Source: a virus
Virus record (IMG/VR): IMGVR_UViG_3300023174_003623
Span: 1 to 64,000 of that record
DNA length: 64,000 nt
Reading direction: 5' to 3' (one strand)
A program made the position numbers and the translations under genes. The notes beneath the pieces are model-generated. The model did not search any database and was not told the origin of the DNA. It worked only from the letters and a program-made list of their open reading frames with translations. Of the stretch, positions 1 to 64,000 are shown piece after piece; position 1 is the first letter of the stretch; each line of letters begins with the position of its first letter.

Positions 1-118
1 GGCGGGGCATGCTTGACCTGGGGGGGGGGGGGGTACTTAAAAGTTTTTGCAGTTTTCGATCTGGTTCCATGGCGGCTAGCATCCCACCCCTATAAGCACC
101 GTAGAAAAAGATTGCCAT

Positions 119-238
119 GGGTCTCAAAAAAATTCGCCAGTAAAAAAAATGGCCCAAAAGCGAAGTCAAAATAAAGATTCGCAGGGGGTTCAAAAAAATT
201 CCGGGCTAAAAAAAATCATCTGAAAGTGAAGTGATTTC
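119..238. repeat. Two imperfect direct repeats, 66-bp period
   Basis: TCAAAAAAATTC occurs at 124-135 and 190-201, TAAAAAAAAT at 141-150 and 207-216, and GAAGT follows in both copies, all offset by exactly 66 bases. The bases between these blocks differ. The pair lies directly upstream of the sigma70 promoter at 241, so a protein-binding role is possible, but no function can be read from the sequence. Confidence 0.6.
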
Positions 239-240
239 TA

Positions 241-269
241 TTGACAGGGTATAAGAGTGTCTGTATAAT
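241..269 (+). promoter_or_regulatory. Sigma70-type promoter, full consensus
   Basis: TTGACA at 241-246 and TATAAT at 264-269 are separated by 17 bases. Both boxes match the host sigma70 consensus exactly. It points at the gene starting at 333 and probably drives the run of genes to 3897 early in infection. Confidence 0.8.
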
Positions 270-297
270 GCCTATGTGCTTTATCATATACTTAAAT

Positions 298-305
298 AAT
301 AAATA
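298..305 (+). promoter_or_regulatory. Possible late promoter (AATAAATA)
   Basis: AATAAATA lies 27 bases before the ATG at 333. T4-like phages use TATAAATA or a close variant as the -10 element for gp55-dependent late transcription. The same 27-base gap is seen at 15716-15723 ahead of another putative head protein. The motif is common by chance in AT-rich DNA, so this is weak. Confidence 0.3.
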
Positions 306-332
306 GCATATAATAATCTATAGAGTATTCTT

Positions 333-1220
333 ATGATAACAACCTTTAAAACCTTTATTGAACATATAATAGTAGAGAATCTTGCACCTACTTTACAGAG
401 AATCATTCAGAATCCTAAGCCAGCTAGAGCAAAGCAGGATGCATTAGCTCAAGAGATACGTCGTCTTGGTTCCATTGGTGAGAGGACTGGTATTGAGGGT
501 AACATGCCTAAAGGTTCATCAAGAGCTTATTTACAACATGCGACTCCTGAGAATGTGACTGTTGATGGTCATAAGACAAAGATGAAGGTTGGTACAAAGG
601 TTGCTATTCGTTCTGTATTGGATAGGTATCATAGGGGTGATAAAAGTCTTGGTGAGATGCAGAATATAACGGAGAATGGCGATCATTTTGTTAATAAGTC
701 TTATCGGATATTGACTAAAAATCCTCATACGGGAGATTATACTACCAATCATGAGCGCGGTATTTTGCCTCCTTTGATTAGTCATGATGAGGAAAATCAT
801 CAATCTTCAACGGTAGGGCATGTAAGAGATATAAAAGATCCAGAGTTTAAAAAGCTAACAAAGACTCAGACATTCTTTTCTATGGATACTGATTTTCCTA
901 AAGGCATTTCGCATAGAGATTTTTCGGATGCTTTAAATCGTCGTTATGATAGAAACAATGGTAGGTATTGGGAAAAGAGTCCTGAACGAGAAGCGCAGTT
1001 AGATAAGATTGACGAGCATCCATTGGTTCAGAAGTTTCATGACTACCACGATATGACTGGGCATCCTACTCACGATCTTGCACAAATTAAGAACTTAGGT
1101 GTATTTGAGCATCCTGTGACTGGTGAGGCTCATATTGTAGCGAGAGATCATGGATATGGTACTGATGTCATGCACGCCTATTCAATGGCTCGTAGAATCA
1201 ATAATCAGGGATATAGGTAG
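333..1220 (+). CDS. Unknown phage protein, possible internal head protein
   Basis: I do not recognise the family. The 295-residue product is hydrophilic and rich in His, Asp and Lys, with no membrane segment. Its N-terminus (MITTFKTFIEH, with IVE soon after) resembles the short capsid-targeting leaders of T4 internal proteins, which gp21 protease removes after Glu. The genes at 15751 and 17998 start in a similar way. It is first in a run with four tandem paralogues that begin 6 bases after its stop, and it sits behind a consensus promoter and a possible late promoter. Packaging into the head is an inference from the leader and the neighbours. Confidence 0.75.
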   Translation: MITTFKTFIEHIIVENLAPTLQRIIQNPKPARAKQDALAQEIRRLGSIGERTGIEGNMPKGSSRAYLQHATPENVTVDGHKTKMKVGTKVAIRSVLDRYHRGDKSLGEMQNITENGDHFVNKSYRILTKNPHTGDYTTNHERGILPPLISHDEENHQSSTVGHVRDIKDPEFKKLTKTQTFFSMDTDFPKGISHRDFSDALNRRYDRNNGRYWEKSPEREAQLDKIDEHPLVQKFHDYHDMTGHPTHDLAQIKNLGVFEHPVTGEAHIVARDHGYGTDVMHAYSMARRINNQGYR

Positions 1221-1225
1221 ACGTA

Positions 1226-1906
1226 ATGAACAAGGTAGAATTATATGCCTCTTTTATTAGTGATCAAGTAGCTTTGAATGAAGTATTTGGTGGTCATGAT
1301 GTAGGCTATTCGTATGTAAATGATACTAGACCTACTGGCATTCCTAATCATCACTATTATAACATAAAACTTCCTGATAACGCTCAGGATGCGACAGTTG
1401 AAATATATCATCATAAAAAAATTGATAGTCCTGCCACAGCTACTGTAGGTTTTACGATGCCTAGAGTGGGTTATGGGTTATCTCCTGAAGCAAAGAAAAC
1501 TTATGATAAAACCTTTGACGATCATGTAGCGAAGGGAAACGACCATTACGATGCACATGGTGAGGCTGTTAGGGCTGTTGATAAAGCGCATGGTGAAGAT
1601 GAAGCAGACAAAGCGGATAATGGGTTTACTGGTGGGAATACAAGCACTAGAGCATATAATTCATCCCGCCATAATTACCGTATATTTTCTACTATATCTA
1701 AGATTATGAATGAGCATGGTAAGAATCATCCTGAGATTAAGCACTTTGCATTTTCTTCTTCAGGAGATTTTAAATCGAGAGGTGATTTATATCATCTACT
1801 TGCCAAAAAGAATGGTGGTGAGGTGCATATTGACCACAATCAATATTCTCCTTCTTATGGTGAGAAGTATTACACTATACCCAATCCTCATTATAAGGGA
1901 GAATGA
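1226..1906 (+). CDS. Tandem paralogue 1 of 4, putative internal head protein
   Basis: A 226-residue protein of unknown function, first of four tandem copies. The copies share the N-terminus (MNKVELYASFISDQVALNE here, followed by FGG) and a C-terminal block with FSTI, then HxK, then FSSSGD, then R-x-x-LY and KxGG. The middle diverges. LNE at residues 17-19 fits the (L/I)xE cleavage rule of T4 gp21 protease, so a removable leader is possible. The C-terminal block loosely resembles motifs of acetyltransferase-like folds, which is too weak to assign. The stop overlaps an unused ATG, and the next gene really begins at 1909. Confidence 0.8.
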   Translation: MNKVELYASFISDQVALNEVFGGHDVGYSYVNDTRPTGIPNHHYYNIKLPDNAQDATVEIYHHKKIDSPATATVGFTMPRVGYGLSPEAKKTYDKTFDDHVAKGNDHYDAHGEAVRAVDKAHGEDEADKADNGFTGGNTSTRAYNSSRHNYRIFSTISKIMNEHGKNHPEIKHFAFSSSGDFKSRGDLYHLLAKKNGGEVHIDHNQYSPSYGEKYYTIPNPHYKGE

Positions 1907-2000
1907 GAATGAACAAAGTAGAATTATATGCCTCCTTTATTAGCGATCAGGTTTATCTGAATGAAATGTTTGGTGGAAGAGATAAAGGGTATCCGTATAA
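1874..2000 (+). repeat. Gene-junction direct repeat, copy A
   Basis: A near-identical 127-base block covers the end of one paralogue, its ribosome-binding site and the start of the next. Copy B is at 2518-2644, offset by 644 bases. The start part recurs at 3208-3300. Recombination between copies would delete or add one complete gene in frame. Confidence 0.8.
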
Positions 2001-2556
2001 GGAAAAACCGATCAAAAGTAAGGATACCTATGGATATAATATAGATCTCCCTGATAATGTTAGCTCAGCAGGTGTTGGTATTATGCATGGTCTTAATACT
2101 GCCCATGTAGCTTTTTCAATGCCAAAAGCTGGTTATGGTATATCTCCTGAAGCAAAAAAGACTTATCATGAAGTTTATGATCAACATTTAAGCCAGCATG
2201 GAGATAAGACAGATGCTCATATTGCTGCGACTCAAGCTGTTTTACATAAGCATAGTGCAGCAGATGCAAAGTTAGCGAATGATGCGCTACAAAGTGGATC
2301 TACAATTACAAGACCAAATAACTCAGCACATCATAATTATAGTATATTTTCTACTATGAAGAAGATTATGGATGAGCATGGTAAGAAATATCCTGATATT
2401 AAACAGTTTATGTACACTTCTTCTGGAGATTCTGATAACAGAGGTAGGGTATATAGTCATTTTGCTCAAAAGAATGGTGGTACAACAAATTTTGAATCTG
2501 ATGGCGATGTAAATTATACTATACCTAATCCTCATTATAAGGGAGAATCAAAATGA
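1909..2556 (+). CDS. Tandem paralogue 2 of 4, putative internal head protein
   Basis: A 215-residue second copy in the paralogue array. I chose ATG 1909 over 1903 because AAGGGAGA at 1895-1902 is 6 bases before 1909 but touches 1903. The N-terminus has the shared leader ending in LNE, then MFGG, and the C-terminus has FSTM, HGKK, YTSSGD and KNGG. The middle is shorter and more Ala- and His-rich than in copy 1. Its stop overlaps the next start (ATGA), so the copies are probably translated together. Confidence 0.8.
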   Translation: MNKVELYASFISDQVYLNEMFGGRDKGYPYKEKPIKSKDTYGYNIDLPDNVSSAGVGIMHGLNTAHVAFSMPKAGYGISPEAKKTYHEVYDQHLSQHGDKTDAHIAATQAVLHKHSAADAKLANDALQSGSTITRPNNSAHHNYSIFSTMKKIMDEHGKKYPDIKQFMYTSSGDSDNRGRVYSHFAQKNGGTTNFESDGDVNYTIPNPHYKGESK

Positions 2557-2644
2557 ACAAAATAGATTTGTATGCCTCCTTTATTAGCGATCAGGTTTAT
2601 CTGGATGAAATGTTTGGTGGAAGAGATAAAGGGTATCCGTATAA
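2518..2644 (+). repeat. Gene-junction direct repeat, copy B
   Basis: This is the second copy of the 127-base block described at 1874-2000. It spans the end of paralogue 2, the AAGGGAGA ribosome-binding site and the first 30 or so codons of paralogue 3. Only scattered single-base differences from copy A are visible, which points to recent duplication or gene conversion. Confidence 0.8.
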
Positions 2645-3203
2645 AGATTTAGGCCCAGATGAAGAGTATAAAGAAGACCACCATTATGCTTTCGATATAC
2701 CTGACAATGCTGGAAAGGGTAAAGTTAAAATTACGGCAGAAGGGGATGGTACTCATCATGTAAACTTTACTGTTCCATCAAAGGGTTATGGGTTATCTCC
2801 TGAAGCAAAGAAAACATATGATAAAGAATATGATAAACAGATTTCTTTAGGTAATGAACATTTTGATGCCCATCTTAGTGCAGTTAAACAAGTTTATGCT
2901 AAGCACGGAGAAGATGAAGGTCAAAAAGCACGGGATTCTTTTAGTTCTTCAGTAAACAGAGGAGAAGATCCGCTTGCATCTAAACACAATTATGCTATAA
3001 TGTCTACTGTAGGTAAAATTCTTCGTGATCATGCTAAGAATCATCCAGAAGTTTCTCATTATAGATTTTCTTCTTCGGGAGATGTTAACTCAAGAGACGA
3101 TCTATATGATTTTATTACCCAAAAAGAGGGTGGCACAACGGAAACTATGCCTTCGTATGGAAAAACTAAATATAAACAATATACCATACCAGTAAAGAGA
3201 TAA
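2553..3203 (+). CDS. Tandem paralogue 3 of 4, putative internal head protein
   Basis: A 216-residue third copy. ATG 2553 follows AAGGGAGA (2539-2546) by 6 bases. The N-terminus MNKIDLYASFISDQVYLDE and the following MFGGRDKGYPYK are nearly the same as in copy 2 at the DNA level. The C-terminal FSSSGDVNSR and KEGGT block is kept, while residues 35-80 differ from the other copies. No family is recognised. LDE at 17-19 is a possible gp21-type cleavage site. Confidence 0.8.
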   Translation: MNKIDLYASFISDQVYLDEMFGGRDKGYPYKDLGPDEEYKEDHHYAFDIPDNAGKGKVKITAEGDGTHHVNFTVPSKGYGLSPEAKKTYDKEYDKQISLGNEHFDAHLSAVKQVYAKHGEDEGQKARDSFSSSVNRGEDPLASKHNYAIMSTVGKILRDHAKNHPEVSHYRFSSSGDVNSRDDLYDFITQKEGGTTETMPSYGKTKYKQYTIPVKR

Positions 3204-3207
3204 TTAT

Positions 3208-3897
3208 ATGAACAAAATAGATTTGTATGCCTCTTTTATTAGCGATCAGGTTCATCTAGATGAAATGTTTGGTGGTAGAGATAAAGGGTATTCGTATGAT
3301 AAAATGAAAGAGCACCCTGATGATTTAGATCATATGTATCGTATTCATACGGGATCAGTATTTCCTGCTGTGCTTTATATTAATCATGACGAAAATACTA
3401 AAAATGCTGATGTTTCTTTTGTTACAGCAAAAGATCCCTCTAAAGTACATCACCATGTAAATGATGATAAAGTAGAAACTCAAAGAAGAGAAATGACTCC
3501 AGAAGAAAAGACTACGTTTATCAATGCTTATAAAGATAGTATGAAAAAAAATCCTACAGAATATATGGAACATCATTTTGGACTAGCTAATCATGCGCTT
3601 TATTTAAAACATAACATTACTATTCCTCACCCATATTATGATACAGAACAGACTCCTGCATTAGCAAAACACGCTACTAGATTATTTTCTACTATAGGCG
3701 ATATCTTAAAGAAACATGCAAAGAAATATGATGTTAATAATTATGAATATATGGGAGAAGGTGATTCTCGCAATAGCCTATATAATCGTATAGCAGCAAG
3801 GTTTGGTGGTAAAAAAGGAGAAACATCAAGTCCAACTGTCCATGGTAACTCATACACTCAATATTCAATTCCGGCTGGTGTTAAAAAACAAAAATAA
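3208..3897 (+). CDS. Tandem paralogue 4 of 4, putative internal head protein
   Basis: A 229-residue copy and the most diverged. It keeps MNKIDLYASFISDQVHLDE and MFGGRDKGY at the start and LFSTIGDILKKHAKK, GDSRNSLYNR and FGGKKG near the end. FSSSGD has decayed to MGEGD. The middle 120 residues have no similarity that I can see to copies 1-3. It starts 4 bases after copy 3 without a strong ribosome-binding site, and closes the array before the sugar island. Confidence 0.75.
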   Translation: MNKIDLYASFISDQVHLDEMFGGRDKGYSYDKMKEHPDDLDHMYRIHTGSVFPAVLYINHDENTKNADVSFVTAKDPSKVHHHVNDDKVETQRREMTPEEKTTFINAYKDSMKKNPTEYMEHHFGLANHALYLKHNITIPHPYYDTEQTPALAKHATRLFSTIGDILKKHAKKYDVNNYEYMGEGDSRNSLYNRIAARFGGKKGETSSPTVHGNSYTQYSIPAGVKKQK

Positions 3898-3912
3898 AAG
3901 GTAAATTATATT

Positions 3913-4584
3913 ATGAATATAATGCAAATAAGTTTAAATAATGAAATCTATCAACCTTTAGCAGACATTACTGCTAATAATAAAATGTTATATTGTGAGA
4001 AACATGGGTATCGTTTTTTCAATAAAACTAGTGGATTTACTTATAACAATACCATAAGTGATTTGGGATTTGAAAAAATTAAGATAATATTAGATCTTTT
4101 TGAAAAAATGCCCGATTTAGATTGGATACATTGGACTGGTTGTGATACAATGGTGACGAACTTTAATATCAGACTAGAAGACATCATTGATGAAGAATAT
4201 CATATGATAGTTTGTGTTGATGGAAATGGTATCAACGCAGATAGTTTTTTAATTAAAAATAGTCGTGTAGGTCGAGGTTTAATGCAATGGATACTCGATA
4301 ATATCGACACTTATAGAAATCATTGTTGGCTTGAACAACAGGCTATGATAGACTTTTATTTCAAGAATCCTCTTGGTAAAGATATAATTAAAATATTACC
4401 TCAAAGGGTAATGAATAGTTATTTACATGATTTATATCCACACGCAAAAGGTAAATATAATGTAGATAAAACTGGAAATAATGCTGAATGGGCAAAGGGC
4501 GATTTTATTTTACATTTACCCGCATTACCTCTACAGACAAGAATTGATGTTATGAAAGAATATGTAAATAAGGTGACACTATGA
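3913..4584 (+). CDS. Glycosyltransferase, GT34-like
   Basis: A 223-residue protein resembling the GT34 (GMA12/MNN10) galactosyl- or mannosyltransferase family with a GT-A fold. Residues 71-83 (WIHWTGCDTMVTN) correspond to the strand and metal-binding DxD-like site, with a single Asp. INADSFLIKNS is the usual acceptor-loop region, EQQAMIDF follows, and GDFILHLPALP near the C-terminus matches the GDF-x-x-H motif. It overlaps the next gene by 4 bases and is the first gene of the sugar island, so it probably adds a sugar to the host surface or to a phage structure. The donor is unknown. Confidence 0.75.
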   Translation: MNIMQISLNNEIYQPLADITANNKMLYCEKHGYRFFNKTSGFTYNNTISDLGFEKIKIILDLFEKMPDLDWIHWTGCDTMVTNFNIRLEDIIDEEYHMIVCVDGNGINADSFLIKNSRVGRGLMQWILDNIDTYRNHCWLEQQAMIDFYFKNPLGKDIIKILPQRVMNSYLHDLYPHAKGKYNVDKTGNNAEWAKGDFILHLPALPLQTRIDVMKEYVNKVTL

Positions 4585-5885
4585 AAGATGTATATGATTT
4601 GGTAAATTCCTATAAGAAAGATAAAACTTGGATTGCAGGACAAGATTTTGTTCCTTATGCTGGTCCCTTTTTTGATGAAAAAGAACAAATTGCAGCCATT
4701 GAGTGCATTCTTGATGGATGGTTAGTTATGGGTAAGAAGTCAATGGCTTTTGAAAGAAATTTTCCTAAGCAATTTGAAAAGACGCATGGAATCTTGACTA
4801 ACTCTGGTTCTTCTTCTAATCTTCTTATGATGTCTGCGTTGACTAGTAAGACGTTTGGGTGGCCTAAAGGGACTAAGGTATTGATGCCTATTGCTGGATT
4901 TCCTACAACACTAAACCCTACATTACAGGTTGGGTTTGAACCTGTGTTTGTTGATATTGAAATTGATAGTTTGAATCTAGATATTGATAAGGTCGAGCAG
5001 GTATTGCTTAAAAATAAAGATATCAAGATTATTACGTTCGCCCATGTATTGGGTAATCCGCCAAACATGGATCGATTGATGGATTTAGTTCATCATTATC
5101 GTTTAATTTTACTTGAAGACTGTTGTGATGCTCTTGGAAGTACTTACAATGATAAGCCACTAGGATCTTTTGGTATGATGGCAAGTTGTTCTTTCTATCC
5201 TGCACACCATATGACGATGGGTGAGGGTGGATTTGTAGCCTGTTCAGATCCTGTAACTGAAGATGTGCTTAGAAGTTTCCGAGAATGGGGTCGTGGTTGT
5301 TATTGTGTTGGTCCAGAAGCTAATAAATTGAAGTGTGGTACCTGTAAGAAGCGGTTTTCTAACTGGGTTCCTTCAATGCCTAATGAAATTTTCGATCATA
5401 AGTTCATTTATAATGAAATTGGATACAATTTAAAGCCTATTGAATTACAGGCAGCAATGGGATTGGAACAAATTAAAAAATTACCTGAAATTCATGCGTT
5501 ACGTCGTCGAAATTATAGTCTTTTGATGAAAATTTATGAAAAATATGAAGAATTCTTTCATCTTCCAAGGGCTACAAAAGGTGCGAATCCAAGTTGGTTT
5601 GCTTTTCCGTTGACAATTCGTAAGGGTGCGCCATTTACTCGTACTCAGATCGTGGATTTTTTGGAAAATCACTTGATTCAGACTCGACCATACTTTGCGG
5701 GTAACATTATGCTACAGCCTGCGTATAGTCATTTGATGAATCAGGACGAAGCAAGAGATAATTTTCCTGTTGCAACTCATACAATGACTCATTCTTTTTT
5801 CCATGGCACCAGTCCTGTGATTACGGAAGAGCAAATTAAGTATATTGGTGAATGTGTAGATAAGTTTTTATCGCAATTTATTTAA
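4581..5885 (+). CDS. rfbH: RfbH/E1-like sugar 3-dehydratase (PLP, Fe-S)
   Basis: A 434-residue member of the DegT/DnrJ/EryC1/StrS fold. The PLP-binding Lys of aminotransferases is replaced by His: SFYPAHHMTMGEGG at residues 204-217. This is typical of 3-dehydratases. C182-X57-C240-X-C242 followed by C252 and C255 resembles the [2Fe-2S] motif of E1 (CDP-4-keto-6-deoxyglucose 3-dehydrase), and KRFSNW and FDHKFIYNEIGYNLKP match the E1 family. Such enzymes remove the 3-OH of an NDP-4-keto-6-deoxyhexose on the way to 3,6-dideoxyhexoses. E1 also needs a reductase partner, which I do not see in the window and which the host may supply. The sugar nucleotide used here is inferred from the family. Confidence 0.88.
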   Translation: MKDVYDLVNSYKKDKTWIAGQDFVPYAGPFFDEKEQIAAIECILDGWLVMGKKSMAFERNFPKQFEKTHGILTNSGSSSNLLMMSALTSKTFGWPKGTKVLMPIAGFPTTLNPTLQVGFEPVFVDIEIDSLNLDIDKVEQVLLKNKDIKIITFAHVLGNPPNMDRLMDLVHHYRLILLEDCCDALGSTYNDKPLGSFGMMASCSFYPAHHMTMGEGGFVACSDPVTEDVLRSFREWGRGCYCVGPEANKLKCGTCKKRFSNWVPSMPNEIFDHKFIYNEIGYNLKPIELQAAMGLEQIKKLPEIHALRRRNYSLLMKIYEKYEEFFHLPRATKGANPSWFAFPLTIRKGAPFTRTQIVDFLENHLIQTRPYFAGNIMLQPAYSHLMNQDEARDNFPVATHTMTHSFFHGTSPVITEEQIKYIGECVDKFLSQFI

Positions 5886-5897
5886 AGGTGATTGAAT

Positions 5898-6704
5898 ATG
5901 AATAATAAAGAATTCAAGTGTGTTGATATTCTTACCAATATGATCGAGAATTATGGTCTGATTGGTATCAAGACTTCTTTTGAGGATGAAGGTGCTCTTT
6001 TTAATGATACTATTCGTTTAAAAGAAATCTGTAATCAGGCGCAGACTAAACTTGTTCTGAAGATTGGTGGTCCAGAAGCCATTCGCGATATTAAAGATGC
6101 TTTGATTATCGGTGTCAAAGGTCTGGTTGCGCCTATGGTAGAGTCTGAGTTTGGTCTTAAAAAATTTATTCAATCTGCACATTCTCATATTCCATCTGAT
6201 GTTCTTTCTTCACTTCATCTTAATGTAAATTTAGAAACAATAACTGCCGCAGAACATGTAGAAGACATTCTGAGTATTCCTGAAGCTGAGTCTTTGTATG
6301 GGGTTACAGTAGGAAGAGTAGATCTAGTCTCTTCCATGAACAAAGATAGAACTTATGTAAATAGCGACGAAGTATATTCATTGGTGAAGACAGTGTTTGT
6401 AAAGGCGAAGAAGCGAGGACTTAAGTTATGTCTTGGTGGTGCAGTATCTGTAGAATCTTTGCCCTTTCTTAAACGATTGAATGAAGAGGGATTGTTGGAT
6501 AAGTTTGAGACACGATATGCTATTTACGATCCTGCAATTGCTCTAAAAAATTTACCAAAGGCTCTTGCTATGGGTCAGTCGTTTGAACTTGAATGGTTAC
6601 AGTGTAAGTATGAATATTATACTGCGCTAGCCAATCAAGACATAAATCGAATTCAAATGATAGAATCTCGTATGAATGAATCGAAGACGACAAAGACCAA
6701 ATGA
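5898..6704 (+). CDS. HpcH/HpaI aldolase-like protein
   Basis: A 268-residue protein like the HpcH/HpaI aldolase and citrate lyase beta family, a PEP/pyruvate-binding TIM barrel. Visible features are KLVLKIGGPEAIRD, VAPMVESEFGLKKF (the metal-binding Glu region), NLETITAAEHVEDI and VTVGRVDLVSS. The family cleaves or forms C-C bonds using pyruvate or acetyl donors. I chose ATG 5898 over the TTG at 5892 because AAAGGTG (5884-5890) is 7 bases upstream. It lies between RfbH and a pyruvate-type TPP enzyme, so a role in a branched or acid sugar is likely, but the substrate cannot be read. Confidence 0.75.
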   Translation: MNNKEFKCVDILTNMIENYGLIGIKTSFEDEGALFNDTIRLKEICNQAQTKLVLKIGGPEAIRDIKDALIIGVKGLVAPMVESEFGLKKFIQSAHSHIPSDVLSSLHLNVNLETITAAEHVEDILSIPEAESLYGVTVGRVDLVSSMNKDRTYVNSDEVYSLVKTVFVKAKKRGLKLCLGGAVSVESLPFLKRLNEEGLLDKFETRYAIYDPAIALKNLPKALAMGQSFELEWLQCKYEYYTALANQDINRIQMIESRMNESKTTKTK

Positions 6705-7087
6705 GTTATAATAAAAAGGTACTTGACGAAGAATCGCGAATTCTAGCTATAGATTTTGACGGAGTAATTCACACTAATCAATATGGATTTCATGACGGAA
6801 CAATCTATGGCACTCCAATTGCAGGTTCACTTGAATCTATTAAAGAACTAGCCAATTCATATGATTTAGTAATTTATACTGCAAAGGCGAAAAAAGATAG
6901 ACCGCTTGTTAATGGAAAGACGGGTACTGAGTTGGTATGGGAATGGCTCAAAAAATATAACATAGATATTTATATTAAGAATGTAACTGCTGAAAAACCA
7001 AGATGCATTTGCTATATAGATGATAAAGCTATTCGATTTGTTGACTGGCACCAAACTATGATCAATCTTAAACAAATTATAAAATAA
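6701..7087 (+). CDS. Small HAD-family phosphatase
   Basis: A 128-residue protein of the haloacid dehalogenase superfamily. Motif I is IDFDGVIHT with the nucleophile pair Asp18 and Asp20, VIYTAK fits motif II, and YIDDKAIRF fits the acidic motif IV. There is no large cap domain, so a small phosphorylated sugar or another accessible phosphate is a plausible substrate. It overlaps the aldolase-like gene by 4 bases and is followed after 1 base by the TPP enzyme, so these three probably work together. Confidence 0.75.
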   Translation: MSYNKKVLDEESRILAIDFDGVIHTNQYGFHDGTIYGTPIAGSLESIKELANSYDLVIYTAKAKKDRPLVNGKTGTELVWEWLKKYNIDIYIKNVTAEKPRCICYIDDKAIRFVDWHQTMINLKQIIK

Positions 7088-7088
7088 A

Positions 7089-8840
7089 ATGAAAATATCT
7101 GACATTGTAATTCAATTCCTAGAATCAAAAGGAATTGAACATGTATTCGTCGTTTCTGGCGGTGGATGTATTCACCTAGTGGATTCTCTAGGTAAATCCA
7201 AACTCAATTATATCTGTATGCATCATGAGCAGGCAACTGCTATGGCAGCAGAGGGATATGCTCGTATTAAAAATGATGTCGCTGCATGTTTGGTTACCAC
7301 TGGTCCGGGTGGTACAAATGCACTGACGGGTGTTTTAGGTTGTTGGTTAGACAGCATTCCTACTATTTTTATTTCCGGTCAAGTATCATTGTCTCAGATA
7401 GCAAGAGGTACTGGTTGTCGTCAAATAGGTGACCAAGAATTTGATATTATCTCTACAGTAAAATCTATGACAAAATACTGTAAGATGATTGAGAATAAGA
7501 ATGAAATTCTTTATGAATTGAACAAGGCTTATGATATAGCTAAATCAGGGCGTCCCGGTCCTGTATGGTTAGATATTCCTTTAGATATTCAAGGTTCATT
7601 TGTCGAGGAACATGAGTTAATTCCTGTGCAGTCGTTTATAGAAGAACGATCTGTGATTCAAGAATCAGATATATTACAGTTTAAGATATTATTAGAAAAA
7701 TCTAAAAAGCCATTGATTATATGTGGCAATGGGATTCGTCTTTCAAATAGTGTAGACCTATTAAATTTTTTCATTAAATCCAATGAGATTCCTGCATTGA
7801 CTGGAGTTCATTCTGGTGTTGATTGTCTAGATAACACTTATGACTATTATGCCGGAAGGATCGGACTTCTAGGAAATTTATCATCAAATAAGATAGTTCA
7901 AGAAGCGGATTTGTTGATTGTGCTTGGCTCTAGATTAAATGTAAAGATGACTGGTTATGATCCAAGTTTGTTTGCGCCGAATGCTAAAAAGATTTTTGTA
8001 GATATTGACATGAATGAAATTCGTAAACATAAGTTGAATATTGACCTAAAAATTAATGCGGATTTAAATATATTTTTAAATACTATAATTAAGCAACAAT
8101 ACAAATTAGAATTTGAAGATTGGCGTGAATTTGTACGCACTGCTAGGTCTGAACAAAAATATGTATATCCTAAACATATCAATTTAAAGTCTCCTGCAAG
8201 TGTATATTACTTTCTATATCTTTTTCAGAATTATATGAAAGATCTGCCAATCATAACTAGCAATGGAACCGCACATGTAGCTACTCTTCAGACTATTCAA
8301 CTAAAAAATAAACAGAGAATGTTTACTAACGTTGGTTGCGCTAGTATGGGTTATGGATTACCTGCTGCAATTGGTGCATCTTTTGCGTTGAATAAATCAC
8401 CTGTTATCTGTATAGAGGGTGATGGTAGTTTACAGATGAACATACAAGAACTACAGACTCTTGTACACTATAAGCTTCCCGTGGTAATGATTGTGATTAA
8501 TAATGATGGCTATATCTCGATTAAGATAACTCAACAGAATTTCTTTAGTGGTTATGAAGTTGCAAGTGGAAAAGAAAGCGGAGTATCGTTTCCATCCTTA
8601 GAAAAGCTAAGTGATGCATATGGTATAGAGTATCACAAAATAACTCGTAACTCAGAAATTGATAATGTATTGTTCGATATATTTTCTTCTGATATTTCTG
8701 GTCCAATTATTTGTGAAGTGTTTACGCATCCAAATGAAAAGCACGAACCAAAGGTAATTCATAAAGGTATAGATAAAGATGGGAAAATTATTCCCGGTGA
8801 TTTAACTAATATGTTCATTTCAGAAACGTTTGATAATTAA
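7089..8840 (+). CDS. Acetolactate synthase-like TPP enzyme
   Basis: A 583-residue enzyme with the full acetolactate synthase architecture. The N-terminal Pyr domain has the catalytic Glu47 in HHEQATAMAAEGYAR and GPGGTNALTG. A central FAD-type domain contains VLGSRLNVKMTG. The C-terminal PP domain has VGCASMGYGLPAAIGA and the TPP motif GDGSLQMNIQEL through NNDGY. Such enzymes decarboxylate pyruvate and pass the acetyl unit to an acceptor. In an RfbH-containing sugar cluster the best-known parallel is YerE, which adds a two-carbon branch to CDP-4-keto-3,6-dideoxyglucose in yersiniose synthesis. That substrate is an inference. A stand-alone amino-acid enzyme is less likely, since no IlvN, C or D is nearby. 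Confidence 0.85.
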   Translation: MKISDIVIQFLESKGIEHVFVVSGGGCIHLVDSLGKSKLNYICMHHEQATAMAAEGYARIKNDVAACLVTTGPGGTNALTGVLGCWLDSIPTIFISGQVSLSQIARGTGCRQIGDQEFDIISTVKSMTKYCKMIENKNEILYELNKAYDIAKSGRPGPVWLDIPLDIQGSFVEEHELIPVQSFIEERSVIQESDILQFKILLEKSKKPLIICGNGIRLSNSVDLLNFFIKSNEIPALTGVHSGVDCLDNTYDYYAGRIGLLGNLSSNKIVQEADLLIVLGSRLNVKMTGYDPSLFAPNAKKIFVDIDMNEIRKHKLNIDLKINADLNIFLNTIIKQQYKLEFEDWREFVRTARSEQKYVYPKHINLKSPASVYYFLYLFQNYMKDLPIITSNGTAHVATLQTIQLKNKQRMFTNVGCASMGYGLPAAIGASFALNKSPVICIEGDGSLQMNIQELQTLVHYKLPVVMIVINNDGYISIKITQQNFFSGYEVASGKESGVSFPSLEKLSDAYGIEYHKITRNSEIDNVLFDIFSSDISGPIICEVFTHPNEKHEPKVIHKGIDKDGKIIPGDLTNMFISETFDN

Positions 8841-8861
8841 TGATTCAGAAAAGGAAATATA

Positions 8862-9656
8862 ATGAAAATTGCAGTCATAGGATCTAATGGATTTGTTGGT
8901 AGAAATGTATTCAATTTTTTAAAATTAAAAAATCATAATGTACAAGGTCTAAATCGAAATAACATTGATTTATTAGATCCAAAACAAGTTAACTTTTGGT
9001 TAAAAAGCAATCGACCAAATATTATTATTAATTGTGCTGCTATTATGAAAGATAATAATAGTATAAATGATTGTAGAAATAATCTTGCAATTTTTATTAA
9101 TTTATTTAATAATGCACATTTATTTGATAAATTTATAGATACAGGTTCTGGTGCTGAATTTGATAGAACAACAAATATTGAAAATGCATCAATTGATAAA
9201 TTATTTGATTCGATTCCCTTAGACAGTTATGGATTTGGGCAAAACATCAAATCTCGTATGTGTCGCGAAAGAGAAAATTTTTATACATTAAGAATTTTTA
9301 ATTGTTTTGGTCGAGGTGAATTGAATACTAGAATTATTCCCAAATTTCTTACTTCTAAAAATACATTTAAAATTTTTGATGATAGATATTTTGACTATTT
9401 TGGTATACAAGATTTAAATGCAGTTGTTGAGCATTATGTAGACAATGATGTTTTTTTTAAAGATATAAACACAGTTTATATGAAAAAAGTTAAAATATCA
9501 GAAATGTTAAAACTGTATTGTGAAATACATAATATTTCGGTTAATAATTTTGAAATAGAATCTGTATCTAATTTAAATTATACTGGAGATGGTACTTTAT
9601 TAAATAATTTAGGTTTAAAATTATTAGGCCTTGAAGAGTGTTTAAAGAGATATTAA
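8862..9656 (+). CDS. SDR-type sugar reductase or epimerase
   Basis: A 264-residue short extended SDR. GSNGFVGRN at residues 8-16 is the NAD(P)-binding glycine motif, NCAA follows strand 4, and the protein has the length of RmlD-like or fucose-synthase-like reductases. The usual YxxxK is altered: Tyr in DSYGFGQNIKSR is followed by Gln at +4, with Lys at +7, so catalysis may be changed. AAAGGAAA lies before the ATG. It probably reduces or epimerises a keto sugar made by the preceding genes. The base composition here is even more AT-rich than in genes 4-7 of the island. Confidence 0.7.
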   Translation: MKIAVIGSNGFVGRNVFNFLKLKNHNVQGLNRNNIDLLDPKQVNFWLKSNRPNIIINCAAIMKDNNSINDCRNNLAIFINLFNNAHLFDKFIDTGSGAEFDRTTNIENASIDKLFDSIPLDSYGFGQNIKSRMCRERENFYTLRIFNCFGRGELNTRIIPKFLTSKNTFKIFDDRYFDYFGIQDLNAVVEHYVDNDVFFKDINTVYMKKVKISEMLKLYCEIHNISVNNFEIESVSNLNYTGDGTLLNNLGLKLLGLEECLKRY

Positions 9657-9657
9657 A

Positions 9658-10452
9658 ATGTATACAATTAATAAATGTTTAGCGTGTGGATCTAAAAATA
9701 TTGTAATTAAATCTACAAAACTAGCTAGGTTTGTTGCTTGGAAAACATCGAATACCCCTATGTCTGAGGATATAGATATTGAAGGTTTACAATGCAACGA
9801 TTGTTCATATGTTGGTTCTAATCATAGATTTACCATTCAAGAAGAACATAACTTGTACAATCAATACAGAGGGCCAGAATATAATTCTATTCGTTATGAA
9901 TGTGAACCAAATTATATTAAAATAGATAAATTTATTAAAACTAATGAATATTTTTTAATAAGAAAGACTGGAATTGATATATTGGTTGAAAAAAATATTG
10001 ACACCAATGATATTAAATCATTATTAGATTATGGTGGTGAAGCAGGCTCTATGATACCATCTATCTTAAATAAAGCAAAAAAATACGTTTTCGATATTAG
10101 TGATGTACCGGTTCAATCTAATGTTATTAAATTAAAACAAATAGATCTCAATAATACATTTGATTTTGTTATGTGTTGTCATGTATTAGAACATGTATCA
10201 GATTTAGATACATTTATTAGCAATTTTAAAAAAGTTATTAATAAAAATACATGGATATATTTTGAAGTGCCTAACTACCCAAATCCATTTATTGGGAAAT
10301 TTCACGAACATATTAATTTTTTTAATAAAAAATCATTTACTTCGTTTTTAGTAAGAAATGAGTTTTGTATAAAAGATACATATGAATATAACATTGATGT
10401 TGATATGCATCATTTTAATAATTTGTGTATGATGGTAAAATTAAATGAATAA
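9658..10452 (+). CDS. Sugar C-methyltransferase-like protein
   Basis: A 264-residue class I SAM methyltransferase. The N-terminus has a Cys pair (CLACGS, residues 8-13) and LQCNDCSYVG, a zinc-ribbon-like unit seen in NDP-hexose C-methyltransferases. LDYGGEAGSMIP is the SAM-binding glycine loop, and FDFVMCCHVLEHVSD is motif II with post-I features. The C-terminal predicted domain is short compared with the roughly 400-residue TylCIII type, so full C-methyltransferase function is uncertain. It sits 1 base after an SDR gene and overlaps the next SDR by 8 bases, so it is probably part of one sugar pathway. Confidence 0.7.
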   Translation: MYTINKCLACGSKNIVIKSTKLARFVAWKTSNTPMSEDIDIEGLQCNDCSYVGSNHRFTIQEEHNLYNQYRGPEYNSIRYECEPNYIKIDKFIKTNEYFLIRKTGIDILVEKNIDTNDIKSLLDYGGEAGSMIPSILNKAKKYVFDISDVPVQSNVIKLKQIDLNNTFDFVMCCHVLEHVSDLDTFISNFKKVINKNTWIYFEVPNYPNPFIGKFHEHINFFNKKSFTSFLVRNEFCIKDTYEYNIDVDMHHFNNLCMMVKLNE

Positions 10453-11401
10453 AATATTAATAATTGGCGGTGCTGGATATGTAGGATCTCCTTTATCTAT
10501 TGAATTAGATAAAAGAGGACATGATGTTTCCATAGTAGATTTACTTTGGTTTGGTAATAATTTACCAAATCATTTAAAAAATAAAGTGCAAAAAATTGAT
10601 GCATTAGATTTAACAGTTAATGATTTAAAAATATTTGACACTATAATTTTTGTTGCAGGTTTATCTAATGATCCTATGGCAGATTATTCTCCTTCTAAAA
10701 ATTTTGTTGCTAATTCAGCAACACCAGCATATCTTGCTTATATTGCAAAAAAAGCTGGTGTTAAAAGAATGATTTATGCAAGTAGTTGTTCTGTGTATGG
10801 TTATACAGTAGATAAATGTTTTGATGAGACTGGTCCTACCAACTCAATATATCCTTATGGAATATCTAAGTTGCAAGGTGAGAATGCAGTTATGCAATTA
10901 GTCGATGATTCCTTTTCTGTCATCTCCCTTAGAAAAGGAACTGTATCTGGCGTTAGTTCTAGGATGAGATTTGATTTAGTAGTAAATGCAATGTTTAAAA
11001 CAGCTTTAACATCTAGTACTATATTTGTAAATGATCCTTCCGTATGGAGACCTATTTTAGCACTTAAAGATTGCATTTCTGCATATATATGTGCGGTAGA
11101 ATCTGATATTAAAGTTTCTGGAATTTTTAATATTGCTTCGGATAATTACACTGTAAATCAAATAGCAAACATTGTTAAAGATACTATAGAAACCGAAAAA
11201 AATATTAAGGTGAATATTATTAATAATAATATTAAAGACGTTAGAAATTATAAAGTTGATTGTAATAAAGCTAAACAAATTTTAGCATTTTCCCCCTTGA
11301 ATAATGTTGAATTAATTGTAAAAGATCTTTTATCATATAATGATTTTGGAGATATGGAAAATTCATTGTTTTATAACATTAAAACGTTTTCTAATTTATA
11401 A
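10445..11401 (+). CDS. NAD-dependent sugar epimerase/dehydratase
   Basis: A 318-residue extended SDR. GGAGYVGSPL (residues 8-17) binds NAD(P), SSCSVYGY carries the Ser of the active site, and YGISK (Tyr138, Lys142) is a complete catalytic pair. The overall pattern is like UDP-glucose 4-epimerase and related dehydratases, and VWRPILALKD matches the sugar-binding part. It is the last gene before a promoter at 11418, so it may end the first transcription unit of the island. The substrate cannot be told. Confidence 0.8.
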   Translation: MNKILIIGGAGYVGSPLSIELDKRGHDVSIVDLLWFGNNLPNHLKNKVQKIDALDLTVNDLKIFDTIIFVAGLSNDPMADYSPSKNFVANSATPAYLAYIAKKAGVKRMIYASSCSVYGYTVDKCFDETGPTNSIYPYGISKLQGENAVMQLVDDSFSVISLRKGTVSGVSSRMRFDLVVNAMFKTALTSSTIFVNDPSVWRPILALKDCISAYICAVESDIKVSGIFNIASDNYTVNQIANIVKDTIETEKNIKVNIINNNIKDVRNYKVDCNKAKQILAFSPLNNVELIVKDLLSYNDFGDMENSLFYNIKTFSNL

Positions 11402-11417
11402 TAAATAAAGAAAAATC

Positions 11418-11446
11418 TTTACATTGATAATGTAATTAGTTATAAT
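11418..11446 (+). promoter_or_regulatory. Sigma70-type promoter with 17-nt dyad
   Basis: TTTACA at 11418-11423 and TATAAT at 11441-11446 are 17 bases apart. A perfect inverted repeat TTACATTGATAATGTAA (11419-11435, arms of 7, centre of 3) covers the -35 box and much of the spacer, which is where a repressor would act. It would drive the gene at 11462 and then gmd, the ColD-like gene and perhaps pqqA. Confidence 0.75.
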
Positions 11447-11461
11447 AATGAGAATGTTAAA

Positions 11462-11812
11462 ATGATTAATATAAAAGTTGATGAAGCATATGCTTTTGAC
11501 ATGCTTAGTGTTCTAGATATAAAAAAGAAAAATTCTCCAAAAGATCAGTGTAATTTTGATACAATGTCTTGTGATATTGAAATTCAGATTGGATCTAAAT
11601 TGTTCAAACAAATTTTGAATTCAAATGTATATTCTCAAATGATTACGGTAAATCAAATCATTTATGATTTGATTGACGCGATAAGAAAAGGTAACTTACA
11701 TCTCGATGCTAGAGTTATTGATGATGCTAATACTGACCGTTTTAAAATAAAACAAAAATTACAAAGCGAATTCTTTCTTAATGAATTGGTTGAGAATAAA
11801 ATACAAAATTAA
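11462..11812 (+). CDS. Unknown protein of the sugar island
   Basis: A 116-residue soluble protein with no membrane segment and no motif that I recognise. It begins MINIKVDEAYAFDMLSVLDI and has a mostly helical look. It is the first gene after a strong promoter and is 15 bases upstream of gmd, so it may assist the nucleotide-sugar enzymes or be unrelated. Small proteins of similar appearance occur beside sugar genes in surface-polysaccharide loci. I recall this only in general terms. Confidence 0.65.
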   Translation: MINIKVDEAYAFDMLSVLDIKKKNSPKDQCNFDTMSCDIEIQIGSKLFKQILNSNVYSQMITVNQIIYDLIDAIRKGNLHLDARVIDDANTDRFKIKQKLQSEFFLNELVENKIQN

Positions 11813-11827
11813 ATATAGAAGGAAATT

Positions 11828-12862
11828 ATGAAAAAGGCGATAATTACTGGTGTTACAGGGCAAGATGGTTCATATTTAGCTGAATTTTTAATTGAAAAGG
11901 GTTATGAAGTTCATGGCACTATTCGTAGAACTAGTGACCGTGATCATAAAAATTTAACCAAAATTAAAAATCAAATAATTTTTCATCAAACTGATTTAAC
12001 AGATTATAATTCAATATCTCGCTGTATTGAAAACATTTCCCCAGATGAAATTTATAACTTAGCGGCTCAAAGTCATGTTAAATTAAGTTTTGACTTACCT
12101 CTTAACACATCTGATGTTAATGCTTTAGGGCCACTTAGAATACTTGAAGCTATACGCAATCTTAAACCGAATACACGTTTTTATCAGGCTAGTACTTCTG
12201 AACTATATGGTGTAGTTGACCATGCACCTCAAAATGAAAATACAGTATTTAAACCAGCTAGCCCATATGGTATAGCTAAACTATTTGCTCATTGGTCAGT
12301 AGTAAACTATCGTTTTGGTTATAATATATTTGCGTGTAATGGTATACTTTTCAATCATGAAAGTCCTCGGCGTGGAGATATATTTGTAACAAAAAAAATT
12401 ACAAAAGCATTTGCAAAAATATTTTTAGATATAAATGCTGGATATGACCATACACCGGTTCAATTGGGTAATTTAGATAGCATGAGAGATTGGGGACATG
12501 CTAAAGATTATGTAGAAGCTATGTGGTTAATGATGCAAAAAGATACGCCAGATGATTATGTAATTAGCACTCAAATTCAATATTCGATTAGAGACTTTTG
12601 CAAAATGGCAGCTGAGTATTTTAATATGGATCTTGAATGGGAAGGCAAAGGAAAACAAGAACAGGCAATAGATCGTAAGACAGGAAAAATTATTGTAACG
12701 GTAAATCCTGAATTTTATAGACCGGTTGATGTAGTAAATTTGCTTGGTAATTCTTCGAAGGCGCGGAATATATTAAATTGGAAACCTAAATACGATTTGA
12801 ATAAGATGGTAGAAGAAATGTGTAAATATGATTTAGATGAAGAGGTAAAAAAATATGCTTAA
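11828..12862 (+). CDS. gmd: GDP-mannose 4,6-dehydratase
   Basis: A 344-residue protein matching Gmd along its full length. GVTGQDGSYLAEFLIEKGY (residues 8-26) binds NADP, YNLAAQSHVKLSF follows, STSELYG contains the catalytic Ser/Glu region, and PYGIAK holds the Tyr-x3-Lys pair. FNHESPRRG and RDWGHAKDYVEAMW are Gmd signature stretches. It converts GDP-D-mannose to GDP-4-keto-6-deoxy-D-mannose, precursor of fucose, rhamnose, perosamine and colitose. AGAAGGAAAT precedes the start. It overlaps the ColD-like gene by 8 bases, which suggests a shared pathway. Confidence 0.95.
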   Translation: MKKAIITGVTGQDGSYLAEFLIEKGYEVHGTIRRTSDRDHKNLTKIKNQIIFHQTDLTDYNSISRCIENISPDEIYNLAAQSHVKLSFDLPLNTSDVNALGPLRILEAIRNLKPNTRFYQASTSELYGVVDHAPQNENTVFKPASPYGIAKLFAHWSVVNYRFGYNIFACNGILFNHESPRRGDIFVTKKITKAFAKIFLDINAGYDHTPVQLGNLDSMRDWGHAKDYVEAMWLMMQKDTPDDYVISTQIQYSIRDFCKMAAEYFNMDLEWEGKGKQEQAIDRKTGKIIVTVNPEFYRPVDVVNLLGNSSKARNILNWKPKYDLNKMVEEMCKYDLDEEVKKYA

Positions 12863-14015
12863 TTGGCCTTTAATGCAAAACGCGATCAAGTTTACTGATC
12901 GACTAAAGTTATGTAAGTTTCTTTTAACGTCTGATCGTTATACAAATGGACCTAAAGTTCGTGAATTTGAAAAGATGTGGTCGGATTGGATTGAAACTAA
13001 ACATTCACTAATGGTCAGTTCAGGTTCTACGGCAAATTTTTTATTACTAGCTGCTATCAAAGAAAAACATGGATTGAAAGAAGGAGATAAAGTACTAGTA
13101 CCAGCTTGCACTTGGGTAACTAATGTTAGTCCTATTATTCAACTTGGATTAATTCCAATCTTTTGTGATGTTAATTTTGAAAATTTTAGTTTTAATATTC
13201 CTGAACTTGAAAAAATTAAAATCAAGCATGATATTAAAGCTATCTTTATTACTCATCTTCTAGGTTTTAGCGCAGATAATGAAAAATATAAGGAAATATT
13301 TCCAAATGCTATTATCTTAGAAGATGTATGCGAAAGTCATGGTTGTCGGAGTGATAGTGGAGAACTCCGTGGACGAGATAATGGAACATTTAGTTTTTAT
13401 TTCGGTCATCACATGACTACAATTGAAGGTGGTATGGTTACCACAAATGATGACGATCTATATGAACTTATGCGTATGAAGAGGAGTCATGGTTTAGCGC
13501 GTGAATCTGGAAACTTATCTAAGTATACTTCTAAATATCCAGATATTCATCCACAGTTTTTATTTGCTACAGATGGATATAATTTTAGAAGCACTGAAAT
13601 TAATGCTATTCTAGGTATGCAACAACTACCAAGATTAAATGGATTTATTGACACTAGAAAGAAAAATTTTAGTATATTTGTAGATCTATTAGATGAGTAT
13701 AAAGATTTATTTTATCCTCTTGTAGATCAAAAAGGTAATAGTAATTATGCTTTTCCATTTATTTGTAAAAATCCAAACATTAAACATAAACTAATGCAAT
13801 TATTTGATGCAAATAAAATAGAAAATCGTCCTATTGTTAGTGGAAATCTATTAAAGCAACCTTTCTTAAAAGGCTATGATTTTGCAATTAAATCTAAATC
13901 TTATAATGCTGATGTGTTAAATGATAACGGATTATATATTGGGAATAGTCAATTTGTAAATCCAAATCAAATTTATAAATTGTTTGAATTAATAGCCAAA
14001 GAATTTAAAAAATAA
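12855..14015 (+). CDS. colD: ColD-like GDP-4-keto-6-deoxymannose 3-dehydratase
   Basis: A 386-residue DegT-fold PLP enzyme. In place of the aminotransferase Lys it has His: FYFGHHMTTIEGGM at residues 181-194, matching the His188 region of ColD. SGSTANFLLL and LEDVCESHG are the cofactor-binding parts, and DGYNFRSTEINAILGMQQL is the family C-terminal signature. It lacks the Fe-S cysteines of the RfbH-like protein at 4581, as ColD does. ColD uses PLP and glutamate to make GDP-4-keto-3,6-dideoxymannose from the Gmd product. Pairing with gmd supports this. A ColC-type reductase is not clear, but one of the SDRs could serve. Confidence 0.85.
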   Translation: MLNWPLMQNAIKFTDRLKLCKFLLTSDRYTNGPKVREFEKMWSDWIETKHSLMVSSGSTANFLLLAAIKEKHGLKEGDKVLVPACTWVTNVSPIIQLGLIPIFCDVNFENFSFNIPELEKIKIKHDIKAIFITHLLGFSADNEKYKEIFPNAIILEDVCESHGCRSDSGELRGRDNGTFSFYFGHHMTTIEGGMVTTNDDDLYELMRMKRSHGLARESGNLSKYTSKYPDIHPQFLFATDGYNFRSTEINAILGMQQLPRLNGFIDTRKKNFSIFVDLLDEYKDLFYPLVDQKGNSNYAFPFICKNPNIKHKLMQLFDANKIENRPIVSGNLLKQPFLKGYDFAIKSKSYNADVLNDNGLYIGNSQFVNPNQIYKLFELIAKEFKK

Positions 14016-14025
14016 AGGATATATT

Positions 14026-14706
14026 ATGTTATTTGCATACAGAAATTTTAAAAGAAATAAAATGGTAAATCTTTCTGCTACTAGCATTAAGCATTTTGTT
14101 CCAGACGCTAAAATTTATTGTGTTACATTTTATGAAAATAGCCCAGATGAGTATGATGATCAAGAGCCTCTTTTACCATTTATAGAGGAGCGAAAAGTCA
14201 AAACCAAGTATCCCAATACAAATGGTAAACCTCATGATCATCCTGATGTGCATGCTACAAGTGGACAAGGGAGTCCTGATACTTCTAAATATTTTGCAGA
14301 AGGTTATAATGAAATTTGGAAATGGCTTCGCGATACACAAGAAAAAGTTTTAATGCTAGGTGAAGATGAATTCTATACTACAGGCGAAGTATTAAAAGAT
14401 TTTATAGATAATCAAGATAAATATTGGGCAGCATTTGGTTCTTGGTGTTGGTGGGGATATGAAGAAAAATGGGCAAATGGTACCTGTATATGTTTTGACC
14501 TAAAAACTTTAGATGGTTTATTTCCGTTAGACGAAAATGGGCCAGCATTTGTTGAAGGATTACTTTATCATACATTATGTCGTATCCCTAGAGAACATAG
14601 ATATATAATTGAAAAAAGAACTTTTGAGAATTATCATGGAGATGGGATGAGAACAAATTCTTCCGCTAAAATGGAAGAAGAACTTATAAAAGCCGGTATA
14701 ATTTAA
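14026..14706 (+). CDS. Putative glycosyltransferase, GT-A-like
   Basis: A 226-residue protein without a clear family match. VLMLGEDEFYTT (about residues 106-117) resembles the strand and acidic metal site of GT-A glycosyltransferases, and FGSWCWWGYEEKWANGT is followed by an acidic ENGPAFVEG stretch. Length and position after nucleotide-sugar enzymes fit a transferase that uses the made sugar. Other enzymes acting on sugars cannot be excluded. It is followed after 16 bases by pqqA, which may share its transcript. Confidence 0.5.
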   Translation: MLFAYRNFKRNKMVNLSATSIKHFVPDAKIYCVTFYENSPDEYDDQEPLLPFIEERKVKTKYPNTNGKPHDHPDVHATSGQGSPDTSKYFAEGYNEIWKWLRDTQEKVLMLGEDEFYTTGEVLKDFIDNQDKYWAAFGSWCWWGYEEKWANGTCICFDLKTLDGLFPLDENGPAFVEGLLYHTLCRIPREHRYIIEKRTFENYHGDGMRTNSSAKMEEELIKAGII

Positions 14707-14708
14707 TC

Positions 14709-14716
14709 AAAGGAGA
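14709..14716 (+). promoter_or_regulatory. Strong ribosome-binding site of pqqA
   Basis: AAAGGAGA lies 6 bases before the ATG at 14723. It is among the best Shine-Dalgarno matches in the window and supports translation of the very short pqqA frame. Confidence 0.85.
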
Positions 14717-14722
14717 CATTAT

Positions 14723-14794
14723 ATGTGGACTACACCAACATTTGAAGACTTCCGTTTGGGATTTGAAATTTCACTTTACATCAACAATCGATAA
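14723..14794 (+). CDS. pqqA: PQQ precursor peptide PqqA
   Basis: A 23-residue peptide whose sequence fits PqqA, the ribosomal precursor of the cofactor pyrroloquinoline quinone. It has the family length, an MW start, Pro5, Phe7, Arg11, and the core GFEISLYINNR (residues 13-23). Glu15 and Tyr19 are in the exact positions that PqqE cross-links in the short Klebsiella-type PqqA. No pqqB, C, D or E is in the window, so host enzymes would be needed to mature it. A perfect ribosome-binding site lies upstream and a hairpin terminator (14817-14859) downstream. It probably raises PQQ supply for host alcohol, methanol or sugar dehydrogenases during infection. The frame is too short for usual gene callers. 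Confidence 0.88.
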   Translation: MWTTPTFEDFRLGFEISLYINNR

Positions 14795-14816
14795 GTATAT
14801 AATAAATTAAAACAAC

Positions 14817-14859
14817 ACCCACGACGCCTCTCTATAGAAGCGCACCAGCGTGGGTTTTT
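14817..14859 (+). terminator. Intrinsic terminator after pqqA
   Basis: ACCCACG (14817-14823) pairs perfectly with CGTGGGT (14849-14855), with partial pairing inside the 25-base loop, and TTTTT runs from the end of the stem. It ends the sugar-island and pqqA transcript before the tmRNA gene. Confidence 0.8.
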
Positions 14860-14920
14860 AATCTTATGGAACAACCGAAGCTTACTGAAGACAATTTGAT
14901 AAACTGTCATACAAATTTGG

Positions 14921-15262
14921 AATAAATAATATTGTTGGTATGGTCGTATGAAGTAAAGGGAAGGTATTCTGGACGCGGGTGCGAATCCCGCCACCTCCAC
15001 CAAAAGCATATTGTAAATATGATGCTGTCGAAGCACACTGGTTCAGCAATCAATAAATGTTTCGTGAGTATACTTTTGATGGGGGTGACTAGATTCGACA
15101 GGGTAAGATACTGATACAGACGACTCGGTAGGCGATGACCGTAAATCAAGCAAAAAATATAAAAGCCAATGATGACTTTTACGGAGATTATGCACTAGCT
15201 GCATAATTCTTCTGGGGTTTCGCTAGCTGTCCTTATTACCCAATCAGCTAGCACTTTACACA
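14921..15262 (+). ncRNA. ssrA: Circularly permuted (two-piece) tmRNA
   Basis: The 3' acceptor part comes first: T arm GCGGGTGCGAATCCCGC and CACCTCC-A-CCA ending at 15002, with CCA encoded. A 78-base spacer follows, then the 5' part GGGGGTGACTAGATTCGACA from 15081. GGGGGTG (15081-15087) pairs with CACCTCC (14992-14998) as a 7-bp acceptor stem with a G3:U70 wobble, the alanine identity mark. The tag frame at 15150-15206 reads AKNIKANDDFYGDYALAA and stop. After it, GGGT, GCTAGCTG, ACCC and CAGCTAGC (15215-15252) form an H-type pseudoknot. This order is the permuted gene form, processed into two RNAs in the cell. It would rescue stalled ribosomes and tag products for proteolysis. Outer ends are approximate. 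Confidence 0.9.
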
Positions 15263-15288
15263 CAACATTCAAAGTTACAAATAAATTT

Positions 15289-15720
15289 ATGGAACCTCAC
15301 CTGAGAAAACGAAATCTAAAGATTTTAAGTTTTCTTTCTAAAGCAGCGGAAGCAGCAGACCATGTAGGCATTCGTGCTAAACTGGCTGCTGCTATTGTCA
15401 TTAGAAATGAAGTAATTGCAATAGGATTTAATCGACGTAAAACCCATCCATTTCAAGTCCAGTTTCAAACAAATGATAAACAAATATATCTTCATGCAGA
15501 GACTGATGCTATTAATAGAGCTTTAAAATATCTATCCAAAGATGAATTAAAAAAAGCAACTCTTTATGTTGCTAGGGTAAAATATTTGGATAATAAAAAT
15601 AAAAAAGCAGTATGGGCTGAAAGTAAACCTTGTATTGGATGTCAGAAAGCAATATTATCTTATGGAATTTCCAGTGTAATTCATACATGTAATGATGGTG
15701 AATATAATATTATTAGATAA
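15289..15720 (+). CDS. Cytidine/dCMP deaminase-like protein
   Basis: A 143-residue zinc deaminase of the cytidine/deoxycytidylate deaminase fold. HAETDAI holds the zinc-binding His and the proton-shuttling Glu, and PCIGC gives the two zinc-binding cysteines. It is shorter than T4 dCMP deaminase (193 residues). It could convert dCMP to dUMP, feeding the phage ThyX at 27263, but nucleoside or other substrates are possible. It starts 27 bases after the tmRNA and has no strong ribosome-binding site. Confidence 0.75.
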   Translation: MEPHLRKRNLKILSFLSKAAEAADHVGIRAKLAAAIVIRNEVIAIGFNRRKTHPFQVQFQTNDKQIYLHAETDAINRALKYLSKDELKKATLYVARVKYLDNKNKKAVWAESKPCIGCQKAILSYGISSVIHTCNDGEYNIIR

Positions 15721-15723
15721 ATA
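15716..15723 (+). promoter_or_regulatory. Possible late promoter (GATAAATA)
   Basis: GATAAATA overlaps the end of the deaminase gene and lies 27 bases before the ATG at 15751. It is a one-base variant of the T4-like late -10 element. Spacing equals that at 298-305. Chance occurrence cannot be excluded. Confidence 0.35.
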
Positions 15724-15750
15724 GAATTACATCTTTAAAGAGTAAACCCG

Positions 15751-16581
15751 ATGTTATCTTTCTTTAATTTTCTTTTAGAAGAATTAGATTTAACTGATAA
15801 TGATAAAAATAAATCAGATGCTATTGGAAAAGTTCATGAATTTCTTGTTCATAGAAATTTAGGTGGAAAGGCTACTCCACAAGAAAGATTAGCTCATAAA
15901 AAACATATACAATTTATAGGTAAACAACGTTATAATGCCGCTGTAATAAGAGCACAACATGCGTCAGATCATATTGAAAAACATCTTATAGGAAGAAAGA
16001 ATGTTGCTCGTGTGGAGAGAGTTTCTGGTACAGGTAACCCACAAGATCCATCAGATTTGCATATACACTTTGCTAATGGTAAAAAGATTGGTATTAGTTT
16101 AAAAACTACAGAAGGCGATTCTAAAGCAGTAAAACTTTCTAATCCCGGTCTTACTGCTGCGAATAGCATTCATGGAGAAAAAATTGAAAGAGGAGCCGAT
16201 ACTCAACAATATATGTGGGATATTGCACATAGAATTAATACAGGATTTAATGATGCTTCTCCAGAAGAAAAACATGACTATTTAAAAAAACATGTTTTTA
16301 GAGTACCAGACACCCATGAAGTAAATGGTGTACATACTATAAATCAAAATAAAATGCCAGCTACTGCACATTTTAGATATCATGAACATTTTACACCTTT
16401 AATTAAAGATACCGAAAATATTACAACAAAAAGAACTGGGTACACTGTTAATTTTTTTCATCCTTCATCAAAAACACCTGTTGTAACATTAAGAATAAAA
16501 CGTAAAGATGCTAGTCCAAGATCCTCAATTAAGGCTTTAGTTACTACCAATATTATTCCAAAATCTAATTATAAAAGATAA
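15751..16581 (+). CDS. Putative packaged protein with nuclease-like core
   Basis: A 276-residue protein. The start MLSFFNFLLEELD looks like the capsid-targeting leader of T4 internal proteins, with LEE as a possible gp21 cleavage point. Residues near 88-112 read DPSDLHIHF, then GKKIGISLKTTEG, which is the D-x(n)-(D/E)xK-like arrangement of PD-(D/E)XK nucleases with Ser in the usual acidic place. KLSNPGLTAANS follows. The rest is basic and His-rich. I infer a protein carried in the head and delivered with DNA, perhaps related to a nuclease fold, active or not. A candidate late promoter lies 27 bases upstream. Confidence 0.65.
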   Translation: MLSFFNFLLEELDLTDNDKNKSDAIGKVHEFLVHRNLGGKATPQERLAHKKHIQFIGKQRYNAAVIRAQHASDHIEKHLIGRKNVARVERVSGTGNPQDPSDLHIHFANGKKIGISLKTTEGDSKAVKLSNPGLTAANSIHGEKIERGADTQQYMWDIAHRINTGFNDASPEEKHDYLKKHVFRVPDTHEVNGVHTINQNKMPATAHFRYHEHFTPLIKDTENITTKRTGYTVNFFHPSSKTPVVTLRIKRKDASPRSSIKALVTTNIIPKSNYKR

Positions 16582-16624
16582 ATGATATGGCAAACAATAT
16601 AAAGGTCAAGGAAGATAATAACTA

Positions 16625-17968
16625 ATGGCACAATATAATTCGGCGAACGGTTCTCTCCAAACTCACAATCATACTTTATTTGAAGTCAATATGCTGGCTA
16701 CATCTGATGGTCAGCAAGTCTCGAACTACAATCCCTATCCTGTAAGACTTGGAGCATCTCAATCCGATGCTTTTGGAAGACTGAGAACTTCTGAACCATT
16801 TACTTTAGGTGATTATAAACACCTTTATGGAATAGATCCTAATTTCGTAGATAGTATTACTAACGGTGGAAGCATTCAATATTTGCATAATCAAGCATGT
16901 GCAAGATTAAGCACTACAAGTAATCCTTCTTCTTCTATAGTTCATCAGACTAAATTTTATCATCATTATATGCCGGGCAAAAGTCAATTAATTAAATCTA
17001 CATTTAATTTTTATGCTGCTACTACAAACGTTACAAAAAGAACAGGTTACTTTGATGATAATAATGGAATATATTTTGAACAAGCCGGAAATGGAACGTT
17101 AAGTTTTTGTATTAGATCTGATGTAAGTGGATCTATAAGTGATGATAGAAAAGTATCTCAAGCTAATTGGAACATTGATAAGTGTAATGGCACCGGTTCT
17201 TCTAAATTTAATTTAGATATAACTAAAACACAGATTTTTTTTACTGATTTTCAATGGCTTGGAGTTGGTAGAGTTCGTTGTGGATTTGTTCATAATGGTG
17301 ATATAATTATTGCTCATGAATTTTATACCAGCAATTTTTATGACACCGTTTACATGAGTAATCCAAATTTGCCAGTTCGTTGTGAAATACGAAATACTGG
17401 AGCGACTACCGGGGCTTATATGGATCAAATATGCTCTACTGTACTCTCAGAAGGAGGATATGTAGAATCTGGTCAAGATTGGGCAGTCTCATCCCCATCA
17501 CTTAGAACGCTTGCTTCTGGCGCTAGTCTACCAATCTTAGCAATAAGACTTAAGAATACGTTTAATACATATCCTAATCGAATAATTGCTCGTGCTGAGA
17601 ACATAAAATTAATAAGCACAGGTGAAAATATTAAACATCGATTAATTAAACTACCGAACGTTTCTGCGTTAACGGGTGGTAGTTGGACTGATGTTAAAAC
17701 AGGATCTAGTGCAGTTGAATATAATGCTACTGCAACTGCTTGGTCAGGTGGTGATGAAATAGACAATGGATTTGTAGTAGCAGGCACACAGGGTTCTCAG
17801 CATTCAGGTGGCGCTCCTAGTGCTAATATGCCTTCAACTGCAAAGAAGAATTACATAGTTCAAAATTTTGATAGTAATGATAGCGAAATTTATATAGTAG
17901 CAGTAACAAATATTGGTTCTGCCTCTACTAATGTTGGTGTCGGATTACAGTGGAGAGAAATTTACTAA
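16625..17968 (+). CDS. Virion structural protein (DAFGRLR type)
   Basis: A 447-residue protein. The N-terminus carries SQSDAFGRLRTSEPFTLGDYKH (residues 45-66 in part), a stretch found in many phage virion proteins. The remainder is rich in Ser, Thr, Gly and Asn, with beta-sandwich character and no membrane segment. Such proteins occur as head or tail surface or fibre components. It lies among putative packaged and fibre genes. The exact place in the virion cannot be given. Confidence 0.7.
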   Translation: MAQYNSANGSLQTHNHTLFEVNMLATSDGQQVSNYNPYPVRLGASQSDAFGRLRTSEPFTLGDYKHLYGIDPNFVDSITNGGSIQYLHNQACARLSTTSNPSSSIVHQTKFYHHYMPGKSQLIKSTFNFYAATTNVTKRTGYFDDNNGIYFEQAGNGTLSFCIRSDVSGSISDDRKVSQANWNIDKCNGTGSSKFNLDITKTQIFFTDFQWLGVGRVRCGFVHNGDIIIAHEFYTSNFYDTVYMSNPNLPVRCEIRNTGATTGAYMDQICSTVLSEGGYVESGQDWAVSSPSLRTLASGASLPILAIRLKNTFNTYPNRIIARAENIKLISTGENIKHRLIKLPNVSALTGGSWTDVKTGSSAVEYNATATAWSGGDEIDNGFVVAGTQGSQHSGGAPSANMPSTAKKNYIVQNFDSNDSEIYIVAVTNIGSASTNVGVGLQWREIY

Positions 17969-17997
17969 ATATATCAATTATATTTGGGTTTATTTAA

Positions 17998-18462
17998 ATG
18001 CTTAAATTTACAGATTTTATATTACAAGAAGTGCGTACTAGGGTAAAATATGCACCTTTACCACCAAAGGCAATTAAAAAACCACCGATTGAAAGAAGTA
18101 ATGTTTCACGAGTATTAGAAGTATTACGACAAAGAATATCTGCATTTAAAAATCATAGACGAGCTTTTCAAAGAAATCCAAATAAAAAACACAACAATAG
18201 AATATTAGGTTTATATGCGGGCGATATTAATCAAGATTTAAATGTTATATCAGAATCTTATGATTCTTTTAATATAGAAAAGCCAGCAGGATATGGTACC
18301 TTTCTAACTGCTGCTGATTTAGGAATTAAAATAAAAGCAGGATTTGCACATCATCCTTCAGTTGAAGAGGAATTACATAAAAGAATGCATTGTCAATGTG
18401 ATGATTGCCAAAATGAAAGAAAAAAACTTAAACATAAAATAAAGAGAAGCAATAATGATTAA
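17998..18462 (+). CDS. Unknown basic protein with head-leader-like start
   Basis: A 154-residue, strongly basic protein. MLKFTDFILQEV at the start is close in pattern to the leaders at 333 and 15751 and to T4 capsid-targeting sequences. Residues 20-70 are rich in Arg, Lys and Pro. Near the C-terminus HCQCDDCQNERKK contains a CxCxxC cluster that may bind metal. Its stop overlaps the start of the next small gene. A DNA-associated protein packaged in the head is a reasonable guess only. Confidence 0.65.
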   Translation: MLKFTDFILQEVRTRVKYAPLPPKAIKKPPIERSNVSRVLEVLRQRISAFKNHRRAFQRNPNKKHNNRILGLYAGDINQDLNVISESYDSFNIEKPAGYGTFLTAADLGIKIKAGFAHHPSVEEELHKRMHCQCDDCQNERKKLKHKIKRSNND

Positions 18463-18628
18463 AACAATGTTGTTAAATTTTTTTAATTTTAAAAAATCCG
18501 AAAAAATTAAAAAAGAAGAACTCGAAATTGTTAAAGTTGTAGAACCAACAATTAATAATGATTTTGTTATTAAAACTGAACCTAAAAAGAAAGGTCGAAA
18601 ACCTAAATTTAAAAGTGAAACAAAATGA
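18455..18628 (+). CDS. Small basic protein, unknown
   Basis: A 57-residue frame overlapping both neighbours: 8 bases with the gene before and ATGA with the Dps gene after. It begins MIKTMLLNFFNFKKS and ends in KKKGRKPKFKSETK, a Lys-rich tail that contains GRKP, similar to an AT-hook core. Tight overlap and the AT-rich coding pattern support translation. Its function is unknown. Confidence 0.6.
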   Translation: MIKTMLLNFFNFKKSEKIKKEELEIVKVVEPTINNDFVIKTEPKKKGRKPKFKSETK

Positions 18629-19068
18629 CATTTCTTATTGATTCTATTAAAATAGTATTAGCAAATAATTTTGCACTTTATCTAAAAGCACATTATTTTC
18701 ATTGGAATGTTGAAGGTCCAGACTTTGCACAAATGCATGGGTTTTTTGAAGATTTATATACCGATTTTTATAGTGCAATAGATCATTTTGCAGAAGAGAT
18801 AAGATCTTTGGATGCATATGCTCCGGGATCTTTTGAACGCTATATTGAACTTTCTGAAATTAAAGGTGAAGAAAACATTTTATCTGCGGTAGACATGTTA
18901 AAATCATTGCAAGCAGATAATCAAACAATGATTAGATCTTTATTACATGCATATTCATTAGCAGAAAATGATAAAGAACTCGGCCTTTCAAATTTTATTC
19001 AAGATAGAATTGACCAACATAAAAAACATGCTTGGATGATCAGATCATTTCTTAAGGGAAGAACATGA
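18625..19068 (+). CDS. dps: Dps-like ferritin protein
   Basis: A 147-residue protein of the Dps/bacterioferritin-like family. HYFHWNVEGPDFAQMHGFF and then DFYSAIDHFAEEIRSLD contain the His, Asp and Glu residues that form the inter-subunit ferroxidase site, in the expected spacing. Dps forms dodecameric shells that store iron, remove peroxide and may bind DNA. The N-terminal DNA-binding tail of E. coli Dps is absent, but a small Lys-rich protein is encoded just before it. In infection it may protect DNA from iron and peroxide damage. Confidence 0.9.
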   Translation: MTFLIDSIKIVLANNFALYLKAHYFHWNVEGPDFAQMHGFFEDLYTDFYSAIDHFAEEIRSLDAYAPGSFERYIELSEIKGEENILSAVDMLKSLQADNQTMIRSLLHAYSLAENDKELGLSNFIQDRIDQHKKHAWMIRSFLKGRT

Positions 19069-19691
19069 AAGATTATACATCTTTAGAGAACACTATTAGA
19101 AAAATGTCAAAAACCGTTCCAATGCTATCAGATGTGGAATGGAGATATTCTCGTTTATGCTCCACCATACGGAATATGTATGAACAGAAAAAGATTGAAA
19201 AAGACCAAAACGATCAAATAGGTGTTGGTTCATACATGACTAAACATTTTGAAATGAACCCTAAAGCTCAACTATTATATACAGATTTACCTAAAAATAC
19301 TAATCCAACTGCTGCTGAAAATGCAGCTATAAATCAAGATAAACTTTTTGCTATGGAGAAGGAAATTTTAGCAAAAGGTGAAGCTACTCCACAGGAATTG
19401 ACTCGCGCTAATGAATTAAAAGATTTAATAATGCATTTTGCAAAACAAATGAATTTAGAAAAAGAACATAGTTATCTAGATAAAAATATACAAAAAATTC
19501 AATCACTTGTAAAGAACGATTCTAATCAAGTTTCACCTAATGATATAGAAGCAACAATAGCTAAAAGATTTAAAAGTCCTCCAGCTAGAAGTACCCCAGA
19601 ACCAAAAGATATGGACATAGATTCTTCCAAGTTTCTTATTCGTAGAGATATGAAGGGTCAACGTAAATTAAAGATCATAGACGGAGATTAA
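19065..19691 (+). CDS. Unknown phage protein
   Basis: A 208-residue hydrophilic, probably helical protein without recognised motifs. It has long charged helices (for example residues 95-150) and a basic C-terminus (RRDMKGQRKLK). It overlaps the Dps gene by 4 bases and the next gene follows after 1 base, so it belongs to the same run of probable virion or core genes. Its function is not assigned. Confidence 0.65.
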   Translation: MKDYTSLENTIRKMSKTVPMLSDVEWRYSRLCSTIRNMYEQKKIEKDQNDQIGVGSYMTKHFEMNPKAQLLYTDLPKNTNPTAAENAAINQDKLFAMEKEILAKGEATPQELTRANELKDLIMHFAKQMNLEKEHSYLDKNIQKIQSLVKNDSNQVSPNDIEATIAKRFKSPPARSTPEPKDMDIDSSKFLIRRDMKGQRKLKIIDGD

Positions 19692-19692
19692 C

Positions 19693-20133
19693 ATGTCTAA
19701 ATTAAAAAATACTTATGGATTTTCTGATGAAATATTAAAGACTATACAAGATATCCATGTAAATGAAGCATCTTTATCTCCTAAGCAAAAAAAAATTGCT
19801 CAGTTAGCTGGAAATCCTGAAAAAATTGAAGCTGAAGATTTAACAAAACTTCGTACTAAACATAAGCATAAACATAAGCATAAACCGGTTCAAGAAGCTC
19901 GTACTGCCCTTGATAAGACATATCCTTATGGTGCAAATGATATGGCAACACTTGCGGTTCAAATAAGAGCTTTATTGAATTTTCTTTCTAGATCTGGTGT
20001 GCTTAAAAAAGCTATGCGAGAACATACAGAATTGGTGGAGGTTTATATTGGACAAGAAGTTACTGAAGATGATGTAAAAGCTATGAATAATCTTTTAACT
20101 ACAATTATAGAAGAGCTTCAACAGGTAAAATAG
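19693..20133 (+). CDS. Unknown phage protein with His-Lys run
   Basis: A 146-residue protein. LSPKQKKIAQLAGNPEKIE near residue 30 resembles a short unit seen in several T4-like phage proteins. Residues 55-65 form an alternating KHKHKHKHK run that may bind metal or nucleic acid. The C-terminal half is predicted helical. GGAG precedes the start. No function can be assigned. A core or scaffold role is a guess from the position only. Confidence 0.65.
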   Translation: MSKLKNTYGFSDEILKTIQDIHVNEASLSPKQKKIAQLAGNPEKIEAEDLTKLRTKHKHKHKHKPVQEARTALDKTYPYGANDMATLAVQIRALLNFLSRSGVLKKAMREHTELVEVYIGQEVTEDDVKAMNNLLTTIIEELQQVK

Positions 20134-20142
20134 GTTTAAAAA

Positions 20143-20355
20143 ATGCCTATAAATGCAAATACTATAATTGTAACTGGAAAAAATATTTCGATAAATGACT
20201 CTATACAGAATGACGGCAAATCATTTTCAGAACTACGGCAAATGGCAGAGACATTATCAGATATTAATAAAAGAAAACAGATTAAAATAGAAAATAGCAT
20301 AAATAGTAAGAAAACTTCTAGATATTTAGAAGATCTTATCAAAAAAGGAGACTAA
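20143..20355 (+). CDS. Small unknown protein
   Basis: A 70-residue hydrophilic protein, basic at the C-terminus (LEDLIKKGD). The minus-strand frame over the same bases is judged a shadow, because this frame is joined to its neighbours (9 bases after one gene, 1 base before the next) on the coding strand. There is no recognised motif. Confidence 0.55.
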   Translation: MPINANTIIVTGKNISINDSIQNDGKSFSELRQMAETLSDINKRKQIKIENSINSKKTSRYLEDLIKKGD

Positions 20356-20356
20356 A

Positions 20357-21163
20357 ATGTCACTCTGGAAAAACGACGATTCTGCTGCAAATTCAGTTTT
20401 AACAGCGGTTGCCTCATATAATGTTACAGCCAATTCTGTAACTCGTGGTCAATTTTTTGGTAATGTAACACCTGATGTATATGTTCGCGATGAAACAGTA
20501 GGCTTGTTTGGTGTAGATACTACTGAAATGAACGTATCAAACGGCGCATTAGTATCGTTCACTATTACGTTTCCCGGTTCAGGATATAGTGCTAATGCTA
20601 CTGTTACTGTTTCTGGAACTGGTACAGCAAACGCAAGGGCTTTAGCTAATGGTAGAATTGGTAATGTTAATGTTGTACTTGTTGGAAGTAATTATGTTAC
20701 TAAACCTACTGTAACAGTTGCTAATCCAACCGGACAAGCATTTAATGCATCATTAGTAAATGCTCCTAATGATTTTATTCCATATTCTCCTAATGTATTT
20801 GCAAATAGTGATGTAGTAACTTATCTAGTTGCTGCTGGTAATACTTCATTAACTAATCTAGCTAATAGCGGTGTTTATTTCATTACCGCAGCTAATGCTA
20901 CCGGTGTAAAACTTTCTAGCACACTTAATGGGCCTGTTATTGATTTAACGGCAGGTGTTAATGAAACTGGACACACTTTAACTGGGCAGGCTGCTAGGGC
21001 TGAAGCTGTAATTAGTGGTGTTGCTGGAAAAGGATTTCATGCTGGATGGGTAGTGCGTACAGTAGGTTCAGGTGGTCGTGCTGGTCGTATTCAATATGAA
21101 ACCCTTGTAGCTATGGGTTCAATGACTGGTGATGCTGAAAATACCATATTTAAGAATAGTTAA
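20357..21163 (+). CDS. Virion structural protein with baseplate-like module
   Basis: A 268-residue beta-rich protein behind a strong AAAGGAGA site. VSFTITFPGSGYSANATVTV is a Gly-Tyr beta repeat of the kind found in gp7 and gp8 here. Residues about 140-215 form a module (starting DFIPYSPNVFANSDVV, ending NETGHTL) that recurs three times in gp7. The C-terminus (GKGFHAGWVVRTVGSGGRAGRIQYE) resembles parts of decoration or fibre proteins of T4-like marine phages. It is probably on the virion surface. The exact role is unknown. Confidence 0.7.
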   Translation: MSLWKNDDSAANSVLTAVASYNVTANSVTRGQFFGNVTPDVYVRDETVGLFGVDTTEMNVSNGALVSFTITFPGSGYSANATVTVSGTGTANARALANGRIGNVNVVLVGSNYVTKPTVTVANPTGQAFNASLVNAPNDFIPYSPNVFANSDVVTYLVAAGNTSLTNLANSGVYFITAANATGVKLSSTLNGPVIDLTAGVNETGHTLTGQAARAEAVISGVAGKGFHAGWVVRTVGSGGRAGRIQYETLVAMGSMTGDAENTIFKNS

Positions 21164-21177
21164 TTGAGATAATTTAA

Positions 21178-23673
21178 ATGAGTGATCGTGCTAAAAAAAT
21201 AAGTGAATTGACTGCACTTACATCGGTGTCAGGGGATGATCTATTAATAATAGTAGATGATCCTTCTGGTACTGCTATCACAAAAAAAGTAACAGTAAAT
21301 ACTTTTTTATCTAATGTTTCTATAGGTAAAATTGTTGCAAATGGTGGTGTAGGGTCTGCCAATCAAATTTTATCTAGTAATGGTTCTGGAATTTATTGGA
21401 GCAGTGATTTAAATATCTCAACCATCAATGTAGCTAGTGGTGCGTTATATGCAAATAGCTCAGCAGTTTATGCCGCAAACATAATTGCTACTACGATCAA
21501 TGCATCAGCTAATATTAATACAACAACGCTATTTGCTAATGTATCTGCCGGATATGTTAATGTCGCTGGTCAAGTTAACACTTCAACATTATATGTTACT
21601 ACTAGTGCTAATGTTGGCACCTCATTCCTAGTTAATGCTACTGCTCTAGTTCATACTGGTTATGCTAATGTTGCAACAAGTGTCAACTCAGCTTTATTGA
21701 CGGTTGGTACATCATTTACAGCTAATAGCACATTAGTCAATGCTGCTGCAATTAATGTTATCAATCAAGTTAACACTGCAACATTATATGTTACTACTAG
21801 TGCTAATGTTGGTACTGCGTTCTCAGCTAACTCTACTGGAGCTTATCATACTGGCACCGTCAATGCGACCAGTCACACTGTTGGTTCTAATTTCATAGCC
21901 AACTCAACGGCTATTATCGGAACTGGGTTTGCTAACGTTACTACTAGTGTCAACTCTGCGCTATTAACGGTTGGTACTAATTTCATAGCTAACTCTACTG
22001 GAGCTTATCATACTGGCACCGTCAATGCTGCTAGTCATACAGTAGGAACAATAGGAACCAGCAATGGATTTATAGCTAATTCTACATACTTGTCTTTTGG
22101 TAATTCGGTATCAAATGCTACTATAACAGCAAATTCGTTATCTTTATCATCTGTTTTTTCTGTAAATAAGGTTGATACTTATAACAGATTATTAAGTATT
22201 CCTACAGCAAATACTAGTGAGTGGCAAGCCGCGACAGGGGGCGCTGCCCAGTTAAGAACTGGTACTTCAGGTAAACCTGCACCATTTGTAATACAAAATC
22301 ATATTTCAGATTTTACTACTGAAGCAACGTATAATGGACAAGTACAGACATATTTAGACCCAGTTGGGGTCATTGGCTGGAATATTACTGCCTTTGGCAA
22401 TCTTGGTGTTGTTGAACCCGGTATGCCCGGATTCGGTTTGGGAATGGAATATGACTATTATTCATCATCTTTAGCCGGTCAAGTTACTGAAACATATTTT
22501 ACTTTTATTACTGAACCTCTTCCAAAAAATGCATCTGCTGATGCAACAACATCTTTTAGATGTCTTGAATGGCAAAATATAATGGAAAAAGAAAAAAGTT
22601 TTACCATAACGGGCATTTCATCAACAGGCACTAATACGTCTATAGTAATTAACACTACTGGCACCCACCCAAATTATAGTATATTGAGTGTAGGTGAGAC
22701 TTTACATATTTCAGGTATTATTGGTACATATGGAACGGCATTAAATGGTAAAAAATTAAGGTTAATAGAAAGAACAGGAACTTTTGGCGGTAGTGTCACG
22801 CTTGTATGTGATTTTACCTCAAGCGGTACTTATACTTCTGGAGGAACTGTAACGTTCTATCCTCAAGGAAGAAATCCAACAAATATGAGGTTTCACGCCC
22901 CTTTGTTTCAATGGTTTACAGGCGATTTTAATGAAAATTATTTACAGAGAAAGCGTGATGATAGTGCAGATCTTTCTGTCAATAATAGAAGATTTGCACA
23001 ACTTACAAGAGGCGGTTTAACCTTGTATCAAGTTGAAAAAAATAGCCGAGTCGATCTAAATATAGGCGATCAAACCGCTCAAGAAGGAACTCCATTTACA
23101 TTTACCAACTGGGCTGGTGGCAGTATTTCTATTGGTCCAAACGGAGGATCAGCTAAAAACATAACAATAAAAAATGAAACTGTTGATTCCCAAGGTGTTC
23201 AAGGGTATTTAGAAGTTGCTAATAGACAATTATTTGATTTAAATTCTGGTATATATGGTTATCCTACTACCCCTACTATACGCATTCCCGGTGGTGTAGG
23301 AGATAGTGTAATAAAAGAGGTTGGAAATAGTAGATCACCAGCTCTCTGGGCGCATGCCGGTGACCTTCCAGCTGCTAATCCAGTTTTTATTGTAAGTCCC
23401 GGTTCATCTACAACACGCACCCCGAGTTCATCGACTCAAGGTGCTGATAGATATATCGTTAGATTTGACGCAAGAACTGCTGTATGGAACAGCAGTTCTC
23501 CGCCCCCAACACATAAAACGTATTTAACTAATGAAGGTTGGTGGTTTATCGGAAACAGTGTATCAACTCCGAGTATCAATCCTGTCGATGGAGGATACTT
23601 ATATGTTGATGCATCTGGAAATCTTATATTTAAGACAAAGCTTGGTAATGTAAGAACGGTAGCTGCTGTCTAA
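21178..23673 (+). CDS. Tail fibre-like protein with internal repeats
   Basis: An 831-residue protein. The start DRAKKISELTALTSVSGDDL and then LLIIVDDPSG is the conserved beginning of many tail fibre proteins in T4-like marine phages. Residues about 95-300 are made of repeats with ANVGTSF, VNSALLTVGT and NSTGAYHTGTVNA units, probably a triple-stranded beta stalk. The C-terminal 500 residues form a non-repetitive domain that could contact the host. It lies with other structural genes. Fibre identity is inferred, and receptor binding is likely but not shown. Confidence 0.75.
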   Translation: MSDRAKKISELTALTSVSGDDLLIIVDDPSGTAITKKVTVNTFLSNVSIGKIVANGGVGSANQILSSNGSGIYWSSDLNISTINVASGALYANSSAVYAANIIATTINASANINTTTLFANVSAGYVNVAGQVNTSTLYVTTSANVGTSFLVNATALVHTGYANVATSVNSALLTVGTSFTANSTLVNAAAINVINQVNTATLYVTTSANVGTAFSANSTGAYHTGTVNATSHTVGSNFIANSTAIIGTGFANVTTSVNSALLTVGTNFIANSTGAYHTGTVNAASHTVGTIGTSNGFIANSTYLSFGNSVSNATITANSLSLSSVFSVNKVDTYNRLLSIPTANTSEWQAATGGAAQLRTGTSGKPAPFVIQNHISDFTTEATYNGQVQTYLDPVGVIGWNITAFGNLGVVEPGMPGFGLGMEYDYYSSSLAGQVTETYFTFITEPLPKNASADATTSFRCLEWQNIMEKEKSFTITGISSTGTNTSIVINTTGTHPNYSILSVGETLHISGIIGTYGTALNGKKLRLIERTGTFGGSVTLVCDFTSSGTYTSGGTVTFYPQGRNPTNMRFHAPLFQWFTGDFNENYLQRKRDDSADLSVNNRRFAQLTRGGLTLYQVEKNSRVDLNIGDQTAQEGTPFTFTNWAGGSISIGPNGGSAKNITIKNETVDSQGVQGYLEVANRQLFDLNSGIYGYPTTPTIRIPGGVGDSVIKEVGNSRSPALWAHAGDLPAANPVFIVSPGSSTTRTPSSSTQGADRYIVRFDARTAVWNSSSPPPTHKTYLTNEGWWFIGNSVSTPSINPVDGGYLYVDASGNLIFKTKLGNVRTVAAV
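21560..22065 (+). repeat. Coding repeats in tail fibre gene
   Basis: GTCAACTC(A/T)GC followed by a GGTTGGTAC unit occurs near 21684 and 21953, and a block starting GGAGCTTATCATACTGGC occurs near 21839 and 21999. Units of roughly 70-135 bases are repeated with small changes in phase with the reading frame, so recombination may lengthen or shorten the stalk. Confidence 0.7.
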
Positions 23674-23698
23674 TTTTAAATTAAATTGAGGAAATAAT

Positions 23699-23854
23699 AT
23701 GAAAATTGAATTATCAGAAAAACATTTAAATATAATTGCTGCAGGTTTAGGCGAATTGCCTGCTAAAATTAGTTACGAACTTATCACATATATAAAGCAA
23801 CAAATTGATCAATATAATCAAGAATCCGCTCAAACAAGCGATGATCAAGTATGA
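23699..23854 (+). CDS. Small unknown protein
   Basis: A 51-residue frame preceded by GAGGAAA and overlapping the next start as ATGA. It reads MKIELSEKHLNIIAAGLGE at the start, then helical LPAKISYELITYIKQQ. Its place between two genes with tight spacing supports it. Similar short proteins occur among T4-like phages. Function unknown. Confidence 0.65.
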   Translation: MKIELSEKHLNIIAAGLGELPAKISYELITYIKQQIDQYNQESAQTSDDQV

Positions 23855-24183
23855 ATATGCAAAACATAGAACTTACATTTAATTCACCTGTTATTACAGA
23901 AACAAATTCTCTATATTCAAATATAGTAAAACAAATTAAAACTGACGTAATAGTACGAATAGAAGATACAGAATATAAATTTCTTAGGTATTTTGATTTT
24001 GACACTGAGAATTTGCAAAATTTTATTCAATTTGAAAATTTAACTAAAGATATTGTTACAAATTGGATTTTTGAAAAATATGAAAATGAACTTTTACGGT
24101 TAAAAAATAATGCTGTAATTTCACATAACGAGTATAAAAATCCCAGCAAACCAGTTATAGAAATTAAGGATTTTAATTTTTAA
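23851..24183 (+). CDS. Unknown phage protein
   Basis: A 110-residue acidic protein with no recognised motif and no membrane segment. It overlaps the small gene before it by 4 bases, and the next gene starts 5 bases after its stop, so it is within one operon. The minus-strand frame over it is judged a shadow. Confidence 0.6.
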   Translation: MNMQNIELTFNSPVITETNSLYSNIVKQIKTDVIVRIEDTEYKFLRYFDFDTENLQNFIQFENLTKDIVTNWIFEKYENELLRLKNNAVISHNEYKNPSKPVIEIKDFNF

Positions 24184-24188
24184 TTTAA

Positions 24189-24578
24189 ATGAAATATGAA
24201 GATTTGAATAATACTAATTTTTTATTGTATGCAGCAAAACACTATGATAATCCTCAGTGTTTTGATACTAAAGAATTTTATGATGATTTAAAAAGATTCA
24301 AATATCTTAAAAGACTTTTTAATCGTTACAAAGAAACTGGTGAATTAAAAGAGAGATTAATTATAAATCATCTCCAAGTAATATATAATTTATTTGGAGT
24401 TGAGCCTTCCACTAGAATGTTATTTTTGGCTCTTAAAAAACATCATGACTGTCTCAAACCTTTTTTAGTTTTATTTAATACAATGCCTGAAATAGTATTT
24501 AATATTGAGGGTAACGATATAAGAAATAGTGATATTTCAATGGACCATAATATAGTAGAAATATTAAGGAAAATTTAA
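24189..24578 (+). CDS. Conserved T4-like phage protein, unknown
   Basis: A 129-residue protein. FLLYAAKHYDNPQCFDTKEF and then YDDLKRFKYLKRLFNRY are stretches that I associate with a small conserved family in T4-like marine phages with no known function. It is mostly helical. It ends on the first base of the next gene (TAATG), which suggests coupling. Confidence 0.65.
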   Translation: MKYEDLNNTNFLLYAAKHYDNPQCFDTKEFYDDLKRFKYLKRLFNRYKETGELKERLIINHLQVIYNLFGVEPSTRMLFLALKKHHDCLKPFLVLFNTMPEIVFNIEGNDIRNSDISMDHNIVEILRKI

Positions 24579-25420
24579 TGGGTATTACAAATTTTTATGA
24601 AGATTTAAGAAAATGGTTTGATAAAAATGACCCAGAAGGTGGATGGAAAAGAATCAATTCCAAAGGCGAAGCTATAGGTCCGTGTGCTAGAGAAAAGGGT
24701 GAACCAAAACCCAAATGCATGTCTAATGAAAAAAGAAAAAAATTAACTAAAAAACAAAGAGCTTCCGCAGTTGCAGCAAAAAGAAAGCACGATCCAAATC
24801 CAGAAAGAAAAGGTAAACCTATAAATGTTTCTAATTTTGGAAAAGGAAAAATAAGTGAGGATATTGTGCAAATAGATGAAAAAAACGAACCAACAAACCC
24901 TAAACTTTGGGCTAAAGCTAAATCTTTAGCTAGACAAAAATTTGATGTGTATCCTTCAGCATATGCGAACGGATGGGCTGCAAAATGGTATAAATCAAAA
25001 GGTGGAGGTTGGAAAAGTATAAGTGAAGAATATTTAAATGAACGTGGCGCAGATGCTAAAGGATTTTATAGATCTACTGAAAGTGGTGCTGGATTAACTA
25101 GAAAAGGTGCTAAACACTTTGGCATAAAAACAGCAGTAACCGGTAAAGTAAAACCCGGATCTAAGGCAGCAAAACGCAGAAAATCTTTTTGTGCTCGTAT
25201 GTCAGGTATGCCGGGGCCAATGAAAGATGAAAAGGGTAGACCAACAAGAAAGGCCGCTTCACTTAGAAGATGGAGATGTCGAGTAAGTGAAGAAGTTGCT
25301 ACAAATCATACTGGTTCAGAAACTTCAACAGATGCAAATACAGCACAATCAATGGGCAAACCAAAAGATACATTTAATATTATTAAAGGTATTCTTAAAA
25401 GAAGAATGACAAAAAAATAG
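24578..25420 (+). CDS. Very basic Cys-containing phage protein
   Basis: A 280-residue protein with very high Lys and Arg content. Three blocks are visible: GGWKRINSKGEAIGPCAREK with PKCMSNEKRKKLTKKQ; WAKAKSLARQKFDVYPSAYANGWAAKWYK; and GLTRKGAKHFGIKTAVTGKV with RRKSFCARMSG and RRWRCR. I recall these as domains of unknown function shared among T4-like phages and some giant viruses. The make-up suggests DNA binding or condensation. No catalytic motif is seen. Confidence 0.7.
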   Translation: MGITNFYEDLRKWFDKNDPEGGWKRINSKGEAIGPCAREKGEPKPKCMSNEKRKKLTKKQRASAVAAKRKHDPNPERKGKPINVSNFGKGKISEDIVQIDEKNEPTNPKLWAKAKSLARQKFDVYPSAYANGWAAKWYKSKGGGWKSISEEYLNERGADAKGFYRSTESGAGLTRKGAKHFGIKTAVTGKVKPGSKAAKRRKSFCARMSGMPGPMKDEKGRPTRKAASLRRWRCRVSEEVATNHTGSETSTDANTAQSMGKPKDTFNIIKGILKRRMTKK

Positions 25421-25421
25421 T

Positions 25422-25856
25422 ATGCAATTTAAAATTATGATTTTTTTGGCAATATTGACTTTTATAAGTGCGGTCGTTGCTGGTGCTTTTTTTTACTATA
25501 AAGATTCTCAAGCTACAATTGCTGATTTAAAACAACAAACGGAATCATTATCCGAAGCAGTTAATCATCAAAAAGAAACAATTGCTGTTATGGAAAATTC
25601 TATTAAACAGCAAAATGATATTCGTAAACAAATGATGAAAGATTTTGAATCTGCTAAAAAAGATGTTGAAAATTTACAAATAAAAATAGCATCTCATAGT
25701 TTAACACAAATAGCTAATGTAAAGTCTGGATTGTTACAGAAAAAGATAAACCAAGCCACTATTGATGTATTACGTTGTTTTGAAGTTGTAACCGGGGATC
25801 AAATACTACCAAATGAAAAAAATAATCAGTGTCCTAATCTTTTCATCAATCCTTAG
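25422..25856 (+). CDS. Inner-membrane spanin subunit-like (Rz type)
   Basis: A 144-residue protein with one N-terminal membrane helix (residues about 5-26, FLAILTFISAVVAGAFFYY) followed by a long periplasmic coiled coil (30-100). This is the plan of i-spanins. Its last 44 bases overlap a lipoprotein gene in another frame, the classic Rz/Rz1 layout. Spanins fuse the two membranes in the last step of lysis of Gram-negative hosts. The assignment rests on topology and overlap, not sequence similarity. Confidence 0.65.
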   Translation: MQFKIMIFLAILTFISAVVAGAFFYYKDSQATIADLKQQTESLSEAVNHQKETIAVMENSIKQQNDIRKQMMKDFESAKKDVENLQIKIASHSLTQIANVKSGLLQKKINQATIDVLRCFEVVTGDQILPNEKNNQCPNLFINP

Positions 25857-26178
25857 TGGTTGTTCTTTATTTAAGACCAAATTAGAAGTTTCAAACGTAC
25901 CTATTGAAAAACCAGTCTTAGACATATCTTTACCTCAACCTGTAAAAATGAATCCAATTCAATGGATTGTTGTAACCGATAAAAATTATAATGAAGTTAT
26001 TAATTCATCTAAAAATTCTAATGGACTTGTTTTTTTAGTTGCATTAGATGAAAATAATTATAAAAATTTAGCATTAAATAACTCAAATGTCTTAAGATAT
26101 ATTCGTGAACAAAAATCAGTAATAGCAGCGTATAAAAAATACTATGCCAGTGAAAATAAGCCTCAAGAAGGTAAGTAA
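25813..26178 (+). CDS. Lipoprotein, possible outer-membrane spanin (Rz1 type)
   Basis: A 121-residue lipoprotein with signal MKKIISVLIFSSILSGCS. The lipobox LSGC predicts lipid attachment at Cys17. It overlaps the coiled-coil membrane protein gene by 44 bases in a +1 frame. It is longer than typical o-spanins and only moderately Pro-rich (IEKPVLDISLPQP), so a different envelope role is possible. It is followed by a promoter for the next block. Confidence 0.6.
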   Translation: MKKIISVLIFSSILSGCSLFKTKLEVSNVPIEKPVLDISLPQPVKMNPIQWIVVTDKNYNEVINSSKNSNGLVFLVALDENNYKNLALNNSNVLRYIREQKSVIAAYKKYYASENKPQEGK

Positions 26179-26183
26179 CACTC

Positions 26184-26212
26184 TTTACACAATCTAATTT
26201 TTTGTGTATAAT
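26184..26212 (+). promoter_or_regulatory. Sigma70-type promoter with inverted repeat
   Basis: TTTACA at 26184-26189 and TATAAT at 26207-26212 are 17 bases apart. ACACAA (26187-26192) and TTGTGT (26202-26207) form an inverted repeat between and over the boxes. It drives the primase, ThyX, NrdA and NrdB genes. Confidence 0.78.
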
Positions 26213-26243
26213 CCCTTCATACTCCTTCTGAAGAAAAAGAAAT

Positions 26244-27263
26244 ATGATGTGGATAGACCAGAAATATATTGGTTTAATTTCAAATAGACTTGATCGATTT
26301 CGTCAAAAAGATCAAGGATTATATAATTTTCGTTGTCCTTTATGTGGCGATTCAAAGAAAAATAAAACAAAAGCACGAGGGTGGTTCCTTAATAAGGATG
26401 GTAAATATCATTTTTATTGCCATAATTGTAGTGCTTCTATGACTTTTTCTAACTTTCTTAAATCAATTGATGTTATAATGCATCAAGAATATATGAAAGA
26501 TGTTTTTCTTGAAAAGAATTTTGTAAACCCTAAACCGATTACTAAATCAGATGTTACTAAAATTGAACGACCTAAGTATAGGTTTGAGTCACCCTTAAAA
26601 ACCTTAACAAAGGTGTCATCTCTTCCAGTAGATCACCCTGTTAAAAAATATGTAATGAGTCGTAAAATTCCTAGTAATGTTCAATATAAAATCTTCTTTT
26701 GTCCTAAATTTAAAGAATGGGTTAATTCATTTATTCCAAATAAATTTGTTGATATTGAAAAGGATGAACCTAGATTAATTATTCCTTTTATAGATCGTGA
26801 TAAAAATTTCTTTGGATGTCAAGGAAGAAGCTTAAATAAGTCATCTAGTGTTAGATATATAACAATACTCTCTGATGACAGTAAACCAAAAGTTTTTGGA
26901 CTTGATTCTGTTGATTTCAATAAAATGGTTTATATATTTGAAGGTCCAATAGATTCTATGTTTATTTCTAATTCTATTGCAATGTGCGGTTCAGATTTAT
27001 CTTCTGATTTTATTGTAGACAAAAACAAAAGTATTGTAGTTTTTGATAATGAACCTAGATCTCCACAAACTGTGAAAAAGATTGACAAGTATATAGAATT
27101 TGGGTATAAGGTATGCTTCTGGCCTGAAAAAATCAAAGGTAAAGATGTGAATGAAATGATTTTAAATGGTCACGATTCTGATGAAATTAAAATAACTATT
27201 GATAAAAATTCTTATTCTGGAATTGAAGCTAAGTTACAGTTACAAACGTGGAGAAAATGTTAA
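26244..27263 (+). CDS. 61: DNA primase, T4 gp61-like
   Basis: A 339-residue primase. The N-terminal zinc ribbon has CPLCGDS (about residue 31) and CHNC (about 59). The Toprim-like part has YIFEGPIDSMFI and VVFDNEPRS, and KGKDVNEMIL lies near the end, all as in T4-like primase subunits. It makes RNA primers with the gp41 helicase, which is not in this window. Tandem ATGs at 26244 and 26247 are both possible. It overlaps thyX by one base. Confidence 0.88.
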   Translation: MMWIDQKYIGLISNRLDRFRQKDQGLYNFRCPLCGDSKKNKTKARGWFLNKDGKYHFYCHNCSASMTFSNFLKSIDVIMHQEYMKDVFLEKNFVNPKPITKSDVTKIERPKYRFESPLKTLTKVSSLPVDHPVKKYVMSRKIPSNVQYKIFFCPKFKEWVNSFIPNKFVDIEKDEPRLIIPFIDRDKNFFGCQGRSLNKSSSVRYITILSDDSKPKVFGLDSVDFNKMVYIFEGPIDSMFISNSIAMCGSDLSSDFIVDKNKSIVVFDNEPRSPQTVKKIDKYIEFGYKVCFWPEKIKGKDVNEMILNGHDSDEIKITIDKNSYSGIEAKLQLQTWRKC

Positions 27264-28030
27264 TGATTGATGAGCTTTCTATATATGTAAATAGACCCGT
27301 AAAACTTGTTAGTTATACTCGTGGTGATATTAATTACATGGTTGACAGTGGAATGATTGGTGTTGAAAGTAATGAAATTGAAGACGATCTTCAAGAAATG
27401 ATTGCTTTTTGTGCAAGGATTTCTAATCCTAATAATCAAAATAATAGAGCAAATTCTAATAAATTAATTAAATATTTAATTAAACATGCTCATTGGTCTC
27501 CTTTCGAAATGGTAAATGCTTGTATTGAAATTAATACTACTCGTGATATTGCTAGACAAATTTTGCGCCATAGAAGTTTTTCGTTTCAAGAATTTTCTCA
27601 ACGATATGCAGATCCTAAAGATCTTGGCTTTGAATATAAAGATGCTAGATTACAGGACACAGCCAATCGTCAGAATAGTGTTGAATTAAACTCAACACAA
27701 ATTGGTCATCGTGAATTGCAAAGTGCGTGGATTGAAAAACAACAAAATGTTATTCGTGCTGCTCGTGATGCTTATGAGTGGGCCATTATTAATGGAATAG
27801 CTAAAGAACAAGCAAGGGCGGTGTTACCAGAAGGATTGACTTGTTCTAAAATGTATGTAAATGGCACTTTAAGGTCTTGGATTCATTTTATTCAAGTTAG
27901 AACTGATCCTTCCACACAAAAAGAGCATAGAATTATTGCTGAACAATGTGCTCAAGAATTATCAAAAGTAATACCAATTATTACAGATTTTGTATATAAA
28001 CCACCTGTAAATGATTGGCTAGGATTATAG
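27263..28030 (+). CDS. thyX: Flavin-dependent thymidylate synthase ThyX
   Basis: A 255-residue ThyX. The signature RHRSFSFQEFSQRY fits RHRxxSx(n)S-x-RY and binds FAD and dUMP. Methylation of dUMP uses methylene-THF, with reduced FAD as hydride source. I chose ATG 27263 (MIDELS), which overlaps the previous stop as TAATG with GGAG at 27250. ATG 27257 and GTG 27248 are upstream alternatives. Together with NrdAB it supplies dTTP for phage DNA. Confidence 0.93.
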   Translation: MIDELSIYVNRPVKLVSYTRGDINYMVDSGMIGVESNEIEDDLQEMIAFCARISNPNNQNNRANSNKLIKYLIKHAHWSPFEMVNACIEINTTRDIARQILRHRSFSFQEFSQRYADPKDLGFEYKDARLQDTANRQNSVELNSTQIGHRELQSAWIEKQQNVIRAARDAYEWAIINGIAKEQARAVLPEGLTCSKMYVNGTLRSWIHFIQVRTDPSTQKEHRIIAEQCAQELSKVIPIITDFVYKPPVNDWLGL

Positions 28031-28043
28031 AAAGAGAACAATT

Positions 28044-29852
28044 ATGACAACAAAAACAAATTACATGGGAATTGATATTGATTATTCTCGTGATAAACTC
28101 TTTGATGAACTTGGGCTTAAACGTCTAAAAGAATCTTACATGCTAGATTATGAAACTTCACCACAAGAAAGGTTTGCATATGTTTCAAAAACTTTTGGGT
28201 CGAATGATGCTCATTCTCAACGGTTGTATGAATACTCTTCTAATCATTGGTTGTCTTACTCTACTCCCATTCTTAGTTTTGGGCGTTCTGTTCGTGGTCT
28301 TCCCATTTCTTGTTTTCTTAACTATATTGAGGATACTGCGGAAGGTTTGGTCAATAATCTCTCTGAAACGAATTGGCTCAGCATGTTTGGCGGTGGCGTG
28401 GGGATTGGGTTTGGTATTCGCAGTGCCAGTGATAAGTCTACTGGTGTTATGTCACACCTTAAGCTGTATGATGCGTCTAGTTTGGCCTATCGTCAAGGAC
28501 GTACTCGGCGCGGTAGTTATGCTGCCTATCTTGACATCAGTCATCCTGATATCATTAATTTTCTCGAAATGCGAAAGCCTACGGGGGACCAAAACCTCAG
28601 AGCATTAAACATGCATCATGGAATTAATATCACTGATGATTTCATGCAAATTATAGAAAAATGTATGTTAGATTCTGAAGCTGATGACACATGGAATCTT
28701 GTAGACCCACATAGCAATGAAATTCATGAGAAAGTATCAGCTAAAGAACTTTGGCAAAAAATTCTTGAAACTCGTATGCTTACTGGTGAACCATACTTGC
28801 ATTTTATTGATACAAGTAATAAGCATTTACCACCTTGGCAAAAAGAATTAGGTCTTACAATTAAACAATCTAACTTGTGTTCAGAAATTACTCTTCCTAC
28901 TAATAAGAATCGTACAGCAGTATGTTGTTTGTCTTCAGTAAATTTGGAGTATTACGATGAGTGGAAAGATAATGAGTTATTTCTTAAAGACATTGCTGAA
29001 ATGCTTGATAATGTATTACAGTATTTCATTGATAACGCACCCGACTCTATCGCACGAGCAAAGTTTTCTGCTTGGTGTGAGCGTTCCATTGGGGTTGGCG
29101 CTCTTGGATTTCATGCGTATCTTCAAAGCAAAATGATTCCTTGGGAGTCATCCATGGCTGTGGGTACTAATAAAAAGATATTTAAGCATATTCGCGATAA
29201 GCTTAATATTGCTAACGTACAACTTGGATTGTTTCGTGGATCTCCTCAAGATGCATTTGGTACTGGATTACGATTTAGCCATCTAATGGCGATTGCTCCG
29301 AATGCTTCAAGTTCTATTATCATGGGTAATACATCTCCTTCAGTAGAACCGTATAGAGCAAATGCATATCGTCAGGATACTTTGTCTGGTTCAAGTTTTG
29401 TAAAGAATAAGTTTCTTGATAAACTTTTATGGGAAAAAGTAGGAAATCATGATCATAACGAACAAGAGATGGCAGATATTTGGTCATCGATTATTGCAAA
29501 TGATGGATCAGTTCAACATCTTGATATTCTTTCTGAATGGGAAAGAGATGTATTTAAGACATCAATGGAAATTGACCAACGTTGGGTAATTCAACATGCG
29601 GCTGATCGGCAAGAATTTATTGATCAAGCACAATCATTGAATACTTTCTTTCGTCCTGATGTAAATATTAAATATCTTCATGCAGTTCACTTCATGGCTT
29701 GGAAACAAGGTCTAAAGACTCTTTATTATTGCCGTTCAGAAAAAATTGGTAAAGCAGATAAAGTTTCTAAGAAGATTCAAAGACAGATCATTCAAGAGAT
29801 TGATTTAAAACAACTAACAGACGGTGATACCTGTCTAGCTTGCGAAGGTTAA
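28044..29852 (+). CDS. nrdA: Ribonucleotide reductase alpha subunit NrdA
   Basis: A 602-residue class I alpha subunit. LPISCFLN has the first redox Cys, NLCSEI carries the radical Cys and Glu, CCLSS holds the second redox Cys, and CLACEG at the C-terminus is the re-reducing Cys pair. The N-terminal ATP-cone regulatory domain is missing: the protein starts close to the catalytic barrel, about 90 or more residues later than in E. coli NrdA. So dATP inhibition is probably lost. nrdB follows after 6 bases. Bases 28250-28600 are somewhat more GC-rich than the surroundings. Confidence 0.95.
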   Translation: MTTKTNYMGIDIDYSRDKLFDELGLKRLKESYMLDYETSPQERFAYVSKTFGSNDAHSQRLYEYSSNHWLSYSTPILSFGRSVRGLPISCFLNYIEDTAEGLVNNLSETNWLSMFGGGVGIGFGIRSASDKSTGVMSHLKLYDASSLAYRQGRTRRGSYAAYLDISHPDIINFLEMRKPTGDQNLRALNMHHGINITDDFMQIIEKCMLDSEADDTWNLVDPHSNEIHEKVSAKELWQKILETRMLTGEPYLHFIDTSNKHLPPWQKELGLTIKQSNLCSEITLPTNKNRTAVCCLSSVNLEYYDEWKDNELFLKDIAEMLDNVLQYFIDNAPDSIARAKFSAWCERSIGVGALGFHAYLQSKMIPWESSMAVGTNKKIFKHIRDKLNIANVQLGLFRGSPQDAFGTGLRFSHLMAIAPNASSSIIMGNTSPSVEPYRANAYRQDTLSGSSFVKNKFLDKLLWEKVGNHDHNEQEMADIWSSIIANDGSVQHLDILSEWERDVFKTSMEIDQRWVIQHAADRQEFIDQAQSLNTFFRPDVNIKYLHAVHFMAWKQGLKTLYYCRSEKIGKADKVSKKIQRQIIQEIDLKQLTDGDTCLACEG

Positions 29853-29858
29853 ACTATA

Positions 29859-30833
29859 ATGCCAAAGAAATTAAAACTTACAGATGAGCGTCAATACTTT
29901 AAACCGTTCTCGTATCCTTGGGCGTATGATTCATGGCTTAAGCATGAACAATCTCATTGGATTCATACTGAAGTTCCTATGCTTGAAGATGTTAAAGATT
30001 GGAAGAAACGTTTAAGTAAAGAAGAACAGACTTTTCTTACTAACATCTTTAGATTCTTTACTCAAGGTGATATTGATGTTGCTGGTGGATATGTGAATAA
30101 CTATCTACCATATTTTCCACAACCAGAAGTAAGAATGATGCTTTGTGGTTTTGCTGCGCGTGAAGCACTTCATGTTGCCGCTTATTCTCATCTTATTGAA
30201 ACTCTTGGAATGCCTGAAACTACATACAATGAGTTCATGCAATATGAAGAGATGAAGGCTAAGCATGATTTCTTTGCTCAGATTGCAGGACAAGATGCAC
30301 AGACAATTGCTCAACAGATTGCAGCTTTCTCTGCATTTACTGAAGGTATGCAATTGTTTTCATCCTTTATCATGTTGCTCAATTTTCCTCGGCATGGTAA
30401 AATGAAAGGTATGGGTCAAATTATTACTTGGTCTATTGTCGATGAAACAATGCACGCTGAATCTATGATTAAGCTATTCAGAACGTTTATTGAAGAAAAT
30501 CGAGACATTTGGAATGACGAACTTAAATCTGAAATCTATAAGATTGCAGAAAAGATGGTAGAACTTGAAGATAAATTTATTGATCTAGCATTTTCAATTG
30601 GGCCAATGGAGGGATTAAATGGGGATGATGTTAAGCGTTATATTCGGTATATTGCTGATCGTAGGCTTATCTCTCTTGGCCTTAAAGGGATTTTCAAAGT
30701 AAAGAAGAACCCTTTACCTTGGGTAGAAGAAATGGTTAATGCACCGATTCATACGAACTTCTTTGAGAATCGTGCTACAGATTATGCAAAAGGTGCATTG
30801 AGTGGTTCTTGGGAAGACGTTTGGGCAAATTAA
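29859..30833 (+). CDS. nrdB: Ribonucleotide reductase beta subunit NrdB
   Basis: A 324-residue ferritin-like beta subunit. Iron-binding residues are seen in ARE-ALHVAAYSH (EALH) and VDETMHAESM (ExxH), and an earlier acidic residue lies in the FTQGDIDVAGG region. The length is near the norm for phage NrdB. It makes the radical used by NrdA. The gene is 6 bases behind nrdA and in the same operon from 26184. Confidence 0.95.
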   Translation: MPKKLKLTDERQYFKPFSYPWAYDSWLKHEQSHWIHTEVPMLEDVKDWKKRLSKEEQTFLTNIFRFFTQGDIDVAGGYVNNYLPYFPQPEVRMMLCGFAAREALHVAAYSHLIETLGMPETTYNEFMQYEEMKAKHDFFAQIAGQDAQTIAQQIAAFSAFTEGMQLFSSFIMLLNFPRHGKMKGMGQIITWSIVDETMHAESMIKLFRTFIEENRDIWNDELKSEIYKIAEKMVELEDKFIDLAFSIGPMEGLNGDDVKRYIRYIADRRLISLGLKGIFKVKKNPLPWVEEMVNAPIHTNFFENRATDYAKGALSGSWEDVWAN

Positions 30834-30848
30834 TAAGGAATCTTTAAT

Positions 30849-31742
30849 ATGGTTTTGATGGAAAATGATTATTCTCGTATGGTTATGTCAAAATATGGAC
30901 CAATGTTATTTTTTAAATACGATGATCCCATAGGTACTTGTTTAACTTTATATGGTGAATGGGCTGAACAAGAATTTGATGTTATTTCTCAATTAGTAAC
31001 TCCAACTACTAATTGTATAGATATTGGTTCAAATATAGGAACACATAGCGTTTGGTTATCTAAAAAATGTAAGAATGGAGTTGTTTTTTCAATTGAACCT
31101 CAATTTTATATATTTAATTTTTTAACTACAAATTTAATGTTAAATGATTGTTTAAATTGTTTTCCATTAAAAGCTTTTATTTCAAATGTTGATTCCAAAT
31201 TTATCGGTGCCCCAATAATGGGGCCATCTTCTGATAAGTATAATTATGGTGAATATAATATAAATTTATGTTCTAAAATAAATGATGGTATACCAACTCA
31301 AGCAATACGTTTAGATGATATAGAATATATGCGTAAGTATGATATTGGTTTTATTAAAATGGATTGTGAAGGTACAGAAACAGACGTATTTACATCTGGT
31401 CATAATATTTTAACTAAAAATAAACCCAATTTATATATTGAACATAATGGTGTAAACGGTCATCAATCTGTAGTAGATATATTAAATGAATACGGATATA
31501 ATTGTTATTGGCATGTATATCCGAAACATAATATTGATAATCATAATAAATTTAATCAAAACATATATTTGCATGAACATGAAATGAATTTAATTCCAAC
31601 CGTAAAAATTGCTTCTCGTTTATTTGAATCTAATTTAGTATGCATTCATAAAGATAAAGACCAAGGTGCTTTCCAAGATAAAGTGTTATATGAAGATAGT
31701 ATAATTAAATGGCTATTAAGAAATAATTGGATAGTTGAATAG
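30849..31742 (+). CDS. FkbM-family SAM methyltransferase
   Basis: A 297-residue protein. CIDIGSNIGTHSVWLSKK is the SAM-binding motif I of FkbM methyltransferases, VFSIEPQFYIFNFLTTNL is motif II, and IKMDCEGTETDVF is the conserved acidic motif. FkbM enzymes methylate hydroxyls of sugars and polyketides and are common in surface-glycan loci of marine phages. It lies apart from the sugar island and next to nrdB. The substrate is unknown. Confidence 0.85.
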   Translation: MVLMENDYSRMVMSKYGPMLFFKYDDPIGTCLTLYGEWAEQEFDVISQLVTPTTNCIDIGSNIGTHSVWLSKKCKNGVVFSIEPQFYIFNFLTTNLMLNDCLNCFPLKAFISNVDSKFIGAPIMGPSSDKYNYGEYNINLCSKINDGIPTQAIRLDDIEYMRKYDIGFIKMDCEGTETDVFTSGHNILTKNKPNLYIEHNGVNGHQSVVDILNEYGYNCYWHVYPKHNIDNHNKFNQNIYLHEHEMNLIPTVKIASRLFESNLVCIHKDKDQGAFQDKVLYEDSIIKWLLRNNWIVE

Positions 31743-31744
31743 TT

Positions 31745-31752
31745 AATAAATA
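31745..31752 (+). promoter_or_regulatory. Possible late promoter (AATAAATA)
   Basis: AATAAATA lies 31 bases before the ATG at 31784. It is a variant of the T4-like late -10 element with no other support. Confidence 0.25.
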
Positions 31753-31783
31753 TTAGCATCAGATAGAATATTATGGTGCTAAT

Positions 31784-32197
31784 ATGTGGTTATATGAAAA
31801 TAAGGAAATAGATCATGAACTTTCCCAAGAATATTACGGGTTCGTTTACCTTATTCAAAACACAATATCGGGTAAATCCTATATTGGCCGTAAATACTTC
31901 ACCAAAGCATCTACCAGACAAGTCAAAGGAAAAAGAAAAAAAATTCGAAAAGACTCAGGATGGCAAGAGTATTGGGGATCATCTACAAAGTTGTTAGAAG
32001 AAATAGATAAACTTGGAAAAGATTTTTTTAAACGATCTATTTTACGTTTATGTAAAACTCGTGGGGAATGTAATTATTGGGAAGCTAAATTACAATTCCA
32101 ACAAGATGTTTTGTGTGCAAGGCTTGACAACGGTGAAGAAGCATACTATAATGACAACATATTGATGAAGTTTACAAGAAAGAATATAGGAAAATAG
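31784..32197 (+). CDS. GIY-YIG-type nuclease-like protein
   Basis: A 137-residue protein. GFVYLIQNTISGKSYIGRKYF (residues about 19-39 in part) matches the GIY...YIG core, with Arg and an acidic residue further on (WEAKLQFQQD, with Glu likely catalytic). It is like the short stand-alone putative endonucleases of T4-like phages, which often lie near tRNA clusters. It lacks an obvious DNA-binding domain. Homing activity is possible but not shown. The tRNA cluster begins 5 bases after its stop. Confidence 0.75.
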   Translation: MWLYENKEIDHELSQEYYGFVYLIQNTISGKSYIGRKYFTKASTRQVKGKRKKIRKDSGWQEYWGSSTKLLEEIDKLGKDFFKRSILRLCKTRGECNYWEAKLQFQQDVLCARLDNGEEAYYNDNILMKFTRKNIGK

Positions 32198-32201
32198 AAT
32201 T

Positions 32202-32275
32202 CTGCGCGTAGCTCAGCTGGATAGAGCATTCGGCTTCTACCCGAATGGTCGGGGGTTCGAATCCCTCCGCGCAGG
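32202..32275 (+). tRNA. tRNA-Arg(UCU)
   Basis: The acceptor stem CTGCGCG pairs with CGCGCAG, the D arm is AGCTCAGCTGGATAGAGC, and the anticodon arm TTCGG-CTTCTAC-CCGAA gives anticodon TCT. The T arm is GGGGG-TTCGAAT-CCCTC. CCA is not encoded (GCA follows). It reads AGA and AGG, common in this AT-rich genome. Confidence 0.9.
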
Positions 32276-32324
32276 CAATTAATAATAATATTCCTGATTG
32301 ATAGCAAAAAGCAAGAAAATAAAT

Positions 32325-32409
32325 GCGAATGTGGCGGAACGGTTTACGCACAAGACTTAAAATCTTGCGGGATTATCCCATATGGGTTCGAATCCCATCA
32401 TTCGTACCA
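32325..32409 (+). tRNA. tRNA-Leu(UAA)
   Basis: A class II tRNA with a long variable arm. The acceptor GCGAATG pairs with CATTCGT (G-U at the end). The anticodon arm CAAGA-CTTAAAA-TCTTG gives TAA. CCA is encoded. It reads UUA, the main Leu codon of the window. Confidence 0.9.
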
Positions 32410-32417
32410 AATACAAC

Positions 32418-32493
32418 GCCCCCGTAGCTCAGCGGTTAGAGCAGACGGCTTATATCCGTCCGGTCGGTGGTTCAATTCCATCCGGGGGTACCA
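32418..32493 (+). tRNA. tRNA-Ile(UAU)
   Basis: The acceptor GCCCCCG pairs with CGGGGGT, and the anticodon arm GACGG-CTTATAT-CCGTC gives TAT. CCA is encoded. It reads AUA directly, without the lysidine change that bacteria normally use on a CAU anticodon. A UAU Ile tRNA is uncommon in bacteria and frequent in phages with many AUA codons. Confidence 0.88.
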
Positions 32494-32503
32494 AATAAAA
32501 TAT

Positions 32504-32596
32504 GGGTGAGTTGATGCTATGGTGTGTGCATCTCCAGACTGTAAATCTGGTCCCTCTGGGTAAACATTGTCAGTTCGACTCTGACCTCACCCACCA
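32504..32596 (+). tRNA. tRNA-Tyr(GUA)
   Basis: A class II tRNA. The acceptor GGGTGAG pairs with CTCACCC, the anticodon arm CCAGA-CTGTAAA-TCTGG gives GTA, a long variable arm follows, and CCA is encoded. It reads UAU and UAC. Confidence 0.88.
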
Positions 32597-32604
32597 TATA
32601 AAAT

Positions 32605-32678
32605 GCGGGATTGGTATAGGGGCTGTGCCTTAGCCTTCCAAGCTAAAGAGACCGGTTCAAATCCGGTATCCCGCTCCA
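32605..32678 (+). tRNA. tRNA-Gly(UCC)
   Basis: The acceptor GCGGGAT pairs with ATCCCGC, and the anticodon arm TTAGC-CTTCCAA-GCTAA gives TCC. The T arm is CCGGT-TCAAATC-CGG type and CCA is encoded. It reads GGA and GGG. Confidence 0.88.
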
Positions 32679-32682
32679 TTTC

Positions 32683-32757
32683 GGGATTGTGGTGAAATGG
32701 TATCACAACGGACTTTTAATCCGTAAATTTTGGGTTCAAGTCCCAACGATCCCACCA
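32683..32757 (+). tRNA. tRNA-Lys(UUU)
   Basis: The acceptor GGGATTG pairs with CGATCCC, and the anticodon arm ACGGA-CTTTTAA-TCCGT gives TTT. The body is somewhat like Gln tRNAs, but the anticodon reads AAA and AAG. CCA is encoded. It is the last tRNA of the cluster of six. Confidence 0.85.
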
Positions 32758-32759
32758 AA

Positions 32760-33098
32760 TTATTTTTTTCTGTGTTTAGAATGTATTATGTCTATACGCA
32801 GTGTATGTAAAAAGAAAAGTAAAGTTGTTCCGGCAATCCAAAAATTAAATAAAATTTCACCAAAAAATCCAAGATTTTGATAGGACAAAGGAAATTGTGG
32901 TCCGTATATCCATCCTAATATCATTGAAATCATAATTAAAAATGAACTACATGCTATATACCACAAACAGGTGCTTAACCATGTTGGAATAACTCGACTG
33001 TGAACTGCTATATAAAGACCACCAATAAAGACAGTTAAATGGCAAATGAAGTTGATTGGTAATGATAATGAAGTTAATAACATTACTATATCAGTCAT
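32760..33098 (-). CDS. Small multi-pass membrane protein
   Basis: A 112-residue protein with three to four hydrophobic helices (about residues 5-30, 38-62, 78-98) and a basic tail (HSKHRKK). It resembles short membrane proteins of unknown function in T4-like marine phages, sometimes thought of as holin candidates. It is 6 bases after the gene at 33105 on the minus strand, and both appear to share the late promoter at 33500-33507. Confidence 0.65.
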   Translation of the reverse strand: MTDIVMLLTSLSLPINFICHLTVFIGGLYIAVHSRVIPTWLSTCLWYIACSSFLIMISMILGWIYGPQFPLSYQNLGFFGEILFNFWIAGTTLLFFLHTLRIDIIHSKHRKK

Positions 33099-33104
33099 AT
33101 ATGA

Positions 33105-33443
33105 TTAATCCTTATTATTAGTGTGACGAATATCATTTACAACCGATACAATATCGTTGTTTTGATGTTTTTGTAAAAAGTTAGCAATCATACCAAGAAC
33201 ACTATATGATGCAAACCCCACACAAAATCCAGATACACCATAATTTTCTATTGATTGTGAAAGGCCAATAACTTCAAGTAAAGTAGTTGAGAATATAATT
33301 GCGGTACCAACTGAAACACCACCGCGAATAAATGCTTCACCTATAGTTTTTGGTCGAATGAATGTTAGAATAGCAGCACCACCAAAAAAGCCACCAATCA
33401 TTGATGCAAATTTAACTGATATGTAAGTGGTAGGTTCTGCCAT
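33105..33443 (-). CDS. Holin-like membrane protein
   Basis: A 112-residue protein with three predicted membrane helices (about residues 12-30, 40-60 and 68-88) and a charged C-terminal tail. Size, topology and Gly- and Ala-rich helices fit a phage holin, but no family signature is certain. A canonical TATAAATA lies about 57 bases upstream on its strand, fitting late expression. The probable lysin is elsewhere (41070). Confidence 0.6.
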   Translation of the reverse strand: MAEPTTYISVKFASMIGGFFGGAAILTFIRPKTIGEAFIRGGVSVGTAIIFSTTLLEVIGLSQSIENYGVSGFCVGFASYSVLGMIANFLQKHQNNDIVSVVNDIRHTNNKD

Positions 33444-33499
33444 GTATTAAACCTCTAGTTGAATAAAAAGCATAGCAAAACAAATCAAGTATTTGATGT

Positions 33500-33507
33500 T
33501 ATTTATA
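33500..33507 (-). promoter_or_regulatory. T4-like late promoter, minus strand
   Basis: TATAAATA is read on the minus strand, between the divergent genes at 33443 and 33542 and about 57 bases before the membrane-protein pair. It fits gp55-dependent late transcription of lysis-type genes. Confidence 0.5.
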
Positions 33508-33541
33508 AATCTTAATAATTTTAATTAATGAGAATCATAAA

Positions 33542-34039
33542 ATGAAAGTTTACATCGGACCATATAAGAAAAATTCTGATGAACGTAAGATTAATGTTCG
33601 TATTGATAAGTACGATACATGGAATATGAACTCTACTCTTGCATATATTGTTCTTCCTATGCTTAAGCAGTTGAAGGCAACTACACATGGGTCTCCCGGA
33701 GATATGATTGAATTTGAACAAACTTCAAATTCAGCGCAATACTCCTTTCATTTCTATGAAGAAGGTGATAAACTTGCTTGGGAAAAAGGACATGAACACT
33801 GGCACCAAATTCTCGATAAAATGATTTGGTCATTCGAGCAGCTAAATACTGATTGGGAAGAACAGTTTCATTCTGGTGAACATGACTTTTATTTTGAAGA
33901 AGTCAATGATTATTGTATTATGCAATATGGGCCTAATGATACGCATAAATTTGATTCTGAAGGATACTTTAAATTTCAGAATCGTATGCAAGAAGGATTT
34001 GAATTGTTTGGGAAATATTATACAAATTTATGGGATTAA
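33542..34039 (+). CDS. Conserved phage protein, unknown
   Basis: A 165-residue, acidic, Trp- and His-rich protein starting MKVYIGPYKKNSDERKINV. MEHWHQ-type elements (GHEHWHQILDKMIWSFEQL) and HDFYFEEVNDYCIMQYGP recall a conserved T4-like phage protein of unknown function. There are no membrane helices. It starts the plus-strand block after the divergent promoter region. Confidence 0.65.
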   Translation: MKVYIGPYKKNSDERKINVRIDKYDTWNMNSTLAYIVLPMLKQLKATTHGSPGDMIEFEQTSNSAQYSFHFYEEGDKLAWEKGHEHWHQILDKMIWSFEQLNTDWEEQFHSGEHDFYFEEVNDYCIMQYGPNDTHKFDSEGYFKFQNRMQEGFELFGKYYTNLWD

Positions 34040-34041
34040 AC

Positions 34042-34224
34042 ATGAAAAAATTTATAATCAAAGATTCTCTTGGTGGTGTATTTGAAGAGGATGTGGAATT
34101 TGTTATTCCATCGCACTCTAACCTAGAACAGGTTTGTGAATCATTTACACTTTTTCTAAAAGCATGTGGTTATAATCTTGATAACCAATATGTTACAATA
34201 GATCATCATGATGACTTAAGATGA
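34042..34224 (+). CDS. Small unknown protein
   Basis: A 60-residue acidic protein. I chose ATG 34042 (MKKFIIKDS) because it lies 2 bases after the previous stop, while the in-frame ATG at 34030 lies inside that gene. It overlaps the HAD gene by 4 bases (ATGA). No motif is recognised. Confidence 0.55.
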   Translation: MKKFIIKDSLGGVFEEDVEFVIPSHSNLEQVCESFTLFLKACGYNLDNQYVTIDHHDDLR

Positions 34225-34952
34225 AAACATATATATTTGATGTTGATGGTGTATTGGCTACACCTAATGAACCAATTGAATCAAATTTTATGCGTATGTT
34301 TGAGCATTGGATGCTTAAAAAAGACGTATACATTTGTACTAACAATACTTATCAAAACATTTTACCTAGACTTGGACGTAGAATTTTAGATAATTGTCAA
34401 GCAGTTTTTACTTGTGGTGGCAATTCTATATGGAGAGGAAATAAAGAACATGTACGAAGTGTTTGGCGTCCCTCATTTGAATTGACCTCTTTTCTTGAAT
34501 CTTTGCTGAAAACCTCAGAATTTAAAATGAGAGTTGGGCCAAATATTGAATATCGCACAGGAATGATTAACTTTTCTTTAGTTGGAAAAACTGCAACAGA
34601 AGATGAGATTAAACGTTATGTACAATGGGATAAGCACGCAAAAGAAAAGAAAGCTTTTATAGAAAGTATTAAATCTTTTTTTCCACAATTGAGTGTGACT
34701 CTTGGTAGCGATACTTCTATTGATATTTGTGAAAAATCTAATGACAAATCACAAATTTATCAATTTTTTAAAACTAAAACTGATGTTACTTCTGTTTTTC
34801 ATTCTACATATGGTACAAATAAAGAAATGCAAGAATGTATAAAAACCCTAACAGAAAATTATGTTTTAATTAATCAAATAGAAATTAAATCTATATTTAA
34901 TACTATTATTAGTAATAGTCCTGAAGATACAAAAAAATTATTGAGATTGTAA
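34221..34952 (+). CDS. HAD-family, phosphomannomutase-like protein
   Basis: A 243-residue HAD protein. IFDVDGVLATP has the nucleophile and acid Asp residues, and CTNNT fits motif II. The cap region NIEYRTGMINFSLVGKTA followed by WDKHAKEKKAFIESI resembles the substrate cap of eukaryote-type phosphomannomutases (RxGMxNxSPxGR). SLTLGSDTSIDI-type residues follow. It may interconvert mannose phosphates, which would feed GDP-mannose and Gmd. Without comparison, a general HAD phosphatase remains possible. Confidence 0.65.
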   Translation: MKTYIFDVDGVLATPNEPIESNFMRMFEHWMLKKDVYICTNNTYQNILPRLGRRILDNCQAVFTCGGNSIWRGNKEHVRSVWRPSFELTSFLESLLKTSEFKMRVGPNIEYRTGMINFSLVGKTATEDEIKRYVQWDKHAKEKKAFIESIKSFFPQLSVTLGSDTSIDICEKSNDKSQIYQFFKTKTDVTSVFHSTYGTNKEMQECIKTLTENYVLINQIEIKSIFNTIISNSPEDTKKLLRL

Positions 34953-34964
34953 ACTAAAAATATA

Positions 34965-34993
34965 TTGACTTTTATTTTTGTGTGTATTACAAT
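34965..34993 (+). promoter_or_regulatory. Sigma70-type promoter
   Basis: TTGACT at 34965-34970 and TACAAT at 34988-34993 are 17 bases apart. It serves the small gene at 35047. A perfect dyad, CTAGTG-ACCAA-CACTAG (35007-35023), begins about 7 bases after the expected transcript start and could be an operator or an mRNA hairpin. Confidence 0.72.
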
Positions 34994-35046
34994 TGATAAA
35001 TGGGTGCTAGTGACCAACACTAGAATTATTGAACTGGAGATATAAT

Positions 35047-35235
35047 ATGAGTAAAACCGAAAAACTTCTTCGCGCACTTGAACGTGGTCAGCATCTTACT
35101 GCTCGTCAGATTACTGCTCGCTTCAAGCTTGTTAATCCTCGTGCCGCTGTTTCGAATATTCGCATTCGTCATGGCGTTAACGTTGAAATTAACAAGGGTA
35201 AGAACGGCTCTAAGTATAGTGTTGCTGTAGGTTAA
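35047..35235 (+). CDS. Small helix-turn-helix-like protein
   Basis: A 62-residue basic protein. The start at 35047 is fixed by GGAGAT at 35035-35040. LTARQITARFKLVNPRAAVS looks like the two helices of a winged-helix DNA-binding unit, and a beta wing (NVEINKGKNGSKYSVA) follows. Codon use is more GC-rich (CGC, CTT, GGT) than in neighbours, a sign of high expression. It has its own promoter and a strong terminator, and a dyad in its leader suggests autoregulation. The target is unknown. Confidence 0.7.
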   Translation: MSKTEKLLRALERGQHLTARQITARFKLVNPRAAVSNIRIRHGVNVEINKGKNGSKYSVAVG

Positions 35236-35261
35236 TTGCTAGACTTAGATTAGGTTCTAAT

Positions 35262-35290
35262 AAGAGGGTCTTTCGAGACCCTCTTTCATT
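35262..35290 (+). terminator. Intrinsic terminator with TTCG loop
   Basis: AAGAGGGTCT (35262-35271) pairs fully with AGACCCTCTT (35276-35285) over a TTCG tetraloop, followed by a short T-rich tract. It closes the one-gene unit of the HTH protein. Confidence 0.85.
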
Positions 35291-35307
35291 TTGTTAAAGA
35301 GGATATT

Positions 35308-36249
35308 ATGCCAATTGCAGTTGATGAACTTTCAAAAAATTCTATGGGTGGAACTGAACGAATGAAGTATGGTCTTCAAGATAGAATTTCCCCAGAAATC
35401 CTAGATAAGTTTCAAATTATTTGTTCTCGTGTAAGGGAAATTGATCCTAAACTTATTCCAATTTATTGGCTTCATGATCTACCAGAAGATCCCGAATCGG
35501 AACATCTAAAGTCAGGTGGGTGGAATAAATTTGAAAAAAATGTATTTGTATCTAATTGGCAAATGCAATCTTATATTAAACATTTTAATATGCCATGGCA
35601 TAAAAGCTTAGTCATTCAAAATGCTATTGAACCAATTCCACTTGTCAAAAAATCTGTTGACAAGATTAAGCTTATCTATCATACTACTCCACATCGAGGA
35701 TTAAATCTCTTAGTTCCAGTTTTTATTAAACTTGCAGAAAAGTATGATAATATTGAACTAGATGTGTTTTCTAGTTTTGAGATTTATGGTTGGAAGCAAC
35801 GTGATGAGCCATTTGAGGCTTTGTTTGATCTTTGTAGAAACCACCCTAAGATTAATTATCATGGGTTTCAACCAAATGATGTTGTACGCAAAGCCTTACA
35901 AGAATCGCACATTTTTGCATACCCTTCTATTTGGCTTGAAACATCTTGTATTGCTTTGATGGAAGCTATGAGTGCAGGATGCCTTTGTGTTCATCCGAAT
36001 TATGGTGCTCTGCCTGAAACATCCGCTGGTTTCAATTGGATGTATCAGTATCGTGAAGACCTTCGAGATCATATGGTTGTTTTCTATTCTATATTAGATA
36101 AAGCGATTGCTTCAGTCTTACATGAAGAAGTTCAAATTTCTCTTGAGACTACAAAAAGTTATATCGATACTTTTTATAATTGGAATAGACGAATTGAAGA
36201 ATGGGACAATTTTCTAAAATCTATCTTGAGAGAAAAGAAGCTACTCTAA
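35308..36249 (+). CDS. Glycosyltransferase, GT4-like
   Basis: A 313-residue protein with a GT-B look. NAIEP and IYHTTPHRGLNLLVPVF start the C-terminal domain, and WLETSCIALMEAMSAGCLCV matches the E-x7-E nucleotide-sugar motif of GT4 enzymes. YPSIWLE is typical too. The N-terminal domain is short (about 110 residues). Similar genes occur in T4-like marine phages amid replication genes. It may modify phage DNA bases, glycans or proteins. The target is unknown. Confidence 0.8.
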   Translation: MPIAVDELSKNSMGGTERMKYGLQDRISPEILDKFQIICSRVREIDPKLIPIYWLHDLPEDPESEHLKSGGWNKFEKNVFVSNWQMQSYIKHFNMPWHKSLVIQNAIEPIPLVKKSVDKIKLIYHTTPHRGLNLLVPVFIKLAEKYDNIELDVFSSFEIYGWKQRDEPFEALFDLCRNHPKINYHGFQPNDVVRKALQESHIFAYPSIWLETSCIALMEAMSAGCLCVHPNYGALPETSAGFNWMYQYREDLRDHMVVFYSILDKAIASVLHEEVQISLETTKSYIDTFYNWNRRIEEWDNFLKSILREKKLL

Positions 36250-37379
36250 TGCCTAGTGTTAACAAACTTGCTGATAAAATTTTTGCCGAAAAAATTCATG
36301 GTGCAGAACCAATTTATAAAAAGGTCATCTCTACTAAGAGCGATCCTATGATTGGTAAAATGCTGAATTGGTACAACTTTATGGCTGAAGATAAAGATAA
36401 GGATATTTGGCTTACTGATTATATGAAGAATACTGGATACAGTACATCAGATGTATCTAGTATTATCAACCTACAGGGATTAGGGGCAGTGAGTAAAAAC
36501 TCTGCTTCTATTCTTGCAAGGATTGAGTCAAATGGAACTATTTTTTCTGGTGAGTTGGAAGGTATTGTTAAAGACAAGATTGAACATGCTTTAACTTTTA
36601 AGCAGAAAGTAACAGAACAGGAAACTGTTATTTCAAAAGTTGTTTCCATTCAAGATCGAGTTAAAGCTGTGGCTGAACAACATGTTGTGTTTGTAGATGA
36701 TCAAATTTCTTCTTGGTTTCAAAATCGTCAAAAGAAAATTGACTTTTCTTTATATGATTATCTTCAGAAAAACCAACTTAATAGTCAAATTTGCAATCAT
36801 ATCAAATCTTGTATCAGTTCTCGATACGAAGAACATGCTGAGATGGTTGCGGGTAATGATGAGCAGTTGAACGAGGCTTATGCATATCTTTCACTTTCTT
36901 CAAAGAAAGAAATTTTAAAGCAATTGAAATTATGCTTATCTGACATTGAGCGTTATGTTGGTAACGTAAAGGCTGCTAAACCTAAACAAACTAGAAAAAA
37001 GAAGCCGATCTCAATTGCGAAACAGATAAATAATCTTAAATATCAAAGAGAATTTACTAAGTTTAAGATTAAGTCAATTTCTCCTGAGAGTATTATTGGT
37101 GCTCAACAACTTTGGGTTTTTAATACTAAGTACAATCATTTATCGATGTTAAATACTGATAATCCAAAGGGGTTCTCAGTAAAGGGTACTACGATTTTAA
37201 ATATCGATACTCAAACTAGCATTAAGAAAACTGTGCGAAAACCAGAAGAAACTATTCAAAAAGTTTTAAATGGAGGAAAAGTAGTACTAAAGAAACTAAT
37301 GTCTGAACTTAAAACAAAATCGATTGATGTTAATGGTAGAGTTAGCGATGATTGTATATTATTAAAAGCAATAAAATAA
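36249..37379 (+). CDS. Unknown phage protein
   Basis: A 376-residue protein. I chose ATG 36249 (MPSVNKLADK), which overlaps the previous stop as TAATG. The in-frame ATG at 36201 lies inside the glycosyltransferase gene. The C-terminal part (residues about 230-376) is basic and has KPKQTRKKKPISIAKQ and PESIIGAQQLWVFNTKYNHL. It resembles a conserved but uncharacterised T4-like protein located near rnh. No enzyme motif is seen. Confidence 0.65.
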   Translation: MPSVNKLADKIFAEKIHGAEPIYKKVISTKSDPMIGKMLNWYNFMAEDKDKDIWLTDYMKNTGYSTSDVSSIINLQGLGAVSKNSASILARIESNGTIFSGELEGIVKDKIEHALTFKQKVTEQETVISKVVSIQDRVKAVAEQHVVFVDDQISSWFQNRQKKIDFSLYDYLQKNQLNSQICNHIKSCISSRYEEHAEMVAGNDEQLNEAYAYLSLSSKKEILKQLKLCLSDIERYVGNVKAAKPKQTRKKKPISIAKQINNLKYQREFTKFKIKSISPESIIGAQQLWVFNTKYNHLSMLNTDNPKGFSVKGTTILNIDTQTSIKKTVRKPEETIQKVLNGGKVVLKKLMSELKTKSIDVNGRVSDDCILLKAIK

Positions 37380-37388
37380 GGGGTCTTT

Positions 37389-37742
37389 ATGCTAGATAGT
37401 GCCTTTGAAAAACTAGCTGATAATGTCATCGTTTTCCCTAACAAAAAATGTCAAGGTCCAGCTTCATCAGTAGAAGAACTGAAAAAAAATATTATAGCAA
37501 CAAAAACAGAAGTGATAGAGTGTTTTGTTGAAGAACTTACAAAAGAGATTTTTCGTATAACTTCAGATCATGGTTATCACATAGAATATACTAAAGATAT
37601 AGCATTTATTCTTCTTTCTTTAAAAGCTATAATGTTAAGGTATGAAAACATTTATCATCCAATCCAAGATTTTATAGATCAATCTGTAAATACTGAAGAT
37701 GAGGATTCACTTAATATGGATTTAGATCCTGTAGACGAGTAA
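37389..37742 (+). CDS. Small acidic unknown protein
   Basis: A 117-residue acidic protein, ending in MDLDPVDE. It is probably helical. It is preceded by AAGGGGT and followed after 10 bases by the RNase H gene, within one operon. No motif is recognised. Confidence 0.6.
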   Translation: MLDSAFEKLADNVIVFPNKKCQGPASSVEELKKNIIATKTEVIECFVEELTKEIFRITSDHGYHIEYTKDIAFILLSLKAIMLRYENIYHPIQDFIDQSVNTEDEDSLNMDLDPVDE

Positions 37743-37752
37743 GGTATTTAAA

Positions 37753-38631
37753 ATGATTATTCTTGATTTGAATCAAGTTATGATTGCGAATATTATGTCT
37801 TTGTATGGTAAGCATATTGGAAAGACTCCAATTGAATTAGATCTTTTTAGATCTATTGTTCTGAACACTATTCGTTCTTTGAATAAAAAATTCAAAGTAG
37901 ATTATGGACAATTAGTTATTGCCTCCGATGGCAAACGCAGTTGGCGTAAAGATATATTTCCTCATTATAAAGCCAACCGAAAAAAGAATCGTGAAGAATC
38001 TGAAATTGATTGGTCTTTAATTTTTAATTGCCTTAATACCATTCGAGAAGAGCTTCGAGATAATTTTCCATATCCAGTAATACATCTTGATGGCGCAGAG
38101 GCTGATGATGTAATTGGAGTATTGGTACAAGAATACTCCAAGCGAGATGTTTCTGAAAAAGAAAATATTTTGATTCTTTCTGGTGATAAAGATTTTATTC
38201 AATTACATAGATATAATAGTGCTGTTGTAGTCAAACAATACGATCCTATAAATAAAAAGTATGTAACTTCAGACGATCCAGTAAAATTTATGAAGGAACA
38301 TATTATAAAGGGTGATGCAGGGGATGGTATTCCAAACTTTTTATCACCTGATAATAGTTTAGTCGATAATTTAAGACAGAAACCTATATTGTCAAAAAAT
38401 TTATCACAGTGGGTAATCTTTAATACCCCAGAAGAATTTTGTAATGAAGAACAATTAAGAAATTATAAACGTAATGAATGTCTTATTGATCTTAAGTTTA
38501 CACCTAAAGAAATTCGTGATAAAATAATGGCTCAATATGAAGAACAATGCTTAAAAACTAAATCATCTATTATGAATTATATGATAAAGCATCGACTTAA
38601 AGTTTTAATGGAGTCTATTAATGATTTTTAG
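37753..38631 (+). CDS. rnh: RNase H, T4 rnh-like 5' nuclease
   Basis: A 292-residue FEN-family nuclease as in T4 RNase H. MIILDLNQVM, IASDGKRSWRKDIFPHYKANR, DGAEADDVIGVL and LSGDKDFIQL carry the Asp cluster that binds two metals. A later GDAGDGIPNF is the helix-hairpin region. It removes RNA primers and flaps during lagging-strand synthesis. Its place between T4-like replication genes supports the call. Confidence 0.92.
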   Translation: MIILDLNQVMIANIMSLYGKHIGKTPIELDLFRSIVLNTIRSLNKKFKVDYGQLVIASDGKRSWRKDIFPHYKANRKKNREESEIDWSLIFNCLNTIREELRDNFPYPVIHLDGAEADDVIGVLVQEYSKRDVSEKENILILSGDKDFIQLHRYNSAVVVKQYDPINKKYVTSDDPVKFMKEHIIKGDAGDGIPNFLSPDNSLVDNLRQKPILSKNLSQWVIFNTPEEFCNEEQLRNYKRNECLIDLKFTPKEIRDKIMAQYEEQCLKTKSSIMNYMIKHRLKVLMESINDF

Positions 38632-38639
38632 GATTAAAT

Positions 38640-39077
38640 ATGTATAAATCAATTTATGAGTTTTTATCAGAAATTTCTGAACTTAAGACAACAAAAGAAA
38701 AAATCGAAGCTCTTGTAAATCATCCTCATTCAGAAGCTTTTAAAGTTTTGTTTGCCTATGCTTTTGATCCAAATATTAAATGGCTGCTCCCCGAAGGTAA
38801 TCCGCCCTACAAACCAACAGATATATTGGATGTTGAGGGGCGGCTTCTCCATGAAATACGCAGACTATATTTGTTTGTAGAAGGTGGCAATCCAAACTTA
38901 TCGAAGATTCGTAGAGAAACTTTGTTCATTCAATTATTAGAATCAATTCACCCTAAAGACGCTATTCTTTTATCTTCAATTAAAGATAAAAAGATTCCAT
39001 TTAAAGGATTGACTAAGAAAATTGTGCATCAAGCATTTCCTGATATTAATATAGAGGCAAGTAAAGAAGAAGTATGA
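38640..39077 (+). CDS. Conserved T4-like phage protein, unknown
   Basis: A 145-residue protein starting MYKSIYEFLSEIS, with HPHSEAFKVLFAYAFDPNIKW and LLPEGNPPYKP. I associate this pattern with a widespread protein of unknown function in T4-like phages, near RNase H. It is mostly helical. It overlaps the following small gene by 4 bases. Confidence 0.7.
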   Translation: MYKSIYEFLSEISELKTTKEKIEALVNHPHSEAFKVLFAYAFDPNIKWLLPEGNPPYKPTDILDVEGRLLHEIRRLYLFVEGGNPNLSKIRRETLFIQLLESIHPKDAILLSSIKDKKIPFKGLTKKIVHQAFPDINIEASKEEV

Positions 39078-39244
39078 GTAAGTCGTTTAGAGAAAAAAAA
39101 TCTCGTGAAAGAGATCTTTTTGAAATTGTGCAAAATCGTAAACAACAACCTAAAAGTTTTAGACGTAAGGAAAAGGTTGTTAATAATGCTCTAAGGACTA
39201 GGGATATTGAAACTCTAGTCAGATTTACCGAGGATGATGAATAA
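39074..39244 (+). CDS. Small basic protein, unknown
   Basis: A 56-residue frame in a chain of overlaps (ATGA with the gene before, TAATG with the gene after). It has many Arg and Lys residues (SFREKKSRERDLFE, KSFRRKEKVV) and an acidic end (FTEDDE). Tight coupling supports expression. Confidence 0.65.
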   Translation: MSKSFREKKSRERDLFEIVQNRKQQPKSFRRKEKVVNNALRTRDIETLVRFTEDDE

Positions 39245-39480
39245 TGCCAACTTATACATTTTGTAATATTGAAACAAATGAAGTGTTTGACCAGTTCTTC
39301 ACTTCATTTTCTAAAAAAGATGAATTCCTTGAGCAGAACCCCCATCTACAACAAATGCTTCATCCAGTTGCATTCGGGGATGCGATTAGGATGGGCTTTA
39401 GGAAGCCAGACGATGCCTTTAGAGATAAGCTCAAAGATATTAAACGAAAGCATAGAGGAAGCACAATTAACACTTTCTAG
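39244..39480 (+). CDS. Small unknown phage protein
   Basis: A 78-residue protein. MPTYTFCNIETNEVFDQFF resembles the start of FmdB-like zinc ribbons, but only one Cys is present, so zinc binding is unlikely. The C-terminus is basic (RDKLKDIKRKHRGS). It overlaps the start of the phoH-like gene by about 68 bases. Confidence 0.6.
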   Translation: MPTYTFCNIETNEVFDQFFTSFSKKDEFLEQNPHLQQMLHPVAFGDAIRMGFRKPDDAFRDKLKDIKRKHRGSTINTF

Positions 39481-40204
39481 GAAAGAAACTAAAAAGAAAA
39501 AACGACAACAAGTGTTTAAAGATCAAGAGAATTCTATACAAAAACAAAAGTTTTCACTTAAAGAAATTGATCCTATAACCCAAAATCAAAAAATAGCCTT
39601 TCAACAATGGAACAAAGGCCAAAACCTGTTACTCCATGGACTTGCAGGAACAGGTAAATCATTTATATCTTTGTATCTTGCTCTCAGAGAAATTTATAAT
39701 TACAACTCTGTTTATAAGCATATACTTATAGTTAGAAGTGTAGTTCCAACAAGAGACATGGGATTCCTTCCCGGTTCTATTAAAGACAAAGCAAAAGTTT
39801 ATGAACTACCATATCAAGGTATATGTTCTGATCTTTTTGGTCGTGGTGATGCATATGATATACTTAAAACTAAACATATCGTAGATTTTACCACTACTTC
39901 TTTTATTCGAGGAAATACTTTTCATGATACTATAGTGATAGTTGATGAAGTCAACAATCTTACCTTTCATGAGCTTGATTCTGTAATTACTAGATTAGGA
40001 AATAATTGTAGAATAATCCTTTGTGGTGACTATAGACAATCTGATTTAATCTATAATAATGATAGATCTGGATTAATTACGTTTATGGGAGTTCTAGATA
40101 TGATTAAATGTTTTTCTCACATTGAATTTCAAATAGAGGATATTGTGAGATCTGGCCTAGTGAAGGAATATATAATTGCTAAAACAAAACTTAATATCTC
40201 GTAG
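39413..40204 (+). CDS. phoH: PhoH-like P-loop ATPase
   Basis: A 263-residue PhoH-family protein. LLHGLAGTGKSFISLYLA is the Walker A motif, IVIVDEVNNLT is Walker B, and ILCGDYRQSDLI is sensor-like. VRSVVPTRDMGFLPG is typical of PhoH. I chose ATG 39413 because AGGAAG at 39400-39405 is 7 bases upstream and the upstream in-frame codons overlap the previous gene and lack similarity. PhoH is frequent in marine phages. Its role in infection is not known. Confidence 0.88.
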   Translation: MPLEISSKILNESIEEAQLTLSRKETKKKKRQQVFKDQENSIQKQKFSLKEIDPITQNQKIAFQQWNKGQNLLLHGLAGTGKSFISLYLALREIYNYNSVYKHILIVRSVVPTRDMGFLPGSIKDKAKVYELPYQGICSDLFGRGDAYDILKTKHIVDFTTTSFIRGNTFHDTIVIVDEVNNLTFHELDSVITRLGNNCRIILCGDYRQSDLIYNNDRSGLITFMGVLDMIKCFSHIEFQIEDIVRSGLVKEYIIAKTKLNIS

Positions 40205-40865
40205 TAAAACTTTTTTATTGAATGAGTTGGACTTCCCCGATTTGAAGTCTTTTTCTGAAAATGGTAAACGTTTTTATGAAACGCCCACTGGAGAAAAGTA
40301 CCCATCAGTCACGACCGTATTAGGTAGTCGTGATAAAAAATGGTTGTATGAATGGCGGGCTAGAGTAGGCGAAAAAGAGGCTAATGCTATTTCGACAAAG
40401 GCTTCTAATCGGGGAACACAACTTCATACAATATGCGAAAAGTACATTCGAAATGAAGACGATTTTGCAGGCAATAAGCCTTTTAATGTTATTGAGATGT
40501 TTAAGTCGATTCAAAAATATGTAGATAAAATTGAAGAAGTATATGGCAACGAAATTGCTGTTTACTCTCATGATTTGAAAACTGCTGGAAGAATTGACGT
40601 ATTTTGTAAGATGGGTGGTAAACCAGTTATTTTAGATTTTAAAACATCTAGTCGTTTAAAAGAAGAGAAGACAATTGAAAATTACTTCCTTCAAGCAACC
40701 ACATACGCTATGATGATACGAGAACTAAAAGGAATTGAAGTACCTAAATTGGTTATTCTAATCGCTGTAGAAAATGAACTTCCTCAATTGTTTATTAAAA
40801 ATACTAAAGATTATGAAGATCAAGTTAAACAAGTATTTAATGAATATCATCTAAAGAATGCTTGA
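40176..40865 (+). CDS. PD-(D/E)XK exonuclease, RecB/Cas4-like
   Basis: A 229-residue protein. GRIDVFCKMGGKPVILDFKTS is the D-x(n)-DxK nuclease core, and ENYFLQATTYAMMI matches the downstream Q-x-x-x-Y motif of RecB-like nucleases. NRGTQLHTICEKY gives the early His motif. The TTG start at 40176 is backed by GAAGGA 7 bases upstream. It overlaps phoH by 29 bases. T4-like marine phages have such an exonuclease near gp41/gp61-type genes. The role is probably in recombination or DNA breakdown. Confidence 0.82.
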   Translation: MLKQNLISRSKTFLLNELDFPDLKSFSENGKRFYETPTGEKYPSVTTVLGSRDKKWLYEWRARVGEKEANAISTKASNRGTQLHTICEKYIRNEDDFAGNKPFNVIEMFKSIQKYVDKIEEVYGNEIAVYSHDLKTAGRIDVFCKMGGKPVILDFKTSSRLKEEKTIENYFLQATTYAMMIRELKGIEVPKLVILIAVENELPQLFIKNTKDYEDQVKQVFNEYHLKNA

Positions 40866-40890
40866 CGACACATAATCTATGTGTTAATAT
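40862..40890 (+). promoter_or_regulatory. Sigma70-type promoter filled by a perfect dyad
   Basis: TTGACG at 40862-40867 and TAATAT at 40885-40890 are 17 bases apart. The spacer 40868-40884 is exactly the inverted repeat ACACATAATCTATGTGT (arms of 7, centre of 3), which suggests control by a dimeric regulator. TATAAATA at 40895-40902 lies just after it. It precedes the Thr tRNA and the lysin gene. Confidence 0.75.
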
Positions 40891-40894
40891 AGTG

Positions 40895-40902
40895 TATAAA
40901 TA
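40895..40902 (+). promoter_or_regulatory. Possible late promoter (TATAAATA)
   Basis: An exact T4-like late -10 sequence between the sigma70-type promoter and the Thr tRNA. It would begin transcripts near or inside the tRNA and reach the lysin and gp33-like genes. Confidence 0.35.
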
Positions 40903-40910
40903 CGAAACAT

Positions 40911-40986
40911 GCTGACGTAGCTCAGTTGGTAGAGCTACTGATTTGTAATCAGTGGGTCGGGAGTTCGATTCTCTCCGTCAGCACCA
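40911..40986 (+). tRNA. tRNA-Thr(UGU)
   Basis: The acceptor GCTGACG pairs with CGTCAGC, the D arm is AGCTCAGTTGGTAGAGCT, and the anticodon arm ACTGA-TTTGTAA-TCAGT gives TGT. CCA is encoded. It stands alone, about 8 kb from the other tRNAs, with its own promoter. It reads ACA and ACG. Confidence 0.92.
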
Positions 40987-41069
40987 TTCTATAAAACTGC
41001 ACGTTATATTATTTTTATGTGATTCTTTTAACAGGATATTTATCCTCTCCCTTAAATAAGGAGCAAGCT

Positions 41070-41603
41070 ATGTTTAAATATGCAATATTATTAAGCCTAA
41101 CCATTTTTTCAATTCCTATTGGCGCTAGTTCTTATAAACCATCTTATACAATGTTTTCTAAACCTAAAATAGAAAAACTAGGGTATAAAGCTTATAATAA
41201 AATTTTAAATGAAAAAGAGTTAAAATGTTTAACAGATAATATCTATTTTGAAGCTAGAAGTGAAAAAGATATCGGTAAAAAAGCTGTCGCACTTGTTACT
41301 CTAAATCGACTAAAACACGATAATGATAATGAATACCCTAATACTATTTGTGGTATAGTACATCAAAAAAACAAATACAAATGCCAATTTGCATGGACAT
41401 GTAATAAACGACAGCCTATTAAAGAGTATGCCCTTTATAAAAACTGTCATGATATAGCTAAAACCATAATTATGAATTATGGCGTTATACATGATGTAAC
41501 AAGAGGTGCCACTAATTACCATAGAAATGATATTAGACCTAGTTGGGCTGTTAAGAAAAAACGAACTATAATAATAGGAAAACACTTGTTCTATAGACTA
41601 TGA
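41070..41603 (+). CDS. SleB-type cell wall hydrolase with signal peptide
   Basis: A 177-residue protein of the SleB/CwlJ hydrolase family. The N-terminus MFKYAILLSLTIFSIPIGASS is a secretion signal or signal-anchor. The catalytic part has NIYFEARSEKDIGKKAV (key Glu), VTLNRLK, QFAWTC and ATNYHRND-type residues. AAGGAG at 41058-41063 fixes the start. It probably cuts peptidoglycan for lysis. A signal sequence means it may reach the periplasm via Sec, like SAR endolysins, and need the holin only as a trigger. It overlaps the gp33-like gene by 4 bases. Confidence 0.85.
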   Translation: MFKYAILLSLTIFSIPIGASSYKPSYTMFSKPKIEKLGYKAYNKILNEKELKCLTDNIYFEARSEKDIGKKAVALVTLNRLKHDNDNEYPNTICGIVHQKNKYKCQFAWTCNKRQPIKEYALYKNCHDIAKTIIMNYGVIHDVTRGATNYHRNDIRPSWAVKKKRTIIIGKHLFYRL

Positions 41604-41842
41604 AAAAAGTAAATATTAAATCTATAAAACCAATTCAAAATTTTATCAAGGAAATTGAGGAATTTGTTCAAGAATCAAGATTAGATTATATTGATGCTGT
41701 TCTTCTGTATTGCGAAAAAAATTATCTAGAGATAGAAACTGTAGCTGCAATGATACAACATTCTTCTATAATTAAAGCTAAGATTCAAGAAGAAGCAGAA
41801 AATTCTAATTATCTACCTAAGACAACTAAGCTACCTATATGA
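41600..41842 (+). CDS. 33: Late transcription co-activator, gp33-like
   Basis: An 80-residue helical protein. LDYIDAVLLYCEKNYLEIETVA and then AENSNYLPKTTKLPI match the pattern of gp33-type proteins of T4-like marine phages, which link RNA polymerase to the sliding clamp at late promoters. It directly precedes a gp59-like gene, as expected in T4-like genomes. No gp55 gene is seen in the window. Confidence 0.78.
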   Translation: MKKVNIKSIKPIQNFIKEIEEFVQESRLDYIDAVLLYCEKNYLEIETVAAMIQHSSIIKAKIQEEAENSNYLPKTTKLPI

Positions 41843-42408
41843 CTGACGCTTATCAAGCGTATAAGACTTATTTAAATCTTAAGCTCCATTTTACTAAGAA
41901 AAATTTTAATTATTTTAATGTATCTAAAAATCGTGTAAGTCAAGAAGCTTTGGAAGCAAGACGAGATAAAGGGTTCTTTTATGTTTTATCTAAAATAAAA
42001 GATTTAGAAAACTTTCTCATTGCTAATTTTGTAGTTAAAGATAAATTCATTACAGATTTAGTTGACAAAGAATCTGAAAAAGTTTATATGGAATGGCTTA
42101 AACGTCAAGAATCCATAACCTATATTTTTAAAAATGAGATAGAAAACTTAGATGATGATTTGAATAAAGAATTGAAAGTCATTGATGGTCAGCATCCAAT
42201 GTTACTTGTTCGATTTATGAGAAAAGAAATTTCAATCGAAACATTAATTATTCTGAATGAGGTGTTGACATTCTTCAAGCATTGGGAGTATAATATTCAG
42301 GAAGGAATAATTTGGAAGGACATACAACTCAAGTGTGAGAAGTATCGACCATTTCTAAAGTTCGATGTAAAGGTGTGTAAATCAATTCTAAAGGAAAGGT
42401 TTACATAG
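41839..42408 (+). CDS. 59: Helicase loader, gp59-like
   Basis: A 189-residue protein. DAYQAYKTYLNLKLHFTKK, then FNYFNVSKNRVS and FFYVLSKIKDLENFLIANFV, have the order of T4 gp59, which loads gp41 helicase onto gp32-coated forks. It lacks membrane helices, is basic, and lies between the gp33-like and gp32 genes as in T4 (33-59-32). Length is close to T4 gp59 (217). Confidence 0.85.
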   Translation: MTDAYQAYKTYLNLKLHFTKKNFNYFNVSKNRVSQEALEARRDKGFFYVLSKIKDLENFLIANFVVKDKFITDLVDKESEKVYMEWLKRQESITYIFKNEIENLDDDLNKELKVIDGQHPMLLVRFMRKEISIETLIILNEVLTFFKHWEYNIQEGIIWKDIQLKCEKYRPFLKFDVKVCKSILKERFT

Positions 42409-42422
42409 TGTTTTAAATGTGG

Positions 42423-42430
42423 TATAAATA
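42423..42430 (+). promoter_or_regulatory. T4-like late promoter
   Basis: An exact TATAAATA 71 bases before gp32. T4 gene 32 is also transcribed late. The motif lies in a 93-base intergenic stretch, which raises its value over chance hits within genes. Confidence 0.5.
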
Positions 42431-42449
42431 TATTGTTCATTATGATACT

Positions 42450-42478
42450 TTGGACAAATTTAAATACGCTGTTAATAC
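42450..42478 (+). promoter_or_regulatory. Sigma70-like promoter of gp32
   Basis: TTGGAC at 42450-42455 and TAATAC at 42473-42478 are 17 bases apart. The direct repeat GTTAATA (42471-42477 and 42482-42488) lies between this and the AAGGAGA ribosome-binding site. It may take part in autoregulation, which is known for T4 gp32 at the mRNA level. Confidence 0.5.
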
Positions 42479-42501
42479 GTTGTTAATATCAAGGAGACTA
42501 T

Positions 42502-43410
42502 ATGTCATTTTCTTTTGCAGATTATAATAAAAGCCGTAAAGACCAATTCGATAAGTTAGCCACTCAGCTTAATAAACAGACTAACAATGCTAAAACTCAG
42601 GATGATCGTTTCTGGAAGCTAGAAGTTGATAAGGCTGGAAATGGGTATGCGGTAATTCGGTTTCTACCCCAACACCCCACAGAAATGGAACATGCGCCAT
42701 ATGTTCTTTATTTTGATCATGGTTTTCAGGGTCCGGGGGGTTGGTATATCGAGAAGTCGCTTACTTCTATCGGTAAGGCAGATCCGGTTAGCGAATACAA
42801 TCGTCAACTTTGGACTTCTGGTCTAGAGGAAAACAAGAAGATTGCTAGCGATCAGAAACGTAGAATGCACTATGTTGCAAATATCTACATCGTTAAAGAT
42901 CCTGCCAATCCTTCTAACGAAGGTAAGGTGTTCCTTTACCAGTTTGGTAAGAAGATCTTCGACAAAATCAACGATTTGATGTTTCCTCAGTTTCAGGACG
43001 AGAAGGCAGTCAATCCGTTTGACTTGGTTGATGGTTCAAACTTTAAGCTCAAGGCTCGTGGTATGGGTCGTGACCGTAACTACGACAAGTCTGAGTTTGA
43101 AGAATCTTCTCCGTTGTTTGATGAAGAGTCAAAGTATGATGCGGTCTTGAGTAAGATTCAACCTCTTCAGACCTTCCTAGATCCTACTCAGTACAAGACT
43201 TACGATGAACTAAAGACTCGTTTGAATAAGGTTTTGGGTTGGGACAAGAATGCTTTTGAAGATCGAGCTAAGGTAACTGAACGTGCTGAAGATTTAGAAG
43301 AAGATTTGACACCACCATTTGCGTTGAAGTCTGCTAAACCTTCAGCGGTAGATCTTTCAGAAGATGATGATGATGGTCTAGACTTCTTCAACAAATTGAA
43401 CGAAGACTAA
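42502..43410 (+). CDS. 32: Single-stranded DNA-binding protein gp32
   Basis: A 302-residue gp32. The N-terminal basic part has FADYNKSRKDQFDKL (cooperativity region). The core contains DDRFWKLEVDKAGNGYAVIRF, GPGGWYIEKSL and MHYVANIYIVKDPANP, and the acidic C-terminus ends in SEDDDDGLDFFNKLNED, which recruits partners. No Cys is present, so the zinc site of T4 gp32 (one His, three Cys) is absent. Codons are richer in G and C than in most neighbours, which fits high expression. It converges on the minus-strand tail block with a 4-base overlap. Confidence 0.95.
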   Translation: MSFSFADYNKSRKDQFDKLATQLNKQTNNAKTQDDRFWKLEVDKAGNGYAVIRFLPQHPTEMEHAPYVLYFDHGFQGPGGWYIEKSLTSIGKADPVSEYNRQLWTSGLEENKKIASDQKRRMHYVANIYIVKDPANPSNEGKVFLYQFGKKIFDKINDLMFPQFQDEKAVNPFDLVDGSNFKLKARGMGRDRNYDKSEFEESSPLFDEESKYDAVLSKIQPLQTFLDPTQYKTYDELKTRLNKVLGWDKNAFEDRAKVTERAEDLEEDLTPPFALKSAKPSAVDLSEDDDDGLDFFNKLNED

Positions 43411-45191
43411 ACTGGAGCAAAATGCTCTTTCCATTGCCTTTGAATAGCATCTGGATTGAGTATTGATTTGACCTTACCAAATCGTTCGTCTTTGATTGTT
43501 GGGCTTGGTTGAGACTGGTTTACTACTATAGTGGGGCCAGTCTCAACATTTTCAGATTCTATATTTGCAGCTACAGAAGCTTCTCCAATTCGAGTACCGG
43601 AATCCGCTGGCTTTAAATCTGGAGTAGCTGGTGTTTGTGTAGATGCTATTTGTTTTTGTAAAGATTTCTCATAAAGAGATGCTAAGCCTCTATCACTTTG
43701 AGTTGTTTCAACCCCTCCAGCTAATGAAGTCCAAGTTCGATTTAATTGTCTTCCAACATCTGCAACTTTACCTTGTTCAAGATCTTTTAATACATCACCT
43801 TTATATTGTTCTTGTACTAAGTACCATGCGGCTTTGTCTTGATTTTCTGGAGAGAAATCTGTTAAATCTGAATGTTTACTTTTTAACGCTTTCCAAGTAG
43901 TTTCGGTAAATTGATATCTACCTGCTGCTGTACTAAATCCTCTTGGAGTTCGCATTCCACGAATTCCGGGATGTTTACTGAAATCTGTAAACGTAGCAGG
44001 GGCTTTATCATATCCTTTATTTTTATTTGCTGCTTTATCTTCTTCAGTTAATCCTTGCTCTGTTCCCATACCCACGATAATATCATATCTACCACCTGAT
44101 TCATTTTGAGCAATAGCATCCAATAAAGCTCTTCCTTCTGGTGGAATTTCTTTGGCTGAAGCTAAAGTATTAGAAGGTTCTGGTCGAGCATCTTTTCCAC
44201 CACCAGTCCCACCTTGACCAGCACTACCACCAGTCCCTGCTGATTTTCTGGTGTATGATTTTGGTATAGGAACTGCATCACCTGAAGGAGTCGTTATATT
44301 ATAACCAGATTTTTGTAAGACTTCTATTGAGTGTTCAATTTCTTGTTTTGAATATTTACCTTCAGTAAGCTCATGCATTAAATCGTCACTAATGAATGAT
44401 TTAAAAGCATCAACTACAACTGAAAGACCTTCTTCCATTGAGGATATAAACATATCCCATACTGCTGTTACACCTTGACCAAAAAAATCCTTCAATGGGT
44501 CAAAGACATGTTTATTTAAAAGTTCCTCTATTTTTGTTGAAGTAAATTTAAAAATAACTTTAAATGCGTCTTGCACCATTGTAGAGATGTTGGAAAACAC
44601 TTCTCTAATTTGAGGTAGGAATTTCATTATAACTGGAAGAAATACTAAAAGAACACCTAACACATTTTTTGCAATAGTAAATAGAAGGCTACTTTCTTTT
44701 TTGTCAGTATCTTCTTCAGTATCATCTTGTCTAACCTTTTTGGCGTTAGATTTGCCTTCTATAAATTTTTCGGCTTGAGCGGCTTCCTTTGCCTGTTCTT
44801 GTTTATATAACTTTTTCTCATAGTCTTTTACAGTATTGTTTAATATTTTTGTTTGTCGATATATAAGCTTTAAAATATTTGGTCTTTTTGTTTCTACTGT
44901 GGTTTCTTTGGATTCAGTAGTAACATCTGAAATTTTATCAGATAATTCTTTTGGAGCTAATTCAGGTTTGGCATCTGAGACTTCTGATCTTGCTCCACTG
45001 GAATTAAGTTCCTTAGCATCTTGTTCTGCTTTGTTTAATTCTCTTGACTTTGCTTCGTTTTCCTTTTTACTGTCGTCCTTTTCTTCGGTAACAGCAGCAT
45101 CATCCTTTTTCTCTTCAGATTTATCATCTTTAACTTTATTTTTTATAATTTTTGTAAATAAATCTGCAACTAATTTTGTTGGTGCTTTCAT
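43407..45191 (-). CDS. Tail/hub protein with lambda-type lysozyme domain
   Basis: A 594-residue protein. Residues 1-165 are charged and partly coiled coil, 168-192 are strongly hydrophobic, 310-350 form a Gly- and Ser-rich linker, and 354-493 match the lambda R endolysin (GH104 transglycosylase) fold: LLDAIAQNESGGRYD with likely catalytic Glu364, FTDFSKHPG, AAGRYQFTETTW, FSPENQDKAAW and TWTSLAGG. In T4 the tail lysozyme is on gp5, but the gp5 here has none, so this gene probably supplies the activity for DNA entry. It lies in the minus-strand tail block after a coiled-coil protein. A tape-measure or hub (gp29-like) role is inferred. Confidence 0.8.
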   Translation of the reverse strand: MKAPTKLVADLFTKIIKNKVKDDKSEEKKDDAAVTEEKDDSKKENEAKSRELNKAEQDAKELNSSGARSEVSDAKPELAPKELSDKISDVTTESKETTVETKRPNILKLIYRQTKILNNTVKDYEKKLYKQEQAKEAAQAEKFIEGKSNAKKVRQDDTEEDTDKKESSLLFTIAKNVLGVLLVFLPVIMKFLPQIREVFSNISTMVQDAFKVIFKFTSTKIEELLNKHVFDPLKDFFGQGVTAVWDMFISSMEEGLSVVVDAFKSFISDDLMHELTEGKYSKQEIEHSIEVLQKSGYNITTPSGDAVPIPKSYTRKSAGTGGSAGQGGTGGGKDARPEPSNTLASAKEIPPEGRALLDAIAQNESGGRYDIIVGMGTEQGLTEEDKAANKNKGYDKAPATFTDFSKHPGIRGMRTPRGFSTAAGRYQFTETTWKALKSKHSDLTDFSPENQDKAAWYLVQEQYKGDVLKDLEQGKVADVGRQLNRTWTSLAGGVETTQSDRGLASLYEKSLQKQIASTQTPATPDLKPADSGTRIGEASVAANIESENVETGPTIVVNQSQPSPTIKDERFGKVKSILNPDAIQRQWKEHFAPV

Positions 45192-45193
45192 GA

Positions 45194-47038
45194 TTATGCT
45201 CTAGCGTAATTTATAAAAAGCTGCTCTGATAATGACCCAAAATAAGGTGATGGATCTGGGACATTATTAATATCCCAAGGTTGCCCCGGTTTTATTACAG
45301 GTCTAGATCCAGCACTTGGTGTCATAACTGTAGGGGCTTTTACTTTTGGTTTTGGTTTTGGTTTAGTAACTTCCATGGTTTGCTTGGTAAGTTCTGTTCC
45401 TTTTTTTTCTTTTTCAGCAGCCATTTCTGAAGGAGTTAATAAATTTGCATCTACTGTTTTAGATGTTTCTCTCTTCCATCCCGGTATTCCACTTAATTCA
45501 TTAGGCTCCATCGGTTTTTCAGCCATAGCGGATTTAATAGTTTGTTGTTCTTTATCTGATCTTCGCTTTTCCATAGCGCCACTTTTTAAAGATCTCTGTT
45601 CTTCAAAATTTCCTGTGCGAGGATTGTATCCCATAGAAGCGCCATTAGCTCCAGTATCTTGACTGCTAACAATTCTACGTTTAAGATCTAATCCTTTTTC
45701 TCCAAAAATAGATTCTGCATGTGCTGCTTTTGTGTTTTTATCTGATGTGGACTGATAATCTTCAAGTTTTTTTTCAAGAACTTTAAGTTCTCCGGGGGGC
45801 ATCTGTTGAATGTATTTTTTAAATTTATCTGAATCAATATTTTCTTTAGCTAGTAATCCACTCTTTTCAAAATTTTTAACTATATCATCTTTTCTGGATG
45901 TATCTGCAACTTCTTCTGCGCGCAATCTTTCTCCAGCCCGATCCTCACCTTCTTTCATTAGATCATTAATTTTTTTGCCAATCCACATACCAGCCGCTGC
46001 GCCAGCTAATATTGCCAGCCCAGCAGGACTTACTAAAAATTTAAGTAGTGTGGGTAGAAATGATCGTATAGGTAATGTTAAAGCTTGTAACATCATTTTA
46101 ATAATTGTGCCCTTAACTCCGGGTAATAATAATAACAATCCAGCCGCTTGAAGAATTTGAATTCCAGAAATATGCTTTAACATATCCTCTGAAAACGCAT
46201 CATTGACAATTTTAGGTAAACCTTCTTTAAAAAATTTGGGAAGATCTTCAGTCATCCATTTCAACGCACCTTGTAACATTTCACCAAGTTTTTCTGGATT
46301 CTCTTTTAAGAATCTAACTATTGCTGGTGAAAATGCAAATAAAGCTAATCCAAGTGTCGATAAAAAATTGCCTTTTGCTTTTGGAGACTTAACTTTTCCG
46401 GGTTTATTGTATTCTGGCTCTTCTTCTATCTTAGTAGCATTTGTTTCTATAACAGGTTGTTCTGATAAAGACTTCAAAACATTTTTAAAGGATTTGTTTA
46501 TTTCAACGAAATTATCATATATGCCATTAAGAACCGTCTTCTCAGCTTCATCATTTTTTGAATTTACTTTTATAGCATCTGTTGTTTCAGGTAGACTCTC
46601 ACTAAGAGATTTAAACTCTTGAAATTTTTCTTCAATTATTTTTTCTTTTTTTGATAAATTTTTAAATTTATCAGTTAAAGCCTTAATTGACTTAATTGTA
46701 CTATTAAATCTTTTTTCATTTAATTTAGATTCTTTTCTAGCATCTTTTTTAATTTCAACTATATCTTTTTTAATTTCACCGATATCTTTTTCAAGCTCGT
46801 TTACTCTATCAGGAAGCGTTTCTATATCTTCTTGTAACTTTAATTTTTTAAAAGATGCAAGGACTTCTTTGAATTTTACAAATTTTTTATCTTCAATAGA
46901 TTTAAATCTATTAGTTTTTTCATTATATTCTAGATTAAGTTGCTTAAGTTTCTTTTTACTTTTTGAAACTTCAGCAATAATTTCTTTATCTTCACTTGAT
47001 ATAGTATTGCTAACAGGTTTATCGGAGGGTTTATCCAT
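45194..47038 (-). CDS. Coiled-coil tail protein, tape-measure/gp29-like
   Basis: A 614-residue protein. The first 160 residues are charged heptad-like coiled coil. Hydrophobic stretches lie at about 224-240 (TLGLALFAFSPAIVRFL) and 295-365 (LLLLLPGVKG; SPAGLAILAGAAAGMWIG). The C-terminus is Lys- and Pro-rich (KPKPKPKVKAP). Hydrophobic helices in a soluble coiled-coil protein are usual in tape-measure proteins. It is next to gp26/gp51-type chaperone genes, as tape-measure genes are. I cannot fix whether it or the gene at 43407 sets tail length. Confidence 0.65.
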   Translation of the reverse strand: MDKPSDKPVSNTISSEDKEIIAEVSKSKKKLKQLNLEYNEKTNRFKSIEDKKFVKFKEVLASFKKLKLQEDIETLPDRVNELEKDIGEIKKDIVEIKKDARKESKLNEKRFNSTIKSIKALTDKFKNLSKKEKIIEEKFQEFKSLSESLPETTDAIKVNSKNDEAEKTVLNGIYDNFVEINKSFKNVLKSLSEQPVIETNATKIEEEPEYNKPGKVKSPKAKGNFLSTLGLALFAFSPAIVRFLKENPEKLGEMLQGALKWMTEDLPKFFKEGLPKIVNDAFSEDMLKHISGIQILQAAGLLLLLPGVKGTIIKMMLQALTLPIRSFLPTLLKFLVSPAGLAILAGAAAGMWIGKKINDLMKEGEDRAGERLRAEEVADTSRKDDIVKNFEKSGLLAKENIDSDKFKKYIQQMPPGELKVLEKKLEDYQSTSDKNTKAAHAESIFGEKGLDLKRRIVSSQDTGANGASMGYNPRTGNFEEQRSLKSGAMEKRRSDKEQQTIKSAMAEKPMEPNELSGIPGWKRETSKTVDANLLTPSEMAAEKEKKGTELTKQTMEVTKPKPKPKVKAPTVMTPSAGSRPVIKPGQPWDINNVPDPSPYFGSLSEQLFINYARA

Positions 47039-47271
47039 TACTTTTTACTCGCCCAAGTGGTGAATCCCATATATGCGCCAACAACAGAAGCCATAGCAAA
47101 ATAAAAAGTGTCAAATACACCATCAAGAGATTTAATTCTTTCATCAGAAATAAATGGTGTTAAAAGAAGTCCAGTAAAAGAGACCATAGATGCCATAGCA
47201 AGCCATGCCATCTTTCTTCTATTTTTCCATCTAGCAGAATCTATTTTTTCTGGTTGTATTTCGTCTGACAC
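47038..47271 (-). CDS. Small two-helix membrane protein
   Basis: A 77-residue protein with a GTG start that overlaps the gp51 stop (TAGTG). Two hydrophobic helices (about residues 22-42 and 55-73) follow DSARWKNRRKMAWLAMASM, and GAYMGFTTWASKK ends it. It is conserved in this place in T4-like marine phages as far as I recall. It could act in the membrane during DNA entry or be holin-like. Its stop touches the next gene's start. Confidence 0.65.
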   Translation of the reverse strand: MSDEIQPEKIDSARWKNRRKMAWLAMASMVSFTGLLLTPFISDERIKSLDGVFDTFYFAMASVVGAYMGFTTWASKK

Positions 47272-47402
47272 TATTTTGCAGCCCTTTCTTTACGTTCTTT
47301 TTCTTCTTTTAAATATTCTAGTAGCATGTCTACATAGATATCTCGCTCAAATGGTATCAATTCTTCTATTTCATTTATTGAATACTTATGATGCTGAGCC
47401 AT
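47271..47402 (-). CDS. 51: Tail assembly chaperone part, gp51-like
   Basis: A 43-residue protein from ATG 47402: MAQHHKYSINEIEELIPFER, then DIYVDMLLEYLKEEKERKE. It looks like the small gp51 hub-assembly protein of T4-like phages. The frame stays open upstream to the end of gp26, so it can also be made as a C-terminal extension of gp26 by -1 frameshifting at 47456-47462, as in the G/GT tail chaperones of other phages. It is too short for usual gene calling. Confidence 0.75.
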   Translation of the reverse strand: MAQHHKYSINEIEELIPFERDIYVDMLLEYLKEEKERKERAAK

Positions 47403-47449
47403 TGCAAAAACTGTGGTATAGTAGTTTTTGAGGCTAGTATGACTCAGCC

Positions 47450-48148
47450 CTAAGTAAAAAAATCCTGTATTGAACTCAACTTAATACTTCTATCGTTACC
47501 TAATGCATTCTTATAGTTAATTTCGTGATACAACTTAGGCATGGTCAAGAAAAATTCTTCTATTTTCTTAAATGTTTTTGTATCTAAATTTTCGAGGAAC
47601 TCGATCAATTCTTCCTTGGTACTTTCATTTGCTGGGTATACGTTTTCGGCATCATATACGGTATCAATTGTGTGGATCAAAATGTTGTTTAATAAATCAT
47701 TTTCATTATCGATACTTGAAAGTTGTTCAGTGATTTTTATGCTTGGAAACTTTAAAACCATTCCCACATCTTCATTGATTTGAATTTTTTTATTGTTATC
47801 AGGATTGTAGGTGACTTCTATTTCATCTAGATTTACATCAAACTCATAAACTTGGTCATCCTCATTATCCCGATATCGTAACTTGACAACGTTATTTACA
47901 GACCTTGCTCTAAGCTTAAGAAAGATATACTCAACATCAAATGTGGTTAGTTCTTGTACATTAATTTCTTCTAAGCAACAATTGTTAATTACTTGCAATA
48001 AAGAAAAAATACCATCACCATCACCACCTTGTTGAGCAATTAAAAGAAGCTTTTCCTCTTTTACAAGGAAAGGTCTGAATCGAAAGTCTTTCCCCGTAGA
48101 AGGAATTCTAATAGTAAAAACCGGTGCTGTAATTTTTGGTAAAGCCAT
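47450..48148 (-). CDS. 26: Baseplate hub assembly protein, gp26-like
   Basis: A 232-residue protein. MALPKITAPVFTIRIPSTGK and then FRFRPFLVKEEKLLLIA are characteristic of gp26-like proteins of T4-like phages. ELTTFDVEYIFLKLRARS follows. In T4, gp26 and gp51 help assemble the hub and tape protein. The last codons carry a heptamer of T for frameshifting into gp51. It is 17 bases after the gene at 48166. Confidence 0.85.
   Translation of the reverse strand: MALPKITAPVFTIRIPSTGKDFRFRPFLVKEEKLLLIAQQGGDGDGIFSLLQVINNCCLEEINVQELTTFDVEYIFLKLRARSVNNVVKLRYRDNEDDQVYEFDVNLDEIEVTYNPDNNKKIQINEDVGMVLKFPSIKITEQLSSIDNENDLLNNILIHTIDTVYDAENVYPANESTKEELIEFLENLDTKTFKKIEEFFLTMPKLYHEINYKNALGNDRSIKLSSIQDFFT
47456..47462 (-). 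other. Probable -1 ribosomal frameshift site
   Basis: Seven T in the minus-strand mRNA sense (codons GAT TTT TTT ACT TAG of gp26) give a T-TTT-TTT slippery heptamer two codons before the gp26 stop. After a -1 shift the frame reads YLGLSHTSLKNYYTTVFA directly into the gp51 ATG. The fused product would be about 292 residues. The extension looks coding in quality. Confidence 0.7.
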
Positions 48149-48165
48149 TGTATACTCCTAATTAA

Positions 48166-48975
48166 TTAAAAAAATCCACTTAATCCACCACCAATAATAT
48201 TGGCATTGTTTACTAAGTTTATCGCATCACCTACACCTTGAGGTTTCTTTAATGATGCTATTGTTTCTGCAATAGTTGCTGCTTTGATTATTTTCTGTAA
48301 AAAAGTTAATCCGGGTGTTGCTCTTTCTGTTACTTTGAAATGTTCACAAGTCCAATATTTAAATGTAAAATTCATATCAATAACCATCATATTATTTTGA
48401 GTTGCCCAACTCATAGGTATATTATTTAACCGATAAGGAAAGGCTTCATACAAAGTATATTCCATTACTTTATCAGAAGTGTTATTATATACTGTAATTA
48501 CCATATCACTAATATAGCTGTCTCTATAATTAACTCTATGAAAAGTTTCTGGAGAACTAAATTGCTTACCAAAATCTTTATCATATTGAACTATATTACT
48601 CATCCAAGTTTGCATTTGTTTCATAATATATCCATTGGAATCTCCTATAAATTCCAATTTGATATCATTAAAAATTGCTGCATAAGGAAATTTGTCTACA
48701 GGTCCAGTACCATCAATGATGTTTTCTTCTAATGCAATATCAATCCCCGGAAGATCTGTTGCCATAGTAAAAAACGTTACTACTTTTTCAAGTTGGGGAG
48801 GCGTATGTCGATGAAATGTTACTAAAAATAAATTAGTAGGAAGAATGCCATTTAATGAACTAAGATTACTTCTAAATTCTTGTATATCAAATCCACCTGC
48901 TTTTGCTTTAGGTAGACTGGTATTTAATCCTATAAACGACCCAACTTTGCTTGTTATTGAATCAAGAATGCTCAT
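48166..48975 (-). CDS. 54: Baseplate tail-tube initiator, gp54-like
   Basis: A 269-residue protein with a tail-tube-like beta fold: LPTNLFLVTFHRHTPPQLEK, TMATDLPGIDIALEE, YAAIFNDIKLEFIGD and DMVITVYN. The C-terminus is hydrophobic and Gly-rich. In T4, gp54 joins gp48 on the baseplate to start the tube. gp48 is encoded divergently at 50208. gp19-type tube protein is a possible alternative, but the length (longer than 160-210) and place favour gp54. Confidence 0.72.
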   Translation of the reverse strand: MSILDSITSKVGSFIGLNTSLPKAKAGGFDIQEFRSNLSSLNGILPTNLFLVTFHRHTPPQLEKVVTFFTMATDLPGIDIALEENIIDGTGPVDKFPYAAIFNDIKLEFIGDSNGYIMKQMQTWMSNIVQYDKDFGKQFSSPETFHRVNYRDSYISDMVITVYNNTSDKVMEYTLYEAFPYRLNNIPMSWATQNNMMVIDMNFTFKYWTCEHFKVTERATPGLTFLQKIIKAATIAETIASLKKPQGVGDAINLVNNANIIGGGLSGFF

Positions 48976-49592
48976 GGGCTTCTTCCCTTTTTAATTTTAG
49001 ATATACTTTCTTTCCAAACAGTAGCATCCGATTGCTTTTGAAATCTCTGTAAAGGTAAAAATAAAGCCAATTCCCATTCACTCGGAGGAATCAATGCCAT
49101 TTTAGATTTTATATGTGTACTCAAATATCGTTTTACACAAGGAATATAAGGCTTTAGGCCGCTCTTAGATTTTAATATACTGTAACTTATCTTAGCTAAT
49201 CTTGTTGTATCTTTGTCCATATCAGTTGAGTTTGCAAACTGATAAAGCCCATCCATTAAAACTGCTCTATATGGGTATGGTAAATAATGTAAATTTAAAC
49301 CTAAAAATCCGTCAGATAAAATTTTAAATGGAAATACTATAGGGAATGTGTCATAATAAGGAAGCGTTTTTTTAAGTTTTGGAGAATAGTTATATAAAAA
49401 TAAGCTACCTATAAATTTATTAGAGTTTAAAGTAGTTACTTTTTTATCTCTATCTTCAATAACTTTAGTAGGAGGTAATCGAGACTTGCTTACTTTTTGT
49501 GCTCTATCTCTAAACCACATTCTAGAGTCTTCAACTCTGTTAAATGTCTGGGCTTCGCTTTCCTGCAAAATAGTGTCGTAAAATGTTGGCAT
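48972..49592 (-). CDS. Conserved T4-like phage protein, unknown
   Basis: A 206-residue basic protein. YYDTFPIVFPFKILSDGFLG and then LNLHYLPYPYRAVLMDGLY form a striking conserved core. It sits between the gp4-like and gp54-like genes with overlaps of 1 and 4 bases, so it is likely a structural or assembly protein. I recall relatives in T4-like phages but no firm function. Confidence 0.65.
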   Translation of the reverse strand: MPTFYDTILQESEAQTFNRVEDSRMWFRDRAQKVSKSRLPPTKVIEDRDKKVTTLNSNKFIGSLFLYNYSPKLKKTLPYYDTFPIVFPFKILSDGFLGLNLHYLPYPYRAVLMDGLYQFANSTDMDKDTTRLAKISYSILKSKSGLKPYIPCVKRYLSTHIKSKMALIPPSEWELALFLPLQRFQKQSDATVWKESISKIKKGRSP

Positions 49593-50035
49593 TAAACTAC
49601 GATTCCTAATTCTTTTTCTGTTATTATCAGAAATTTCCAGTTTTTATTTTCACAATATTTATTCGCTGCTTCCCATTTTGCTTGATTTATTCCCCATGTT
49701 TGCACTTCGTATAAATACCTTTTAGTAATTTGTTTTTTGGGTGTTGGCGGCATGGTTTGAGATTTAGGTTTTACCTCAATTACTACTGTTTCTATTATAC
49801 CTTCTTTATTCTTTTTCTTTACCCAAAAATCTGGAAAATAGCGATGAACTTTACCATCTATTGGTGATTTATAGGGAACAAAAAACTCTTCGCTAGCCCA
49901 TTGGATAACGTTGGGATTTCGATCAAGGTAAGTCATCAACTTAAGCTCATAAGAAGAGCGATAAATTATTTGCTGAACATCACCTTTATACTTTTGTGGG
50001 TACTTTGCATTAAAATACCCTTTATAAGTTTTCAT
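49592..50035 (-). CDS. 4: Head completion nuclease-like protein gp4
   Basis: A 147-residue protein like T4 gp4 (50/65). SYELKLMTYLDRNPNVIQWASE, RYFPDFWVKKKN and VVIEVKPKSQ form a TnsA-like or PD-(D/E)XK nuclease core, with a Glu, an Asp in PDF and ExK. gp4 is needed to finish DNA-filled heads. A short copy of its first 17 codons lies upstream at 50102-50182. Confidence 0.82.
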   Translation of the reverse strand: MKTYKGYFNAKYPQKYKGDVQQIIYRSSYELKLMTYLDRNPNVIQWASEEFFVPYKSPIDGKVHRYFPDFWVKKKNKEGIIETVVIEVKPKSQTMPPTPKKQITKRYLYEVQTWGINQAKWEAANKYCENKNWKFLIITEKELGIVV

Positions 50036-50070
50036 TTTTCCATTTTAATCTTCAATGTTATTAATTATCA

Positions 50071-50078
50071 TATAAATA
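50071..50078 (+). promoter_or_regulatory. Late promoter candidate for baseplate block
   Basis: TATAAATA in the divergent gap, pointing at the plus-strand baseplate genes. The leader would be about 120 bases long and would cross the gp4-fragment. Confidence 0.45.
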
Positions 50079-50101
50079 AACATGGTGTACTACCTTTTGC
50101 T

Positions 50102-50182
50102 TTATGTATATTTACACAACAAAGCAGGATTACCTTTATACTTTTGTGGGTACTTTGCGTTAAAAAAACCATGGTAGCTCAT
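50102..50182 (-). pseudogene. Duplicated 5' fragment of gp4
   Basis: A 26-codon frame reading MSYHGFFNAKYPQKYKG then unrelated residues to a stop. The first 17 residues match the start of gp4 at 50035 (MKTYKGYFNAKYPQKYKGD). At DNA level a 29-base stretch (CCTTTATACTTTTGTGGGTACTTTGC core) is repeated at 49982 and 50132 with one difference. It is a broken copy, left from a duplication or recombination event at the promoter region. Confidence 0.75.
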
Positions 50183-50187
50183 ATCCT

Positions 50188-50195
50188 TATTTATA
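50188..50195 (-). promoter_or_regulatory. Late promoter candidate, minus strand
   Basis: TATAAATA read on the minus strand, just upstream of the gp4 fragment and 153 bases before gp4. It would drive the minus-strand tail block. It overlaps the region of the gp48 ribosome-binding site (AGAGGA) on the other strand. Confidence 0.45.
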
Positions 50196-50207
50196 AGAGG
50201 AACGAAA

Positions 50208-51428
50208 ATGTCATTCGACTCATTAAATTTTGTAAGTGATGCTGGTAAAAATATTGGCTCCATGGTAACAGGTGCTGCATCATCACTTACAAGTAAATTG
50301 GGTAGCACTATATCTGGTTTATCAAAATCTGGATTGTCTTTAGATGGTATAAAATCTATAGCCACTTCCAAATTAGATTCTTTATCGAATGCCCTCAATC
50401 CCGATACAAATTTATCATCTAATTTTGCTAGGGTTTCTCCCAATGAACTTTTGTCTTCTAGGTCTAATTCTCAAACTGGAAGTGGAGATCCATCTACAGC
50501 TATAGGTGCAAATCAAAAAAATCAAAAAACTCAAACGTTGGAATATCCTCTATCTAAAGATATTCATACGGATTTTATGAAAGTTAAATTTTCAAAATAT
50601 GTTAGACCAAGTGCAGTTGAAAGAGGCACATTTAATACAGAAATGGAAATTTGCCTTCCTCTTCCTAGAGACTTAAGAGATACTCATAGTGTGCAATTAA
50701 ATGCACAGGCTACTAGTATTGTTGGTGCAATGGCAGGAACTTTAGAAATGTTAGGTAATGAATTTGGTAAATTTAGTTCTGATTTATCAATGAAAGATTT
50801 ATTGTCTGAAGGTGGTGGTATTGGTTATTATGCAGCAAAAGCTGCGGTGTCATCATCATCACCATTAGGTATGTCGGGTGAACAGATTGCGGATACTTTT
50901 GGTCAATATATTGGAGCAATACCAAATCCACATATTTCTTTATTTTTTAATGGCGCAGACATAAGAGGTGCTATAGAATTTTCATGGTTGTTTTCTCCAA
51001 GGAATGCTGATGAAAGTGATCGCATAAAACAAATAATACAGCAATTTAAATCAAGAACTTTACCTAAAGTTACTAATGGTAGTGGTAATATTATGGGTTA
51101 CCCTAATATGGTAGAAATTGAACTTTATCCGTGGGCCGATCAAAAAGGTGGTCTTCAGACAATGCCAATTTACAAAAGAGGTATGATTGAATCTATAAAC
51201 GTAAATTACACACCAACCGGATTATCTTTGTTTGCTGATGATAATGCACCAGTTTTTGTTATATTTTCTTTTCTATTTCAAGAAATAGAAGTATTTACAG
51301 CTAATGATTTTGGTTCAGAAAGTTTTGATATCAATACTATAGCAGCCAAGGCTTTATCTACTATTGATAATGCTACTTCTAGTTTACAAACAGTATCTTC
51401 AATACCAAGTCCAGTGACGAGAACATAA
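50208..51428 (+). CDS. 48: Baseplate tail-tube cap, gp48-like
   Basis: A 406-residue protein. The C-terminal half has MPIYKRGMIESINVNYTPTG, NAPVFVIFSFLFQEIEVFTA and ND, matching the gp48 tube cap of T4-like phages. The first 110 residues are Ser- and Gly-rich low complexity, longer than in T4. It begins the plus-strand baseplate operon, and gp53 starts directly at its stop. Confidence 0.85.
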   Translation: MSFDSLNFVSDAGKNIGSMVTGAASSLTSKLGSTISGLSKSGLSLDGIKSIATSKLDSLSNALNPDTNLSSNFARVSPNELLSSRSNSQTGSGDPSTAIGANQKNQKTQTLEYPLSKDIHTDFMKVKFSKYVRPSAVERGTFNTEMEICLPLPRDLRDTHSVQLNAQATSIVGAMAGTLEMLGNEFGKFSSDLSMKDLLSEGGGIGYYAAKAAVSSSSPLGMSGEQIADTFGQYIGAIPNPHISLFFNGADIRGAIEFSWLFSPRNADESDRIKQIIQQFKSRTLPKVTNGSGNIMGYPNMVEIELYPWADQKGGLQTMPIYKRGMIESINVNYTPTGLSLFADDNAPVFVIFSFLFQEIEVFTANDFGSESFDINTIAAKALSTIDNATSSLQTVSSIPSPVTRT

Positions 51429-52298
51429 ATGAAATATTTTTCTAATCTACCCATAATCAATTACGCAAATAGTTTTGTTCGCAATATTTTTACTCGTGTA
51501 AAGTTTAAACATAATTTTAAACAAGACAATTCGGCATTCTATCCTTATGTTCAGCAAGAAGCTGAAGGCACTCAGTTACGATATGAAAATCTTGCATTTG
51601 ATTATTATGATGATGTTGATGATGTGTGGATTTTACATTTAACTAATGAAGTAATAGATCCTTATTATGATGTTGCATTAACTCAAGAAGACCTTGATGC
51701 ATATATCGAAAAAAAATATGGTTCATTACGAAAAGCCAATCAAACTGTTTTATTTTATAGAAATAATTATGATCAAGATGATCGTCTTTTAACTGAAGCT
51801 GCATATAATGGATTACCAGCAGATACTAAAAGATTTTGGACACCTGCTGTAAACTTTGATAACAACATTATCGGCTATCAACGTTTGGCGGATGATATCG
51901 TATTGTCAACCAATAAACTTTTATCTATTGACATAACGCTAGCTAATACGAACAATACTTTTATTGTTAATGAAAAGGTCACACAAACTACAAGTGGTGC
52001 GACGGGCTTTGTCACGTTTAGTAATACATCAATGGTTTCTGTTCAGCACATTACAGGTACATTCAGTGATACTAGCACTTATTATATAACAGGTGAAACT
52101 TCATTAGCAAACGCAGCACCTTCAATTGTCACAACAGTTTATAATAACATTCCCACAAATCAGCAAATATATTTCTCCGCTGTAACTGCGTATGATTATG
52201 AGAATGAAATGAATAACAAAAAGAAAACAATTACAATTTTGGATAAGCGTCACCAGCCATACATTCATTCTTTGTTTAGAGAATTGGTCACAGAATAA
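51429..52298 (+). CDS. 53: Baseplate wedge protein gp53
   Basis: A 289-residue protein. FSNLPIINYANSFVRNIFTR, YENLAFDYYDDVDDVWILHL, EVIDPYYD and KKYGSLRKA are the gp53 signature. A beta insertion (ITGTFSDTSTYYITGET, about 185-250) is typical of marine T4-like forms. gp53 joins wedges into the ring. It overlaps the next gene by one base. Confidence 0.9.
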   Translation: MKYFSNLPIINYANSFVRNIFTRVKFKHNFKQDNSAFYPYVQQEAEGTQLRYENLAFDYYDDVDDVWILHLTNEVIDPYYDVALTQEDLDAYIEKKYGSLRKANQTVLFYRNNYDQDDRLLTEAAYNGLPADTKRFWTPAVNFDNNIIGYQRLADDIVLSTNKLLSIDITLANTNNTFIVNEKVTQTTSGATGFVTFSNTSMVSVQHITGTFSDTSTYYITGETSLANAAPSIVTTVYNNIPTNQQIYFSAVTAYDYENEMNNKKKTITILDKRHQPYIHSLFRELVTE

Positions 52299-53593
52299 TG
52301 GGTAATTTAAGTTTTCAGCCCGGAGATGTGGAAATCACTGCCATTGATTTGATTGATATTGATGGTAAAAAAAGACCAGTATCTATTAAAAATCTTATTG
52401 AAAGTGTAGACATATTTGAATCAATAATGTCCCCTGTTATTTGTGGTAGCATTTTAGTTACAGATGCAATAAAGTTAAGAGAATCATATGCTCTAGTAAA
52501 TAAGTGCAAGATTTATTTTGAATTTCATTTACCGTCTGGAATGACACCTACACCATTGAGAAAATTTGAATTGCTTGTTACTGGTATAGAAAACGAACAG
52601 CCTGTTAATAATGGAACCGCACAACAATATACTTTAACTCTCTGTTCAATTGAAATTCTTGATAATTCAAAACAATTATATACTATACCTTTAACCGGTA
52701 AACTTATTAATGATTATGTTATTTCAATAATGAAAAATCAAATAAAAACTAAAAAAGATGTGTTTGTAGATCCAAGCGGAACAAAGGGTACTCAAAATTT
52801 GGATGTTGTCCAAGTAAAACCTTTTCAATCTATTGACTTCCTAAGAAGAAAAGCAGTATCAGCAAAATACATATCATCTACCTTTACATTCTTTGAAAAT
52901 AAAATGGGATTTAATTTTTATCCAATTGAATACATGTTCGAGCGCCCAAATGGTAAATTGCAAGATGCTCTTTTCTTTTATGATTCTGATGTTTCTACAG
53001 ATGTTACCAATATAAGTTTCAGAAATATCTTGGCATACGCACATGTCACACAACAATCTACTGCGAAACTTGTGCAAAATGGTGCTTTAAAAAATACAAC
53101 TAGAAGCTTAGATTTAAAAACAAGAACTTCAAAAGAGGTCGTATTTGATATATCAAAAGAACAAGATAATTTTAAATTTATGGGTAAAAATAATATGGGG
53201 TTTAATACATCATCCTTTGAGGTTGATTTTGCTAAGCTATCAACCACCAATTACTATATGATTAAAAGTTCAAATAATCCAGAAACATATGAAGATGAAA
53301 AGATAGGTTACAGTAAAGCTTTCACCGAATTACTCACACAAAACATTTTGCGTATTATGACTTGGGGTGACAGTATGCTTTCTGCTGGATATAGAATTGA
53401 TTGTAGACTTCCAGCATTTGGTGGTCTTACTAGCCAATCAGGTAAACCAAAATCTGAAATGTCAAAATTAGTATCCGGTGAATATTTAATTTCAAACCTT
53501 CGACATATGTTTACCAGAATTCAAGGTAGATATCGATATTTTAATTCTATGGAACTAATTAAGGGTTCCTTTGGCGAATCGGGGTCAGTATAA
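52298..53593 (+). CDS. Baseplate hub protein (gp27-like position)
   Basis: A 431-residue protein, starting MGNLSFQPGDVEITAIDLID. SIKNLIESVDIFESIMSPVI and the following ICGSILVTDA are seen in hub proteins that form the trimeric cup above gp5. It lies between gp53 and gp5, where the gp27 counterpart is expected. Similarity to T4 gp27 itself is not visible to me, so the call rests on the pattern and position. Confidence 0.75.
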   Translation: MGNLSFQPGDVEITAIDLIDIDGKKRPVSIKNLIESVDIFESIMSPVICGSILVTDAIKLRESYALVNKCKIYFEFHLPSGMTPTPLRKFELLVTGIENEQPVNNGTAQQYTLTLCSIEILDNSKQLYTIPLTGKLINDYVISIMKNQIKTKKDVFVDPSGTKGTQNLDVVQVKPFQSIDFLRRKAVSAKYISSTFTFFENKMGFNFYPIEYMFERPNGKLQDALFFYDSDVSTDVTNISFRNILAYAHVTQQSTAKLVQNGALKNTTRSLDLKTRTSKEVVFDISKEQDNFKFMGKNNMGFNTSSFEVDFAKLSTTNYYMIKSSNNPETYEDEKIGYSKAFTELLTQNILRIMTWGDSMLSAGYRIDCRLPAFGGLTSQSGKPKSEMSKLVSGEYLISNLRHMFTRIQGRYRYFNSMELIKGSFGESGSV

Positions 53594-53594
53594 T

Positions 53595-54395
53595 ATGAGT
53601 AATAATAGATTTATAGGTGACATTCCATTCACTTGGTTTTTTGCAGAAATTGTAAACGTAAAAGATCCTGACATGTTGGGCCAATGCCAAATTCGCATAA
53701 ATGGATTTCACGATGCTTATAGAGACGAAGATCTCCCATGGGCAATGCCAGTATTACCTATTACAAGCGCAAGCTATCAGACACCAGAGTTTGGTGAGGT
53801 AGGAACTTCACCTACAGGAATTCTAGTCGGAAGTTTTGTGTATGGATTTTTTGCTGATGGACCTTCTGCAAAAGTTCCTGTGTTGTTGGGGACAATGCCT
53901 TCAATTAAAGGTGGTGATGTAAAAAGCCATGATGTTCCACAATTAGCTAGAGAAGTCAATACCTTTTCTTCAAGAAAACTTTTAGGCCCAGAACCAGAAA
54001 CAACTTATGGTTCAAAATATCCATACAATAAAGTTACAAGAACTCAAAGCGGTCACACTATAGAAATAGACGATACACCTAATGCAGAGAGAATACATAT
54101 ACACCATAAGTCAGGAACATATGTGGAAATTAGTGCAGATGGTAGAATGGTAACAAAAGTTGAAGGTGATAATTATTCAGTTTTAGCTAAAAATAATGAG
54201 GTCTACATTCAGGGAGATGTGAATATAGTAGTTAAAGGAAACGTTACTATGCAGGTTGATGGTAATTTTAATACTAAAATTAATGGTACTTGTAATATAG
54301 AGTCTGAAAAAGAAATGAATTTAATTGCATCAAAGATAAATCTTAAAAATGCATATGTTGATGATTCTAGTAATGGATTATTAACAGAACAATAA
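53595..54395 (+). CDS. 5: Baseplate spike gp5 without lysozyme domain
   Basis: A 266-residue spike protein. An N-terminal OB domain (FIGDIPFTWFFAEIVNVKDP, MLGQCQIRINGFHD) is followed by SGHTIEIDDTPNAERIHIHH and a C-terminal beta-helix of short repeats (VYIQGDVNIVVKGNVTMQVD). T4 gp5 carries a lysozyme domain between these parts. It is missing here. I chose ATG 53595, just after the previous stop. A lysozyme domain occurs instead in the gene at 43407. Confidence 0.87.
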   Translation: MSNNRFIGDIPFTWFFAEIVNVKDPDMLGQCQIRINGFHDAYRDEDLPWAMPVLPITSASYQTPEFGEVGTSPTGILVGSFVYGFFADGPSAKVPVLLGTMPSIKGGDVKSHDVPQLAREVNTFSSRKLLGPEPETTYGSKYPYNKVTRTQSGHTIEIDDTPNAERIHIHHKSGTYVEISADGRMVTKVEGDNYSVLAKNNEVYIQGDVNIVVKGNVTMQVDGNFNTKINGTCNIESEKEMNLIASKINLKNAYVDDSSNGLLTEQ

Positions 54396-54398
54396 ATA
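54391..54398 (+). promoter_or_regulatory. Possible late promoter (AATAAATA)
   Basis: AATAAATA overlaps the gp5 stop and lies 24 bases before gp25. It is a variant late element in a 27-base gap. Weak. Confidence 0.3.
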
Positions 54399-54422
54399 TA
54401 GGATTCAAATAAGGATTCCGAA

Positions 54423-54854
54423 ATGGCGTTACCTTCAGTTGCTGATAGATATTCTGCTCAGAAGCCTAAAAATCAAGCACTATATTCCGACTTCCTAACA
54501 AACTTTAATGCACACCCAGATTCAAAACAATTGATGTCTGTTAAAGATGAAGTTGCTGTCATGCGCTCAATTAAAAGTCTATTATTGACTAATAAATATG
54601 AAAGATTGTTTCAACCATCTTTAGGATCAAACCTAAGAAATTTTTTATTTGAAGATATTTCTCGTCAAACTCAAGCTTCAATTCAAAATGCAATAAGAGA
54701 AACAATTAGAAACCATGAGCCAAGAGCTAATATAATTGATATAACTGTTACAGGATACCCAGACCAAAATGGATATGTTGTAACAATAATTTTCTATTTA
54801 AGAAGTATAGAAAATGCAGTAACCTTAAACATACCTCTAATTAGAGTAAGATAA
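54423..54854 (+). CDS. 25: Baseplate wedge protein gp25
   Basis: A 143-residue protein of the gp25 family (also in type VI secretion and R-type pyocins). DEVAVMRSIKSLLLTNKYER, LFQPSLGSNLRNFLFED and REXIRNHEPRA-type residues are the family core. It links wedge and sheath. It overlaps gp6 by one base. Confidence 0.93.
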   Translation: MALPSVADRYSAQKPKNQALYSDFLTNFNAHPDSKQLMSVKDEVAVMRSIKSLLLTNKYERLFQPSLGSNLRNFLFEDISRQTQASIQNAIRETIRNHEPRANIIDITVTGYPDQNGYVVTIIFYLRSIENAVTLNIPLIRVR

Positions 54855-56653
54855 TGTCTTCAAACACAAGTATAAATTTAGTAAACTTAGATTTCGCGAA
54901 TCTCAAAGAGAGTTTCAAAACATATCTTAAAAATCAAAATTTATTTAAAGATTATGATTTTGAAGGAAGCAATATTAATGTATTGCTCGATGTGCTTTCA
55001 TATAATACATACATGAATTCTTTTTACTTAAACATGGTCGGTAATGAAATGTTCTTGGATAGTGCTCAGTTACGAGAGAGTGTCATTTCGAGAGCAAAGG
55101 AACTCAACTATACACCAAGATCGTTTAAATCTGCTAGAGCAACGGTTACGCTAACCATTCAGACTGATGGTACTGTTGCTTCAGTTCTTATGCCTAAAGG
55201 AACTACATTTACTAGTAGAATAGGATCTAATTCTTTTACTTTTTCAACGGATGAGAATAAAGTAATATCAGGAGCAAATAACACATTTGTTTCTGATGAA
55301 ATTGTACTCTATGAAGGGCAATATGTCAATGATACCTTTAATGTAAATACTTCAGATACCACACAAAGGTTTATTCTTTCTAATCCAACAATAGATACGG
55401 ATTCTCTTACTGTTACTGTACTTGAAGATAATGGCACAGAGATATTGACTTATTTAAGAGCAACATCTTTATTTGACAAACAAGCAAATTCACAAATATT
55501 TTTTATTCAAGGTGCAGAAAATGATAAGTATGAAATTGTTTTTGGTGATGGTGTATTAGGAAGAAAGCCAAAAGACAACTCAGTAGTAGTATGTGAATAT
55601 CGTATTTGTAAGGGTGAACTTCCAAATGGAGCATTTAAATTTACATGCGATGGTACTATACCACCACAAGGTGGATTTTCAAATGTAGCTGTATCTACAA
55701 TATCTGCTGCGGCTCAAGGTGCTATTCACGAATCAATTGAGTCAGTTAAATTTAATGCTCCAAGATATTTTACCACACAAGAAAGAGCAGTAACTGCTGA
55801 AGATTATAGAAATCTTCTTATTTTAAATTTTCCTGAAATTAATGCAGTATCAGTATATGGTGGTGAAGAAGCAACTCCTCCTGTATATGGAAAAGTTTTT
55901 ATTGCAGTAGATTTAAAAAATGTAGATGGTGTGCCCGATACTCGTAAACAACAATATTACAATTTTATCAAACCAAGATCTTCACTTTCTATTGACCCAG
56001 TGTTTATTGATCCAGATTTTATGTATGTAGCAATAGAATCTACAGTTAGGTACAATTTAAATACAACTGCTTTAAATAGTGAATCTGTAAAAGAATTAAT
56101 CCTAAGTGCAATCAAATCTTATAATAATAGTTATCTTGATGATTTTAATAGCACTTTACGTTACAGTAGTTTAGTTAAAGCTATAGATGCTGTTGATAGA
56201 AGTATCTTAAGTAATGATACTACTATAAGACCTTTGAGAGTCATACTTCCTGAAATTGGAAAAGATCAAAATTATGTTATAGATTTTGCACAAGAATTAG
56301 AAAACAACTTTGCTAATCTTTCAGTTAGCCATCCTAGTAATTATTTGTCTACAATTGAATCCACTAATTTTGTTGTTCAAAATAAATTAGTAAGCTTAGA
56401 AGATGATGGTAAAGGTACTATAAGAACAATTGCACTTGATGAAACTACTCATGTTGTAGTGAACAATGTAGGGACAGTGGATTATAAAACTGGCAAAATA
56501 CAACTTCAAAAATTAAATATCACATCATATTCAGGTTCTGGTATAAAGATATTTGCTAGAACAAAACGAAAAGATATATCCTCTTTATTAAGAACTATTT
56601 TAACAATTAAAGAAGAGGATGTCAATATTACTGTAGTCTCTGAAAGGGAATAA
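54854..56653 (+). CDS. 6: Baseplate wedge protein gp6
   Basis: A 599-residue gp6 (J-like family). NVLLDVLSYNTYMNSFYLNM, FLDSAQLRESVISRAKELNY and TPRSFKSARATVTL open it, and FTTQERAVTAEDYRNLILNF-type residues lie in the middle (about 310-330). gp6 dimers connect wedges. Length is close to T4 gp6 (660). Confidence 0.94.
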   Translation: MSSNTSINLVNLDFANLKESFKTYLKNQNLFKDYDFEGSNINVLLDVLSYNTYMNSFYLNMVGNEMFLDSAQLRESVISRAKELNYTPRSFKSARATVTLTIQTDGTVASVLMPKGTTFTSRIGSNSFTFSTDENKVISGANNTFVSDEIVLYEGQYVNDTFNVNTSDTTQRFILSNPTIDTDSLTVTVLEDNGTEILTYLRATSLFDKQANSQIFFIQGAENDKYEIVFGDGVLGRKPKDNSVVVCEYRICKGELPNGAFKFTCDGTIPPQGGFSNVAVSTISAAAQGAIHESIESVKFNAPRYFTTQERAVTAEDYRNLLILNFPEINAVSVYGGEEATPPVYGKVFIAVDLKNVDGVPDTRKQQYYNFIKPRSSLSIDPVFIDPDFMYVAIESTVRYNLNTTALNSESVKELILSAIKSYNNSYLDDFNSTLRYSSLVKAIDAVDRSILSNDTTIRPLRVILPEIGKDQNYVIDFAQELENNFANLSVSHPSNYLSTIESTNFVVQNKLVSLEDDGKGTIRTIALDETTHVVVNNVGTVDYKTGKIQLQKLNITSYSGSGIKIFARTKRKDISSLLRTILTIKEEDVNITVVSERE

Positions 56654-56656
56654 TAA

Positions 56657-59600
56657 GTGAAAGACATTGTTACTTATATTTCGCCACTGATTGAATCACA
56701 ATTTCCTTCTTTTTATAGAGAAGATGGTCAAGTTTTTATATCGTTTGTAAAATCTTATTATGAATGGTTAGAACAAGCAAATAATGCGCTTTATCATTCT
56801 CGTAGATTATTAGAATATCGTGATGTAGATCAAACTGTAGAAGATTTTTTAGTTTATTTTAAAGAAGAAACTTTAAAAAATATTCAATTTGATACTGCCA
56901 CAAATAAACGTCTTTTTATAAAAAATGCTTTAGATTTTTATAGATCTAAAGGTACAGAACGCTCTATAGATTTATTTTTTAAATTAGTTTATGCACAACC
57001 AGCATCAGTTCGTTATCCGGGAGATGATGTTTTTAAACTTTCGGATAATACATGGAAAATCCCCACCTATATTGAAGTAACGGAAACACCATACAATTCA
57101 GAATTTGATGGTAAACAAATTACTGGTGTAGATAGTGGGGCTACTGCATTTGTTGATAATTATTCTGTCAAGAAAAAAATTAATGATACAACCGATATTT
57201 CTGGTAACAAAGTAAAAGTATCTAAAAATATCCATGTTTTTTTCTTAAGTAATTTAAGAGGAAACTTTAAATATGGAGAAAAAGTAGTACATACTGGCAC
57301 AACTGATCCTAGAAATGCACCTGTTATTACAGGATCATTAAATGAATTAGAAGTGCTTACTGGAGCTTCAAATTATAATGTAGGTGATATTGTTACTCTC
57401 ACTTCAAATACCGGAATGAATGGTAAAGCTGTAGTTTCATCTACATACAATACAACTGGTCAAGTAGAGTTTACTTTATTAGAAGGTGGATGGGGATATA
57501 CAGTTTCTCCAAAAATTATAATTTCAGAAAAAACATTACAAGTTAATAATGTTATAGCGGAAAGTGGTGGGTTAATAAGTCCATTTATTCAATTTGAAAC
57601 CGTAGTCCAACCCAAAGCAAATATTAATTTTCAAGGAATGTCTGGAACATTTCAAACAAATGATTTTGTTTATAATTATTATGCAAATAATAGTTTGTCT
57701 GGATACGGTAAAATAGCATCTATTTCTGTTTCAACTAATGATTCCACTACAGGAAATATTTACGTTTCAGTTATTTCTGGTAATTTACAATCAAATGCAA
57801 GATTTTATAATTCCGGTAATACCATATATGCAAATACGGTAACGTATATTGATAGAACTGCTACTGCAAATATTGTAGCATATACAACAGATAATACTTT
57901 AACACTTTCTGATGTTCAAGATGGTATTTTAATAATAAAAGGTGAAAAAGTATATCAATCTAATTCTACAGTTGAATGGGCAAATGCTACCGTACAAACA
58001 ATATCTAGAAATGGTGCCAATTTAATTGTACAAGTTACAAATACGCAAGGTGTTTTTTTAGCCAATCAACGAGTATTAGGAAGGACTTCTTCAGCCAATA
58101 CTCTTTTAAATTCATATTCTACATATATTGGAATTAATGATAGCTCCACTACATCTGTTAGATCTGTTACCATAACAGCAAATGGTGCAAATTATTCAAA
58201 TGGAGATGTAGTAAGTTTTACTTCTACAACTGGGTATGGTGCATATGCAAGAATATCTACAACGGCTAGCGGTAATATTTATGCTGTTACAGTTGTTAGA
58301 GGTGGTACTGGTTATTTAACTACACCAAGCGCCACTATTGCAAATAGCGCAAATCAATACTTTTTTAATGCAAACTCTGATGTATCGAATACTACAGATT
58401 TTATAACAATATCTAATCATAATTTTGTAAATGCCCAATATGTACAATATAAAGTTACAGCTACCAACACTGCATTAAGTCCATTAACAAATAATGGAAA
58501 ATATTATGTAAGAACAGCAAATTCACTAGGTATAACTATTTCTACTGCCCCTAAAGGTAATGTAATTAATATAACTTCTGGTGCAACTGAAAATGGTCAT
58601 TCGTTTACTGCGGTTGTGTCTGGAGGATATGGTGCTGCATTTACTGCTATTTTAGGTAATGAAATAGATTATAATAATGGATTATTTTTATATGGAAGTA
58701 AATCAAATACTACTGCATATTTAACTTCTGCCAGTCAAGGTAGTTTAGCATCATTTAAAGTTGCTAGTATTGATGATGAAGAAACTGTTTCTTTAAATTC
58801 AGATTTTCTTTATAGTAATAACATTTATGGTGCCGATTATTTAAATATAATAATTGATGGTAGCAGTAATACCGCGCTTTCTGGTTCTAACTCTTATGGA
58901 TTTCCTGCTAATCCTTCAGCAAATTTAACTGATGGAACTATACAAAGTCTTTTAGCTGTAGATGATTATACAATTGGCTCTATAAGTCTAATTAGTAAAA
59001 CTAATCCCGGAGAAGATTATAATATAGATCCTTTAGTGACAGTAATAGAACCAGTTGTTTATGGTTATAAAAAAGCAGATTATTTTTTAACTACAAGAGA
59101 ATCTACATCCAGTTTTCTATCTGGCGAAAATTTGCTTTTTATTTCTAGAAAATCTTTTAATGGTAAAACTGATGTTTCTAGTGATTTTATTAGTATAACT
59201 AATAATTTTTGGGCTAATGGAACAGTTATTACCTACAGTGTTGATGCTGGTAATACCGTAATTGGTAATCTTGCTAATAACACAAATTATTATATTGGTT
59301 ATGCCAACTCTTTAGGATTTAAATTATCTACTACGCTAAATGGGCCTGCTATAACACTTTCTCCTTCTCCAACTTCAGAAATTGGACATTATATTCAAAA
59401 TGGTAGTTATTCCAAACTTGGTATAATTAAATCTATTGTTAATGATAATACTTTACAGGTTACTAGAGCATCTATGTTTGCTGATATTGCAGAATATGCA
59501 AATACATATGTAAAGGGTGAAACTTCCGCATTCGTAACAATGATCGCTTTAGCTGGAACTGATACCACTTTCTCTGGTTTAAATGCTAAAGTAACAGCAA

Positions 59601-60286
59601 ATGTTGTTACTGCAAATGGTGTAGTCGGGTCATTAACTGTTTTTGATTCTGGTTATGGGTATGAACGATTTGATATATCATCATTTGCGAAGGCAGATGA
59701 CCCAGATTCTACTATCGGTTTAGCAAAAGCTGTTGTAGAACGACAGGGTAAAGGTGAAGGATTTTATCAATCTACTAAAGGTTTTTTAAGTCAAGATAAA
59801 TACATACATGATGGAGATTTTTATCAAGATTATTCATATGAATTAGTGAGTAGAGTACCTTTTGAAAGATACTCAGAGATGTTAAAAAAAGTTCTTCATG
59901 TTGCTGGCACTAAAATGTTCCCAGCAGCAGAAGTGGAAAGTAATATTTCGTTACCAATAACTGCTTCTAGAACAATTGAATTGAGAACTACATTTAATCC
60001 TTATGGCGATGGATGCACAGCTATTGTAGATGTATCAACTGATTTTATTAATTTACCTAATGGAAATAGTAGCGTCCTAATATTAGGAAATACTGATATA
60101 GTTGTTTATGATGTTGATACTGGAAATACTGTTATAACTGGTTTAGCTAATGGTCAATTTTATTATATTGCTTATGCTAATTCTTCAGGATTTAAATTAT
60201 CTACAACAGCTAACGGTTCTAGTATTGTGGATTTAGACGGTCCATTACTAAATGAAGATGGTCATGGTATTACTAATATTGTATAA
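56657..60286 (+). CDS. 7: Baseplate wedge protein gp7, extended
   Basis: A 1209-residue protein with a GTG start backed by AAAGGGA at 56643-56649. The N-terminus (YISPLIESQFPSFYREDGQV, FVKSYYEWLEQ, YRSKGTERSIDLFFKLVY) is typical of gp7 in T4-like marine phages. The centre is made of beta repeats with GYG/GTG units and contains three copies of a 70-residue module near 58396-58620, 59180-59398 and 60040-60270. A C-terminal part (FYQSTKGFLSQDKYIHDGDF) precedes the last module. It forms the wedge body next to gp8 and gp10. Confidence 0.87.
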   Translation: MKDIVTYISPLIESQFPSFYREDGQVFISFVKSYYEWLEQANNALYHSRRLLEYRDVDQTVEDFLVYFKEETLKNIQFDTATNKRLFIKNALDFYRSKGTERSIDLFFKLVYAQPASVRYPGDDVFKLSDNTWKIPTYIEVTETPYNSEFDGKQITGVDSGATAFVDNYSVKKKINDTTDISGNKVKVSKNIHVFFLSNLRGNFKYGEKVVHTGTTDPRNAPVITGSLNELEVLTGASNYNVGDIVTLTSNTGMNGKAVVSSTYNTTGQVEFTLLEGGWGYTVSPKIIISEKTLQVNNVIAESGGLISPFIQFETVVQPKANINFQGMSGTFQTNDFVYNYYANNSLSGYGKIASISVSTNDSTTGNIYVSVISGNLQSNARFYNSGNTIYANTVTYIDRTATANIVAYTTDNTLTLSDVQDGILIIKGEKVYQSNSTVEWANATVQTISRNGANLIVQVTNTQGVFLANQRVLGRTSSANTLLNSYSTYIGINDSSTTSVRSVTITANGANYSNGDVVSFTSTTGYGAYARISTTASGNIYAVTVVRGGTGYLTTPSATIANSANQYFFNANSDVSNTTDFITISNHNFVNAQYVQYKVTATNTALSPLTNNGKYYVRTANSLGITISTAPKGNVINITSGATENGHSFTAVVSGGYGAAFTAILGNEIDYNNGLFLYGSKSNTTAYLTSASQGSLASFKVASIDDEETVSLNSDFLYSNNIYGADYLNIIIDGSSNTALSGSNSYGFPANPSANLTDGTIQSLLAVDDYTIGSISLISKTNPGEDYNIDPLVTVIEPVVYGYKKADYFLTTRESTSSFLSGENLLFISRKSFNGKTDVSSDFISITNNFWANGTVITYSVDAGNTVIGNLANNTNYYIGYANSLGFKLSTTLNGPAITLSPSPTSEIGHYIQNGSYSKLGIIKSIVNDNTLQVTRASMFADIAEYANTYVKGETSAFVTMIALAGTDTTFSGLNAKVTANVVTANGVVGSLTVFDSGYGYERFDISSFAKADDPDSTIGLAKAVVERQGKGEGFYQSTKGFLSQDKYIHDGDFYQDYSYELVSRVPFERYSEMLKKVLHVAGTKMFPAAEVESNISLPITASRTIELRTTFNPYGDGCTAIVDVSTDFINLPNGNSSVLILGNTDIVVYDVDTGNTVITGLANGQFYYIAYANSSGFKLSTTANGSSIVDLDGPLLNEDGHGITNIV

Positions 60287-60297
60287 AAGAGAGTAAG

Positions 60298-63200
60298 ATG
60301 GCAAATAATAAATTAATTACAAGTTATTTTAGATTGCATAATGTAAAGCAGTTCATAGAATCAATAAATGAACCTGCTAACACGATCTATTATGTCTTCG
60401 GCGGTAAGCCTACTCAATACAGTTTAGGTGATAATACTATTGATGCACCTAATGGAAGCATTCAAAGTTTAAATGCTAATGTATACGATGAAATGGTTTT
60501 TGCTAAAAAAATTGGGTCTTCAGATGTTGCGGTAATGGCTAATCGAACTAATTGGACTACTGGTACTGTTTATGATATGTATGATAGTCAAGACGGTAAT
60601 TTAGAAGATAAGCCATTTTTTGTAGTATCACCCGAGGGTGGTACTTATTATGTGTATAAATGTTTATTCAATAATAATGACAGTCCAGCAACAAGTCAAC
60701 CTCTTTTTAGTGCAACTGGTGCTGATGATGTTGTCTATGAAACCGCAGATGGTTATATTTGGAAATATATGTATAAAGTAGATGCCACTACTTTTAATAA
60801 ATTTTCCACCTCACTCTATATTCCAGTTATTGAAGATGCTAACGTCACTTCTAATGCAATTTCTGGCGCAATCGATGTAATTAAAATTGAAACTGGTGGG
60901 AGATTGTATAACAATTATCTTTCTGGGGCTTTTACTGCATCAGATGTGCGTTATGGTGGATTTCCTTTAAAATATAGAATATCATCAGGCGATGCATCCC
61001 CTACCGCAGATTTTTATACAGGATGCATTATTAAGATAATAACTGGTGAAGGCTCAGGTCAATATAGAAAAATTACAAGTTATACAACAGATGGTGAATA
61101 TAAATTCATTTATATTGATACGCCTTTTACTACTATCCCCACATCTTCTACATTTGAAATAAGCCCACAAGTTGTTGTTCATGGTGATGGAAGACAAACA
61201 TCAAATGTTACTGCAAGAGGATTAGTTAATTCTGCATCATCAAATTCTATCTATAAAATTGATATATTAAATCGAGGGTCTGGATATTTTATTGCATCAG
61301 CTAATGCTTATGCATCTCCTATAGTAAGAATAGCCAATTCTGTAAATGATTCAGTTTTACGACCAATAATTAGCCCCAAAGGTGGTCATGGTTATGATAT
61401 AGAAAATGAACTATACACTAATCATTTAGGTATAAGTGTAAAATTTTCTAACACAGAAAATGATACAATATCTACAGATAATGATTTTAGAACAGTTGGT
61501 ATAATTAAAGATCCTAGATTTAATAATGTAAAATTGAATTATAACTCTTTAAAGGGTAGTGGATTTACAGATACAGAAGAAGTTGTTCAATTAGATATTA
61601 AAAGACTTGGTGGTAGTGTTGGCGTTTCTTCTACAAGTAAAAATGTAGTAGGACTTGGTACTCTTACTACTTTAACTATAAATTCTCCCGGTAATACTAC
61701 TTTTTCAAATTCTGATGTAATCACTATTTCAAATGTAGCAGTAAATGCTATTTGCAATTTAGTATCCAACTCAACTGGTTATATTTCCAGTATTAGTGTA
61801 GTATCTGCTGGGTTTGGTTTTAGTGATACGGTATCACCAGTTATTTCTGTTGCTAATTCGTCTGGTGGTAATGTTAGATATGTTAATTCAAATATAATTT
61901 CTTCGGTTTCTATTAGTGCTGGTGGTAGAAATTATTCAAATACTGATTATGTGATTGTTTCTGATATAAGTTCTACCATAAATGCAACTTCAAATATTAC
62001 AACAGATAGTACTGGTAGTATTGCTTCTCTTCTTATAACAAATAGCGGTAGATCATTTTCTTCAAGTGGACCCTTTACTGTAAGAATTGCCAACAGTTCT
62101 GGTGGTTATTCAAATGGAGCTAAAGTAGTAAATGCTTCTGTAATCTCAAGTGGAAGTGCTGGTTTATACTCAAATACAGATTATCTAATTTTTCCAAGTC
62201 CATCTGCTCCCGCTGGTGGTAATGCTTTTGCAAACGTCTTTACAGTAATCAATGGGAGTATGTCTTTAGCATTAGTAAATGCTACTGTAATCACATTAGG
62301 CAATAATTATGGATTCACTTTAGACCCAACCTCATCTATAAATGGTTATGTAGCTAATAGTACAGGCGGAAAAATAAGATATTTAAATTCAAATATTGTA
62401 AGTTCAATAATTGTTTCAAATTCTTCGCCCGTATATAGAGTTGCTAATGTAGTTATAACTGGCACTGCTAATGGACAAAATTATAATTCTACTAAGGTTT
62501 TAAGAGTTGATATTGCGGATGGTGGCGTAGGATATAATTCAATAGCCAATAATATATTAATTTTCAGTGGTGGTGCAGGTTCTGGTGCCAATGCTACATT
62601 TGTTAATAATAGCTTAGGTTCTATTATTTCGGTTACAATGGTAGCTAATGGCACCGGCTACACCTCTGTTCCAGCCGTAACAGCAAATGCGACAGCAAAT
62701 GGTGTAGGTGCAAATTTAGTTGCAGTATTAGCTAATTCAATAACTTTTTCTAGTACTACTGGTGGTTATGGTGCTGTAGCATATTTTACAAATACTGCAT
62801 CAGGAAATATTGTATCAATATCTGTTGTAAATGCAGGATTTGGTTATACTTCAGTACCAACTGCAACTATATCAGATCCAGTTGGTACTGGAGCAGTATT
62901 TACAGTATCTGCAAACGGAGGCGCAAATCTATTTGCTGTAGATGATATTGTCTATGTAACTAATGGCAATATAAATGCTACTGCTACTGTAGCAGTGAAT
63001 GCTACACTTTTTATAACATCTACGACAGTCACAAATAGTGGCAAAGGATTTAATCCTTCTACTATGTTTGTTTACGCTGCAAATTCGAGTGGTGGAAATT
63101 ATCGATATTTTAATAATACTGTAATTAGAGATATTTCTGTTGCAAATGGTGGATTTACTGGTTTTTGTAGTAATAGTGACGTTTTAACTATTACAAATGG

Positions 63201-64000
63201 CGCTATAAATGCCATAGCAAACGTGAGATCAAATACTGTTGGTGGTTTATCTACTATAAATCTAACGACCAGTGGTCTTGGTTTTGCGAATCACTCTTCT
63301 TTGGTTATGAAATTAACCAATTCTACTGGTGGTGATATTCGTTATTTAAATGACTATATTGTAAATTCATACTCGATTTCAGATGGTGGTTCAGGATATA
63401 ATAATACAGATGTAATTATTATATCAAGTAATGATTCTACTATCAACTCTACTGCTAATATCATTACAACAACTACTGGGACAATTACTTCTGTTACATT
63501 TAATAATAGAGGAAAAGGTATTGCACCATGGTATATTTCTAATTTAAATATTGTAACTGGTGGGACTGGTTATTCTAACGCTGATAAAATTGTATTTTAT
63601 GGTGGTGGTGGAAGCGGCGCAAATGCAGTACTTCTTACAAATACTTCTGGTGGAATTGTTAGAGCGTATATTGTTGCTCCCGGTATAAATTATACAAGCG
63701 CACCAACAGTAGCAATAACAACATCGACAGGTAGTAGTGCAAATATTACTGCTAGCATTACTAAACCTTCTAGACTTAGAATATATGATGCAAACAATAA
63801 TCCATCATCTGGTCAATTTGCAGATATATCTTTCATGGTGTCTTTATCAGCAAATGCAGTGGCTAATTTAGTATATGCCCCTATTTTAGGTAATACTACA
63901 ATGATTGCTAATGTTGTAAGTGCTGCAAATGTTTCTGTAAATTTAAGTGATACTGCTAATTTAATTTTTGTATCTAATGCTGCACCAAACGTTTCAATTA
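60298..64000 (+). CDS. 8: Baseplate wedge protein gp8, extended, cut by window end
   Basis: The frame starts at ATG 60298 after AAGAGAG and stays open to base 64000 (over 1230 codons). The first 200 residues (MANNKLITSYFRLHNVKQFI, YYVFGGKPTQYSLGDN, DGYIWKYMYKVDATTFNKF) match gp8 of T4-like phages. T4 gp8 has 334 residues, so a very long extension follows. It is made of beta repeats with G-x-GYTSVP, NSSGG-x(1,3)-RYLN and GG-x-x-YSNTDV units. The stop lies beyond the window. Confidence 0.85.
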   Translation, partial: MANNKLITSYFRLHNVKQFIESINEPANTIYYVFGGKPTQYSLGDNTIDAPNGSIQSLNANVYDEMVFAKKIGSSDVAVMANRTNWTTGTVYDMYDSQDGNLEDKPFFVVSPEGGTYYVYKCLFNNNDSPATSQPLFSATGADDVVYETADGYIWKYMYKVDATTFNKFSTSLYIPVIEDANVTSNAISGAIDVIKIETGGRLYNNYLSGAFTASDVRYGGFPLKYRISSGDASPTADFYTGCIIKIITGEGSGQYRKITSYTTDGEYKFIYIDTPFTTIPTSSTFEISPQVVVHGDGRQTSNVTARGLVNSASSNSIYKIDILNRGSGYFIASANAYASPIVRIANSVNDSVLRPIISPKGGHGYDIENELYTNHLGISVKFSNTENDTISTDNDFRTVGIIKDPRFNNVKLNYNSLKGSGFTDTEEVVQLDIKRLGGSVGVSSTSKNVVGLGTLTTLTINSPGNTTFSNSDVITISNVAVNAICNLVSNSTGYISSISVVSAGFGFSDTVSPVISVANSSGGNVRYVNSNIISSVSISAGGRNYSNTDYVIVSDISSTINATSNITTDSTGSIASLLITNSGRSFSSSGPFTVRIANSSGGYSNGAKVVNASVISSGSAGLYSNTDYLIFPSPSAPAGGNAFANVFTVINGSMSLALVNATVITLGNNYGFTLDPTSSINGYVANSTGGKIRYLNSNIVSSIIVSNSSPVYRVANVVITGTANGQNYNSTKVLRVDIADGGVGYNSIANNILIFSGGAGSGANATFVNNSLGSIISVTMVANGTGYTSVPAVTANATANGVGANLVAVLANSITFSSTTGGYGAVAYFTNTASGNIVSISVVNAGFGYTSVPTATISDPVGTGAVFTVSANGGANLFAVDDIVYVTNGNINATATVAVNATLFITSTTVTNSGKGFNPSTMFVYAANSSGGNYRYFNNTVIRDISVANGGFTGFCSNSDVLTITNGAINAIANVRSNTVGGLSTINLTTSGLGFANHSSLVMKLTNSTGGDIRYLNDYIVNSYSISDGGSGYNNTDVIIISSNDSTINSTANIITTTTGTITSVTFNNRGKGIAPWYISNLNIVTGGTGYSNADKIVFYGGGGSGANAVLLTNTSGGIVRAYIVAPGINYTSAPTVAITTSTGSSANITASITKPSRLRIYDANNNPSSGQFADISFMVSLSANAVANLVYAPILGNTTMIANVVSAANVSVNLSDTANLIFVSNAAPNVSI
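61260..63760 (+). repeat. Degenerate beta-repeat array in gp8
   Basis: Protein-level repeats of roughly 45-70 residues alternate two types: one with a GxGY-TSVPT-like pattern and Gly-Ala runs, the other with SSGG followed by RY(L/F/V)N and then SNTD. DNA copies differ at many sites, so the array is old and drifting. It probably forms a long beta-structured arm. Confidence 0.65.

What the first reader, a model, noticed from the sequence alone, without database searches (positions are those of the whole stretch)
14709..14794. Phage-encoded PQQ precursor peptide (PqqA)
A 23-codon frame with a perfect ribosome-binding site encodes a peptide of exactly the short PqqA length. Glu15 and Tyr19 are in the positions that PqqE joins, and the GFEISLYINNR core, Trp2, Pro5 and Arg11 fit the family. 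PQQ is the cofactor of methanol, alcohol and glucose dehydrogenases. A phage carrying only the substrate peptide, without pqqB-E, would raise the limiting precursor and rely on host enzymes. This would be a one-gene auxiliary metabolic function that gene callers miss because of its size. I do not know whether it has been described in phages.
Basis: partly seen in the sequence, partly recalled or inferred. Interest (0 to 1): 0.93.

Follow-up and report, generated by a model that had tools for sequence, protein, structure and literature searches.

The report
Phage gene for PQQ precursor peptide
A large bacterial virus carries a real 23-amino-acid gene for the raw material of the bacterial redox cofactor PQQ but none of the enzymes that process it, and the same lone gene sits unannotated in the cultured viruses of methanol-eating bacteria checked here and in more than a hundred environmental virus contigs.

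Summary
Window 14723-14794 (+) encodes MWTTPTFEDFRLGFEISLYINNR, above the curated cut-offs of both PqqA models (PF08042, TIGR02107) and far above chance (49.5 bits; best of 30 random windows 12.3). It has a Shine-Dalgarno site and a terminator-like hairpin, and lies in a T4-like phage record of 154.8 kb that has no pqqB-E and no PQQ alcohol dehydrogenase.

The nearest relative keeps the peptide (21 of 22 core residues; about 11 synonymous against 3 non-synonymous changes), but about 4 kb away, so it is selected for its product. The pattern is general. Methylophages P19250A, Venkman, MEP301, MEP401, MEP402 and Melnitz, from several unrelated groups, all carry it; none of the records inspected annotates it. 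At least 120 IMG/VR contigs carry it, against two short contigs with pqqB and none with pqqE. Methylophilaceae hosts likewise multiply only pqqA (median 5 copies against one pqqE).

Best reading: the phage supplies the substrate consumed one per PQQ, and host PqqB-E finish the cofactor for alcohol oxidation. That step is inferred; the host is unidentified. Phage PqqA was reported in 2020 (Lake Baikal, with methanol dehydrogenase), so the kind is known. The lone, recurrent, overlooked form appears new.

The parts
14711..14715 (+). Shine-Dalgarno AGGAG, 7 bases before the ATG
   Evidence: sequence
14723..14794 (+). pqqA: 23-aa PQQ precursor peptide MWTTPTFEDFRLGFEISLYINNR (Glu15 and Tyr19 would become PQQ)
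   Evidence: PF08042 33.2 bits and TIGR02107 34.4 bits, both over cut-off; chance control; purifying selection against the relative
14818..14859 (+). terminator-like hairpin CCCACG...CGTGGG followed by TTTTT, just after pqqA
   Evidence: RNA fold -16.3 kcal/mol, z = -2.3; the simple consensus scan did not list it, its loop being longer than that scan allows
14026..14706 (+). 226-aa gene of unknown function directly upstream (16 bases before the pqqA start), likely co-transcribed; conserved in the relative, where pqqA is not next to it
   Evidence: no Pfam or PHROG hit
14942..15206 (+). permuted (two-piece) tmRNA gene directly downstream; neighbour, not part of the pqqA function
   Evidence: RF04321 146 bits, RF01850 beta_tmRNA 116 bits; ARAGORN

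Best explanation
The frame is a functional pqqA gene and works as a substrate-only auxiliary metabolic gene. During infection the phage makes extra PqqA; host PqqD presents it to host PqqE, which joins Glu15 and Tyr19, and host proteases, PqqB and PqqC complete PQQ. Shown here: a genuine, selected pqqA in a phage without the enzymes, recurring alone across unrelated phages whose known hosts are methylotrophs, and amplified alone in those hosts. Inferred: expression in infection, processing by host enzymes, higher PQQ, benefit to the phage.
For: PqqA models over cut-off; chance control. The phage record has no pqqB-E by tblastn (the searched set includes the window and L010-L014, i.e. the whole record), no pqqE-family hit and no PQQ alcohol dehydrogenase. 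Relative IMGVR_UViG_3300006875_000114 keeps the peptide with pS 0.78 and pN 0.06, though it lies about 4 kb away. Of 50,697 phage records, true phage hits are only methylophages plus one Venkman-related environmental genome, although Pseudomonas, Klebsiella and Acinetobacter phages abound. At least 120 viral contigs with pqqA, against 2 short ones with pqqB and 0 with pqqE. Of 60 Methylophilaceae genomes, pqqA has 1-12 copies (median 5) and pqqE mostly one; the same was published for cultured strains (PMC4109929). Overexpressing pqqA alone or with pqqB is reported to raise PQQ (PMC7936290), and added PqqA peptide is converted to PQQ by cell extract (cited in PMC9851590).
Against: No expression or metabolite data. 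Host of this phage unidentified: the nearest bacterial peptides are only about 70% identical, so a host with pqqBCDE is not shown. Enzymes, not only the substrate, can limit PQQ: the full pqqABCDE raises it far more than pqqAB does (PMC7936290). A relative with the upstream gene (L285 contig, 52 kb fragment) has no pqqA match, so the gene is not universal in the group.
Confidence: 0.75

Rival explanations
1. PqqA is made as a decoy that occupies host PqqD/PqqE, lowering or re-timing PQQ production, so that the phage shuts down rather than supports alcohol oxidation.
For: A lone substrate made in excess could titrate enzymes; no functional data exclude it.
Against: An inhibitor would not need both reacting residues. 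Glu15 and Tyr19 are kept in the window, in its relative, and in every isolate, the isolates having been found by BLAST rather than by the fixed pattern. Hosts themselves multiply pqqA, and more pqqA is reported to raise PQQ (PMC7936290). One contig pairs pqqA with a PQQ dehydrogenase.
Confidence: 0.08
2. The peptide is a PqqA that serves another purpose, for instance a different radical-SAM product or a direct role of the peptide in the phage cycle.
For: Weak radical-SAM matches exist in a few pqqA-bearing contigs, below the pqqE cut-off.
Against: Neither the window's record nor the isolates have such an enzyme by this search. The most common phage peptide is identical to the host one in Methylophilaceae genomes.
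Confidence: 0.07
3. A recently captured, neutral host fragment without function, or bacterial contamination of virus assemblies.
For: Methylophilaceae also carry free-standing pqqA copies away from pqqB-E, so the lack of pqqB-E alone does not prove viral origin of every contig.
Against: The window and its relative have T4-like genes around or beyond it. Isolate genomes of cultured phages carry it. 92 of 128 viral loci have a recognised phage gene nearby or share a gene with an isolate phage. Few changes alter the protein (pN/pS 0.25 over 124 distinct phage genes; window against relative 0.06/0.78).
Confidence: 0.05
4. A chance open frame that resembles PqqA.
For: Short frames are common in this A+T-rich window.
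Against: 49.5 bits against at most 12.3 in simulated windows; near-identical frame at a different position in the relative.
Confidence: 0.005

Closest known systems
Bacterial PqqA (PF08042, TIGR02107), e.g. in pqqABCDE operons
   Same: Length, Glu15-x3-Tyr19, Trp2, Pro5, Arg11, Gly13; scores over both curated cut-offs
   Different: In a phage, without pqqB-E; 107 of 117 bacterial loci fetched with a similar pattern have pqqB-E genes beside it
Lake Baikal methylotroph phage VP_266 (PMC7678222, 2020)
   Same: T4-like phage contig assigned to Methylophilaceae, encodes PqqA
   Different: Also encodes methanol dehydrogenase; the phage of this window has none. In 35 pqqA-bearing records searched only G013 (IMGVR_UViG_3300025120_009955) has such a dehydrogenase
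Unannotated pqqA in cultured OM43/LD28 phages P19250A, Venkman, MEP301, MEP401, MEP402, Melnitz
   Same: Lone pqqA with start and ribosome-binding site, TIGR02107 34-41 bits
   Different: Host-type core TEMRFGFEVTMYVMNK rather than FEDFRLGFEISLYINNR; mostly small genomes (Melnitz is a myophage). The four OM43-phage papers read do not mention phage pqqA
Multi-copy free-standing pqqA of Methylophilaceae (PMC4109929)
   Same: Only the substrate gene is multiplied; enzymes stay single copy
   Different: Chromosomal, not viral

Membership tests
PqqA | Match to curated PqqA models above cut-off | tested here: met
   PF08042 33.2 bits against 21.1; TIGR02107 34.4 against 20
PqqA | Glu and Tyr spaced by three residues in a short peptide | tested here: met
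   E15 and Y19 in a 23-aa frame
PqqA | Frame and reacting residues kept in a relative | tested here: met
   Relative contig found independently through the upstream gene: 21 of 22 core residues, 18 of 19 from Pro5 on
PqqA | Is cross-linked by PqqE with PqqD and becomes PQQ | not testable with these tools
   needs enzymes and mass spectrometry
Phage auxiliary metabolic gene | Lies in a genuine phage genome | tested here: met
   T4-like baseplate wedge, tail-tube cap, primase and ribonucleotide reductase proteins in the window; virus record G000
Phage auxiliary metabolic gene | Host origin of the gene | tested here: inconclusive
   For OM43-type phages the peptide is identical to the host version; for this phage the nearest bacterial peptide is about 70% identical
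Phage auxiliary metabolic gene | Host has pqqBCDE to use the peptide | tested here: inconclusive
   Host unknown; tmRNA resembles betaproteobacterial ones; 57 of 60 Methylophilaceae have pqqE
Phage auxiliary metabolic gene | Expressed during infection and changes host metabolism | not testable with these tools
   no transcript or metabolite data
Phage PQQ module with dehydrogenase (Baikal type) | PQQ alcohol/methanol dehydrogenase in the same phage | tested here: not met
   TIGR03075 finds nothing in the 154.8-kb record

The most novel reading that the evidence does not exclude
Supplying only the consumed substrate peptide of a cofactor pathway is a general, convergent strategy of phages of methylotrophs: unrelated phage lineages have each taken up pqqA and only pqqA because PQQ supply for alcohol oxidation becomes limiting once host transcription stops. 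It has been overlooked because a 23-codon gene is not called.
Probability: 0.6. Interest if true: 0.75.

Novelty: new member of a known kind. Interest (0 to 1): 0.62.

Why it matters
Methanol oxidation by OM43/LD28-type bacteria is a sizeable carbon flux in coastal and fresh water. If their phages keep it running by feeding one peptide into a host pathway, that is an unusually cheap metabolic takeover (72 bases) and can be tested in phage-host pairs already in culture. It also shows that gene calling by size hides real metabolic genes: a scan of PHROGs with two phage PqqA peptides found no family, and none of the seven phage records inspected here annotates the frame.

Tried and rejected
Host identification by nearest PqqA in sampled Burkholderiales and Gammaproteobacteria and by tmRNA: only about 70-75% matches, not decisive. 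Neighbour 15751-16581 and the DegT gene gave no viral relatives by that tool, although L284 carries both. 'Acinetobacter phage MD-2021a' was rejected as a phage example: its contig has complete pqqABCDE next to polyphosphate kinase, i.e. bacterial DNA. Conservation of W2, P5, R11, G13, F14, E15 and Y19 in the 120 IMG/VR contigs was not counted as evidence, because the search pattern fixed those columns. PDB search found no real relative.

Full report
WHAT IS THERE. The frame at 14723-14794 (+) reads MWTTPTFEDFRLGFEISLYINNR. AGGAG stands 7 bases before the ATG. It matches PF08042 (33.2 bits, cut-off 21.1) and TIGR02107 (34.4 bits, cut-off 20, an equivalog model). With a model built from 69 bacterial PqqA peptides the frame scores 49.5 bits. 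The next best frame of the whole window scores 4.8, and the best of 30 simulated windows of the same base-step composition scores 12.3. The frame starts 16 bases after the stop of a 226-aa gene of unknown function. A hairpin CCCACG...CGTGGG followed by TTTTT comes right after it (fold -16.3 kcal/mol, z = -2.3), so it looks like the last gene of a transcription unit. A permuted tmRNA gene follows at 14942-15206.

THE PHAGE. The window is the first 64 kb of a 154,777-base IMG/VR virus record. Baseplate wedge, tail-tube cap, T4-type primase, exonuclease and ribonucleotide reductase proteins mark a T4-like myophage. Acinetobacter PqqB, C, D and E found nothing by tblastn in the window or in the rest of the record (stretches). 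The pqqE model and the PQQ alcohol dehydrogenase model also found nothing. The record may be incomplete, so genes outside it cannot be excluded.

SELECTION. A relative was found independently through the 226-aa neighbour (75% identity). It keeps the order 116-aa gene, GDP-mannose dehydratase, aminotransferase, 226-aa gene, tmRNA, deaminase. Its pqqA, however, sits about 4 kb upstream, next to an S-adenosylmethionine decarboxylase gene. The peptides differ at one of 22 core residues (S17T) plus an extra Asn after Met. At DNA level there are about 11 synonymous changes (pS 0.78) and 3 non-synonymous ones (pN 0.06). Keeping the peptide while the gene changes place and third positions scramble means selection for the product. 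A more distant fragment with the 226-aa gene (G430, 52 kb) has no pqqA.

HOW COMMON. Tblastn over 50,697 phage records found PqqA in P19250A, Venkman, MEP301, MEP401, MEP402 and four Melnitz isolates, all phages of Methylophilales, and in an environmental podovirus from Manatee Spring whose primase is closest to Venkman's. The only other hits, labelled 'Acinetobacter phage', are bacterial contigs: the one inspected has the full operon. In the seven true phage records inspected the frame is not annotated on its own strand, yet each has a start codon and ribosome-binding site and TIGR02107 scores of 34-41 bits. MEP431-434, HIM624-A and Venkman EXVC038S are known names that I did not see in the collection, so 'all isolates' is not claimed. 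Between some of these phages pqqA is the only DNA that BLAST aligns in the stretches compared.

Every one has a PqqA frame and a start codon. Eight more came from a second pattern. None of these loci has pqqB-E, whereas 107 of 117 bacterial loci fetched with the second pattern do. Scans of the same collection for PqqB gave two short contigs (3.4 and 4.5 kb), and for PqqE none; the PqqE patterns rest on two sequences, so that negative is weaker. 92 of the 128 viral loci have a recognised phage gene nearby or share a gene with an isolate phage (families checked). Across 124 distinct phage genes pN/pS is 0.25; seven columns were fixed by the pattern and lower this figure artificially.

THE HOST SIDE. 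Sixty Methylophilaceae genomes carry 1 to 12 pqqA copies (median 5; 58 of 60 have more than one), while pqqE is single in nearly all. In one 1.28-Mb genome all three copies encode the same peptide and none has pqqB-E within 4 kb. That peptide is the commonest phage peptide. Multi-copy pqqA in Methylophilaceae is published (PMC4109929), and in a producing strain with five copies two are expressed far above the rest (PMC9851590). Hosts thus multiply the substrate gene and not the enzymes; the phages do the same. That fits chemistry: one PqqA is spent per PQQ, whereas the enzymes turn over (established pathway knowledge). Because hosts also hold free-standing copies, lack of pqqB-E alone does not prove that each contig is viral; the phage neighbours and the isolate genomes do that work.

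MECHANISM. Most likely the phage supplies PqqA so that host PqqD/PqqE/PqqB/PqqC keep making PQQ for alcohol or methanol dehydrogenase during infection. The restriction of phage hits to methylophages, although phages of Pseudomonas, Klebsiella and Acinetobacter (PQQ makers too, from general knowledge) are far more numerous, supports a tie to hosts that live on PQQ enzymes (inference). One contig, G013, holds both pqqA and a PQQ alcohol dehydrogenase (608 bits), as in the Baikal phages. Expression, processing and benefit are not shown. For this phage the host is unknown: the nearest bacterial peptides are about 70% identical and the tmRNA fits the betaproteobacterial model with modest matches to Burkholderiales genomes.

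NOVELTY. PqqA in a phage was reported in 2020 for Baikal population VP_266, with methanol dehydrogenase in the same populations (PMC7678222), and pqqA is listed among viral genes of a reservoir (PMC13188868). Four OM43-phage papers do not mention a phage pqqA (the single PQQ mention in PMC9004378 is a medium component). The window gene is therefore a new member of a known kind. What seems new is that the gene is usually alone, recurs in unrelated methylophages including cultured ones, and has been missed.

Noticed in passing
window 14942-15206: Permuted two-piece tmRNA gene, tag ANDDFYGDYALAA, fits the betaproteobacterial model; the relative L284 has one at the same place (tag ANDDIYEQEYALAA).
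   Followed up: partly
L284 1569-2067: In the relative, pqqA directly follows an S-adenosylmethionine decarboxylase (speD-like) gene, another unusual phage metabolic gene.
   Followed up: partly
G013 (IMGVR_UViG_3300025120_009955) 34049-35731 and 41887-41955: Virus contig with a PQQ alcohol/methanol dehydrogenase gene and pqqA about 6 kb apart, like the Baikal phages.
   Followed up: partly
L002 (CAKLQF020000010.1): Record named 'Acinetobacter phage MD-2021a' is probably bacterial: full pqqABCDE, polyphosphate kinase and nucleotidase genes in a 144-kb contig.
   Followed up: partly
window 4581-14015: Long sugar-biosynthesis cluster (two DegT-type aminotransferases, GDP-mannose dehydratase, epimerases, methyltransferase, thiamine-diphosphate enzyme), suggesting remodelling of a surface sugar or glycosylation.
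   Followed up: no
window 32202-32757 and 40911-40986: Six tRNA genes in a row (Arg, Leu, Ile, Tyr, Gly, Lys) plus one tRNA-Thr; three more (Asn, Trp, Cys) in the rest of the record.
   Followed up: no
G169, G236, G266 and other Methylophilaceae genomes: Streamlined 1.3-Mb genomes keep three pqqA copies; in G169 they are far from the single pqqE, an odd redundancy for minimal genomes.
   Followed up: partly
L005 2988-3072 against MW202481.1 2107-2190: pqqA is the only stretch of DNA (90.6% over 85 bases) that megablast aligns between the fetched 6-kb Venkman stretch and the Manatee Spring phage, as if the gene moves between phages by itself.
   Followed up: no
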